41,902 nucleotides of DNA from a virus. Below, piece by piece: positions 1 through 41,902 of the stretch. How positions within the stretch are numbered: the first letter of the stretch is position 1; the number at the start of each line of letters is the position of its first letter. The stretch covers positions 1 to 41,902 of IMG/VR virus record IMGVR_UViG_3300035698_001168; one strand, 5' to 3'. The notes under the pieces are model-generated. The model was not told the DNA's origin. It saw only the letters and a program-made list of their open reading frames with translations, and made no database searches. The translations under genes were made by a program, and so were the position numbers.

Positions 1-562
1 GTTCAAGACGAGCATACAGCTCGTCAAACTGTGCAGGAACCATAACTTGATTAATAGTAATGTAAACGCCAGCATCCATTAACTGGAGACATCGATCGCC
101 GAAAACTTCTTCGTTTGCAAACTCTGCGTGGTAGCTTGCAGTAATGCTTCTTCTCTGTAGCGAAGCTGTTGAGTTAATCCATTTGTCCCACCACTTAATT
201 CCAGGGCTTAGATTAGTAGTCATGTGGATGCTTTGGTATCCAGGAAAACTGTCATTGCAGTAATGCTTTATAACCTCTGCAAAGTATTTATATGCAGTGG
301 GCTCGCCGCCGCTAAAACTGAAGTGGAAATCAGTAAACCCGTTTGCGCGAGCTTGCTTCTTTATTTCGTCTATTGCGTTTGTGTATACCATAAGTTTTTG
401 GTGATCCGGCGTACTAGATCTTGCATAACTCCAGCAGTAAGAACAATTATAGTTACAAAATCTGGCGAGTATCCAAGAGACAGTAAATAAATCAGTATCG
501 AGTAATGTTTTTTGTCCGAAACTTGTAATGTCTTCAAATGGAATTTGTTGGTATTTGTTCAT
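1..562 (-). CDS. Radical SAM protein (3' part missing at window edge)
   Basis: Reading the minus strand from the ATG at 562 gives 187 residues without a stop to the window edge, so the C-terminal part is missing. Residues 36-43 are CNYNCSYC, the CxxxCxxC motif that binds the 4Fe-4S cluster of radical SAM enzymes, and residues 85-87 are the GGE motif that contacts S-adenosylmethionine. Members of this superfamily cleave SAM to a 5'-deoxyadenosyl radical; the substrate cannot be told from sequence. The start overlaps the end of the preceding radical SAM gene by 29 bp, so the two are probably co-translated. I chose this ATG because the homologous region begins directly after it; no good ribosome binding site is visible. 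It differs clearly from the two other radical SAM proteins in this cassette, so it is not a simple duplicate. Confidence 0.85.
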   Translation of the reverse strand, partial: MNKYQQIPFEDITSFGQKTLLDTDLFTVSWILARFCNYNCSYCWSYARSSTPDHQKLMVYTNAIDEIKKQARANGFTDFHFSFSGGEPTAYKYFAEVIKHYCNDSFPGYQSIHMTTNLSPGIKWWDKWINSTASLQRRSITASYHAEFANEEVFGDRCLQLMDAGVYITINQVMVPAQFDELYARLE

Positions 563-1607
563 ATTTATTAGTCTCGTATATTATTTTACTACACTGTCTT
601 GCGCACGTCATGCACTTGTCTTTTCCGGACCAAAAGTCTGGCATTAGTCTAAACAAATTCTCGTTAGTCGACAATACGTAGTCGCTGCATTTAGGAATTC
701 CGACCATTGACAGAACTTCTTTTGTGTTCTGTACACTTAAATTGCGCAAGTAGTGTATAGGTAAGTCTTCCTTAATAGGTTCCTCTAGATAATCTCCTCC
801 TATCCAACAACACGGAAATATATTCCCATGTGGGTCTACATATATGCCCTGGTCGCTTATGCACTTAGGTGTAATTTCGCATGATTCGATAGCAGTTTCT
901 CTAGTTTCTTTATCTAAAAGTGCAGATAGTGAATATGACGGAGTTTTCTTAAATTGATCAAGCTGCGCTGGCTTGATTGTGTATTCAACATTACCTGAAT
1001 TGCCATGCACTTCGTATTCGTCCATTTCGTAGAATCTAGTAGTACTTACGAAATTAACACGCTCGACTCCTAAGCCTAGTAAATATTTGTTTAGTTCGCT
1101 AACATCGTGTTCGTTATGCGCAAATACCAAACTATCAACAATTGCGCGACCGCCGGCAGCAATAAATGCTGTTAAGTTTTCAATTACCTTGTCGTACTTA
1201 GTGTTCTTTCTATATAGTTCGTGCTTCCCTTTAAACCCATCAACTGCAAATATTACTTCGACGTTATGCTGTGCTAGATTTGCCCACCACTTAGGTGATC
1301 GCATTCCGCCATTTGTGTGAATTGCAAGTCTGGTTGTTGGATTGCACTTGCGTACATATGCGTATATCTCTAAACAATCCTTTGCGAATGCAGGATCACC
1401 GTAGTTGCCGCAGCTATAAAAGTTTGTTAACTGCGCTAGGAACTTAATCGGAAACCATTCTTTAAATTGTTCAATGGACATATCGCCATTACTAATAAAC
1501 GGGCGTGCTGCGCCACCGTGAAGATTCCTAGCGCACATAGGACACTGTGCCTGGCACTTATCAGTGAGTTCTATATGTACTGTTTTAACGTCGTTAACTA
1601 ATTGCAT
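534..1607 (-). CDS. Radical SAM protein with SPASM/twitch-like C-terminus
   Basis: 357 aa. The N-terminal CxxxCxxC motif is C18-C22-C25 (CQAQCPMC). The C-terminal half holds further cysteines in the layout of a SPASM/twitch auxiliary cluster domain: C243, C249, the pair C266-C267 inside VDPHGNIFPCCW, and a final set C332, C335, C339. SPASM-type enzymes typically modify peptides or proteins, some modify sugars; here the substrate is unknown. The gene begins after a 146-bp gap, the largest untranslated gap in the minus-strand cluster, so it may have its own promoter, though I could not identify one. No small open frame resembling a RiPP precursor peptide is visible in that gap. The ribosome binding site is weak (AGG-like). 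It overlaps the following radical SAM gene by 29 bp. Confidence 0.88.
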   Translation of the reverse strand: MQLVNDVKTVHIELTDKCQAQCPMCARNLHGGAARPFISNGDMSIEQFKEWFPIKFLAQLTNFYSCGNYGDPAFAKDCLEIYAYVRKCNPTTRLAIHTNGGMRSPKWWANLAQHNVEVIFAVDGFKGKHELYRKNTKYDKVIENLTAFIAAGGRAIVDSLVFAHNEHDVSELNKYLLGLGVERVNFVSTTRFYEMDEYEVHGNSGNVEYTIKPAQLDQFKKTPSYSLSALLDKETRETAIESCEITPKCISDQGIYVDPHGNIFPCCWIGGDYLEEPIKEDLPIHYLRNLSVQNTKEVLSMVGIPKCSDYVLSTNENLFRLMPDFWSGKDKCMTCARQCSKIIYETNKYEQIPTNSI

Positions 1608-1730
1608 AGTACTGTCATTGCCTGTGTGTTGTGCTTAAGTAAGTTTCTAAAAGGCCAAGCCTGTTAGCACTAGATGTAGTGTTTAAATGGAGTTAAAAGC
1701 AGGTATAATTACAACATGTAGTCAAAATAT

Positions 1731-1765
1731 AAAAAATATTATAATATGGTTCTCTAGGAGCCATA
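1731..1765 (-). terminator. Possible weak terminator after the 229-aa gene
   Basis: On the minus strand the end of the 229-aa gene forms an imperfect hairpin (TATGG at 1765-1761 pairing with CCATA at 1749-1745, extended by two more pairs across a mismatch) that includes the stop codon. An AT-only stretch with six consecutive T follows about nine bases later. The distance from stem to T-run is longer than in a classic intrinsic terminator, so this is tentative. The rest of the 1608-1753 gap shows nothing else I can name. Confidence 0.25.
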
Positions 1766-2443
1766 CTGCTTTAAATTATAGTAGTCTCGCAGCCAAGTAA
1801 AGTTGTTTATCTTTGCTAATTCTGCTGAATTATTCCTGTGTTCTGTGCCGAAGCTAAGACCAGCTTCGGCCCCAAGTTCTGCATAGATTCCAAATTCTTT
1901 ATCCCGATTATTAGCTAACCATTTCTCTAAACGATCAGTGGTGTCTGTGTCGTCTTGGCGATCAATTACACGCGACGACAGCTTAACGCATTCGCGGAAC
2001 GCTGACTTCCATGTATTAAACGGATCAGTGTTAAACTTAGTTACATTAGAAACGGCATCCATTGCGCTAAAGTAATCCGAGATGCTTGTTGTCATGTCTG
2101 TCTTAGTTAAGTCCATGTTCTGCGTAAGTTTACGGGGAAGTAACTTTACTCCGCCGTAACCATAACAAAGGCCGTTTATCGGATTCGTTGAGCGCCAAAC
2201 ATGCACCGTAGACAAGTCTTGTTTTGGAACATTGTAGTTAAATTCAAAGTCGTCAACAACCCATGCATCGCCGTCTACTACATAAAACATCTTAGTTACT
2301 GCTTTGTTTGCCGCTGCTATATGTGCATTATGTATTCCGGTAATGCCGTGAACTCTCATAGCTAGCGGTGCTAATTCCTGTAACCGAGCAAAGTTTTCAT
2401 CTGCATTTTTTTCGTCGTAACTGATGAATACAATATCATACAT
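1754..2443 (-). CDS. Putative glycosyltransferase-like protein, VDGD type
   Basis: 229 aa. Starts with MYDIVFISYDE and has FYVVDGD with D57-G58-D59, resembling the nucleotide-sugar/metal-binding DxD motif of GT-A fold glycosyltransferases. It is a paralogue of the 300-aa protein at 3812-4714, which has LSYDEPNAEKN at its start and VDGD at residues 63-66; both also share a later NGLxYGxGGVK motif. Reaction and acceptor are unknown. The ATG is preceded by GAGGTG (2449-2454) and overlaps the end of the radical SAM gene at 2436 by 8 bp. Since the radical SAM gene lies between the two VDGD paralogues, the three may act on the same substrate. The DxD reading is by motif only. Confidence 0.6.
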   Translation of the reverse strand: MYDIVFISYDEKNADENFARLQELAPLAMRVHGITGIHNAHIAAANKAVTKMFYVVDGDAWVVDDFEFNYNVPKQDLSTVHVWRSTNPINGLCYGYGGVKLLPRKLTQNMDLTKTDMTTSISDYFSAMDAVSNVTKFNTDPFNTWKSAFRECVKLSSRVIDRQDDTDTTDRLEKWLANNRDKEFGIYAELGAEAGLSFGTEHRNNSAELAKINNFTWLRDYYNLKQYGS

Positions 2444-3815
2444 TTAGTAACACCTCGTGTAATCCGGCATATTCCGGAAAAGTTTCCTTAAAATTTGTAC
2501 CGCGGCGCTTATCGTACTCGTCAACAAACTTACAGAAATCCTGTGCATACTCAGTTGCTTGTGCTGACTGTTCTAGATACACACAAAATCTTTCAACTAA
2601 GTCAACTTCTTCAAGATACAACCGTGCATATTTTTGTGGTGAATTATATTTTACCCAACGTTTTGCAAACTTGCGGTACTTCTTAGCATGTACTTTTCTA
2701 TCTTCAATTGGCAAGACTGTACATTGCAAATGCGGTGGCCACCTTAGATAATTAATACTTAACGGGATGCGATTAACAGCAAATAAAGTATTGTATGTAT
2801 CTCGTAGTTCCATTACAAATTCAAGGAATTCGTTAAGCCTCGGAAGTGCTAAAATATTTATTGTTGTCATCATAGATACGTTAACATTTGTTTCGGTAAG
2901 AATACGATGGACATTCTTAATCCAATTATCGTATTTTAATCCGTGGCGTATGTATTCTGCTTGTTTTCCGGCACTTTCCATGCTAGTAAATACACTTACT
3001 TCTTTAACTTTTCCAGCAAGATTATTCATTCGCTTGATTAACTTATCAATTAATACGTCCGAAACGTCTAAGTTAGTGTTAAGAGAAAAGGTAAGCTCAG
3101 GGCATGGATTATTATCAAGATAATCAAACATTGCCCATGTATCTTTGCTCATAAGAGGCTCGCCTCCCGTTACTCGGAATACTCGCAAGTGCGGAAGCGC
3201 AGACGGAAACCATTTCCAAAATGCATCAAGGTATGGATTTTCTTCAGTGTGATGGAAAGGCAGTTTGCCTGCATCTTTTAATTCTATCAAATCGTGCGAT
3301 CCATACTTTACAGGGTAAGGCCCATTATCTCTAATGTCCTTCATCCAAGTTGAACTAATATCCGGGGAACAATACGAGCAAGCAAAATTACACGCATTTG
3401 AAAATGATACTTCTAAGTAAGCGGGAAACACATCTGCATTTGGATCAGAGTGTTTAATTTCGTCAAATCTTTCCCAAGCCCACCAATCTGCTGTTTTTAA
3501 GTGCCTGTCAGAAAAATGGCTGCCTTCTTGATCTTCTAATGTCCAACAATAATCGCACTCACTAGGGCGTTCGCCGTTTAGCATTTTTGCTCGCTGCTTC
3601 TTTTTGTATATGCTATTATGTAACGCTGCTGGATTGCTTAATACTTCCTGTTCTGAAATTTTATGAGCCGCAGGGTGATGACAAGAATGATTAAAGCCGG
3701 TTTGCAGATATAATGTAGTCTGTAGCCATTTTGCAGTACAAAACGAGCAGCTAACTGAGTTTATCTCATCGCGCTTTAGTTCCAGTGCTGCTATTCTGTT
3801 TTCGTTAGTACTCAT
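2436..3815 (-). CDS. Twitch-domain-type radical SAM protein
   Basis: 459 aa. The radical SAM motif is C142-C146-C149 (CNFACSYC), followed by a TGGEPLM motif near residue 215. An N-terminal region of about 130 residues precedes it and carries its own cysteines (SFCTAKW, a CHH, then CDYCW), which may bind a second iron-sulfur cluster. This long N-terminal extension with CxxCW-like elements is typical of the phage-borne group usually named twitch domain-containing radical SAM proteins; that family name is from memory, not from a search. The start overlaps the stop of the 300-aa glycosyltransferase-like gene in ATGA, and its end overlaps the 229-aa gene by 8 bp, so it is embedded in one translationally coupled unit. 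Substrate unknown. Confidence 0.87.
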   Translation of the reverse strand: MSTNENRIAALELKRDEINSVSCSFCTAKWLQTTLYLQTGFNHSCHHPAAHKISEQEVLSNPAALHNSIYKKKQRAKMLNGERPSECDYCWTLEDQEGSHFSDRHLKTADWWAWERFDEIKHSDPNADVFPAYLEVSFSNACNFACSYCSPDISSTWMKDIRDNGPYPVKYGSHDLIELKDAGKLPFHHTEENPYLDAFWKWFPSALPHLRVFRVTGGEPLMSKDTWAMFDYLDNNPCPELTFSLNTNLDVSDVLIDKLIKRMNNLAGKVKEVSVFTSMESAGKQAEYIRHGLKYDNWIKNVHRILTETNVNVSMMTTINILALPRLNEFLEFVMELRDTYNTLFAVNRIPLSINYLRWPPHLQCTVLPIEDRKVHAKKYRKFAKRWVKYNSPQKYARLYLEEVDLVERFCVYLEQSAQATEYAQDFCKFVDEYDKRRGTNFKETFPEYAGLHEVLLNV

Positions 3816-4714
3816 CTAATTTTATCCGTTCGCGTAGGAGATTGGTACGTGGCCTTAAAAAACTTACTTTGGTCGCTGTTTAGTGGATCAAGGGCGATTG
3901 GCAAATCTAAGTGATTCTGCAGTGCTTGTCCGTATTCGGCAGTAAGTTTTTTAACGTCTACATCCTTTGAAAATCCCCAGTAATTGTCAAGAAAATCAAA
4001 GTCACGTACCTGAGTGTGGTCTATCTTATCGAGCATCGTATTTACAATACCTTGTCTTGCTCCAAGAATCGCCCATTCACCGTTCTTTACATCCATTCCT
4101 ACCATAGACCAGATGTATAACCAGTGTAAGCAGCGCCAGTGTAGCTGCTTAAATTCTTTTGGTTCAACAGGAACACCGCGATTTAAGGATAGTTTAACAC
4201 CTTCTCGAAATCCTGCTCGCCATGCTTGCTTTGCAGATCCATTAATGTATGTATCCGAAGCAGTTTGGTTCATTTGGTAGTATTCGGCATCCCAACAAAA
4301 ATCAACTTGTGCCATTATGTTAGCAGGGTCTGCATTTTCGTGAGTACGCATGTTAAATACGTATTCTTTAGACCAACATTTTACTCCGCCGTTGCCGTAC
4401 ATTAAGCCGTTTACTTGATTCTGACCGCACCAACTAATAACTAGTTTCGACAATTCTTCTTCACTTTTGTTACTAACATCAACTTCGTTAGATAAAAATC
4501 CAGGTCGCACTTGGTTGTCGCCGTCAACTGTTATAAATCGGTCAGTGTCGCTTATACTTGCACATGCTTTGTGCGCTGCATCGGATCCCTTAACGCCGTG
4601 TATCCGTTTTGTCCACGGAAACTTCATGCAAAGATCAGCATAGTTTTTTTCTGCGTTAGGCTCGTCGTATGACAAATATATAATGTCACATTCTTGAAAA
4701 TTAAGTGTTGCCAT
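3812..4714 (-). CDS. Putative glycosyltransferase-like protein, VDGD type (paralogue)
   Basis: 300 aa when started at the ATG at 4714 (MATLNFQECD). An upstream in-frame ATG at 4774 would add 20 residues but overlaps the preceding gene by 74 bp and has no ribosome binding site, while the 4714 start has TAGGAG (4720-4725) five bases before it. The protein has IIYLSYDEPNAEKN near the N-terminus and ITVDGD with D64-G65-D66, a DxD-like motif, and then VNGLMYGNGGVK. It is clearly related to the 229-aa protein at 1754-2443 but longer at the C-terminus. A sugar transferase role is inferred from the DxD motif and from the neighbouring transferase genes. Confidence 0.6.
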   Translation of the reverse strand: MATLNFQECDIIYLSYDEPNAEKNYADLCMKFPWTKRIHGVKGSDAAHKACASISDTDRFITVDGDNQVRPGFLSNEVDVSNKSEEELSKLVISWCGQNQVNGLMYGNGGVKCWSKEYVFNMRTHENADPANIMAQVDFCWDAEYYQMNQTASDTYINGSAKQAWRAGFREGVKLSLNRGVPVEPKEFKQLHWRCLHWLYIWSMVGMDVKNGEWAILGARQGIVNTMLDKIDHTQVRDFDFLDNYWGFSKDVDVKKLTAEYGQALQNHLDLPIALDPLNSDQSKFFKATYQSPTRTDKIR

Positions 4715-5222
4715 TGGTGCTCCTATAAAAACGATAAGTATCAAACTTTTTAGATGTATATATGCTAATGTCATTATACGGCATCTGTAAGTTTATTGGT
4801 ACTGGGTTTGAAAAATCAAACATAAGTGTATCATAAACAATATTTGGATCATCTCTACTAGTGATGCCAAAATACATGTTAAAGGTTAAGTTACCTCGGT
4901 GCTTGATCATGTTTGCTCGCAACTCCTTGCCTACTTCCAGAGTCCACTTGCTGTTATCTTGCGTTAGTGTTATGTCGGGATCATCAAGATACGTAGCAGG
5001 AACTTGATATAGCGAACTACCAAAACTAGCGTCATCTGGCACTAATTCTTTTTTCTTAAATTGTAAGCACTTTAACTCAACAATGTAATCAGACATAGGC
5101 TCTCGGCCTTGCATAATTGCTTCTACTTCGGAATACAGTACAGCTACTCTATTTTCATTTACATCAACTGCGTTGCCAATTTTGTATATTTCGCCAGTTC
5201 CTTCTTTAAATGCTGCAAACAT
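4701..5222 (-). CDS. Unknown phage protein, 173 aa
   Basis: I do not recognise this protein. It is 173 aa, with no signal peptide, transmembrane segment or cysteine-rich motif. The sequence alternates polar and hydrophobic residues in a way that suggests mostly beta structure in the second half (for example LTFNMYFGITS and YRFYRST at the end). The ATG follows the stop of the 276-aa glycosyltransferase-like gene as TAATG, and its end overlaps the start of the next gene by 14 bp, so it belongs to the same coupled unit. A virion surface component, or an accessory to the transferases, is possible; the sequence does not decide. Confidence 0.75.
   Translation of the reverse strand: MFAAFKEGTGEIYKIGNAVDVNENRVAVLYSEVEAIMQGREPMSDYIVELKCLQFKKKELVPDDASFGSSLYQVPATYLDDPDITLTQDNSKWTLEVGKELRANMIKHRGNLTFNMYFGITSRDDPNIVYDTLMFDFSNPVPINLQMPYNDISIYTSKKFDTYRFYRSTNGNT
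4720..4725 (-). promoter_or_regulatory. Ribosome binding site deciding the 4714 start
   Basis: TAGGAG on the minus strand, five bases upstream of the ATG at 4714. It supports the shorter start of the glycosyltransferase-like gene over the ATG at 4774. Confidence 0.75.
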
Positions 5223-6052
5223 TACAATACTTTCCTTTCGAATTTATTTATTACATCGTCACTTGCAAACTCATCAGATGTATAGTGAAAGATACCGACT
5301 TGATTAAAATTTCCTATGCGTAACGTTAAGTCATCTGATAGATATGCCCCGACTTGTTGCATCCACCGGGACGGCGGATCAATCCACCCTTGTACATGCG
5401 GTTTCATATGTACAAATTTAGGAACTAGAACGCTAGTGTTAGTAATTTTGTCTTCTATGCCCAGGCATATTGCGGCAACTGCGGCTGTGATATCCATGGT
5501 TGGGTGCTTTGGCTGCTTAAGTGGAACAAATCTACCGTAAAATAATTCCCAGTTATTGCTAATTAGTTCTACCATCTTATAAAACTCATGAGCAAATTCA
5601 GACTTCTTAAAATAATGCATGCCGCCGTAAATATTTGGTAGATTATTTGCGGCGAAAGTCTTTCTATAATAAGTAGAGGTTACCTGTTCGTCTCTATAAG
5701 TATACGAATTCGACAAATAGTACACATCGTAATTTGCAAATTGCTTCCATACATGTGATAAATCTTGCATCACAAGTACATCTGCGTCAAATACAATTGT
5801 TTCTTCATAAGGAGAAACATGATACATCTTCCATCGATTCTCTGTTCGAAAGCGGGACTCTGATTTTTCAAACCAAGGTATGCGTTTTACTTTGTCAAAC
5901 AACGGTCTCCATTTCTTAGGTACTCGATTATGTGTAATTATAGAAATTGGTTCGTTATTGCCTGCTGCCTTTAAACTCATAGCAAGTAATGCTGCCTGTT
6001 TAACGTAGTTTTGTCCTTGAGCAAATACTAAGTATCCTTTATAACTGTTCAT
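5222..6052 (-). CDS. Putative glycosyltransferase, GT-A/GT8-like
   Basis: 276 aa. The N-terminus reads KGYLVFAQGQNYVKQAALLA, then a Rossmann-like stretch PISIIT. Residues 87-93 are VFDADVL, with D89-A90-D91 as a DxD motif of the kind that binds metal and nucleotide-sugar in GT-A transferases, and a later GGMHYFKKS segment fits the GT8-like fold. It is paralogous to the 277-aa protein just upstream (both have YVKQAxxLA near the start and a DxD in the middle). It overlaps that gene by 14 bp. Likely substrates would be phage DNA, virion protein or host envelope glycans; none can be chosen from the sequence. Confidence 0.72.
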   Translation of the reverse strand: MNSYKGYLVFAQGQNYVKQAALLAMSLKAAGNNEPISIITHNRVPKKWRPLFDKVKRIPWFEKSESRFRTENRWKMYHVSPYEETIVFDADVLVMQDLSHVWKQFANYDVYYLSNSYTYRDEQVTSTYYRKTFAANNLPNIYGGMHYFKKSEFAHEFYKMVELISNNWELFYGRFVPLKQPKHPTMDITAAVAAICLGIEDKITNTSVLVPKFVHMKPHVQGWIDPPSRWMQQVGAYLSDDLTLRIGNFNQVGIFHYTSDEFASDDVINKFERKVL

Positions 6053-6872
6053 CTATGCACCTGTTTAAGCTAAACTTATTCATTACGTGTAAATTAGATC
6101 CTTTAAATTTAACTCCGGTATATTCTCCAAGATAATTTTCTTTTTCTACTAGCACAAAGTATTCGTCCTCTTGTATTTCCCACAACAGATCTCTGTCAGT
6201 GGCGTAAAATAAAGTGCCCGGCATGCAACCTACAAAGCCTGGGGTTAGATGAATAGCAATACTAAGCAACCAATCATTACGAAATGTTGATCCCGGTAGT
6301 TGATATAGCGGTTTAAAATGATGCCAGTTTTTTTGTATGTGTTTTAGTAAGTCAAAAAATACTTCAACTTGCGCATCCTTACGAAAGTATACGCAAGTGG
6401 CCCAATAAAAATCCGGCCCAGTGTCGCTTATTTTTTTAAACTCACTATAATCGCGCCACCCTGCTAAGTCTACTGCATCTTTATACGCTAACATAGGTTG
6501 TGTTGAGTCAAAACAATTTAAAAACTTCGAGTCTCCTATTACCATATCCGAATCTAGCAGCAAAGTTTCGTCATACGGAGTTATGTCATGCGCACTAGTC
6601 CTGCTATTATTGTTAAATTCTAATTTCTCTTGCGTAAGTGAGCCGTCATAATAGCGCTTGTGTGTAAACTCAGCATTATCTTTTATTTTAATAATGTGTT
6701 CAAATACTTCGTTGCAGTCAGGATATTGTGATTGTAAAAACGCCACTGAATTAGTAGCTATAGCAGTGCCTATGCCTAAGTATTGCTTTACTCGCTTGGC
6801 TAGGAAATATGCTTGTTTAACATAGTCTATCTTGCTGTTATTGCATGCAAAAACTAGTACTCCTTTGCTCAT
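6039..6872 (-). CDS. Putative glycosyltransferase, GT-A/GT8-like (paralogue)
   Basis: 277 aa. Starts MSKGVLVFACNNSKIDYVKQAYFLA, with LLLDSDMVI carrying D107-S108-D109 as the DxD motif. Related to the following 276-aa protein over its length, though divergent. The ATG overlaps the stop of the 115-aa gene by four bases (ATGA), and its 3' end overlaps the next gene by 14 bp. Two adjacent divergent copies suggest sequential transfer of two sugars, or a heterodimer, but this is inference. Confidence 0.7.
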   Translation of the reverse strand: MSKGVLVFACNNSKIDYVKQAYFLAKRVKQYLGIGTAIATNSVAFLQSQYPDCNEVFEHIIKIKDNAEFTHKRYYDGSLTQEKLEFNNNSRTSAHDITPYDETLLLDSDMVIGDSKFLNCFDSTQPMLAYKDAVDLAGWRDYSEFKKISDTGPDFYWATCVYFRKDAQVEVFFDLLKHIQKNWHHFKPLYQLPGSTFRNDWLLSIAIHLTPGFVGCMPGTLFYATDRDLLWEIQEDEYFVLVEKENYLGEYTGVKFKGSNLHVMNKFSLNRCIDEQL

Positions 6873-7216
6873 AAGTCAAGCAGTCCTTCAATTTTTCTAT
6901 TCTTTTTAAGCTTTTCGTATTCGACATAAAATTCATTTGATGCTTCTGCGTATACACCGCTTAAGTCGACATGAAATTCAACAAGGTCTTTAATTAAAAT
7001 AGGAGTGCCGTTGTCGTCGATCAACACTGCAAACTCTCGGCCAGAGCGGATGGTACCATCAATAAATGTTATTAATTCTTTCGTGGCTTTGAATTGAGCG
7101 CCGTGTGCATAATGGATCAGGCCTTCTTCGTACCGCTCTCGCAGTAAACGTTTTTGCGTGTTAACAGTTGTCATGTAATTCGAAAAGTCGAGAACTTTTT
7201 GTAGTCGTTCGTCCAT
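6869..7216 (-). CDS. Small conserved phage protein of unknown function
   Basis: 115 aa. The N-terminal half (LDFSNYMTTVNTQKRLLRER) is probably helical. The end (NEFYVEYEKLKKNRKIEGLLDL) is a charged helix. The pattern SNYMTT, KELITFI, LIDDNGTPI and EYEKLKKNR matches, from memory, a short hypothetical protein widespread in T4-like marine phages. The start is well supported: TAGGAA lies at 7223-7228, six bases before the ATG, and a perfect TATAAATA late-promoter motif lies 30 bases upstream. It is the first gene of the accessory cassette that continues with the transferases and radical SAM genes. Function unknown. Confidence 0.85.
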   Translation of the reverse strand: MDERLQKVLDFSNYMTTVNTQKRLLRERYEEGLIHYAHGAQFKATKELITFIDGTIRSGREFAVLIDDNGTPILIKDLVEFHVDLSGVYAEASNEFYVEYEKLKKNRKIEGLLDL

Positions 7217-7246
7217 GATGGGTTCCTATAAATTAAGTGTGTACTT

Positions 7247-7254
7247 TATTTATA
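7247..7254 (-). promoter_or_regulatory. Late promoter motif TATAAATA
   Basis: An exact TATAAATA on the minus strand, the consensus -10-like box read by T4 gp55-type late sigma factors. It overlaps the stop codon of the 305-aa gene and lies 30 bases before the ATG of the 115-aa gene, leaving room for a short leader and a ribosome binding site. It would make the accessory cassette a late transcript. Confidence 0.65.
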
Positions 7255-8167
7255 GGTTAGAGGTAGTTGTGAAGGATGGGTCTGGTATAGTTACGCCGGT
7301 GCCAGACGCGCGGAATGTTTGTATTGTGCTAGTAACGGTTCCATTAATATTTTCGTCTACTGACGGGCCTGGTTCTACACCGCCTTGCTGATCGCCGGTA
7401 TCGTCGTCATTTAATTCTACTAAAAATCTAATAACGCTAGTCGAGTCAGCTCTTGCTTGAATAGTATAATCATTTTCGGCGTACACGCCAGATCCTACTT
7501 TTGTGTAAATTTGTTGATAGCTTCCAGTTAAGTCGTAATTACCATTATTACTGCCGGAGCCGGAGCCGGTTGCATTTGTTTCAGTATAATTAAAACTAAT
7601 TACTCCTGCCTCAGATAACATAGAGGACCAATTAGCTGTTTTAGCTCCAGAGCCTCCTGCAATTCCAGCCGAGAATCTTATCTCGCCGTGTGTATTAAAA
7701 AAGTAACGACGCGCATCGGCATCAGCAAACGTGACAGTAAATTCATGTGTAATAGTTCCGTTCCAGGTAGTTGACCGCACGCTGGTTACAATCGTAGCTA
7801 ACGTAGCCTGACTAGGATCCATAACAAACTTATTAGTTACTATCCCGGTAGTAGCTACGTCGTAGTCAACATAACCTTTAATTGTACCAGCTGGGTTAGT
7901 GCTGTTATTGTCATCGGCAATTATGTCACCGGTTGTCAAGTCTGATATGCTTGATATACCAGCACCGTTTTGGTGTAAGAAACAATCGCTGATATCAGAA
8001 TACAACTCTTGCATATCCAATGCAGTAACCAAACTAGTTGCGGCCACTGTGCTACTTGCAACTACTTGACCGTACCCGTCTGTGCCGGATCCAGTGCCGT
8101 AAATGTTTGCAACTCGTGTTTGTATGTTGTTATAACGCACTGCTGTGATTATATCGCCTATTGCCAT
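7250..8167 (-). CDS. Tail-fibre-like virion protein (paralogue 2)
   Basis: 305 aa. The N-terminus has GTGSGTDGYGQ and YSDISDCFLHQNG, then a central ADARRYFFNTHGEIRFSA motif, then glycine/serine-rich beta segments and NYDLTGSYQQIYTK. This pattern is familiar from fibre-like structural proteins in marine T4-like phages. It is a tandem paralogue of the 295-aa protein at 8181-9068, the two matching along their full length. It is the last gene of the fibre block. An AAGG motif near 8183-8186 precedes the start. Likely a virion appendage or decoration protein; host receptor binding is inferred from position only. Confidence 0.78.
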   Translation of the reverse strand: MAIGDIITAVRYNNIQTRVANIYGTGSGTDGYGQVVASSTVAATSLVTALDMQELYSDISDCFLHQNGAGISSISDLTTGDIIADDNNSTNPAGTIKGYVDYDVATTGIVTNKFVMDPSQATLATIVTSVRSTTWNGTITHEFTVTFADADARRYFFNTHGEIRFSAGIAGGSGAKTANWSSMLSEAGVISFNYTETNATGSGSGSNNGNYDLTGSYQQIYTKVGSGVYAENDYTIQARADSTSVIRFLVELNDDDTGDQQGGVEPGPSVDENINGTVTSTIQTFRASGTGVTIPDPSFTTTSNL

Positions 8168-8180
8168 GACAATATTTACC

Positions 8181-9068
8181 TTATGAAAGTGTTGATATAG
8201 TTATATATGACGGGGGTGGTACTGATACGTTTGTGCCAGTTGCACGGAATTCATCGAAATTACTAGTTATAGTTCCATCTACGTTTTCATCAGGATTGCC
8301 TGTGTTGTCATCGTTAAAGGTAACTCTAAACTGTAGTTGAGCCGTTGTATTTGCTCTTGCTTGTACTGTATAATCATTGTCGCTGTAAACACCCGATCCC
8401 GTTTTAACAAATACAGTCTGATACGACCCAGTCAAATCGTAATTTCCAATGTTACTGCCGACTCCTGATCCACCGGTGCTAGTTTCATTATAGTTAAACT
8501 TAACTATTGTCATAGTCGATAGCATTCCTGTCCAATTAGCTGTCTTAGCTCCGGTGCCTCCTGTAATACTAGCCGAAAATCGCATTTCACCGCCTGCGTT
8601 AAAAAAGTGCCTGCGGTGATCGCTGTCAGTAAAGGTAACTCTAAATTCATGACTAATAGTTCCGTTCCACTGCGTCGAGCGAATACTTTGTAACACATTT
8701 TGAGCTGTTGCTTGATTGGAGCTAACTAGTAATGCATCGCCTTCAATAGTCGGCATTACATTCTCGTAGTCAGCAAAGCCCTTCCGGGCACCATCAATAC
8801 CAGTGCCGACTTCGTCGGCAATTATGTCTTGATTGTCTATCTCTACAATTGATGTATTATTAGAGCCAGTTTGGTGATTGCTTGCTGCTTGTATGTCGGA
8901 GTAAAGAGCATCCATTGAATCTTCTGTAGCAATATCGTTAACCGATACCGGCGAGCTAGCTAAAGCTTGCCCGTATCCCGAAGTACCGGAGCCTGTTCCC
9001 ATAACGCTTGCGATGCGCGAATGAACATTGTTATACCGTGCTGCTGTTATTGTATCGCCGATTGCCAT
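8181..9068 (-). CDS. Tail-fibre-like virion protein (paralogue 1)
   Basis: 295 aa. Same layout as its downstream neighbour: GTGSGTSGYGQ near residue 25, YSDIQAASNHQTG, a central DHRRHFFNAGGEMRFSAS block, NYDLTGSYQTVFVKTGSGVY and a DDNTG...DGTITS end. The FFNxGGxxRFS block is a hallmark I associate with marine phage fibre-like proteins. It starts three bases after the stop of the 495-aa fibre protein, with AAGG in the overlap as ribosome binding site. The tandem copies differ enough that duplication is old or under diversifying selection; dN/dS was not computed. Confidence 0.78.
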   Translation of the reverse strand: MAIGDTITAARYNNVHSRIASVMGTGSGTSGYGQALASSPVSVNDIATEDSMDALYSDIQAASNHQTGSNNTSIVEIDNQDIIADEVGTGIDGARKGFADYENVMPTIEGDALLVSSNQATAQNVLQSIRSTQWNGTISHEFRVTFTDSDHRRHFFNAGGEMRFSASITGGTGAKTANWTGMLSTMTIVKFNYNETSTGGSGVGSNIGNYDLTGSYQTVFVKTGSGVYSDNDYTVQARANTTAQLQFRVTFNDDNTGNPDENVDGTITSNFDEFRATGTNVSVPPPSYITISTLS

Positions 9069-9071
9069 AAT

Positions 9072-10559
9072 TTATACCTTTAATATACACTCTACTAATT
9101 TTTCATTACTGTTAGAGTTAGTCTCAAGCGCAATACCTACTATGTAACTACCTATTACGTAAGTGCCTGCTTCTGATGTCGCTACTCCGCCACTGCTACT
9201 ATATATAGTTTGTCCTTTAGTTACAGCGCCTCTAATGCGAACTGGCACTCGGCCTACTAAGGCGATATACTGTCCATCGGCTTCGCTATTCATCATAAAT
9301 GCAGGATTAGTCGAAACTACTCCTACTGGCATATTAAATCCAGTAGATACATCAACTTCGTGGTCGTTGTGTTCACAAACTTCAACAACTGTGCCTGGAG
9401 TTAATTCACTAGGAGTAGTATATTTTTCTGCCAGGTCAGCGTAGCGTGCCGAAGTAGCAATTCCGTTAAATATCGTTGCTGCTAGGCCTCCAGAAGTATC
9501 ACGAATTGCTACTGTGTTATTAGTTGCACTCACGTCGCTTGTGCGGTAGTTAGCTCCAACTTTAAGTGAATCTGCTTGCGTAGCTACGCCGTTAAATGCG
9601 TCAGCATGTACAGTTGCCCACTTTGCTCCGCTTGTTCCTAAATTATAAGTGCTGTTAGTAGAAGGATTTAAGCCTGTTGCTGTAATTGACATAGAGTGCG
9701 TAAGTGTTCCACCGCTATTATTAGCCTTTAATTTAATAACATTACTAGAGCCAACTGTGTTAGCTATAACACCTTCGTTTCCGTTTTCAACAAGAATACT
9801 AATGTCTGAAGAATCACCGATAGCAAGTCCGGCATCTGCAAACGACACTACGTTAGCAAAACTCGAGCTTGACGTCCGGACATAGTCGCTAGCAAGAAAG
9901 CCGCCTAAGCGTAACGTATTTGAAGCTGTTCCCCAAAAGTGATGATCGGTGCTCGTCACACCAGAAGTAGCAGCTCTTGTATTTTTAAGAGTGATACCTT
10001 TCTTAATTATATCAAATCCTTCAATTGCACTAGGATCCCCTGGGTCAATTGTAAATTCACCCGGACTAATAACTGTAATTACTTCATCGTTAATTACGCT
10101 GGCAATTACTGAATGGTTAACACTAGTTGTATCTTTAACTGTTAAACTTTGCATTTGAGTCACGCCGGCTCCTGCGCCCTGCGGTCCTATTAAGACGTAG
10201 CCTGCGCCATTATAAACATAAAGCTGATCGTTGCCGGTGTCCCACCAAAAATCGCCAACCGTTAGGCCCGAAGGTTCGGTGGTCGAAATTTCAGCTCCGC
10301 CCGTTGAACGAAACTTAGTTCCGTCGTAAAACTTTAGTTTTCTAGCTGCGCTATCAAACCACATCTGCCCGGTAACTGCGCGTGGTGGAGAATTAGCTCC
10401 ACTAAAGTTTTCTAGTAAAAAGAGAAAGTTTTCGTTCTGAACTTCTCCGTATCCTGCATAATTCCTACCTACAAACTTTATGTCAGTTGTTTGATCAATT
10501 GTGCCGTCTTCAACTGTAGTAAGTAATGAATTATCATATTTGTTAATCTGGTATGACAT
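9072..10559 (-). CDS. Fibre-like structural protein with ADLAEKY C-terminal domain
   Basis: 495 aa. The N-terminal module (residues about 1-125) contains VGRNYAGYGEVQNENFLFLLENF, GQMWFDSAARKLKFYDG, GDFWWDTGNDQLYVYNG and VLIGP; the same module opens the 617- and 699-aa proteins. The middle is a low-complexity beta-rich shaft. From about residue 370 there is SARYADLAEKY followed by PGTVVEV, PVGVVSTNPAFMMN and VGRVPVRI, a C-terminal domain I know from other phage fibre proteins, perhaps a trimer cap. It has its own candidate late promoters in the gap upstream. AGGGGT 14-9 bases before the ATG is a possible ribosome binding site. Role: tail fibre or baseplate-attached appendage. Confidence 0.82.
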   Translation of the reverse strand: MSYQINKYDNSLLTTVEDGTIDQTTDIKFVGRNYAGYGEVQNENFLFLLENFSGANSPPRAVTGQMWFDSAARKLKFYDGTKFRSTGGAEISTTEPSGLTVGDFWWDTGNDQLYVYNGAGYVLIGPQGAGAGVTQMQSLTVKDTTSVNHSVIASVINDEVITVISPGEFTIDPGDPSAIEGFDIIKKGITLKNTRAATSGVTSTDHHFWGTASNTLRLGGFLASDYVRTSSSSFANVVSFADAGLAIGDSSDISILVENGNEGVIANTVGSSNVIKLKANNSGGTLTHSMSITATGLNPSTNSTYNLGTSGAKWATVHADAFNGVATQADSLKVGANYRTSDVSATNNTVAIRDTSGGLAATIFNGIATSARYADLAEKYTTPSELTPGTVVEVCEHNDHEVDVSTGFNMPVGVVSTNPAFMMNSEADGQYIALVGRVPVRIRGAVTKGQTIYSSSGGVATSEAGTYVIGSYIVGIALETNSNSNEKLVECILKV

Positions 10560-10587
10560 GTTTTTTAACCCCTAAAATGCTTATCAA

Positions 10588-10616
10588 TATTTATCTATTA
10601 TGCCCTGGTATTTAGA
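10588..10616 (-). promoter_or_regulatory. Two late-promoter-like motifs before the 495-aa gene
   Basis: In the 52-bp gap on the minus strand are TCTAAATA (10616-10609) and GATAAATA (10595-10588), each one mismatch from the T4 late consensus TATAAATA. The second leaves 28 bases to the ATG at 10559. Either would start a separate late transcript for the 495-, 295- and 305-aa genes. Confidence 0.5.
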
Positions 10617-12465
10617 CTACTTCTTGCCATGTCTTAGTACTAGAAACATCATTAACTATGTATTCCTTTAACCCTCGCGTAACTCCTATCGTAACCGTAC
10701 CCGAAGCATTATTGCCGGTGTCTGTAAAATCTTCTACTACTGACTTAGTGCCGCCTGCGCCGTTGGGATTGTCTACAGTAGTTAGGGTCTTAACCAGCAC
10801 TTCAGTAGTGATAGATCCACTTAGACCGACGTCTATAACGATTCCCGAAACTGTTGCGTTGTCTAAACTAGTAGTTGCAATATAAGCCGACGAGCTAATA
10901 CTTCTGTCGGCTGCTGGATGCAGTGACTCAAGAATGGCTATAATAGCTGCATCGTTTAATCCTGTGACATCTAATGCAAAGCCTATACGCTGCGATTCAT
11001 TTTGTGCGTCGACATACTCTTTGTTTGCTGCGTCGGCTGCAACAACTGGCGCCTGTAGTCCTGTAATTCTCTGAGGTGTTGTTAGTGTAATTATGCCGGC
11101 GCTATCAATATTTAAGCCAGTAGTGCTTTCTGTAATCACTGATCCGTTTATATTAATACTGTCAACATCTAGGTTTATTAATGCGCCTATTGTCTCTAAG
11201 TCGTTAGCCGAAGTGACTCCGGATAATGTAGTAGCCGATAGCACAGTAACTCCGGCTATTTTATATTCTTTATTAGGTAGCAGATTGAGGTGTTCGGACG
11301 AAGTCCATGACCCAGTTCCTGCTCTCCAAATAAGTTCCTTAGTGCCGCCCGACGACATTAATAAGATGCCGCCGTTGTCAACTCCGGCATCGTCTAATAG
11401 AAACGCAGTACTATCACCATGAGACGCTAGTTCGATGTTTTTATCTTCGACTGCTAAATTATGAACTTCGATACTTGTGCTAGTTCCTCCTACAGTAAGA
11501 TTACCGGTAATTCTAGCATCGCCCGTTACGTCTAGAGTTGCTATAGGAGTTGGCTGAAATATACCAACTCGCGCATTTGCTGCGTCTATAGTAACAGCGT
11601 CTGCAGGAACTGAATCAAATCCAGCAGCAGTAGAGCGCACACGTATACGATAATCATGATCGAGCTGCGTATTTTCTGTAACAAAACTTGTGCCGACTAC
11701 CTTCTGAACGTTGTTTAATGCTGTTCCGATTGTTAAACCGCTGTTATTTTGAATTGTAATATTGCCAACAGTAGTTCCGTTAGCATCAGCTGGTATGAAC
11801 GAAGCCGAATTCTTAATTACTCCGGTTTCTGTTATAAGGTTTCTTGCATTTAATGCAGTGCCGTTATAGCTAAATTCACTTGGGTCTACTGGAGTAAATC
11901 CTCGTTGTATTGGTGCAGGTATTCCGGCGATTTCTTGCCCCGGCACCGGAGTAAATACTACATTACTGTATAATCCTACAAATGTACCTTGTACGAATAA
12001 CCTAGTTACAACTCGATTAATTCCAATCGAGTCAAGAACACTAAACACGTCAATGCCGCTCTTGCCCTGTGCTGTGGTATAATCAGGTCCAATAAGTAGC
12101 CACTCGGTGCCTGTGTAGAAAAAGAACTGGTCGGCTCGAGTGTCAATCCATAAATCACCAAGTACCGGATTATTGGGCGCAGTACTTTGTATTGCCGCAC
12201 CCGAACCAGACTTAAATGTGCTGCCGTCGTATATTTTTAGTCTGCCTGCGTTTGTGTCATACCAAACTTGCCCAAGTAGCGGATTTTCAGGAGCCGATAC
12301 GCTTGCAAAGTTTTCAAGCATTGCTATAAAGTTTTCGTTTATAAACTCGCCAAATCCTTTGTAATTACGACCCACTAATGTAATATCAGTTGCGCCGGTG
12401 TCTAACTGCCCGTCAATTAGTTCAACTAACAACGATCCGTCTGTTTTATTTAATATGTAACTCAT
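10612..12465 (-). CDS. Fibre-like structural protein, middle paralogue
   Basis: 617 aa. It begins with the shared N-terminal module: VGRNYKGFGEFINENFIAMLENF, GQVWYDTNAGRLKIYDG, GDLWIDTRADQFFFYTG, LLIGP. It continues with beta-rich shaft sequence including ARITGNLTVGGTSTSIEVHNLAVEDKNIELA, of the kind seen in phage fibre and neck proteins, and ends in SSTKTWQEVV, without the collar domain of the 699-aa protein or the ADLAEKY domain of the 495-aa protein. The ATG forms a TAATG overlap with the preceding stop. Likely a trimeric fibre or baseplate appendage subunit. Confidence 0.8.
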   Translation of the reverse strand: MSYILNKTDGSLLVELIDGQLDTGATDITLVGRNYKGFGEFINENFIAMLENFASVSAPENPLLGQVWYDTNAGRLKIYDGSTFKSGSGAAIQSTAPNNPVLGDLWIDTRADQFFFYTGTEWLLIGPDYTTAQGKSGIDVFSVLDSIGINRVVTRLFVQGTFVGLYSNVVFTPVPGQEIAGIPAPIQRGFTPVDPSEFSYNGTALNARNLITETGVIKNSASFIPADANGTTVGNITIQNNSGLTIGTALNNVQKVVGTSFVTENTQLDHDYRIRVRSTAAGFDSVPADAVTIDAANARVGIFQPTPIATLDVTGDARITGNLTVGGTSTSIEVHNLAVEDKNIELASHGDSTAFLLDDAGVDNGGILLMSSGGTKELIWRAGTGSWTSSEHLNLLPNKEYKIAGVTVLSATTLSGVTSANDLETIGALINLDVDSININGSVITESTTGLNIDSAGIITLTTPQRITGLQAPVVAADAANKEYVDAQNESQRIGFALDVTGLNDAAIIAILESLHPAADRSISSSAYIATTSLDNATVSGIVIDVGLSGSITTEVLVKTLTTVDNPNGAGGTKSVVEDFTDTGNNASGTVTIGVTRGLKEYIVNDVSSTKTWQEVV

Positions 12466-14564
12466 TACACTACTCCGTGGTAGATTATATAGTTAGAAGC
12501 GACAAACGGGTTCATTACGTTTAGTTGTGCCCCTAATTCCTCGCCAGTAAAAGAGTGATCACCCGGTGCTGTGCGATAATCGTTCAATCCTGTTTGTCCT
12601 CCGTCTTGTATTTTACCACTAGTAGCAAGCGCTTGTCCGTCATTTGTGCCAGTGGGTGCATCGTATGATATTGCTTCTGACGCTAACACGCCGCTGATGA
12701 CGTCGGATATTGCATAAAATTGATCACCGTTCGACGCTCGCATATCGTGCTCGTGCTGTGGCAGATTTCGTCTACGGACATCTTTTGCTTCAGAGCCGCC
12801 AGATGTGCCTACTTGATCCGCTGCTGCGTCAGTTACTGTGTTAGCGGCACCAGCTGAGCCCATAGTATCTGCACCCAATGGCACTCTGCCTCGCATATCA
12901 GGTAGTGCAAACAAGAGCACGCCGCCTCCGGTAACAAGGCTAGCGTCTTTAAACTTAAATTGTATAACTGCGAATAAATCAGCATATGTAGATTTAGAAA
13001 CTTCTTCACCGTTGCACAATAACCATCCCGGTGGTGCAATATCTCCAGCATACGGCATGTACACGCCTATTGGATTAACCGGCACTGATTTTAATAGGTT
13101 TGTCCGCGATACACGGAATAAGCCGGGCGTACCGGTAATTCGATTAAGTAGCAATTCGTCGTTAGGCAACGTACTAGACACCGCTGACTTATTACTAATA
13201 AATGCATTTGATAGTGCTGTAGTAAATGTTTTTATATTACCGCCGGTCTGTCCGTCAAACACAAACTCAGATGCGCTGACATCGCCTAGCATCTTAAAAG
13301 TAGTAACACTTGTTAATTTATCTGATGATCCGGCCCGTCCCGACACTGCGCCGCTAACGTTACCAATAACATTTCCGCGGAAATTATTAGCATACACATT
13401 GTTCCACTTTGACGCCAAGCTTCCTAAATTTCGTTCAATGTTAGTAATGTCAACATCTGGAATGATATTAGCAAACGTAGATGATCCCTGTATCCGTGTA
13501 TTGCCTCCGACATTTAAGTCCTTGGCTATTCCTGTGCCGCCTTTGATAATAACTGCACCTGTACTAAAGGTTAAGCTGTCGGTTGTTCCATCAACAAATA
13601 GTGATTCACTTACTTTAGCATTGCCCAGAACGTCAAGTGACTCGTCTGGATTTGTTTGATTAATTCCAACGTTCGTATCTGAGTTAATTCTAATTGCTGT
13701 CGTTAAAGTCCCGGCGTTGTTAATGCGAATATCTATATTTGAGCCAGGGGTACTGTGTGTAATAACGGCAGAGTTTCCTTCAATTCCAAGACTTAGCGGG
13801 AGACTAGCACCTAGTTCTATGCCCGAGTTATCTTTAACGCGCAACGCTGCATTAGTAGTACTAACTACGTCGCTTCGCAAAAAATTTGATGCCGATACTA
13901 CAGTACTTCCGACGATTAGGTTCTCTGCTTTTTCCGATGTGCCGATAAATTTTGAAAATCCACTGCCGGCTATATCAGCCAACGTTAAGTTAACGCCGGG
14001 CTTAATCGACACAAATCCTGTAATTACTGTCTTAGGAGTAAATGAGGCAGTTGAGATAATTGCAACTGTGCGTGCTTCAACTTGTACTTGCAAGACGGTA
14101 TGAGTAATGTTGGCAGTATCGACGATGCTCGATGGCGTTATGCCTGTCGCTAGCCCGTCTGAGAAACTAGGTCCTACTAAGATCCACCCCGAGCCGGTAA
14201 ACAAGTAAAGCTGCTGGTTGTCTGTGTCGGCCCAAAGGTCTCCCGCAAGTGACGAAACAACATCTGGTTCGGTGGTTGCTTTTTTAAGACCACCACTTGC
14301 AACCCATGATGTTCCGTCGTAAATCTTTAGCTGGCTCACTGCATCACTTGTGTCATACCATAGCTGGCCTTCGACTGGATTAATAGGAGCATCGCTATTA
14401 GCAAAGTTTTCTAATAGATGTAGAAAGTTTCCCGCAACTGCTGTGCCATACGCCGTTGAACTGCGACCCGGTAGTCCGAGGCTTGTTTCGGTATTAACTG
14501 TTTTGTCCTCAACAGTAATATTACCTTTGTCGATGAAGTTAGTAAACGCAACTGTATATGCCAT
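12465..14564 (-). CDS. Fibre protein with C-terminal tail-collar domain
   Basis: 699 aa. N-terminal module shared with the next two fibre genes (LPGRSSTAYGTAVAGNFLHLLENF, GQLWYDT, LKIYDGTSW, GDLWADTDNQQLYLFTG). The shaft is beta-rich with a DSLTFSTGAVIIKGGTGI segment. From about residue 500 there is a phage tail-collar domain of the T4 gp12 type: PYAGDIAPPGWLLCNG, ALPDMRGRVPLG, GSEAKDVRRRNLPQHEHDM and NVMNPFVASNYIIYHG at the end. In T4 short fibres this region forms the receptor-binding, metal-binding head around HxH; here HEH is present. TAATG overlap with the 201-aa gene. Likely the main receptor-binding fibre. Confidence 0.9.
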   Translation of the reverse strand: MAYTVAFTNFIDKGNITVEDKTVNTETSLGLPGRSSTAYGTAVAGNFLHLLENFANSDAPINPVEGQLWYDTSDAVSQLKIYDGTSWVASGGLKKATTEPDVVSSLAGDLWADTDNQQLYLFTGSGWILVGPSFSDGLATGITPSSIVDTANITHTVLQVQVEARTVAIISTASFTPKTVITGFVSIKPGVNLTLADIAGSGFSKFIGTSEKAENLIVGSTVVSASNFLRSDVVSTTNAALRVKDNSGIELGASLPLSLGIEGNSAVITHSTPGSNIDIRINNAGTLTTAIRINSDTNVGINQTNPDESLDVLGNAKVSESLFVDGTTDSLTFSTGAVIIKGGTGIAKDLNVGGNTRIQGSSTFANIIPDVDITNIERNLGSLASKWNNVYANNFRGNVIGNVSGAVSGRAGSSDKLTSVTTFKMLGDVSASEFVFDGQTGGNIKTFTTALSNAFISNKSAVSSTLPNDELLLNRITGTPGLFRVSRTNLLKSVPVNPIGVYMPYAGDIAPPGWLLCNGEEVSKSTYADLFAVIQFKFKDASLVTGGGVLLFALPDMRGRVPLGADTMGSAGAANTVTDAAADQVGTSGGSEAKDVRRRNLPQHEHDMRASNGDQFYAISDVISGVLASEAISYDAPTGTNDGQALATSGKIQDGGQTGLNDYRTAPGDHSFTGEELGAQLNVMNPFVASNYIIYHGVV

Positions 14565-15169
14565 TATTCGTTAAACCCCGTTAAACTCTGCACTCGGACA
14601 GTGTAGTCAATTTGGATAAGACGATTTAAGCTTTTCTGCACAGGATGAAATATAACATGAGTTAACAATCTACCAGAGCCGGCTGAATCAAAAGACCTTA
14701 ATCCAAGTTCGTCAAATACATAAAGGCTGTCAGCCGACGATGCAGTATCAAACGCATCTTGGCCGTCTGGCTCGCCGTAATCTAATAAGCAAGTAACTAA
14801 GATGTCAGTATAGTTAGTACCACTTACATGTCTAGTTTCAATCTTATTGCGCACAGGATCGAGATTATTCACACTCCTGTCGTCGACTATTTTTGTGAAT
14901 GTTTCATTATACAGGCTTGCATTTGTTCCTGTTGAGTTTGGTGTTAGGTATGTGATAATACCAGTTGGGTCTATTGTGGTCCCGCCGTTGCCAAAGCTCA
15001 TTTCATATATAAATCCTTGTCCGGCATTAGCTAAGCTTTCTGCCATCGAAATACTCATATTTTCGTAATGAATTGCATTACGTTTCTCTTCAATAGTTTC
15101 GTTAGATACAGGATCATATACGTGTATATGACCTTGTATTAGTACGCCTTTGTTTTCAAATAGTTTCAT
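14564..15169 (-). CDS. Phage tail/baseplate structural protein, 201 aa
   Basis: 201 aa. Motifs: GVLIQGHIHVYDP, RNAIHYENMSISMAESLA, YEMSFGNGGT, YDELGLRSF-type VFDELGLRSF, and LTHVIFHPVQKSLNRLIQIDYTVRV. This pattern recurs in large contractile-tailed phages beside tail-fibre genes, but I know no assigned function. It occupies the position of T4 gp8 (after gp6 and the gp7-like gene), yet it is shorter than T4 gp8 (334 aa) and I see no resemblance, so I do not call it gp8. A late-promoter-like box lies 22 bases before the start and GAGAG serves as possible ribosome binding site. Confidence 0.75.
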   Translation of the reverse strand: MKLFENKGVLIQGHIHVYDPVSNETIEEKRNAIHYENMSISMAESLANAGQGFIYEMSFGNGGTTIDPTGIITYLTPNSTGTNASLYNETFTKIVDDRSVNNLDPVRNKIETRHVSGTNYTDILVTCLLDYGEPDGQDAFDTASSADSLYVFDELGLRSFDSAGSGRLLTHVIFHPVQKSLNRLIQIDYTVRVQSLTGFNE

Positions 15170-15191
15170 GTGTTTCTCTCATTTACCAGTG

Positions 15192-15199
15192 TATTTATT
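15192..15199 (-). promoter_or_regulatory. Late-promoter-like motif AATAAATA
   Basis: Minus-strand AATAAATA followed by C, one mismatch from TATAAATA, overlapping the stop codon of the giant gene and leaving 22 bases to the ATG at 15169. The spacing is identical to that of the box before gp6 (33447-33454). Confidence 0.5.
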
Positions 15200-18100
15200 C
15201 AGGAAGATCCACTATTGCTGCACTTAAGAATCTGCCTATTTCATTTTCTGCGCGGCTCAGTTTTGTTCCTGGATCTGACCAAATTTTTCCAATCTTTCTA
15301 ACAACCGTAATTTTAGTACCCTCGGCCGGCGTAGTATCTACGGTTAAAATTGACCCAAATACTGTAACTTCGGCTTCGGCTATTTCGTCAGCCTCTGGTG
15401 AATCTTGACCAAGTGCTTGATTAAATACACTAATGCTGTTTTTGCGCTGGCGCCTGCCAGCAACAAATGTTTCAAAATCATTTATACTAGATGGTGTAAA
15501 ATCTAGCTCAAATGCATTAGTAGTTCCGTCTGCTATTAACGTTTGTGTTAAAAATCTATCCTTATAAGGAATTGTTTCCTGCATTCCTTGATCTTGCAGT
15601 CTTTCGCCTGCAAGGTGAGTAACTGGAATACTAGTACCTAGTGTCCCGCGTCTTAGTTGCCGTAATGTATTACCCTGTTTAACAAAGTACTCAATGCGCT
15701 CACCGTTAACAAACATGACCCCAGGTATATTACGTGCGCTGTCTGGGGCCGGCAGTGATGTTCCGTCTACAAGTTCAATTCTTAGATCATACCAATTTAA
15801 GTCCTGCGCTAATTCGTACGTATTTGTGTCATTTAATCGCTTATAATGCGTGCGATTTAACATATCTTTAAATATTCTAAAACCAAACGGAGTAGTAGTT
15901 GGCGCTGTAGTAAACTGTATTAGTTCGATTATATCGTCGCTAGCTAGCGTGTTAATGATCTTTACGTACTCGCGATTATTAGTTATAAAATAATCCACGC
16001 TTGGCGTTAATAGGACACGATTCTTAGTTACCCAAACATACTGTGCATCAAGTGCTGTGGTTCGCAACTTAATAAGCCCCGAAGTAAGATTATGATACTG
16101 AAAGTAATCTGTTGTGTCCGAAGTCAACGTTACTCGGCTAACAACATCAAGCTGTGTTCTTTCGATCCCTAATGCATCGTGATTGCTAAATGACCATACT
16201 GTAATTATTTCTCCATCCACCGGTGGCTGCTGTGTTGCAATTATATTGCCGTTTACTATGTCATATCTAATGTCGTCGTCTATGTAGACTCGTAATTCGT
16301 CTCCAACAGTGCCGGTATCCGGAAATAATACTACACTCGAGCTCAATGAATCCCATCTCCACGTCACAGTGATATCTTGCTTAATACCGTTTATATATAT
16401 CGATACATTATTACTGTCAACACTAGCGGAAGGCAGCTGCCAAGATTTAAGCGCATAGATGCGTCGTTCTTCAATTACAAACTTATCATTGTAGCCGGCA
16501 TCTAGTATACCGCTACCTGCCCTAACAATAGTATTATACCGCGATGGCTCTTGTCCAAACGGTACTGGGTCTAGCGCATAAGCAACAGTGCTTCCGTCGG
16601 CTACGATAGTTTGTTTTGATACAATACTGTACTGTTGTAACTCACCTACGTGAATTGTAAAATGTACATTAGTATCAACTAGCGGCGCGGCGCCAAATTC
16701 TACGTTAATTCTTCCTTGTCCGTTATCAACTAGTACGGTGTCAACAGGATTACCATCAATTAATACATACGATTGCAAGTTATCCTGTACAGCCACCGGA
16801 GTAGTAAAGCTCCGCGTGCTTCCGTCGCCTACAAGTGTCTGTACGTCTAGTATAGTTAAGCCAGATTCGCCTAGTACTATAATACTTACTTTAGTGCCGG
16901 CGTCCGGTGCCGCACCTAAAGTAATCTTAAGTGTGCGATAATCAATAGTAACGTCATCGTAAATAACATTATCAATTTTTACAAAAACTGCTTCATTTGA
17001 GTTTGGACGTATATCAATGTCATACTCGGTAGTTACTCCGTCACTTGAGAAGTTAGTTGAGAATATATTTGCACCTCCTGACCCGGCTTGTTCATAAACG
17101 CGGATGTCAAGTGTGTCGAGCAGCTGGCCCGGAACAAGCTCTTCTGGACCCTTGCTAGTAGTCGGGGTCACAAATCCGTCACCGTCTACTACTATGTCAT
17201 CTGCTCGTATACCGGTTGCAGTTGAATAAGCTAAGTCGCCGCCTGATAACTGTGTATCGAATCCCGCTGGGTCTGGAGTAAAACTACCATCGCTAGTAGA
17301 CTTACGGATAATTATAATGTCGCCGTCTTGTGTTACAATTCCAAGATCCTGTAACGGAATAGTATCCTGCACTCCGTCGCCTATTATAGTTTGCATAATT
17401 GCATTTGGATTTTCGGGTGTTGAATCACTCGGGTCGTCAATCCTAATACCGTTGCGGTAAACATTGTATGCTACGCCATCTTCGAGCGGCGTAGCAAGGT
17501 CTATTGTAACTGTTGATCCGTCGAGGTCGAATATCTCATCTGCAAACGTATCATCGTATTGGTCCCACAATGTTGTGTACCGAGGCTGCGGGTCCCATCC
17601 ACCGACGCCGCTAAAGTCAAATCCGCGAACTTCCACGCCGCCGTAGTCGATGCCGTCTAACAACTGACCTAGGTCTTTGCCTAACTGTCCGGTTGTTGGA
17701 TTATAGAAATAATTAATTCTATCCTGGGCGTGTAGCATAGTTATATTCTTTTTATAAGAAAGTACAACTGTAGAATTACTTGCAGGGGGACTAACAAAAG
17801 ATATTTCGCCAAAGTACCTATCGTATCCTTTTGTTTGGTCTAGTACGTTTGCATAAGTGTACTCGCTCTGCAGAATATCTATATCATTAATTAAAATTGA
17901 AATAGTGTTTAACTTAGTGTCCATTGGAAACTTAAGACGAAACTTAGTCTTGCTTCCTGTTCCGACAACTACTTCGGTTTCATTTATACTAGTCACTAAG
18001 TACGCGCCAGTTGTTCTATCAAACCTAATAGCTAAGTGTGTTCTACGGGCAAGCGATTCGCCTATAATTGCCGAGGCCAATGCTGGAATCCCGTTGTCAG

Positions 18101-21100
18101 TTTGCGTACCGTCAATTACTACAGACGGCGCACTTGTGTAGCCTGATCCGCTATTGGTAATAGTAATGCGTGTCACGCGCCCTAAGCTTAGTGAGGCAAT
18201 AGCAGTTGCTCCTGACCCGCCTCCGCCCACTAACCGTATTACAGGACGCTCCTGGTAACCTGATCCGCCAGTAGAGATTTTTACGTCAGTAATTTGAAAT
18301 GTGTAATTCTCAAGCCAGTCTCGTAATGGATATTGTTCAACCTCTGGTCGAGCACCAGTAAGTACTCCGTTTCTAACTTTAATGCTCTGCGGCTCAATTA
18401 GATTAGTGTCTGCATTGTAAGTTGGCTGCAAGTCAAAATCAGTAGCCGAAGTCTGCGTGCTCTCTAACGACTGATACGAACTTAGATATTCTCGTACTTT
18501 TGTCTTGTACGGCTTAACTTCGTCAACATACTCCTGATAACTTGGAAGATTGTCATTCTGGAATGTTACTTTCTGCGTTAATTCGCCAACGTTATGACGT
18601 GCTTTTACAAAGCTGGTCTTAAATGCCCAGTCTATATAATTTTGTTCACTAAAGGCGTATCGCAAGCTTGAGAAAAACAAACGGTTGTATTCTATTGCAA
18701 GTTCACCAATAAACAAATCATCGCGGATTGCTTCGAATATCTTACGACGTTCGACGATCGGCTGCGAATCGTACAACGAAATGTCATAGTTGTCCGTGTC
18801 GTATCCTGCAGAGTTTGTAGCTACGTCGTACAACGATGCACTAAACTGTATTGTTCCGGATTCTCTACCAATAGTTTCATAATTAACAGTGTAGTCGACG
18901 CTATCTCGGTCGTCTACCTTGCGTAGAAGCAACCACCCACCCGAGCCAACATTTTCAATCTTAACAGTATCGCCGATGGCGTCGTTAAGCCCGCTAAGTT
19001 GGTACGTCTCACTTATTATAAAATTAACTTGGCTAAACTGACTAACGCCCGGTGCATACCAGTTGACGTAATTCCAATATTTAGCTACGTCAAATTCTTG
19101 TGATTTTACTCTAGCCCACTCGCTGGTTAATTCGTTCCATCCAAATATACTCCAACTGCCGCTCAATGTGCTATCAGCTTCAACTAGCGCCGAATAGCGG
19201 CGGACTAGTAGCGCAGTAGTGTCATCATAGTTTGACCCGCTGTTAATAACGCTAACTGCTGTTAATACCCCTAAGTTATTAATTTCAGTGCTAAACTCTG
19301 CTTCGTTGCCATTTCCCACAATAGTTATAGTCGGAGCAGTCTTATAACCTCGGCCGGCATCGACTATATCAACACGCACAATTTTACCATCAACAATTAT
19401 CGGCGTTATATATGCACGCTTAGTCCGCGCGACGCTAATGAAGTCAAGCTCTTCTACGGTAGAAATCGCTTCGTCGTACAACCCTTCGCTAAATGATGGT
19501 ACTAAATCAGTTTCAAGTAATGAAGAAATATCTGCATTCTCAACAATTAAGTTATTGAGTAAGATAATATTTGTATACTCAAAGTATTGCTTAAGTGCTT
19601 CGATATTATTTACAAACCACCCCTGTCGAGGACGATTTAACATACCATATTTTAATTTAGGAGACAGCGCCGGATCAGGAACCTGTCTGCCAGCAGCATC
19701 GTATCCAACTAAGCTATCAAGCCATTTTAGTTCTATATCTCTCTTAGGCCGCGAACTTTCTAATCCGTCTGTGATAATTTGATATTCGTTGTGTACATTC
19801 ATATCACGATTATCTAATGTCCAGACTCGAAAGTTAATAACAATATCCTTGTCTTCAATAATCGAATTTACATTGTGTAGTGAAAACCTATTATCCGCAA
19901 GCACGGTAACATAACGATAATTCTGCGCAAACGGATCTGCAATTAATCGCTCAATGTCAAGGACACTTGTGCTTCTAAACTCGAGATTAGGAATGTTAGA
20001 TTTGCCTTTAACCCAATAGTAATATTTGTTAGAAAAACTTTGGGCAATTGCATCATATTTCCGTTTCTGTGTATACGCATCGTCGCTGTACTTAGTTGTT
20101 CCGCTGACGCCCTGCGCAAGGCCTTGTTCTGTTCCAGCTAATATATCCCATTCCGACGGAAGAAGGTCGCTTTCTACCCATTCGTAAACATCAATACTTG
20201 CACCCGGAAACAGTGTGTTCCACGTGTTTGTTTGGTACATAATAGAACCCTGATACGGATCTAAAAATAGTGCAGTTGAAAGGTTCCACCATACACGTCC
20301 AACAAAGCGATCAGCCCAGTGATCGGTAGCGTCAACAACTACGTTCTCATTTCCTGTGCTGTACACTGCTGGGTCGTATCGAGTCTTGTAACTTAAGTCT
20401 TGCTCGGCTGGTCCGGCAATCTTGCCCTGTATAGGATCGATATAATCCAACGACGCTACTAATTGATTACTTCTACGATTATACATAAAGACAGTTTTAA
20501 TATCATCGACTACTACTGGCTTAGTCGGCGTGCGGTGTGTATTCCACAAACGCAACTGTGAGTTTCTACGATAATCAACCATAGTTCCTTCGTATACGCC
20601 ATTGATATTAGCGCGCGGTATTCCAATATATACATGATTTCCGCTTGCTAATACGCTATCTCCGAAGAATGTTACTGAATCGTCATCGAACTCGAACTGT
20701 CTTGCATACAGCAGGCTATCGTTTATTCTTTCGTAAACTTTCACTGAACCGCTGTCTAAATTGATGTTATTGAAGCGAGTTAACTTGTTATCAAACGTAG
20801 TTTGGCCGCTGTCAAACGTAGTTTCTCGTTCTATATCACCATTCAAGCTAGTAATAACTAACTGGTCGGTATCAAACGATACTCGGTATCCGAACTTCTC
20901 TGCTGCTTCGTCAGTTATGCTAGTAAGCACTTGTCTTAATACATACGTTCCGTTTTCTTGTATATAAACACTTACACGGCCTTGGTCGGTCCGTTTAGTA
21001 TCATCATAGGGCTCGCCTATAGCAAGTAACTTACCGTCCGGGGACATTGCTACACTTTCTCCGAATCCCGTATAGAGCTGCGAGGGGTTAATGGTTTGGT

Positions 21101-24100
21101 CTAATTTATAATGACCATATGTGCGTCTAAAAATTTGCACAGCAGATGGATAAAATGTACTGTCTTCTGTACCAGAAAGATCAGCAAACGCCTTAGACGA
21201 AACTGCAAGTATATCGCCAGTCTGCGAAGCGGAAAAATCATATGCATACTGCTTTGTTCCGTTATCTGCTACGACATAAGAAGAGTCGTCGTTATCGGGT
21301 ATGCTTGCTGTACCAGGCAGGTATCCAAGATATGCAATGTCACTGGTTGTTTCAACCCAATCGGTTGCGTTAAACTGCTGCCCCGCTGCAATATTAGTTA
21401 TTGCTGTGTATAATATGCCTGCTTCGAGTACAACTTCACCTTCTTTATAAAAATTGATGGCCTCAAAGCCGCCTCGGTAGTTCCTGTCACGGCCGGTGTC
21501 CCAGTTATAAGTAGTGCCATTGTTTATTCCATTTAGTACAATATAAAGTTGTCCTGATGATGCAGGAGACTCGTCGCCAGCCGCGGAAATAAATGCAGTA
21601 TATAATTCTCCGTCTTGTTTAATTTCGATTTTTGTACCAAGCTGTGCTCCACTAACAGGATTTTCGACAATATAAGTATTTTGATAGCGATAAAATCCAT
21701 TTGAGGTTCTGGCGTATATTGCATACATGCCTTGTTGGAGATATTCACTAGCTGTGCCGCCGGCAGCAGCTTCGATGTTATACACTTGCTGCCAAGAATT
21801 ATTACTTGATGTTGGAGTATTTGCTAGCCTGCTAATACCAAGAACCGTTGCGTCTTCGATATATAACCAATACTCTGCATCGAGTGTTTCTTGTACCGCC
21901 GGTATAGCAAAGCTAGAGGTATTTTCAAATACTAATATCTTGCCCATGTCAGCAGTAGCAGATACTTCTTCAACAGAAACACTTTCAATTCTTCCTATTT
22001 CCCTATCAACACCTCCGGTACTTACGCCGTTAAGTATCAGTTGAGCACTTTCGCCAAAGTCGTTTCCGAGACTCCAGACCCCGACGGTATCTATAACATA
22101 TATTCTAACCGAGTTAAACTTTCTTTCATAGTGCGATACTCGAGCAGTTGCTCCTGTAACTGAATCTTCAATACTGTCGTCTATTGCTGGCTCATACGGA
22201 TCACCTAAATTAGTGTCGCCGTCTGTATCAATAACTTGAAACTCTGTAAAGGTTATGTCAATATAACCGTCCCACATAGCAACAACAGTATGATTGCTAT
22301 TTACATAGTTTCGATCAAGTTTGGTTGGTTCTAAGTCAACCGCTAAGGGCAAAAATACGCCTACGCTAGTATTAACTGCTACAGCATCACTGAACAATTT
22401 AGTTGATCGGATAACCCAACGAGTGTCAAGTTGCGGGCCAAGAGCGTCGCCGGGATTTCCCTGATACGACAAAACACCAAACATTGATATCTGGTCGTGA
22501 CCGCTTGCCTTTGTGCCAATTCTTGTAATATCATCTAGAACGTTAGCGTAGCCGTTTATACCCCTTAAATCGTCTGCTTGTATAAAATCTACATATACTA
22601 AACCGTAGCCGGGGTCAACTTGATTAGCTCCGTTATCGTACAACGGAACAGTAAGGAAAAAGTAGCCGCCGACTCCTGCCGGGTTAAAGAACGGAATCAC
22701 ATAGTTGCCAATAGACGTTGTGTTATTAAAAAACAGTTCGCCGGTTTCTGTAAATACACCATTGCTCTCTTTAACATATACAACTAAACTTCCTGCAGAC
22801 TGCGCAACATAATGAATAATACCGATTGCTGATTGAGTAGTAACTAGGTCACCGACAGACGGTACATTAACAACCGAATCAATATAAAATATGTGATCAA
22901 TTTTTTCTTGTATAGTATGTCGATTGGTGATAACAGTTGAATCAATGCCAGCTACTAGTCCGGCAAATGGTTCAGTTTCGACCACCGGCAATCCGTTATA
23001 CGACGAATACTTATTCCACGCTAGTACTATCTCATCACCAACTGCGCCACCTTCGTACATATCAGTCGGAGCACGTACTAGTATGTGATCCACCATTGTA
23101 TTCGGTAAATTATAGTTTCCTAGTGTTAATAAATTTAATGCAGTTGAATCCTCAACTTGCGAAATAGTTGCATAACTATCCCACGTCGATACAGCAACAC
23201 CTGTTTCTGCTTTTCTAATGTGCGCTAATGCTCGCCAGTAGCTTTCGTTGTGCATAACAATATCAGCCTTGGCATAATCTACAGTGGGCTCAAAGTCTCC
23301 TCTATATCTAGTAGACACATTTGATGCACCGGGCGATCCTATAATTAACCACTTGCTGTCTGGAGAAATTGCAACAGATCCGCCGAATCGTTCCATGCTG
23401 TCTGCAAGGTTAGGAGTTGGCGTTATGTTTTCTTTAAACAATAAGTTACTGTTTTCAGTCGGGCGCGTGTACATGCTAACCTGGCCGTTTTCGAAATCAG
23501 GTGCGCCGATTGCAACAACCCGGTTATCTAGCGAAGCAGATATAGAAGAGCCAAAATTGTCAACATTGCTGTCAAGGTCATTTGGGTTGTCAATTCGATG
23601 TTGTTCTACAAAGATGTCCAAGTTTATAAAAGTAGTCCACGTGTTGTTTATTGCGTTGTCTACCCATATAAGTTCATTCTTGTCTAGAGTGCCGACTTGT
23701 ATTTCGTTATTTGCTTCTTCAATTGTTTGAAATCTCTTTGATATAAAGCGAGTAGCACTTACACTTAGATTTTCGCCTTCGCTTATATCACTTGTTTCTA
23801 TCCAAACTTCATTGTTAGTGACTTTAGTAATTTCATAAATTCCCGAGCCGGTAACTACACCAATGACGCCAATGTGAGCGCCAATAACAAAGTCATCTGG
23901 TATTACTGTAAAGAAAAGTTTAGTAGTCGAACCATCTAAGATAATCTCATCAATAATATAATCAGTTGATGAGTACCGCACTACGTCCCACGTCTGGCCG
24001 TCTTTACCTATCCACACATAGTCGCCTAGCTGCAAGTCTTCTGTGCTTAAGTCAAGTATATCTCTCTTATTAAGTACAAGAGTTAAAACATCGTCAGTGT

Positions 24101-27100
24101 GTACGTAACCTGCTGTGCGCACAAATTCAGTGTACTCAGAGCTTGAGTTAAACGGCGCATTATTGTAGCCATCTGGCTTGACATACGTTTCACTGCTCTT
24201 AATAGCGTACTTAATATTAGTAGGGTCAGTTGGATCTAACAACTCGTCAGTTAATTCAATAGACTGCGGAGAAAAGTTAAATTTTGACTCGTCGAGTATA
24301 TACTCAATCTCATCAAAGTTATTAGCTGCTCCTACCCGGCCTACTCTGACTGCCCATTCTTCATAGAATTCAAGGCTTTCTTTGTCAGCACTAGCAAGTG
24401 CATCGAATAATTTAGATAGCGAATTCTTTGTACCTTTATCTGCAATAAATCCTTGGTAAAACTTATACTGACTAATATCGTCGTTTATAATGTTTTGTAA
24501 GTACTGTCTCTTTTGGTAACCAATAAGATGCTGCGCAAGGCGTTGCTGCTCGCTATCAAAATTGTCACTGTCTAAGTCATAAAAATCAGCAAACTGAGAT
24601 GCCTTAAAGTCAAGGTTAGTTTTTAACTCTGGTTCCGGTCGCTGCGATAGTCTATTCCACTCCGAAAATTCAAAGTTTTCAGTTCCGGTAACTTTTGCGT
24701 TTGCTGTATAATAAAACTCTTTGTACTTAACTACTTCGCCAATGGAGTAATCTTTGTTAGCCTGCCACCCAGTAACAACTGCTTCGTCGTATATAAAGCC
24801 GGGTATGTTAAGACCGCCCTTCCAGTCATCGGATCGATATCCTACAACTTTGATTCGCTCTTGTCTATATCCAGGCTCTGGGTCGTAAACGACATCGTTG
24901 AATACTGTTTCGTTGTCAAGCAACAATACGTGTTCTTTTTGCACTAGCGGTAACTTAATATTGTATACGCCGTCGGCAGTATTTTTAGAACTAAGTATAA
25001 ATTCATTTTCGTCAGTGCGTACACGATTTGTAAAGTTTTGTTTTAGGACTCGGCCGTCGGCTTTGTACAAACTATAATCGTAAAAGTTATCAAATATATT
25101 ATCAACTACGCTGAACCCTGACTTAAACTTAATCTGCTGCGCGCCGGGGCTTAGTGTAATTATTGAGCCGTCGTCCCAGTTTTGTGTAGTCCAGAAGCTA
25201 AATTCTTTTGCTGCCCTTAGCCAATCTTCTACTGAAGCAGTGTCTGTTTCGTAGTAATCAAAAACAAATCCTTTTGCAACTAGATACTCTTGGTATCCTA
25301 ATAAGAAGTTAACTACATCTTGCACTGTGCGTAATACAGTGCCGTACGATAAAGTAAGCTCAGTAGACATATCAAACTGCTTGCGTACTACAATATCGCG
25401 GCCGCCTTCAACCGGCAGTCTCTGCATAGAAGCAAATTTAGACTCGTCAAAAGCAGTGTTGCTTGTGTGTGTTTCTGTGCATCTATAATATCGATTGCTA
25501 ATTTGAACAATCTGACTTAATGTATATTGTTGGTTAGAATTCCACTTTACGAACTCTGCACTAAGGCCGCCGACACTAATAGTAGAATCGCTGTTAAGCT
25601 CGTACGGTGCATAGTATTTAAAAATAGAAAGTGTCTTATCGTATCCTTTTATAACATACCCCGATGTATCTTTTTCAATAACTACTCCTGAGTAGTTAAC
25701 TACATCAACTGGTGAACTAGTGTTAAGGAATATCTTATAATTTTCTTGCGGTATAAGAATATTACTATTGTTAAATGGGGTACGAGAATCAAGGATAAGT
25801 TGAAATTTACTTTTGTCAGTAAATCCGCCAATTTTCATGCCTAGCTGATTCTTAATACTAGCTAATTTGTCTTGGTACTCTGCATAATTAAGTGTCACTT
25901 CACTTGCAAGGTAACCTGACATATAGTTTACAAAACCAGAAGTTAGTAATCTTGTATCATCTTCAACTGTGTTAGGAAATACGATATCAGCGAGTCTTAT
26001 TTGCTTTTGTGTTTCGGTGTATACTAGGTGTCCCGCTAGGTCACGCTCGATGCGCGAGATATCAAACCCTAGTCCCATGATCTTAGTTGGTTGGTTTAAT
26101 ATCCACGCCGATAGTAAGCTAAACGGATATTCTGACGAGCGGCGCCATGCTGTTTCAACAGGAGCCTCGTCACCGAACACGTATTCATTAGTGGTGTATC
26201 GAGCAATATAATTTGTTGCGTACCCTGAATCAATCGGACTTAGTAATTCTCCCTGACTGTTTACTGGGATATGACTTAGTAGCGACGGGCGTGCATATTG
26301 TTGCTTTCTAACAATACTCTGTCCTGGCTCTCGGATCATTCCTTCTTCAAGATCAGACCATAGTATTAGGTTATCTTTTGTGTACGGAGCCGGCCCGTAC
26401 ACGCTTCCCCACCACAGTGGCTTAACTGTAAATCCTAACATTTCCCAGGGATGCGAGTGCGGTCGATCAGTGTCGTACGCACTTTTATAAACTGCTCTCC
26501 AAAAACCCGGCAGTGAATTACCGTTAAATGAACTCATAAGCTTATAATTATAAGTAAACGAATTTGCTCTTTCATGGAAGTCATTAAGTGTATGATCGAC
26601 ATTACCAACAATAGCTAGCCATTGGGTAAAGTCGTTAATCATAGCACGGTCTATTGATTCTTTAGTTATGTTAGTATTGCGGTATTCACCGCCTACAAAC
26701 TCGTGTATATCTACTATGCTAGGGTCGTAGCTCTGCTTGATGTTATTGTACATTCGCGTTTCAAGTTCCAAGATTAACAGATCTCGATAATCGTCATGCG
26801 CTTTAACAAAGCTGCCGTCGTGTCCTTGTATAAACGTAGCAGTTTCTTGATAAGTGTCGTCGTTTATAATAGCTGGTTGGTATGCTGGGTATAAACCAAG
26901 TTTTGTTGGGGTTGGCGGTACGAAACATCCGTCAGTAGTTTCGTATTCGTAAATTTCAAGTAAATCGCCTAGTTGTTTGTCGGCTGTAATTAGTGCATAT
27001 CCAGCATCGTCGAATGTATAGTCCCTATGATGAACTAGCTGTGTTCCGTTCTGGTATATCAACACAGCGTTAGCACTAAGTTCTTTTAACGAAAATGGCG

Positions 27101-30002
27101 TAGTTAGTGCATAAAAGTCAACATCGACGTCATCTACTACAAATTCGTTGCGTACTGAAGGTCCGCTTGGCACCATGTCACTAAGGTAAAATACCGTGCT
27201 GTCAGTTTTATCTTTATTTACTGCTTCGAGTACCTTGTCAACGTGGGTCTTAACAGGCCCGTCGTATCCTAATTCAAATGCAGACTGTAAAAATGCACGC
27301 TTAAATCTAGCGTACTCTTTGCGGCAATATCGCATTGCGTTAACTATATTATTTTCTTTATCTGTTATGTGATACAGCGCAAGGTTGACTGGTCCAGAGT
27401 GCTTGACAAACTTTTTACCGTACTTGTCGATTAGACCCAAGTCACGTAAGTTGCTAGTTCCCGGATATGCACCGGCAAAACTTCTTACTTCTTCGACTAT
27501 TGTTGCTACGTGGTCGTTTACTTCTCCTAACGTAAACGACATAATGTCATTGTTAAGTGGATTGCGCTCAAGATTGTGTGCAATTTCATAGAATGAATTT
27601 TCATTTTTAGGCGTAGCCGACGCTGTCTTGATAATAATGACATCGCCCGCAGCTACGTCATTATTAAATGTTACAAGTGCAATGCCGTTAATGCGGTTAA
27701 TTACATAGTCAGTAACGTTAAACTTTAGCTGGTTGTTTACATATACCCACGTGCGTAAGTCGTTAATATCACCAGAGCGGTCGTAGCAATCAATTGCGTA
27801 ATTATTTACTTGCAATTCTGCGATATATTGTGTAATAACCTTCTGGCTACTAGTGTCGTTTCCTTTTTCCCAACTATTGGTCGAAACAAACTGATCACGC
27901 GAGGTGTATCGGCGTAAGAATGCAATGTCACTTTGCAAGGTACCAAAGTTCACTGCATCAGCTGCATATGTGTATTCGCTGTGTAATAAATTAAAGTCAA
28001 ACACTATATCGCCCACGTTTTCAAATGCGCGATACGATAGCGGAAAGCCCAACTCTGTATCAATTGCCTGCGCGCCTTCTCTATAACTAAAAACCTTGTT
28101 ACCTAGGAAGTTCGACGCAGTGTAAAACTCACTCTTGTAAGAGTTGCCTTCTTTGTCAAATAAGTCAAATGTCGGTGGCTGATTAATATGTGTCTTTTCT
28201 TGGCCTTTATTCCAAACAGTGTCATTAAACCAATATAACTGTCCTTGGTTTAATAATCCATCACGGATCAATACAGTTTCGTACAACAACGGTAGTGCGT
28301 CAGTAGTCTCAATAAGTGCTATTTGTCTCTTGCCGGCTAATGTCACAAACTTAACTTGGTAAATCTTATTCTGCACTAGTACGTCTGTATCTGCCGTAAA
28401 CAATATGCGCATGTTATCAGTAATATCAATGCCGTCGATATTATATCCAACAGCACCCTCTATTGTACTAAACACGTCCTTTGTAAAGGTGTCAACTAAA
28501 TCAACATCCTGTTTTGCCTTGGTGCCGAAGTTAAACAGTTTAAGGCCTGCTTTAAATTCAATAATAGGACGCTTGGCGCGTAATCCTTGATCAACGTCTA
28601 TAACTTCTCCAGTAATTTCAGCAGATTGGCTAATTACAGAACCGTGTGTCCATTTGTTGTAACGCGACCAGGCGTTTAGGTCACCGCTTGCGCGGTTGAT
28701 TACTATATAATCCTTGTCAGCAGCGAAACTACTTGCATCCGAATACGGAAGCGTATCAAATGGTTCTGAGTCAAACGGTACTTCTGCTCCTTCGGCGTAT
28801 GTTGCTGGAATTTCTAAGTCTTCGGCATTTACTAGTGTAATGCTGTCGCCCACGCCTTCTACGTACCACTCAGAATTTGCATATTTTGCAGGAGTAACAT
28901 CGCCCTGGAAATAAACTTTCATTCCGTTGCTTAAGTTATATGCCGTGCTTGTTCGATATGCACGCTTGCCTATTATTTCATTTTCTACATCAATCGCTGT
29001 ATTTTCTGCTGCATCAAATAATGTTAAAAATCCACCTACGTTTACGTCGTTGCGGCTAATATAGTATAGCTTGTCTGGTGAAGTTTCAGGAATAGTAAAT
29101 CGTATTGTTCCTTTTTCAATGTAAACAATACTGACTTCGTTCCCGTCCTCGTCGAATTTTGTCTGACCTTCTGAATAGATAACCGACTGATTTATCGTTG
29201 TGCCTTCTTCAACACTACCTGGTGTTGGTACTAGAATAAATTCACCAACGTCAAACGACTCGCCGTCGTACAACCCAGTGTCGTAATTACCAGGAGCGCG
29301 GATGCCTTGTACTGTTGATATAAGTACCGATTCGCCCGGAGTAAAAGATCGCTGCGTCGCAAAGGCAATTGGGTGCCCCGGTGTATCGATTTCAAAAGTA
29401 TACGTTTGCCCTTTGTATAGTTTTAGTGTCGGATTTGGTGTTAGTCCGGGGGGAGAAAACACATAAGCAAGACTTCCTCCTTGGTCTTCAAGTCTAACCG
29501 AAAACGTACTTTCAATTTCGTTACTTTGCCCCCGCAACGGAACTGCTTGGGGGCCATACGGTAGCCAGTAATACTCTCGGAAATTTGAAAACTTATCCCA
29601 ATTAATTTGAGGATTCCATGCATAATATTCTTGACTGTTTAATACACTATGATCAGCAGTACTGCCTTCAAAAGCAGAAATTTGATTAATAAAGTCATTG
29701 TAGTCTTTGTAAAATGTTACGTTGTCTATATCATCGACTATGGCAACCGCTGGCTCAAGTTGATAATTAGTTCGAGCAGATGACACATCGCCGATGTAAT
29801 TATCGTCAATAAGCCTGGCCCTTGCTGCTTGCTTGCCAACATAGCCAAATAGCTTCTCAGCCACGCCGGGCTGTATAAGTTGGTCTAGCGTACTGTTAAG
29901 AAATTTCTCGTTTGCGGGTGTGCGAAAAAACCGAGGAAGAAATTCAGTGCTTCTTACCTTTTTTTCGCCTCCCGGCAATGGGTGTTTATTATTAGATGCC
30001 AT
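15195..30002 (-). CDS. Giant virion protein, 4935 aa, in gp7 position
   Basis: A single uninterrupted frame of 4935 aa. The N-terminus (STEFLPRFFRTPANEKFLNSTLDQL, then NYQLEPA, EYYAWNP, REYYWLPYGP) matches a family of very large structural proteins I know from marine T4-like phages. A cupredoxin-like segment (GQTYTFEIDTPGHPIAF) is near residues 196-217. ADKGTKNSLSKLF near 1855 recalls the KGT/KGI-type segment in T4 gp7, and gene order (gp6, this, fibres) is the gp7 slot. FG-GAP-like propeller blades occur near 2137-2200 and 2976-3111. Four CBM5/12-like segments lie near 1485, 1740, 2235 and 2850. GSGY repeats lie near 3545, 3910 and 3950. ADGST-type beta repeats fill the C-terminal 900 residues. 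The ATG overlaps the gp6 stop (TAATG). Probable baseplate wedge plus surface-binding protein. Confidence 0.85.
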   Translation of the reverse strand: MASNNKHPLPGGEKKVRSTEFLPRFFRTPANEKFLNSTLDQLIQPGVAEKLFGYVGKQAARARLIDDNYIGDVSSARTNYQLEPAVAIVDDIDNVTFYKDYNDFINQISAFEGSTADHSVLNSQEYYAWNPQINWDKFSNFREYYWLPYGPQAVPLRGQSNEIESTFSVRLEDQGGSLAYVFSPPGLTPNPTLKLYKGQTYTFEIDTPGHPIAFATQRSFTPGESVLISTVQGIRAPGNYDTGLYDGESFDVGEFILVPTPGSVEEGTTINQSVIYSEGQTKFDEDGNEVSIVYIEKGTIRFTIPETSPDKLYYISRNDVNVGGFLTLFDAAENTAIDVENEIIGKRAYRTSTAYNLSNGMKVYFQGDVTPAKYANSEWYVEGVGDSITLVNAEDLEIPATYAEGAEVPFDSEPFDTLPYSDASSFAADKDYIVINRASGDLNAWSRYNKWTHGSVISQSAEITGEVIDVDQGLRAKRPIIEFKAGLKLFNFGTKAKQDVDLVDTFTKDVFSTIEGAVGYNIDGIDITDNMRILFTADTDVLVQNKIYQVKFVTLAGKRQIALIETTDALPLLYETVLIRDGLLNQGQLYWFNDTVWNKGQEKTHINQPPTFDLFDKEGNSYKSEFYTASNFLGNKVFSYREGAQAIDTELGFPLSYRAFENVGDIVFDFNLLHSEYTYAADAVNFGTLQSDIAFLRRYTSRDQFVSTNSWEKGNDTSSQKVITQYIAELQVNNYAIDCYDRSGDINDLRTWVYVNNQLKFNVTDYVINRINGIALVTFNNDVAAGDVIIIKTASATPKNENSFYEIAHNLERNPLNNDIMSFTLGEVNDHVATIVEEVRSFAGAYPGTSNLRDLGLIDKYGKKFVKHSGPVNLALYHITDKENNIVNAMRYCRKEYARFKRAFLQSAFELGYDGPVKTHVDKVLEAVNKDKTDSTVFYLSDMVPSGPSVRNEFVVDDVDVDFYALTTPFSLKELSANAVLIYQNGTQLVHHRDYTFDDAGYALITADKQLGDLLEIYEYETTDGCFVPPTPTKLGLYPAYQPAIINDDTYQETATFIQGHDGSFVKAHDDYRDLLILELETRMYNNIKQSYDPSIVDIHEFVGGEYRNTNITKESIDRAMINDFTQWLAIVGNVDHTLNDFHERANSFTYNYKLMSSFNGNSLPGFWRAVYKSAYDTDRPHSHPWEMLGFTVKPLWWGSVYGPAPYTKDNLILWSDLEEGMIREPGQSIVRKQQYARPSLLSHIPVNSQGELLSPIDSGYATNYIARYTTNEYVFGDEAPVETAWRRSSEYPFSLLSAWILNQPTKIMGLGFDISRIERDLAGHLVYTETQKQIRLADIVFPNTVEDDTRLLTSGFVNYMSGYLASEVTLNYAEYQDKLASIKNQLGMKIGGFTDKSKFQLILDSRTPFNNSNILIPQENYKIFLNTSSPVDVVNYSGVVIEKDTSGYVIKGYDKTLSIFKYYAPYELNSDSTISVGGLSAEFVKWNSNQQYTLSQIVQISNRYYRCTETHTSNTAFDESKFASMQRLPVEGGRDIVVRKQFDMSTELTLSYGTVLRTVQDVVNFLLGYQEYLVAKGFVFDYYETDTASVEDWLRAAKEFSFWTTQNWDDGSIITLSPGAQQIKFKSGFSVVDNIFDNFYDYSLYKADGRVLKQNFTNRVRTDENEFILSSKNTADGVYNIKLPLVQKEHVLLLDNETVFNDVVYDPEPGYRQERIKVVGYRSDDWKGGLNIPGFIYDEAVVTGWQANKDYSIGEVVKYKEFYYTANAKVTGTENFEFSEWNRLSQRPEPELKTNLDFKASQFADFYDLDSDNFDSEQQRLAQHLIGYQKRQYLQNIINDDISQYKFYQGFIADKGTKNSLSKLFDALASADKESLEFYEEWAVRVGRVGAANNFDEIEYILDESKFNFSPQSIELTDELLDPTDPTNIKYAIKSSETYVKPDGYNNAPFNSSSEYTEFVRTAGYVHTDDVLTLVLNKRDILDLSTEDLQLGDYVWIGKDGQTWDVVRYSSTDYIIDEIILDGSTTKLFFTVIPDDFVIGAHIGVIGVVTGSGIYEITKVTNNEVWIETSDISEGENLSVSATRFISKRFQTIEEANNEIQVGTLDKNELIWVDNAINNTWTTFINLDIFVEQHRIDNPNDLDSNVDNFGSSISASLDNRVVAIGAPDFENGQVSMYTRPTENSNLLFKENITPTPNLADSMERFGGSVAISPDSKWLIIGSPGASNVSTRYRGDFEPTVDYAKADIVMHNESYWRALAHIRKAETGVAVSTWDSYATISQVEDSTALNLLTLGNYNLPNTMVDHILVRAPTDMYEGGAVGDEIVLAWNKYSSYNGLPVVETEPFAGLVAGIDSTVITNRHTIQEKIDHIFYIDSVVNVPSVGDLVTTQSAIGIIHYVAQSAGSLVVYVKESNGVFTETGELFFNNTTSIGNYVIPFFNPAGVGGYFFLTVPLYDNGANQVDPGYGLVYVDFIQADDLRGINGYANVLDDITRIGTKASGHDQISMFGVLSYQGNPGDALGPQLDTRWVIRSTKLFSDAVAVNTSVGVFLPLAVDLEPTKLDRNYVNSNHTVVAMWDGYIDITFTEFQVIDTDGDTNLGDPYEPAIDDSIEDSVTGATARVSHYERKFNSVRIYVIDTVGVWSLGNDFGESAQLILNGVSTGGVDREIGRIESVSVEEVSATADMGKILVFENTSSFAIPAVQETLDAEYWLYIEDATVLGISRLANTPTSSNNSWQQVYNIEAAAGGTASEYLQQGMYAIYARTSNGFYRYQNTYIVENPVSGAQLGTKIEIKQDGELYTAFISAAGDESPASSGQLYIVLNGINNGTTYNWDTGRDRNYRGGFEAINFYKEGEVVLEAGILYTAITNIAAGQQFNATDWVETTSDIAYLGYLPGTASIPDNDDSSYVVADNGTKQYAYDFSASQTGDILAVSSKAFADLSGTEDSTFYPSAVQIFRRTYGHYKLDQTINPSQLYTGFGESVAMSPDGKLLAIGEPYDDTKRTDQGRVSVYIQENGTYVLRQVLTSITDEAAEKFGYRVSFDTDQLVITSLNGDIERETTFDSGQTTFDNKLTRFNNINLDSGSVKVYERINDSLLYARQFEFDDDSVTFFGDSVLASGNHVYIGIPRANINGVYEGTMVDYRRNSQLRLWNTHRTPTKPVVVDDIKTVFMYNRRSNQLVASLDYIDPIQGKIAGPAEQDLSYKTRYDPAVYSTGNENVVVDATDHWADRFVGRVWWNLSTALFLDPYQGSIMYQTNTWNTLFPGASIDVYEWVESDLLPSEWDILAGTEQGLAQGVSGTTKYSDDAYTQKRKYDAIAQSFSNKYYYWVKGKSNIPNLEFRSTSVLDIERLIADPFAQNYRYVTVLADNRFSLHNVNSIIEDKDIVINFRVWTLDNRDMNVHNEYQIITDGLESSRPKRDIELKWLDSLVGYDAAGRQVPDPALSPKLKYGMLNRPRQGWFVNNIEALKQYFEYTNIILLNNLIVENADISSLLETDLVPSFSEGLYDEAISTVEELDFISVARTKRAYITPIIVDGKIVRVDIVDAGRGYKTAPTITIVGNGNEAEFSTEINNLGVLTAVSVINSGSNYDDTTALLVRRYSALVEADSTLSGSWSIFGWNELTSEWARVKSQEFDVAKYWNYVNWYAPGVSQFSQVNFIISETYQLSGLNDAIGDTVKIENVGSGGWLLLRKVDDRDSVDYTVNYETIGRESGTIQFSASLYDVATNSAGYDTDNYDISLYDSQPIVERRKIFEAIRDDLFIGELAIEYNRLFFSSLRYAFSEQNYIDWAFKTSFVKARHNVGELTQKVTFQNDNLPSYQEYVDEVKPYKTKVREYLSSYQSLESTQTSATDFDLQPTYNADTNLIEPQSIKVRNGVLTGARPEVEQYPLRDWLENYTFQITDVKISTGGSGYQERPVIRLVGGGGSGATAIASLSLGRVTRITITNSGSGYTSAPSVVIDGTQTDNGIPALASAIIGESLARRTHLAIRFDRTTGAYLVTSINETEVVVGTGSKTKFRLKFPMDTKLNTISILINDIDILQSEYTYANVLDQTKGYDRYFGEISFVSPPASNSTVVLSYKKNITMLHAQDRINYFYNPTTGQLGKDLGQLLDGIDYGGVEVRGFDFSGVGGWDPQPRYTTLWDQYDDTFADEIFDLDGSTVTIDLATPLEDGVAYNVYRNGIRIDDPSDSTPENPNAIMQTIIGDGVQDTIPLQDLGIVTQDGDIIIIRKSTSDGSFTPDPAGFDTQLSGGDLAYSTATGIRADDIVVDGDGFVTPTTSKGPEELVPGQLLDTLDIRVYEQAGSGGANIFSTNFSSDGVTTEYDIDIRPNSNEAVFVKIDNVIYDDVTIDYRTLKITLGAAPDAGTKVSIIVLGESGLTILDVQTLVGDGSTRSFTTPVAVQDNLQSYVLIDGNPVDTVLVDNGQGRINVEFGAAPLVDTNVHFTIHVGELQQYSIVSKQTIVADGSTVAYALDPVPFGQEPSRYNTIVRAGSGILDAGYNDKFVIEERRIYALKSWQLPSASVDSNNVSIYINGIKQDITVTWRWDSLSSSVVLFPDTGTVGDELRVYIDDDIRYDIVNGNIIATQQPPVDGEIITVWSFSNHDALGIERTQLDVVSRVTLTSDTTDYFQYHNLTSGLIKLRTTALDAQYVWVTKNRVLLTPSVDYFITNNREYVKIINTLASDDIIELIQFTTAPTTTPFGFRIFKDMLNRTHYKRLNDTNTYELAQDLNWYDLRIELVDGTSLPAPDSARNIPGVMFVNGERIEYFVKQGNTLRQLRRGTLGTSIPVTHLAGERLQDQGMQETIPYKDRFLTQTLIADGTTNAFELDFTPSSINDFETFVAGRRQRKNSISVFNQALGQDSPEADEIAEAEVTVFGSILTVDTTPAEGTKITVVRKIGKIWSDPGTKLSRAENEIGRFLSAAIVDLPE

Positions 30003-33000
30003 TACCCGATAGTGCCTCCATTGTTACTCTGTATTCCTGAATTAATTGATGTTGATGTTGTAATAACCTGTCCGCCTGCTTGTAATCGTGTTGCTGTAAT
30101 ACTGTCAATAAGTTCCACTTCGTCTACTGTTGCTCCTGAAATAAATACTTCGTCGTTTTCGGATTTTATTTCAAACAAACTTCCGAACACCTGTGACTCT
30201 TGCACCGGAACTATAACAAAAGATACTACATCCGGGGTAAGTTGATTCATCACATGTGTGGCCAATTCACTAAAGAAAAACGTTTCTCCAAATTCCCAAT
30301 TGTCGAGTGCAAAGTACTGGTTTATGGCTCCGATAACTCGTGTCTTGACGTCATTATCGTTAATTACTAAATCAGGGTTCTTTACAACTTTAAATATAGC
30401 TCTTAGGCTTTCTGCTGCCTTACTGCCAAAAAGAACTTTATATTTTACAGGATGATAAATTACTTCATCGCTTATAGTTTTAATTTTGTTTAACTCTTGT
30501 CCAAACGAACGAAACAATTCGTCACTGCTTGGCGGCAACGGAGCCGAGCTTCGGGCACCTGCTAGCCACTTTCTGTATTCTATATCATATCGACGGGTCA
30601 ACATAAACGTATCCATAATATTGCTTGCGCTCGGATCTAACCGTGAATTAGAATCTGCTGCATGTACATACGAAAACTTCAAATTATCTCTGCCTAAAAA
30701 GCCTCGATATACCGACGCTAGTAGTAATATACTATTAGTGAGTGTTTTAAACACCGACGAACTGATGATGTAAAAAGTAGTACCTTCCTCGTACGAACTA
30801 TACGATCCTATTGATATTTCTGTCTCTACAACTATAATATTCTCGTCTACTGCGTCTACATATCGAAAGTCTTCTACGCCGTCGTTTGTTATAAACCGCT
30901 TTTGAAAGACATACTTCAAAGTAACATTAGCAGACTCTTCTACAATGTCACTAAACATAGTTGGATTATCAACAACTCCGTCGTCATCGCTGTCAAAGAA
31001 ACTTACTTGTACTTTTTTAGTATCAACGTATCCTTCTTTGTCGCGGTATTCTTCAACGACTTGCCAGTCGTAGTTTACAGTAAAAGGAACAGTTTCGTCG
31101 GGCTTTGTGTTGATCGACATAACTTGAATTTTATCTTTAACTACTTCGCCTACACGAGTGTCGTAAACCTTATCACTACTGTCATAATAAAATTTAATCT
31201 CTGCATCGCTTTCAAATATGTAACGCTGCCCCCTGTATGTAATAGTATATGCTTCTCCGTTAGTAGAGAAAAGCAAAAGCCAACTTGCGTCAAGGTTTTG
31301 ATTAGTAACGTTACCTGTTTTACTTGTACTAAACTCCGAAGTAATGTCTAGGTTGTTTTTTGTAACAAGCTTCCATTTTCTTTCATTTATATCGTACCGC
31401 AAACCAAAAGAGTTATACGTAAACACTTGATCAATTATTTGTGTTCTTACCGAAGCAACGATAGATGTTGCTAGTTTTGGTCTCACCTCAGCCAGTATCA
31501 TAGTAGCTGGTATGATATCGTTAAGCTGTATTGGTCCTATTCCATCATTGACCCCTATGCCGGTTCCTGCAATACTAATAACTTTTGACCATTTATAGCT
31601 ACTAGCGCCTAGTTGTGTACCGTTAGCAGTAAGGGTTCCGTTGGGCATAATATATAATCCCACAGGAGCTTCAAACTTACATAGCGTCCCTGGTTCAAGA
31701 TACCGCAAAGAGTTTGTAGTAAATGTTCCCACCGTATAGCTTTGTCCGTCAATGTCTCGAAAGAAGCCTGTGCTAGAGTTGGTGTCGCTAGTTGATTGCA
31801 CCCACTCTGCTGATAAATCGCTTGTGATAAGTTTTGTAAAGTTATCATAATAAAAATTAAGAACCTTCCGGTCTTTAATAATAGGCTCTATTGTGTTTAA
31901 GATTACACCTTCGATATCAGTTTGTGTCTGAAACGTAAAGCTTCCTTTTTCTCTTAATTTTTCTTTGTAAATAACACCGTCGTTTCCGTAAAGGTTAACT
32001 GACGTGTATTTTCCGCTAGCATCAATAAGGTCAAAATAACGGCTAATGCCGCTTGATGTGCGATTAACTGTTTTTACTTTAACAATTTCTTGGCTGACTC
32101 CGAGCGGAGCAATATTATAGTCTTCTGCTGTTACCATTCTATTTTGTGTATAATAAGTAGCAGGTGCATTTGCTTTAATGCTGTCGGTAGTTTCTGCCGC
32201 TGACCCGTTGTCAACCGTAGCCTTTAACGACATGCTGATAGTAAGCTCTTCAACTCCGCCTGCGCGGCTGATATAAGGAACCGTAATAGTAATACTCTGC
32301 ATTTCGCCAGGGTTAATAACTACCGCTCTATTAGCGCTTGTTCGATAGTATGCCTTAAACGCGCCTCGCGGCAAGTTACCAAATACTCCATCAGAAAAGA
32401 TTAAGTTAATTCTATCATCTGCTCTAGTTAATACTGAATAAAAGTTGCGTATCTGTTTGCTCAAGCTGTTGTATATAACGTTGTTGCCTTCTACAGCTTC
32501 AACTTTAGTCCAAAATTCTTCTTCGTTGCCGTCGGCATCAAGCTTATACAGCCAAACATCGCTATTATTGATATCTCGAGTATCTATTCCAATAACCTGA
32601 TTCGGCACTGGATTATCAACTACAAAATTGCCTTCATCTAATGTGCCCTGTCTAAAGTGACAAAAGAACCCTGAGCCTGTTGATGCTGCTCCCTGCCCGT
32701 TATCTCGATAAAGAAATGCAAGACTTGAATTACGTGCAGGCGCTTCTTCTAAAATTGCGCCGTCTTCTAAATCAGTTGATACAACTTCAAACGGTGTTGT
32801 TAATCCTTCGACACTCTTTGAATAACGATAAACAGGAATATCTGTATTGATTGCATTAAAGCGATACTGCTCAGATGGTATGCCTGCTACTACATCTTTT
32901 TTGTTTGGGCGGCCAAAGGTTCCGTTACTAGGTAACGATGCGTTTAAGATTTTAACGAATTGTTCAAACCAATTTGGATTAGTTGGGTCATTCCAACTAA

Positions 33001-33424
33001 TGCTCTGCCCAGCTAAGTTAAAGTTGTTAGAATCAAGTATTCGCTCAGATGTAACTACTGAGTCAAATTTTAGTAGCCCGTTAGCTGCAAGATTACGTTT
33101 TACGTTATACGATAGTAATCTTGCTAAGCGCAGTACAGACTCGCGCCGTTCTGCAAGTTCTAGGAAGTTTTCACGAGCGTTTAAATCAATTCTAAAGCTA
33201 AGGTTTTGTCCTAAGAACGCAATAAGATCAATAAGTGCAAGATACTCGCTGCTTTCGATGTAGTCATTAAAGTCCTCCGGATAGTTCTCGCGAAGGTAAT
33301 TAATCATAGTTCGTCGTAAATTGTCAAAGTCGTAACTCTGAAAATCTGCGTTTCTAAATGTTTGGTAGATTCGCTTCCAGTCTTGTGCGACTAGCAATCT
33401 ATTTTGTCTATCTGTAGCCGACAT
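30002..33424 (-). CDS. 6: Baseplate wedge protein gp6-like
   Basis: 1140 aa. The N-terminus (DWKRIYQTFRNADFQSYDFDNLRRTMINYLRENYPEDFNDYIESSEY, with LIAFLGQNLSFRIDLNARENFLE) and the ANAPATYYTQNRMVTAEDY motif near residue 440 are typical of gp6/J-like baseplate wedge proteins. Gp6 dimers form the ring holding the T4 baseplate wedges together. The protein is much longer than T4 gp6 (660 aa); the extra length lies in the C-terminal half. Start supported by AGAGGA about 7 bases upstream of the ATG and a late-promoter-like box. It follows gp25 after a 59-bp gap and is coupled to the giant gene by TAATG. Confidence 0.92.
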   Translation of the reverse strand: MSATDRQNRLLVAQDWKRIYQTFRNADFQSYDFDNLRRTMINYLRENYPEDFNDYIESSEYLALIDLIAFLGQNLSFRIDLNARENFLELAERRESVLRLARLLSYNVKRNLAANGLLKFDSVVTSERILDSNNFNLAGQSISWNDPTNPNWFEQFVKILNASLPSNGTFGRPNKKDVVAGIPSEQYRFNAINTDIPVYRYSKSVEGLTTPFEVVSTDLEDGAILEEAPARNSSLAFLYRDNGQGAASTGSGFFCHFRQGTLDEGNFVVDNPVPNQVIGIDTRDINNSDVWLYKLDADGNEEEFWTKVEAVEGNNVIYNSLSKQIRNFYSVLTRADDRINLIFSDGVFGNLPRGAFKAYYRTSANRAVVINPGEMQSITITVPYISRAGGVEELTISMSLKATVDNGSAAETTDSIKANAPATYYTQNRMVTAEDYNIAPLGVSQEIVKVKTVNRTSSGISRYFDLIDASGKYTSVNLYGNDGVIYKEKLREKGSFTFQTQTDIEGVILNTIEPIIKDRKVLNFYYDNFTKLITSDLSAEWVQSTSDTNSSTGFFRDIDGQSYTVGTFTTNSLRYLEPGTLCKFEAPVGLYIMPNGTLTANGTQLGASSYKWSKVISIAGTGIGVNDGIGPIQLNDIIPATMILAEVRPKLATSIVASVRTQIIDQVFTYNSFGLRYDINERKWKLVTKNNLDITSEFSTSKTGNVTNQNLDASWLLLFSTNGEAYTITYRGQRYIFESDAEIKFYYDSSDKVYDTRVGEVVKDKIQVMSINTKPDETVPFTVNYDWQVVEEYRDKEGYVDTKKVQVSFFDSDDDGVVDNPTMFSDIVEESANVTLKYVFQKRFITNDGVEDFRYVDAVDENIIVVETEISIGSYSSYEEGTTFYIISSSVFKTLTNSILLLASVYRGFLGRDNLKFSYVHAADSNSRLDPSASNIMDTFMLTRRYDIEYRKWLAGARSSAPLPPSSDELFRSFGQELNKIKTISDEVIYHPVKYKVLFGSKAAESLRAIFKVVKNPDLVINDNDVKTRVIGAINQYFALDNWEFGETFFFSELATHVMNQLTPDVVSFVIVPVQESQVFGSLFEIKSENDEVFISGATVDEVELIDSITATRLQAGGQVITTSTSINSGIQSNNGGTIG

Positions 33425-33446
33425 TTCGGTTCCTCTTTAGTAGTTG

Positions 33447-33454
33447 TATTTATT
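33447..33454 (-). promoter_or_regulatory. Late-promoter-like motif AATAAATA before gp6
   Basis: Minus-strand AATAAATA followed by C, one mismatch from TATAAATA, 22 bases before the gp6 ATG with the ribosome binding site between. It sits in the only real gap between gp25 and gp6, so it likely starts the gp6-giant transcript. Confidence 0.6.
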
Positions 33455-33483
33455 AGATTCGGAAATGTACGTACTTAATTCTA

Positions 33484-33930
33484 CTAAGAAATTAAGCCCG
33501 ATGACTGGTCAAATTGCAGTTGCAGTGTTTCTGAAATATTATAAGGAAGGTATGTTAGGTCGCACGTAACTTGGATGCCCGTTTCGTAACTATCTAGTGT
33601 AATATCGTTTACAGTTACTCGCGGGTCAGAGTTAACAATAGTAGTTACATTTTCAGCAATTGCTGTTTTAACTTCTTCTGTTAGCGGTTCGTACACTAGG
33701 TCCCATATAATTGTGCCGTACGTTGGGTTCTCTAATTTTTCGCCTTGGCTAATATGAAAATGATTAATAAGGTCTTGCTTGATAAGTGCAAGGTCGTACA
33801 ATGTAAATCCGTCTTGGTCGGGATCAACTGTACTAGTTCCTCTGTATGCTCGACTTTTTACTACAGCCGTTGGGGCTGCTGCTGAACTTATGTTTACTCG
33901 CTTAATTAAATTTGTTTCTAGTGTACTCAT
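33484..33930 (-). CDS. 25: Baseplate wedge protein gp25-like
   Basis: 148 aa from the ATG at 33930 (MSTLETNLIKRV). A longer frame back to 34035 exists but would overlap the upstream gene by about 98 bases with sequence that looks like the other frame's shadow. Core motif: LALIKQDLINHFHISQGEKL, PTYGTIIWDLVYEPLTEEV and NSDPRV, the gp25/W family (T4 lysozyme-like fold in name only, structural). In contractile injection systems gp25 sits at the wedge core and contacts the sheath. No Shine-Dalgarno is visible. The upstream gene ends 8 bases before this start, so re-initiation is likely. T4 gp25 is 132 aa. Confidence 0.9.
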   Translation of the reverse strand: MSTLETNLIKRVNISSAAAPTAVVKSRAYRGTSTVDPDQDGFTLYDLALIKQDLINHFHISQGEKLENPTYGTIIWDLVYEPLTEEVKTAIAENVTTIVNSDPRVTVNDITLDSYETGIQVTCDLTYLPYNISETLQLQFDQSSGLIS

Positions 33931-33937
33931 TTTGTAT

Positions 33938-34687
33938 TTATACGTATCCGGTATCGAAGAATTTACCAGTGTCTGCAAATAGCTTAACGTCGTCGCTGCT
34001 ACTAACTTTCCAGTTTCGGCGTATGTCTGCAACATACATAAATTCGTCGTCTATATTAAAAACGCTTTCGCGTACTTCTCGTTGTTGGCTACCGCCTAGC
34101 ACCGTTACCGCGCGCAATTTTGGGTCAAAATCTCTAACAAAGCCAACATGCCCGCCGGGCTTAGTTTTACTCTTAAAAACTATGATGTCGTTTAGCCGTA
34201 CATTAGACCAAGTCCTCCAATCAACTGGAAAGCCCCACCGTCTATACGACTGCGAGCTAACTGTTCTAAAATTGTTATAGCGTGCTTGATTTAAGCACCA
34301 TCCCACAAATGCAGCCGACCAACCTAGTGTACTATCACTAGCTAATGTAAATCCATTAAGTTGCAGTGCTGCTATAATTAACGGATTAGCTCCTGATTCT
34401 TTCCAGTTTTGCGAAAGTGCACCAGTAATCACCGACGAAAGAATTGCGTACTCGCCTTCTCCCTGCGAATCTACAATAGACGGGCTGCTGTATTGAATAA
34501 AGTTGCCTTCTGTGGCAGGTCCCACTGATCCGTAAAATCCTGTAGGTGCATCTTTTACTCCCTTTAGGACGCTCGGGCCGGTTAATGCCGAGGCATTAAT
34601 CTGCGGTAAAAATGCCTCAAGTTCGCCGTCGTTAGTAATACGCGATGGATCTTGCACTGGATTATTTGGTATACGTATCTGTGCCAT
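33938..34687 (-). CDS. CHAP/NlpC-P60-like hub-associated protein, catalytic Cys replaced
   Basis: 249 aa. Residues 120-205 have the layout of TIGR02594-type NlpC/P60-CHAP amidases: GWSAAFVGWCLNQARY, a central LNDIIVFKS, GGHVGFVRDF with H180, and VLGGSQ. In this family the first motif normally reads WC, giving the catalytic cysteine; here residue 124 is serine, and the VLGGNQ asparagine is S200. C131 is present but lies where a structural residue is expected. So the fold is likely but peptidoglycan-peptide cleavage is doubtful. The gene sits between gp5 and gp25 with TAATG coupling to gp5, so the protein is probably a virion component of the hub. N-terminal 110 residues unrecognised. Confidence 0.75.
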   Translation of the reverse strand: MAQIRIPNNPVQDPSRITNDGELEAFLPQINASALTGPSVLKGVKDAPTGFYGSVGPATEGNFIQYSSPSIVDSQGEGEYAILSSVITGALSQNWKESGANPLIIAALQLNGFTLASDSTLGWSAAFVGWCLNQARYNNFRTVSSQSYRRWGFPVDWRTWSNVRLNDIIVFKSKTKPGGHVGFVRDFDPKLRAVTVLGGSQQREVRESVFNIDDEFMYVADIRRNWKVSSSDDVKLFADTGKFFDTGYV

Positions 34688-36990
34688 TATACTACTGCGC
34701 TCCCTAAGTTAAAATATTCGTCGCCGGTTGTGCCATATTGATCCCTGCCGCCGCGACCGAGTCTCCACTGTGACATGCCATCTGCTCCAAGTAAGTGGGC
34801 CCCAAACAACATTCCGCCAATTTGCTGATCAGTGTCGCCTTCTCTTATTCCATTAAAAGATAGCAAATATCCACGATTCTTGTTAGTGTAAACAATTACT
34901 GCATTTTCCTGAGCTTCTTGATTAGCTAGCCAGTCAGCTCGGCTATTGACTCCGTCCTTGCCAGTCCAGTTGTCGTCGTTTAGCATTTCACTATTTAAAT
35001 TAGCTGCTGATAATTTAATGTAACCTGCGTCTTTTAATCCAGCGGTTCCAAACTGAAATCTTCCAACAAAGCCAATTGTATTGATAGCATCGTATGCATC
35101 TCCGCTTTCTCGTATGCCTAGTGCGTTAAGGTATGCTTGTGTTTGCTCTAAGGTGAATCCTTTAATTAAGCCTGCTGCTAGAAGGGGAGTAGTCGGTGTG
35201 CCTGAATATGCAGTTTGGTTACTAGTATCAACAGCTCTCGGAGCAAGAGTTGCATCAAAGGGAGTCGAAGCCGACGACTGACGTACGGTAGTAATTTCCG
35301 GTGGAGTAGTTCTTGTATCAAAAGTATCATATGACACGCCTGCAATAGATTCAGTTTGCTGCCTACCGGCTTCGATCTCGCTTCTATTAAAACGCAACGG
35401 ATCGACATTTTCGTGTTGGTTCCAGCCTTCGTGTTCCGGAACCCGCGCTACTTGTGCTGCACGCAGTGGACTTACTGGAACCACTGGCTGCGGCTCTGCC
35501 GGGTTAACTGCTATAGCAGCTACTTTCGCCGGCGAATTGTGATATATTTTTTGATCAGGTCCTACAGTTATAACATAATCACCTAGGACATTATGCTGTT
35601 CGTCAACACCGACCGACACAAGCAAACTCTGCTTAGATACTATATTTGTGTCTAAGTCAGAATAAAGATTTAAGCTAGCTTCGGCTTCTATTCCAATTTC
35701 AGCCTTAGCTCCGATGCTTACAGATGCGCCAGAAAGTATAGTAAAGTTATTAGCTTCTGCGACCTGCGTAAAGCTGTCTTTTGCAAACTGTGCTATGTAT
35801 GTGCCTGCGTTGTGCGTTACGCTTGTAGACGCGTTAAACGCGGTGTAAGACCCTGATGTAGCGTTAATACTACTGCCTGCATCTACTCTTATCTCGTTGC
35901 CTACAACCATGTTCATATTTCGGTTAGCAGTAAAGTTAACGTCTCTGTCAGCAGTGAAGTTTAAGTCGCTTGCTGAATGCACACTAATGCTATCTTCGGC
36001 ATAAATGTCAATCTTGCCGTTTGATGATAGTTCAACCCACGAAGTTCCGCGAGCGTTTGATATGTAAATCAAATCTTCTGTATTGTGCATTACTATTTGG
36101 TGACCAGTGCGTGTCTTGAGGCGAAATAATTCGTTTTGTGGATATCTAATATCGCCTCCTTTTTCGCCTCGTTCAACGTTCACATACTCTTGCGGCGTGT
36201 CAGCTGGGGATCCTTTGCGTAGAATTTTATCATCGCCGTCGTCCATAACAAACGACGATCCGCCTAGTCGATTAGTCGGCTGTAGCGGGGCACTGTGCTG
36301 GCGATTATTTGATTTCACGCCCTGGGGTTTTTTTGGAGAACTTGTGCTTTTATCTATAGGACCAGGTGTGTTAATGCCAAACACGCTACTCGGAACTTCT
36401 CGACGTGCTGATGATGTAGTTGTTCCGCGTATTTCGTCGTCTAGTAACCCAGATTTAATTAAAGTGCGTAGAAACTCAGTATGTATAGGTTTTCCAAACA
36501 CAGTAGGTCTTCTTGAGGATGTGTCGGTTGTTGAGTTTTTACTGTACTCAGCCGTTGGAACTTTCTTACCAGATAACTTTGTACTTGCATTCGATGCAAA
36601 CGTTGATGATGCATGGCCTGGTATCATAAAGTTAGTGTGCTCGTCCATTACCGATCCGAGCCAAAAACATTTTCCGGTATTGCCTTCTGCAAATGTTACA
36701 AGCACTCGTGTTCCGAGGTCTGGCGGAACAAACCACATGCCGTATGACTTCTGTACGTATTCGTATGAGTTTACGTCTCCGTTTAACGAAGTTGTTCCTG
36801 CAAACGGAGAAAGATACAATGCTTCGAACGCCTGCCCTGAGTAGTTAGCACTGTTGCCGGCTTCAGTTTTTTTAACTAACTCAACTAATAGTCCGCCCAT
36901 AAATTTTGGGTCGAGATGACCAACAACAATGGCTTCATACGGACCGGAGTCCATTGTTGCTCCATTTATTACATTAATACGATAACTCAT
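34687..36990 (-). CDS. 5: gp5-like baseplate spike with C-terminal lysozyme-like domain
   Basis: 767 aa. N-terminal OB-fold of gp5/VgrG type: YEAIVVGHLDPKFMGGLLVELV, then YGMWFVPPDLGTRVLVTFAEGN and CFWLGSVMDEHTNFMIPG. The middle (about 290-480) has VMHNTEDLIYISNARGTSWVELSSNGKIDIYAEDS and short repeats ending DVNFTANRNMNMVVGNEI, a gp5 beta-helix. T4's lysozyme domain between OB-fold and helix is not recognisable. Instead residues about 597-767 carry GIRESGDAYDAINTIGFVGRFQFG with E628 as likely acid, then AGLKDAGYI, the pattern of phage lytic transglycosylase-like domains. Stop forms TAATG with the CHAP-like gene, and the start overlaps the hub gene end. Confidence 0.88.
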   Translation of the reverse strand: MSYRINVINGATMDSGPYEAIVVGHLDPKFMGGLLVELVKKTEAGNSANYSGQAFEALYLSPFAGTTSLNGDVNSYEYVQKSYGMWFVPPDLGTRVLVTFAEGNTGKCFWLGSVMDEHTNFMIPGHASSTFASNASTKLSGKKVPTAEYSKNSTTDTSSRRPTVFGKPIHTEFLRTLIKSGLLDDEIRGTTTSSARREVPSSVFGINTPGPIDKSTSSPKKPQGVKSNNRQHSAPLQPTNRLGGSSFVMDDGDDKILRKGSPADTPQEYVNVERGEKGGDIRYPQNELFRLKTRTGHQIVMHNTEDLIYISNARGTSWVELSSNGKIDIYAEDSISVHSASDLNFTADRDVNFTANRNMNMVVGNEIRVDAGSSINATSGSYTAFNASTSVTHNAGTYIAQFAKDSFTQVAEANNFTILSGASVSIGAKAEIGIEAEASLNLYSDLDTNIVSKQSLLVSVGVDEQHNVLGDYVITVGPDQKIYHNSPAKVAAIAVNPAEPQPVVPVSPLRAAQVARVPEHEGWNQHENVDPLRFNRSEIEAGRQQTESIAGVSYDTFDTRTTPPEITTVRQSSASTPFDATLAPRAVDTSNQTAYSGTPTTPLLAAGLIKGFTLEQTQAYLNALGIRESGDAYDAINTIGFVGRFQFGTAGLKDAGYIKLSAANLNSEMLNDDNWTGKDGVNSRADWLANQEAQENAVIVYTNKNRGYLLSFNGIREGDTDQQIGGMLFGAHLLGADGMSQWRLGRGGRDQYGTTGDEYFNLGSAVV

Positions 36991-39269
36991 TAGAATGAAC
37001 CTGTTGTAGCTGTTATTGTAGTATCAAAGCCGCCTGCGTAGCATTTCTTCTCGCCCGGTGCGGCTTGCTTAACTGCGCCTGACTCTTTTAGATTTGCTGT
37101 AGGCCCTTGGTTGCGCCATCGCACAAGCTGTAAGCTTTGCGTAAACATATTACCGCTAAAATTATGAGTAATTTGTGTCACTCTATATATTCCACTAAAT
37201 GCACCTAGTGCCATTGTGTTGCTTTGGTTTGGAAATTCCATTATTTCGTCGCCATAGTCAATCGGGGTACGAAAGTCTATCCTAATGGTTACTTCTCCGT
37301 TTTGATAATTCATGTTGCCGTCGAGATTAATATTGTCGTATTTGCTGTTCTCAGACCGATAGTTACCCACTCCGGAGTCAGAAAGAAAATACGGATCCCC
37401 CATAATTTCCATGTCTAGTACAAGGAGGTCTGCATTAGAGTTTACTAAAGCTTCGTGGAAGCTCCTAGCAACTCTTAGTTCTACGCTATCGACGTTTGAT
37501 CCTCCGCTAGTGCCTGTAGTTTTTTCAATTTTAGATCCGCCTTCGGTAGGCACTGCGCCTTCTAATGGGTGTGAATCTGCTGTTTGGCTGTTACCGGCCT
37601 TTATTTTAGTGGTAGATTGGTTTGTTAAGCTTTGACTATCTAAGGCGTTAGGTCTTCCGGATGTAGCTATAACCGGGGCAAAAAAACTAAAGTTATAATC
37701 TATTCTAAAACTAATGATACTGTTATTCTGCCCGGTATATATGTAGTTATAATGTTTTGCATATCTAGCCGTGTCGTCTTCTTCTAAAGACACAACCGGC
37801 GTTTTACTAGTCGGAGACTTTTGAAAATTGATGTTAATGAGATACTTAACAACCTTATACACGTACACCTTTGGGTACGCCCCTCTTGCATTAATACGGC
37901 GTTTGTCGGGAATAATATACACAAATGGTTCAATACGGAACCACTCAACTGTTCCTTTCTCATCAACACTATTAATTTTTTGCAACAGGGCTTGGCCGTA
38001 ATTGCTAATTAACACCATTTCAGTTATAATGTCAACAATCTTTGTACCTTTTTTAAATTTGTAACTTCGCTTAGTGCCGCTAACTGTTAGTGTTTCGGCA
38101 TATCGTTTCATTAAGTTGTTTTCGTCATCCCAGGGAACGCCCGGCAGTCCGTACGGAGTAGGGCCTGCTTCGTCTGGATCTTTGACAAGTTTTGAGTTTC
38201 CGATTTCACTTACGTCTTCATTTGCTAAAAAAGCGAGAGTTTGGTCAATTTTTTCTACAAAGAACAACTTTCTCTGATCTTCACTAAGTCCGCTAAGAAA
38301 AGAGTTAACTGTTTCGTCGCCACCTGTTGCTGCAAATGCGTCGCGAATGTTAGGAGTTGATGAACTTCTGTCTGTGGCTGCATTAACCGACACGTTAGAC
38401 AAGTCTAAATCAAGCGACGACACTTGGTCTGGAAATGCTATAACATACGAGTCTGCTGTCTCTAATGCGCCGGCATCGCAACTTTCGTTGTCGTTTAATA
38501 TCTGCGTTAACGCACGAGAGCCATAGTTTTTTTCATTACCGCTATTTGACTGTAATGCCTGAATAACAGTTTCGCCTGTTATATTTACATCCTTCTTAAT
38601 TTCTTGAGTTTGATTAAACAGTGCTATGTCATTATATGCAATTGCTTCGCACGCATATATAGTGCCGGCTTCGTTGACTTCAAACGTTGCATTCGTAAAA
38701 CGCATCGGTATCATTCTTTTGTTATAATCTGGTATAACTTTATTACTTTCGTCGTCCCATCCGACAAATTCAATAGTCAGCACAAACGGTGCTTCGAGGT
38801 AGTTTTCGTATCCAGCTTTTTTTGCTGATAATTGTAATGTTTGCAAAAAGAGACCCATGCTATACGGTTCAGTAACAGTAAAGCTCATAGTAGTAGCATT
38901 TGTTATTCCTGTGAGATTATTAGGTGATACTATACTTTCAATTTTTACGTCATCAATGTAGTATTCGATCCTGCCGCCTGTTTCAAAAGATGTAGTTGGT
39001 TTTTGGTCTCCAAGGCCACCGCCTGATCTTAACACAACTACCTCCGGTCCTGTCTTTCGGTATGTAGCTTTTGGATAATTTAGCTCGATTGGATTTAATA
39101 CACCTATTGTAAAGATGGTACTAAAACTGTTAAACTCATCCAACGGATTCGACCAAGGCCCTGGTGATTCTGGTGTGTTTGGCAGTAACGTAGATGCGTC
39201 AAACCGCCTCGGCTGTCCTGCATCAGTTGCTCCGGTTGGGCTAGTTTCTCCTACTTTAGGTTCTGCCAT
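36990..39269 (-). CDS. Baseplate hub protein, gp27 position
   Basis: 759 aa. Preceded by gp53-like and followed by gp5-like genes, the place of T4 gp27. Readable features: an N-terminal segment of about 50 polar and proline-rich residues, VEYYIDDVKIES-type IEYYIDDVKIESIV, FVLTIEFVGWDDE, RMIPMRFTNATFEVNEAGT, and HYNYIYTGQNNSIISFRIDYNFSFF near residue 510, then GIYRVTQITHNFSGNMFTQSLQLVRWRNQG at the end. These fit large hub proteins in marine T4-like phages and the gpD/VgrG-like fold of gp27. T4 gp27 is only 391 aa, so this is about twice as long. The identification as a gp27 counterpart rests on position and these motifs, not on detected homology. Confidence 0.72.
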   Translation of the reverse strand: MAEPKVGETSPTGATDAGQPRRFDASTLLPNTPESPGPWSNPLDEFNSFSTIFTIGVLNPIELNYPKATYRKTGPEVVVLRSGGGLGDQKPTTSFETGGRIEYYIDDVKIESIVSPNNLTGITNATTMSFTVTEPYSMGLFLQTLQLSAKKAGYENYLEAPFVLTIEFVGWDDESNKVIPDYNKRMIPMRFTNATFEVNEAGTIYACEAIAYNDIALFNQTQEIKKDVNITGETVIQALQSNSGNEKNYGSRALTQILNDNESCDAGALETADSYVIAFPDQVSSLDLDLSNVSVNAATDRSSSTPNIRDAFAATGGDETVNSFLSGLSEDQRKLFFVEKIDQTLAFLANEDVSEIGNSKLVKDPDEAGPTPYGLPGVPWDDENNLMKRYAETLTVSGTKRSYKFKKGTKIVDIITEMVLISNYGQALLQKINSVDEKGTVEWFRIEPFVYIIPDKRRINARGAYPKVYVYKVVKYLININFQKSPTSKTPVVSLEEDDTARYAKHYNYIYTGQNNSIISFRIDYNFSFFAPVIATSGRPNALDSQSLTNQSTTKIKAGNSQTADSHPLEGAVPTEGGSKIEKTTGTSGGSNVDSVELRVARSFHEALVNSNADLLVLDMEIMGDPYFLSDSGVGNYRSENSKYDNINLDGNMNYQNGEVTIRIDFRTPIDYGDEIMEFPNQSNTMALGAFSGIYRVTQITHNFSGNMFTQSLQLVRWRNQGPTANLKESGAVKQAAPGEKKCYAGGFDTTITATTGSF

Positions 39270-39270
39270 A

Positions 39271-39573
39271 TTATATTCCTAATAAACTTTTTAATCTGCT
39301 GCCTTTTGGAATATATATCTTTTCCCCGGCAACCATGTCGAATACCGGATCCTTAATGATATCCATGTTGCGCTGCGCAAATACCCACCATAATTTAGAA
39401 GTGCCGTACAAATCATATGCAAGTAGATCAGGACGATGCGTGTATTGCGGCTTTATTTCCCAAAGTAAATCGTCGGCATCCTCAGGCACTGGCCGAATCT
39501 GCAATAAGCCTAGATAATTTGCGTTTATGATGGGCGTTTCTTTCCACGGACTCGTTGATGCGTAAGCAGCCAT
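39271..39573 (-). CDS. 53: Baseplate wedge protein gp53-like
   Basis: 100 aa. The segment LLAYDLYGTSKLWWVFAQRNMDIIKDPVFDMVAGEKIYIP is the gp53/LysM-like core: short tube-binding module with YGxxxLWW and a terminal GxxIxIP. T4 gp53 is 196 aa, so this is a shortened form as in many marine relatives. It sits between the 284-aa protein and the hub protein, TAATG overlap upstream. Gp53 clamps wedges together around the hub in T4. Confidence 0.85.
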   Translation of the reverse strand: MAAYASTSPWKETPIINANYLGLLQIRPVPEDADDLLWEIKPQYTHRPDLLAYDLYGTSKLWWVFAQRNMDIIKDPVFDMVAGEKIYIPKGSRLKSLLGI

Positions 39574-40427
39574 TAAATAAATCCTCTTCCGTTTGATATA
39601 TATTTGCCATCTGCAAAGTTTTGAAGACTAAACTCTTCAACTCTGCGCCTGCTGTAATTGGGCTGCACTGATACAGTTAACATACTCTGTGTTGGTACCC
39701 AAGTAGTAGCTATGCCGTCGCCTACAGTAGATTTAAGTCTAGGATTAGTAGTTATTACCCTTCCGTTTTCGTCAGTGGTGTCTGCAAGGTTGCCGCCGAT
39801 ACTAGTGGCTATGTAATCTACTCCGGGCTGTAGATCGACTGTAAAGTTAGTAATTACACAAGGAATATTATTGAACACAAAATCTCCATACCCGTTTAAT
39901 TTAACAATAGGCGGTGGTGCACCGGAATTACCACTATCACTTTTACCATAGAACATTTTTGTTACCGTTCGTAGGTAATGCAACATTGCGACCCAGTACT
40001 GTCCTTCTTTTTCATTTTCGACTGTGAAATCACACGAAATAAGAATCTCTGTCACTGTGCTGTTTATGTAGTTATTATACGCATAGTTGGTGTTAGTAAG
40101 GCTTGTTGAATTATAGTTAGCAAACTGACTCATAACAATAGTTGGCGTATAAGGAAAAATTAGTTTATTACCGGTTTCGCGGAGAGGCTGCAATACCGGA
40201 CTTTCCTGGTATTCGGTTATTCCGGTGGGCAGACTTAACGAAACTCGCCAGTCTCTTTCACCAGCAAACGCAGCTATAGTTGTCTCACTGCCTTGTGTTC
40301 TCATCTGTCCGTCTTTAACAAGACCGCTGTTGTTCCGGCGTCTGTTTCTTCCTATGTTGGGAACATCATCAAGTGACGGCTGTATGGCACCTATTACTGC
40401 TGATGTTGCTATATTTCTAAGACTCAT
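39573..40427 (-). CDS. Tail/baseplate structural protein, 284 aa
   Basis: 284 aa. Features: IFPYTPTIVMSQFANYN, a central ENEKEGQYWVAMLHYLRTVTKMFYGKSD, PPPIVKLNGYGDFVFNNIPCVITNFTVDLQPGVDYI, and an end with VQPNYSRRRVEEFSLQNFADGKYISNG. This matches, from memory, a family found beside gp53/gp5 in large contractile phages. A tube-baseplate junction function comparable to T4 gp48 or gp54 is plausible from its position at the head of the baseplate operon but I see no direct similarity to either. Start: ATG preceded by GGAG at about ten bases. It is divergent to the gp55-like gene. Confidence 0.75.
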   Translation of the reverse strand: MSLRNIATSAVIGAIQPSLDDVPNIGRNRRRNNSGLVKDGQMRTQGSETTIAAFAGERDWRVSLSLPTGITEYQESPVLQPLRETGNKLIFPYTPTIVMSQFANYNSTSLTNTNYAYNNYINSTVTEILISCDFTVENEKEGQYWVAMLHYLRTVTKMFYGKSDSGNSGAPPPIVKLNGYGDFVFNNIPCVITNFTVDLQPGVDYIATSIGGNLADTTDENGRVITTNPRLKSTVGDGIATTWVPTQSMLTVSVQPNYSRRRVEEFSLQNFADGKYISNGRGFI

Positions 40428-40452
40428 TAATATTCTCCGTGTACGTATTTAG

Positions 40453-40481
40453 TTGACAAAAACCGGTATCTGTAGTATAAT
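40453..40481 (+). promoter_or_regulatory. Consensus sigma70 promoter for the gp55-like gene
   Basis: TTGACA at 40453-40458, a 17-bp spacer, and TATAAT at 40476-40481: both boxes are perfect. It faces the plus strand and lies 21 bases before the gp55-like ATG. It is expected to be read by unmodified host RNA polymerase, that is, early after infection. The minus-strand side has only ACTAAATA (two mismatches to the late box) at 40453-40446. Confidence 0.85.
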
Positions 40482-40491
40482 GGAATGAAAT

Positions 40492-40497
40492 AAGGAG
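40492..40497 (+). promoter_or_regulatory. Strong ribosome binding site of the gp55-like gene
   Basis: AAGGAG five bases before the ATG at 40503; it decides the start. Confidence 0.85.
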
Positions 40498-40502
40498 TCC
40501 AT

Positions 40503-41902
40503 ATGCGGCCAAAAAAATATCTAAATAATAAAGACTTATTAGCAGAAATCCACAAGTCTAAGAACACGTTTAGCAGCTTTGTTGAGGCTAGCAATGCCAA
40601 TTTTGACATTATATTGTTAGATGTAAATCTAATTAATATTCGTACTACTGCCGAAGCAAAACGTAACAAAGCAAAACGATTAGGTGATGCTGCCTACAAA
40701 GCAGCAAAGATCTTGGATACTAAAGTAAAGCAAGCGCAGTTTGAAATAGACTATCGTACTATAACTAAAGAGGAAATAATCTTTCGTGTAATGACGTTTG
40801 ACCATATTCCAGACGAACCGGGGCGCAAAAAGAATCCAAAAACAATAGCTGACACTAAAGTAAAGCTAAACTTTCCTCCGTTTCAACACTTTAAGTTTAA
40901 CGACAACGGCGAGCTTATATTAGTTGGAAAAAGTCATTGGGCTGGGGATGTTAAAAGCGGAAAGTTTGACAAGGACAAAGGGCAAGCAACCAACGAGCTT
41001 GCTAAGATGTGGATGAAACTGTGTGATCGATACGGCACACGCGGCAACGTTCGCGGTTATTGTGTTGATATAAACACCGAAGCACTAACCGATCGTGGTT
41101 GGATGAGTATAAACGAAATTAGCGAAAATGATCAAATTTTATCATATACTGACGGCAATTTGAAATGGTCAAAAATTAAATCAATATACCGAGGTGACTA
41201 TAACGGGTTAATGCACAAAATGACTCTTCGAGGGTTTGACTCACTAGTAACGCCGGAGCACAAGTTTGTTACAGAACGGGGACTAGTTAAGGCCGAGCAC
41301 CTTAAAGAAACTGACAAATTGGTATTACTAGGTAATGCAGTAGTTGACATTAACCCTGCTGTATATACAGATGAATTTGTTGAATTAATTGGATGGATTG
41401 TAACCGACGGATGTTATCAAAAAGGCAGAAACAACAAATTTGGATGCATTAGTGTCTATCAAAATAAAGGAATTTATGCTGATCGTATAAGAGACTGTTT
41501 AACAAAATTAAATTATAAATTTTCTGAAAATAAAGAAAAAAATTTATGCTTTAGAATTTCTGCAGAATCTAGTAGAAATGTTGAATCTATCTTTAAAGAA
41601 AAAAACCTTAATATGAAATTTATAATGTCATTGACATCAACTCAGCGGCAATTATTAATTGAGACAATGATCGACGGTGACGGATGGAGGACTAATGGGT
41701 ATAAAAGATATTGTCAAAAAGATCCCACTCACGTAAACCTATTCCAGGCAGTGTGTGCTATTTCTGGCATACGAAGTAATTCTCATCTAGTAAATGGTGT
41801 ATCATTTGGGAAGCCTGTTACCTACTATAACATAAACTTGTTTACCGAGAAGAAAAATACAACTAAAGTAGAATGTGTAAATTTTCACGGTGGGAAGAAT
41901 AA
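40503..41902 (+). CDS. 55: Late sigma factor gp55-like, interrupted by an intein (3' part missing)
   Basis: 466 codons without stop to the window edge. Residues 1-186 are the N-extein. LNNKDLLAEI near residue 7 aligns with NNKELLQAI of T4 gp55. FRVMTFDHIPDEPGRKKNPKT, LNFPPFQHFKF and TNELAKMWMKLCDRYGTRGNVRGY match, from memory, cyanophage gp55 proteins, in which RGY is followed by T, Y and further conserved residues. Here C187 follows instead, opening an intein. T4 gp55 is the sigma subunit that directs host RNA polymerase to TATAAATA late promoters with gp33 and the gp45 clamp. The C-extein, expected to begin with Thr and to hold most DNA-contacting residues, lies beyond the window. The N-extein is about 100 residues longer than in T4. 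Confidence 0.8.
   Translation, partial: MRPKKYLNNKDLLAEIHKSKNTFSSFVEASNANFDIILLDVNLINIRTTAEAKRNKAKRLGDAAYKAAKILDTKVKQAQFEIDYRTITKEEIIFRVMTFDHIPDEPGRKKNPKTIADTKVKLNFPPFQHFKFNDNGELILVGKSHWAGDVKSGKFDKDKGQATNELAKMWMKLCDRYGTRGNVRGYCVDINTEALTDRGWMSINEISENDQILSYTDGNLKWSKIKSIYRGDYNGLMHKMTLRGFDSLVTPEHKFVTERGLVKAEHLKETDKLVLLGNAVVDINPAVYTDEFVELIGWIVTDGCYQKGRNNKFGCISVYQNKGIYADRIRDCLTKLNYKFSENKEKNLCFRISAESSRNVESIFKEKNLNMKFIMSLTSTQRQLLIETMIDGDGWRTNGYKRYCQKDPTHVNLFQAVCAISGIRSNSHLVNGVSFGKPVTYYNINLFTEKKNTTKVECVNFHGGKN
41061..41902 (+). other. Intein with LAGLIDADG homing endonuclease (partial)
   Basis: Starts at C187 of the host protein. Splicing block A: CVDINTEALTDRGW. Block B: VTPEHKF with T250 and H253. 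First LAGLIDADG helix (block C): ELIGWIVTDG, D302. Second (block E): LIETMIDGDGW, about 385-395. The window stops in KVECVNFHGG, which looks like the start of block F, so only the final splicing residues (normally HN before the C-extein) are missing. By hand count G+C in 41461-41580 is 26 of 120, against 59 of 120 in 40981-41100 around the insertion point, so the endonuclease part has a different composition. Confidence 0.9.

Follow-up and report, generated by a model that had tools for sequence, protein, structure and literature searches.

The run of radical SAM and glycosyltransferase-like genes described here lies directly behind the tail-fibre genes of an uncultivated, T4-like phage (IMGVR_UViG_3300035698_001168). 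Our preferred reading, at a probability of about 0.4, is that it specifies a pathway for building and tailoring a glycoconjugate, tied to the host-recognition region of the phage. Comparison with related loci suggests that the sugar-transfer part of the run is a fixed unit found in many aquatic phages, and that the radical genes make up a set open to exchange, of which predatory bacteria have a counterpart.

The original prediction described eight genes in a row at positions 1-6872 of the window (the whole stretch of DNA analysed, 41,902 nt), and all eight ORFs were present there on the minus strand: three different radical SAM genes, two homologous VDGD genes, two homologous GT8-like genes and a gene for a 173-aa protein, X. 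They had been called nearly all overlapping, which is correct for six of the seven junctions, the exception being VD1 and rS2, which stand 146 nt apart. The right end of the run needed correction, as the junction between GTb and u115 also overlaps and this further gene belongs to the unit. The ORF of VD2 reaches 4774, but homologues indicate the ATG at 4714 as the likelier start. The features are as follows.

Late-promoter-like motif TATAAATA, 7247-7254, minus strand: T4 late type, about 30 nt ahead of the u115 start codon
u115, 6869-7216, minus strand: ORF for a conserved protein of 115 aa, first gene of the unit, with a conserved upstream position
GTb, 6039-6872, minus strand: ORF of 277 aa, predicted GT8/glycogenin-like glycosyltransferase (family clustering and profile match)
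GTa, 5222-6052, minus strand: ORF of 276 aa, predicted GT8/glycogenin-like glycosyltransferase (profile match)
X, 4701-5222, minus strand: 173 aa, predicted beta-rich two-domain protein (alignment and model)
VD2, 3812-4714, minus strand: predicted VDGD-type GT-A-fold protein, the core copy (invariant D84/D86, model)
rS3, 2436-3815, minus strand: 459 aa, N-terminal-twitch radical SAM enzyme, NF033640
VD1, 1754-2443, minus strand: ORF of 229 aa, second VDGD-type protein (homology to VD2)
rS2, 534-1607, minus strand: 357 aa, radical SAM enzyme with C-terminal SPASM-like cysteines and a weak BlsE match
rS1, 2-562, minus strand: radical SAM enzyme, truncated at its 3' end by the window edge (full-length relatives are about 330 aa)

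Three non-identical radical SAM proteins had been claimed, and each retained the CX3CX2C motif and scored above the Pfam Radical_SAM (PF04055) cut-off of 29.5 bits (rS1 45, rS2 37.7 and rS3 31.3 bits). rS3 is a member of NF033640 (N_Twi_rSAM, twitch domain-containing radical SAM), scoring 334.1 bits against a cut-off of 170; its relatives occur in phages and Bdellovibrionota, but the family name carries no function, and rS1 (incomplete) and rS2 fall outside the family at 34.3 and 34.6 bits. A weak match linked rS2 to BlsE, a cytosylglucuronate decarboxylase, while a profile search with rS3 returned no match among PDB sequences. Recent tandem duplication of the radical SAM copies was considered and rejected: in 201 of 202 cases a copy resembled some copy from a different phage more than it did those beside it in the cassette, and the median identity between copies inside one cassette was 24%. 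Judged by these sequence comparisons, the copies are ancient and non-redundant, which makes a multi-step pathway plausible.

Homology likewise supported the two claimed pairs of transferase-like genes. GTa and GTb fell into one family cluster with an LDxD motif, and the family profile matched the N-terminal half of glycogenin in the PDB (1e-7), although neither protein as a single sequence gave a Pfam match above cut-off. VD1 and VD2 share 30% identity, and both Asp residues of their DxD motif were invariant across 35 sequences; at 70% identity, the VDGD copies formed 46 groups. The model of VD2 (mean pLDDT 89.4) has a predicted GT-A fold with middling matches in the PDB (best Z 9.5), GT-A folds (Z about 9) and nucleotidyltransferase folds being mixed among them and a PBCV-1 capsid glycosyltransferase also appearing. 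The VDGD profile matched no PDB sequence at an E value of 1 or less. X was modelled as a beta-rich protein of two domains (mean pLDDT 86.8) with no usable fold match in the PDB (best Z 4.6, none with Z ≥ 5). It is the fastest-diverging member of the unit, its median pairwise identity of 21% over 40 loci being comparable to that of the fibre gene tf3 (27%), against 61% for VDGD.

Whether the cassette is conserved as a unit in other phages was examined in viral loci anchored on VDGD, since the u115 alignment was too variable to serve as an enzyme-independent anchor in a scan. Behind the tail-fibre genes lies a core of fixed order, u115-GT8-GT8-X-VDGD; in loci with enough flank, the GT8 pair preceded VDGD in 67/67, X in 67/67 and u115 in 66/67. 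A radical SAM gene followed within seven genes of VDGD in 54 of 68 loci, as part of a variable tail that holds from 0 to 10 radical SAM genes along with sugar-nucleotide enzymes, methyltransferases and GDSL hydrolases. Where relatives carry a second VDGD gene, c8, rS2, rS1 or more radical SAM genes typically come next. The accessory genes include those for NAD-epimerase, UDP-glucose dehydrogenase, methyltransferase, dTDP-sugar isomerase, DegT aminotransferase, cytidylyltransferases, carbamoyltransferase and GDSL hydrolases. Neighbouring cassette genes overlapped in 1013 of 1182 pairs. Of 1305 cassette genes, just 14 were predicted to encode a membrane segment, so that machinery for lipid-linked export is not apparent.

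The idea that the genes form one phage late transcript was not confirmed. The window shows no excess of the T4 late motif (3 copies versus 5.25 expected), so that the copy at 7254-7247, just ahead of u115, is suggestive only, and in relatives the motif was weak at this position (4/103 versus 1.0). Ahead of tf3, it was found in 20 of 127 cases versus 1.9 expected. Most relatives carry instead a sigma-70-type site before u115 (67 of 103, versus 4.2 in shuffles), with 58 sites scoring at least 11/12 (0.2 in shuffles), although none was found ahead of u115 in the window itself. This pattern suggests early expression, and the u115 unit is likely to have its own promoter in most relatives.

Almost no part of the cassette occurs in cultured phages, which may explain why it has been so little studied. 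A near-identity DNA search with positions 1-8200 gave no match among them, and tblastn found nothing for VD2 or u115, only two Vibrio phages for rS3 (26%), three Campylobacter records for rS2 (25-26%), and only cyanophage ACG-2014f for GTa (24%). Counterparts were found in Bdellovibrionota chromosomes (loci L175, L180 and L185-L188), where VDGD adjoins or lies near homologues of rSAM, rS1, rS2 and c8, but fibres, GT8, u115 and X are absent nearby. Some of these loci place the counterparts near glycosyltransferase genes of GT2 and PMT type. Others are radical-SAM-rich runs with an amidinotransferase relative, a beta-hydroxylase and a QueC-like protein, and the presence of the first two of these means that sugars need not be the substrate of the radical SAM chemistry. 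The clusters include many NF033640 genes within about 30 kb and few visible glycan genes. T4-like phages and predatory Bdellovibrionota both find Gram-negative cells by means of fibres. The original prediction had named unlinked occurrence of the genes as counting against it; where radical SAM and VDGD genes are concerned, this was seen in part, in the fibre-free Bdellovibrionota sets, but not for the GT8-X-VDGD core.

In the pathway we propose, an acceptor in the cytosol would receive sugars in turn from the GT8/glycogenin-like pair and the GT-A enzyme of VDGD type. Together with lineage-specific epimerases, dehydrogenases, methyltransferases and hydrolases, the non-redundant radical SAM enzymes would then use C-H chemistry to change these sugars or the carrier, and the product would be displayed at the site of host recognition. 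As acceptor we favour a component of the adsorption apparatus, either a fibre protein or X with its fast divergence, by a narrow margin over the host envelope. Counted in favour of this pathway were the fixed core behind the fibre genes, the resemblance of the GT8 profile to glycogenin, which is a protein-glycosylating enzyme, the invariant DxD motif and GT-A-fold model of VDGD, the sugar-type accessory genes, the match of rS2 to BlsE, the distinct radical SAM copies, the tf3-like divergence of X, the scarcity of membrane segments and the prevalence of gene overlaps. Counted against it were the middling fold matches of VDGD, nucleotidyltransferases among them, and the failure of GTa and GTb to reach Pfam cut-offs singly. 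Two further points are at odds with a pathway that is purely late and confined to the virion: the sigma-70-type promoter in most relatives, as virion decoration does not need early expression, and the fibre-free Bdellovibrionota sets. Of the multi-step modification of a virion protein or glycan originally proposed, a multi-step pathway tied to the fibre genes is supported by the conserved unit, the non-redundant copies and the sugar-nucleotide genes, while a strictly late, virion-only role is not.

A tentative alternative, with a realistic chance of being right, is that the host envelope is the target. The GT8 enzymes would act on the lipopolysaccharide core of the host, or on a different glycan at its surface, and tailoring would mask the receptor of the linked fibre, leading to superinfection exclusion or to less progeny lost to debris; linkage to the fibre genes would keep receptor binding and receptor masking matched. 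The sigma-70-type site heading the unit in relatives, whereas fibre genes have the late motif, agrees with this, as do the GT2- and PMT-type neighbours in some Bdellovibrionota loci and the O-chain modification proposed for GT8 genes of a pelagimyophage host-recognition cluster (PMC7029224). However, no flippase, polymerase or O-antigen ligase was seen, few cassette genes have a membrane segment, and the window lacks a sigma-70-type site ahead of u115. The Bdellovibrionota clusters, rich in NF033640 and with their amidinotransferase relative, beta-hydroxylase and QueC-like protein, also fit a route in which SPASM/twitch radical SAM enzymes, many relatives of which are peptide maturases, act on a ribosomal peptide or on the side chains of a protein, or else produce a small molecule, with the glycosyltransferases finishing the product. 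We consider this unlikely: neither a precursor peptide nor a RiPP recognition element came to light (without a dedicated RiPP tool), and X and u115 exceed the usual precursor size.

T4-like phages can glycosylate DNA, and glycosyltransferases acting with radical SAM enzymes on phage DNA bases could evade restriction, for which early-type promoters would be suitable. This is very improbable, as the cassette adjoins tail fibres rather than replication genes, no hydroxymethylase or base-pyrophosphorylase genes were seen in the cassettes examined, and thymidylate synthase occurred in just 1 of 84 accessory groups. Hardly credible at all is a viperin-like antiviral or exclusion enzyme accompanied by unrelated genes. 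rS1 is weakly similar to such proteins (NF038283 39.8 bits, PADLOC pVip 39 bits), but the match covers about 75 residues round the cluster-binding part common to radical SAM proteins. A viperin or defence role for rS1 was rejected, as its score falls well short of the 180 bits required for NF038283, like that of a full-length relative (L006, 40 bits). A broader and rather speculative proposal, which we think has a small chance of being correct, is that VDGD and radical SAM genes are one exchangeable surface-tailoring system common to T4-like phages and predatory Bdellovibrionota; in phages, with the fixed GT8-X core, it would decorate the fast-evolving X, or fibre proteins, with a radical-modified glycan not seen before, or mark an occupied host.

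Phage radical SAM genes have repeatedly been remarked upon as unusual, without a function being assigned. Here they emerge as a variable part added to a fixed core of predicted glycosyltransferases that is linked to fibre genes. The comparison yields a defined minimal set (u115, the two GT8 genes, X, VDGD and the first radical SAM gene) that can be expressed and assayed, making the role of phage radical SAM clusters a directly testable question. In the open-licence literature searched, no work on radical SAM modification linked to fibres turned up.

Radical SAM cassettes have already been reported in T4-like phages, in the host-recognition clusters of pelagimyophages and in Campylobacter phages CP220 and CPt10. 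The pelagimyophage cluster is defined as lying, with fibre genes, between the baseplate/VrlC genes and the neck gene gp14, and the order in the window fits this (gp6-like baseplate gene, giant ORF, fibres, cassette), the gp14 side being beyond the window. By BLASTP, however, the giant ORF showed no similarity to VrlC of the cultured pelagimyophage HTVC008M, and positions 1-95000 of that genome contained none of the families described here. The exchangeable module of CP220/CPt10 resembles the cassette in having a run of radical SAM genes (five) and two genes with nucleotide-diphospho-sugar transferase domains in a T4-related phage, and is exchanged as a block (PMC2853527). It differs in carrying a glycine-amidinotransferase-like gene, no counterpart of which was seen in the window as far as it is visible, its left end being cut. 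Profiles of u115, X, GT8 and VDGD found no convincing match in the modules of CP220 and Vibrio K566, the latter giving one weak GT8-profile match (E 0.007). In the portion of the pelagimyophage report considered (PMC7029224), the fixed u115-GT8-GT8-X-VDGD order, the VDGD family and the promoter are not described. The present comparison brings out the non-redundancy of the radical SAM copies, a likely promoter belonging to the unit in most relatives, and a counterpart on the chromosomes of predatory bacteria.

The window is a 41,902-nt fragment, from IMG/VR, of a T4-type phage, with genes for baseplate, hub and fibres and for a late sigma factor; the cassette runs along its minus strand.

Features of the window
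7216 to 1, minus strand: u115 (a 115-aa protein), GTb and GTa (a GT8/glycogenin-like pair), X (a 173-aa beta-rich protein), VD2 (VDGD type, with DxD), rS3 (radical SAM), VD1 (VDGD type), rS2 (radical SAM) and the start of rS1 (radical SAM)
7250-9068, minus strand: adjacent paralogues tf305 and tf295, about 300 aa each, at the fibre end; also duplicated in some relatives
15195-30002, minus strand: 4935-aa ORF, with a gp6-like baseplate gene on one side and the fibre genes on the other
40503-41900, plus strand: ORF, possibly a fusion, that matches a late sigma factor at its start and, further along, shows a weak match to a thymidylate synthase PHROG

Cassette genes overlap by 1-29 nt at every junction except VD1/rS2, where there is a 146-nt gap. 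VD2 probably starts at 4714 rather than 4774, since homologues point there. GTa and GTb form one family, and VD1 and VD2 another. All three radical SAM genes passed the Pfam cut-off, and rS3 belongs to the twitch domain-containing family NF033640 (334 bits). In HTVC008M, the place matching that of the 4935-aa ORF is held by VrlC (2001 aa); BLASTP found no similarity between the two.

A scan with rS3 returned 80 viral loci, the majority of those carrying the region having the order fibre, u115, GT8, GT8, X, VDGD, radical SAM, with up to nine CX3CX2C genes within one 21-kb locus. In a second, VDGD-anchored sample, biased to close relatives because it was made of the best 80 of at least 588, the GT8 pair and X each lay upstream of VDGD in 67/67 loci with enough upstream sequence and u115 in 66/67, whereas a radical SAM gene lay among the next seven genes in only 54/68. 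The cassette is therefore a fixed core followed by a variable tail, in which the number of radical SAM genes ranges from 0 to 10. At 70% identity the core VDGD copies fall into 46 groups, and at 60% into 15; the conserved unit is thus not one repeated genome.

The radical SAM genes are not redundant: the best match of a copy was in another phage, not its own cassette, in 201 of 202 cases, and median identity among copies inside one cassette was 24%. Among 242 distinct copies (chosen by profile and length), CX3CX2C was kept in all, and a twitch/SPASM-like N-terminal motif in 224. The rS2 protein weakly matches BlsE, a sugar-nucleoside enzyme, and the GT8 family profile matched glycogenin in the PDB at 1e-7. 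The model of the VDGD family (mean pLDDT 89.4) supports a predicted GT-A fold, with matches at Z about 9 to GT-A and nucleotidyltransferase folds, among them a PBCV-1 capsid glycosyltransferase; both Asp residues of its DxD are invariant. A fold search with the beta-rich predicted model of X gave no usable match. Of the cassette members X diverges fastest: over the same 40 loci its median identity is 21%, compared with 27% for the neighbouring fibre gene, 37-41% for radical SAM, GT8 and u115, and 61% for VDGD. Accessory genes in relatives encode sugar enzymes (epimerase, UDP-glucose dehydrogenase), a methyltransferase and a nitroreductase, and further a dTDP-sugar isomerase, DegT aminotransferase, cytidylyltransferase, carbamoyltransferase and GDSL hydrolases. 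A simple hydropathy rule predicted a membrane segment in 14 of 1305 cassette genes.

Overall, the cassette is best read as a glycan pathway. Its acceptor may be a protein of the adsorption apparatus (probability roughly 0.4), favoured because the enzymes are soluble, the transferases glycogenin-like and the divergence rate of X fibre-like. The host envelope is only slightly less likely as the acceptor, and is favoured by the published LPS view (PMC7029224) and by the sigma-70-type promoter signals. Within 100 nt upstream of u115, a sigma-70-type site matching at least 10/12 positions was present in 67 of 103 distinct relatives, against 4.2 in shuffles, and upstream sites of at least 11/12 in 58 of 103, against 0.2. 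At fibre genes of the same loci, the late motif TATAAATA was enriched (tf3, 20/127 against 1.9; TF, 11/170 against 2.2). In the window, no sigma-70-type site was found before u115, and TATAAATA lies 30 nt upstream of it. Taken together, the sites in relatives and the motif in the window point to a putative transcription unit starting at u115, the timing of which seems to differ among lineages.

Scanning cellular genomes for VDGD gave 25 loci; several of them, with fibres, u115 and GT8 present, are evidently contigs from phages placed in metagenome bins. On contigs assigned to Bdellovibrionota (L175, L180, L185-L188), VDGD lay beside or near homologues of the radical SAM family, rS1, rS2 and c8, the family following the second VDGD gene in phages; fibres, u115, GT8 and X were not found in these loci. 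Because such fibre-free sets occur in bacteria, the radical SAM/VDGD part cannot be called virion-specific. The original idea of several successive steps holds. VDGD was present in 18 of 290 sampled Bdellovibrionota genomes, its bacterial carriers being mostly metagenome-assembled genomes in which mis-binning is possible, though contigs reach 0.9 Mb. Six VDGD-bearing genomes (five Bdellovibrionota, one Roseobacter-group) had 3-33 NF033640 matches each, with matches above the cut-off in 5/5 of the Bdellovibrionota. One Bdellovibrionota contig (L214-L215, G002:C1:745513-774880) carried more than ten NF033640 genes in about 30 kb, together with an Asp/Asn beta-hydroxylase. In Roseobacter-group genomes VDGD stands alone, once with a group-1 glycosyltransferase nearby; L178, L179, L181 and L182 share a conserved neighbourhood without radical SAM genes.

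The c8 proteins (about 200-400 aa; L037 13471-14073, plus strand, and relatives) also follow VDGD in Bdellovibrionota; the family had no Pfam match, and a methyltransferase-like motif was seen by eye. Within the Bdellovibrionota radical SAM cluster, the protein at L215 13166-14242 (minus strand) is homologous to the amidinotransferase of Campylobacter phage CP220 (3.5e-19); it also has homologues in L098 and L163, two loci of aquatic phages, which links the three settings.

Earlier publications describe radical SAM cassettes in a GT8-bearing host-recognition cluster of pelagimyophages (PMC7029224) and, in Campylobacter phages, an exchangeable module of five radical SAM genes (PMC2853527). The portions of these accounts consulted do not mention the fixed core, the VDGD family, a non-redundancy test, the promoter signal or the bacterial counterpart. 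The fibre adhesins of Bdellovibrio (PMC10769870) offer a comparison by analogy only.

Follow-up and report, generated by a model that had tools for sequence, protein, structure and literature searches.

A putative LAGLIDADG intein in the gp55-like late sigma factor of a phage related to jumbo T4-like phages

A known counterpart of the protein considered here is gp55 of phage T4 (PDB 7d7c, 7d7d). In the cryo-EM analysis of T4 late transcription, gp55 binds the polymerase clamp helices through E70, D74 and E77 of its helix H3, and its residues L54 and R57 line pockets for promoter bases (PMC7892883). Phage-borne inteins are known from mycobacteriophages and Gordonia phages, where LAGLIDADG-type elements reside in TerL, portal protein, RDF, thymidylate synthase and DNA methylase, none of which is a sigma factor. 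These inteins belong to the same family as the one described below and align with it over the full length at 21–28% identity. For the mycobacteriophage RDF intein it was shown that the native penultimate Gly allows complete splicing and that its replacement with His slows the reaction (PMC5050341).

The DNA analysed in this study (the window) is an entire virus record of 41,902 bases, at the end of which an open frame on the + strand extends from an ATG at 40503 to the contig end (466 amino acids). For residues 1–186 of this frame, a search of PHROG returned 'sigma factor for late transcription' (phrog_12791, E 2.3e-40); phrog_234 was matched as well. When a profile built from complete intein-less relatives was compared with all solved structures, T4 gp55 (7d7c) was the one convincing match (E 1.9e-7), which agrees with the assignment of the host gene in an earlier note that was made from the DNA letters alone. 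T4 gp55 is homologous to the C-terminal portion of the protein, with sigma region 2, and has GYT at the equivalent place, but it contains no intein and lacks an N-terminal extension of about 120 residues that is present in gp55 of the window type. Homology was taken from the sequence profiles; a structure predicted for the intein-less gp55 of L032 from an alignment of ten sequences had a pLDDT of 52 and was set aside. The window stops before the genes that follow gp55; in the closest relative, contig L002, their order is gp55, endonuclease and SbcD/gp47, and in Synechococcus phage B23 it is gp55, gp47 and gp46.

The baseplate gene of the phage encodes a protein with 34–37% identity to those of the jumbo T4-like Pseudomonas phages Paride and PA5oct and of Sinorhizobium phage Phosso, which places the phage near this group. 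Two further regions of the window deserve mention. Between 15195 and 30002 on the − strand, one frame, 4,935 codons long, lies amid tail and baseplate genes and may encode a very large virion protein. At the contig edge (2–7216, − strand), two radical SAM proteins (Pfam PF04055) and another partial frame are clustered with glycosyltransferase-like or unassigned frames, adjoining tail genes.

Table 1. Positions of the gp55 precursor gene, its putative expression signals and intein motifs in the window, and of related loci elsewhere
Feature	Position	Strand	Remarks
Putative sigma-70 promoter, TTGACA, 17 nt, TATAAT	40453..40481	+	12/12 consensus matches
CTAAATA, putative T4-late-promoter-like box	40446..40452	-	upstream of divergent virion operon (gene start 40427)
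Ribosome-binding site AAGGAG	40492..40497	+	from sequence; 5 nt before ATG
gp55-like late sigma factor, N-extein	40503..41060	+	186 aa, ends ...TRGNVRGY; phrog_12791, E 2.3e-40
Intein, first 280 of ~329 residues	41061..41900	+	aligned to complete inteins; 96% identical to L002 at the protein level
Block A, C1-VDINTEALTDRG, N-terminal nucleophile Cys	41061..41099	+	C1 invariant, 70/70
Block B, T64-P-E-H67 (class 1 TxxH)	41250..41261	+	invariant, 70/70
LAGLIDADG motif 1 (block C), ELIGWIVTDG	41382..41411	+	catalytic-position acid D116; E/D in 67/70
LAGLIDADG motif 2 (block E), TMIDGDGW	41664..41687	+	catalytic-position acid D207; D in 66/70
Mini-inteins at the gp55 site, without endonuclease	L292, L336, L350, L356, L337, L364		147-167 aa
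Phage B23 b23_0289, gp55 with intein	L082:3842-5356 = MN695335 174984-176498

The frame passes without interruption from the gp55 part into intein block A directly after RGY, as noticed earlier, and the first intein codon is TGT (C1) at exactly 41061. Of the blocks previously placed in the window, A, B, C and E are indeed there (Table 1). The start of block F is not: this block (VWCPETEYG) begins near intein residue 306, and the window ends at residue 280; the contig stops inside the intein and thus lacks block F, block G and the C-extein. C1, T64 and H67 do not vary in any of 70 full-length inteins, and the position of D116 is occupied by Glu in most relatives. At the other end, which lies outside the window and was read from L002 and relatives, a C-terminal Asn precedes a nucleophilic extein residue (LTGN, then T or S) in L002 and in nearly all relatives. 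The anticipated Thr was found at position +1 in 65 of 73 cases (Ser in the other 8), though preceded in nearly all relatives by GN rather than by the HN that had been expected; the penultimate residue is Gly in 66 of 70 inteins and Ser in three, so the penultimate His is missing here. Penultimate His is common in class 1 inteins, not obligatory. The mycobacteriophage RDF intein resembles the gp55 inteins in having Gly at this position (PMC5050341).

By these motifs the insertion is classified as a class 1 intein with a predicted LAGLIDADG endonuclease. An AlphaFold model of the L002 intein (mean pLDDT 93.7) found its best PDB matches in the inteins TliVMA (E 1.2e-15), PI-PfuI and PI-SceI, followed by the LAGLIDADG enzyme I-DmoI, and the whole-chain matches to TliVMA and PI-PfuI point to a HINT fold. 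These three inteins have the combination of HINT and LAGLIDADG domains in common with the model, whereas they are of archaeal or yeast origin, reside in other host proteins at other target sites, and are just 10–19% identical. Assignment to class 3 was set aside: C1 is present and there is no Trp at B12 of the WCT triplet, which we take to consist of Trp B12, Cys F4 and Thr G5. The residue at position 69 of block B is Phe, Leu, Met or Ile, not Trp; C308 in block F and T327 in block G are present. Neither Pfam nor NCBIfam offered a close model for the gp55 intein, and the weak NCBIfam matches were to other intein-bearing families. A PHROG match to thymidylate synthase (phrog_85) merely reflects an intein common to that phage family.

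Thirty contigs match across the extein–intein junction with E-values from 0 to about 1e-100, which excludes a chance match. The closest, L002, is a 72-kb IMG/VR contig that holds the complete intein and the remainder of gp55 in a single frame. Over the shared part its intein is identical to that of the window at 96% of protein and 98% of DNA positions, and the 10 codon replacements among 280 affect none of C1, T64, H67 and D207. The rest of gp55 that the earlier note expected beyond 41902 is found in L002, whose intein, as distinct from the window's own DNA, reads through LTGN and TYNDEMKGQAILQL into a complete gp55 C-terminus with no stop codon. The window's last bases were searched for a sister contig that completes its gene, and the contig of L002 was the sole match; splicing competence of the window intein itself is extrapolated from L002. 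In L002 the end of gp55 is overlapped by a free-standing homing endonuclease gene (5838–7583; phrog_3339, E 1.2e-109) preceding gp47, and two kinds of homing enzyme thus adjoin each other in this phage.

The insertion point aligns between Y63 and T64 of T4 gp55, seven residues before E70. Since it falls between the residues lining the promoter pockets and the polymerase contacts of H3, the intein divides the sigma region 2 homology domain. The Glu equivalent to E70 (E of YNDEM) is kept in relatives, and the equivalents of T4 D74 and E77 are not acidic in the alignment; this comparison concerns the relatives only, the matching part lying past the window end. Given the short distance to polymerase contact E70, the unspliced precursor is probably inactive, a strong inference that makes the earlier claim of a split core-binding part and an inactive unspliced form very probable. 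Empty gp55 alleles contain exactly the joined extein sequence RGY-TYNDEM (RGYT in place of RGY/T).

Many gp55 homologues turned out to carry the insertion at the identical site, for which a search had been suggested. All 80 of the best 80 intein relatives in IMG/VR reside in gp55 at the identical codon, and none of the 80 loci read contains a stop. A full scan for the occupied junction NWRGYCVD returned 93 contigs, most with inteins of 311–346 residues; this count covers that junction, other junctions such as NVRGYC of the window being left out. Overall, at least 90 IMG/VR contigs and the cultured Synechococcus phage B23 have an intein at this site. Two scans that accepted both occupied and empty states yielded 0 occupied sites among 120 and 1 among 117 gp55 genes listed, from which we estimate that about 1% of the sites are occupied and about 99% empty among the gp55 genes listed. 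Intein-less relatives exist at 73–83% identity. In six junction contigs, four of them distinct, the inteins are 147–167 amino acids long and have lost the endonuclease, while C1, TPxH, WC and GN followed by T or S are kept; such mini-inteins could possibly serve as small natural cis-splicing tools.

Some neighbouring cases were noted alongside. In L030 (5627–6577) a second, unrelated intein of 317 amino acids is located elsewhere in gp55 (TTAIRN/CLGGD...HSSN/CFTRVLN, slashes marking the splice junctions); it sits in the promoter-reading part of the protein, so that two inteins are found within one late sigma factor, and no relatives of it were detected in IMG/VR. Locus L488 (1718–2680), a gp55 with an intein of this gp55 family, is located on a 4.2-kb contig of a Prevotella MAG (DMYZ01000238) and is more likely to represent a phage contig binned with that MAG than a chromosomal gene. 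Paracidovorax citrulli DSM 17060 and a proteobacterial MAG each have a phage-like gene with a related intein (26–29% identity) that has the canonical HN end (L489:6001–6999 and L490:47–1045).

The cultured example is b23_0289 of phage B23 (QGT54902, MN695335), which contains an intein of the gp55-intein family at the identical gp55 site. It shows about 40% identity, has the junctions FANY/CVD...LTGN/SYKED, and differs from the gene of the window type by an N-extein of just 70 amino acids, Ser at position +1 and a diverged second LAGLIDADG motif (MVNADG). Public phage records include 530 that match the B23 precursor, with the whole precursor present in B23 alone. The record text reads 'hypothetical protein; phage T4-like gp55' and leaves the intein unmentioned; the annotation could be corrected to gp55 with an intein. 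Intein elements of this kind are known already. As for their location, the literature covered, to which most subscription journals did not belong, yielded no report of b23_0289 as an intein and none of an intein in gp55 or another late sigma factor.

The inteins and their host genes have different histories. Between the window and L002, intein DNA is 98% and N-extein DNA 64% identical, and the change falls precisely on the junction. L293 and L344 share 99.4% in the intein versus 65% in the N-extein and 75% in the C-extein, and L285 and L372 share 95% in the intein versus 64% in the extein. The reverse holds for L282 and L287, whose N-exteins are 92% identical in DNA (98% in protein) and whose inteins are 60% identical in DNA (59% in protein); their sequences indicate that one intein was replaced by another at an occupied site. 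Across 2,016 pairs, intein and N-extein identity are weakly correlated (Spearman 0.27), and well-supported parts of the intein and extein trees contradict each other. Two groups of the intein tree are rejected by the extein data, L215+L335+L352 (AU p 1e-46) and L287+L285+L372 (AU p 3e-4); for L282+L287, examined on the intein tree, the AU test gave no significant result (p 0.11). All AU-tested groups were picked after the trees were seen. In a few relatives the acidic endonuclease residues have disappeared, and dN/dS of the intein is 0.09–0.36 in close pairs. Transfer confined to the insert, swapped inteins, conflicting trees and the use of one codon in 80 of 80 relatives are together the signature of a homing element with a single target site, and the coexistence of full, mini and empty alleles argues that it is turning over at gp55.

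Upstream of gp55, a perfect sigma-70 promoter suggests that the gene would be transcribed by unmodified host polymerase, ahead of the late genes (Table 1). As a check for late promoters of the TATAAATA type in the genome, NATAAATA boxes were counted on the coding strand of the virion genes: five of nine, a set of nine sites only, are located 15–55 nt upstream of gene starts, compared with 23 of 189 for all letter permutations of NATAAATA combined. The layout of promoter and boxes would agree with early synthesis of gp55 and with gp55-dependent late promoters. The same arrangement is what lends some appeal to the gate raised in the earlier note, taken here to mean that the intein was adopted as a conditional one, with oxidation (e.g., a C1–C308 disulfide), temperature or metals slowing splicing and thereby delaying functional gp55 and late transcription: precursor could accumulate before the late phase, and unspliced gp55 should bind polymerase poorly. 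Moreover, the invariant-type Cys C308 of block F could in principle pair with C1, mini-inteins persist in spite of having no endonuclease, and in the class 3 intein DnaBi1 a redox-sensitive catalytic Cys at that block F position forms a disulfide that blocks splicing (PMC6195587). We nevertheless regard such a gate as unlikely. About 99% of the gp55 genes among those listed do without the intein, including relatives at 73–83% identity; near-identical gp55 genes swap unrelated inteins, which fits poorly with a tuned switch; the element moves among phages like a homing element; and a penultimate Gly would permit fast splicing, as in the mycobacteriophage RDF intein (PMC5050341). The related proposal that gp55 inteins, perhaps the mini-inteins alone, act as a post-translational timer of the late switch, with early precursor synthesis followed by slow or redox-dependent splicing (C1–C308), appears similarly doubtful.

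Still less can be said for a dead intein or a broken window copy, with gp55 being a pseudogene or replaced by another sigma factor. The window copy is cut off at the contig end, Ser replaces Gly before the terminal Asn in three relatives, and an acidic endonuclease residue is missing from a few; yet zero stops in the 80 loci read, invariant splicing residues, low dN/dS and the sparing of C1, T64, H67 and D207 by the 10 replacements in 280 codons that separate the window from L002 make this reading very improbable. The frame is open throughout, as would also be expected if the insertion stayed in gp55 as an extra permanent domain. That, however, is scarcely credible, as all splicing residues are kept even in mini-inteins devoid of an endonuclease, empty alleles correspond to exactly joined RGY-TYNDEM, and the insertion interrupts the domain homologous to sigma region 2 immediately ahead of the polymerase-binding helix.

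We therefore consider it very likely that gene 55 of this jumbo T4-like phage harbors a full-size class 1 LAGLIDADG intein that splices rapidly and constitutively and is selfish in nature. The sequences document its anatomy, the integrity of its splicing and endonuclease residues, repeated horizontal transfer at exactly the gp55 site, and alleles that are full, mini or empty; we infer from them that the intein splices, that empty sites are cut by its endonuclease and that late transcription is not limited by the rate of splicing. Gene 55 would be translated as a single precursor in which C1 attacks the Tyr–Cys bond; the chain would then pass to the +1 Thr, and the terminal Asn would cyclize. 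The joined exteins would constitute an ordinary gp55, able to bind the RNA polymerase of the host and to read late promoters. If a co-infecting phage has a gp55 gene with no intein, the freed intein might cut that gene at the conserved site, and recombination would copy it into the cut gene. Because it occupies an essential, conserved stretch of codons whose imprecise loss would be lethal, the intein may persist as a selfish element. With splicing expected to be both fast and constitutive, the phage most likely pays little for such a passenger.

These findings add a sigma factor to the known host proteins of inteins, and with gp55 it is the very one by which late transcription is defined in T4-like phages. 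Given that full, mini and empty alleles occur together and that mismatches between intein and host gene are found in both directions, gene 55 is a good natural system for the homing cycle in phages. It also renders testable the debated question of whether an intein in an essential regulator alters the timing of its action or is a mere passenger.
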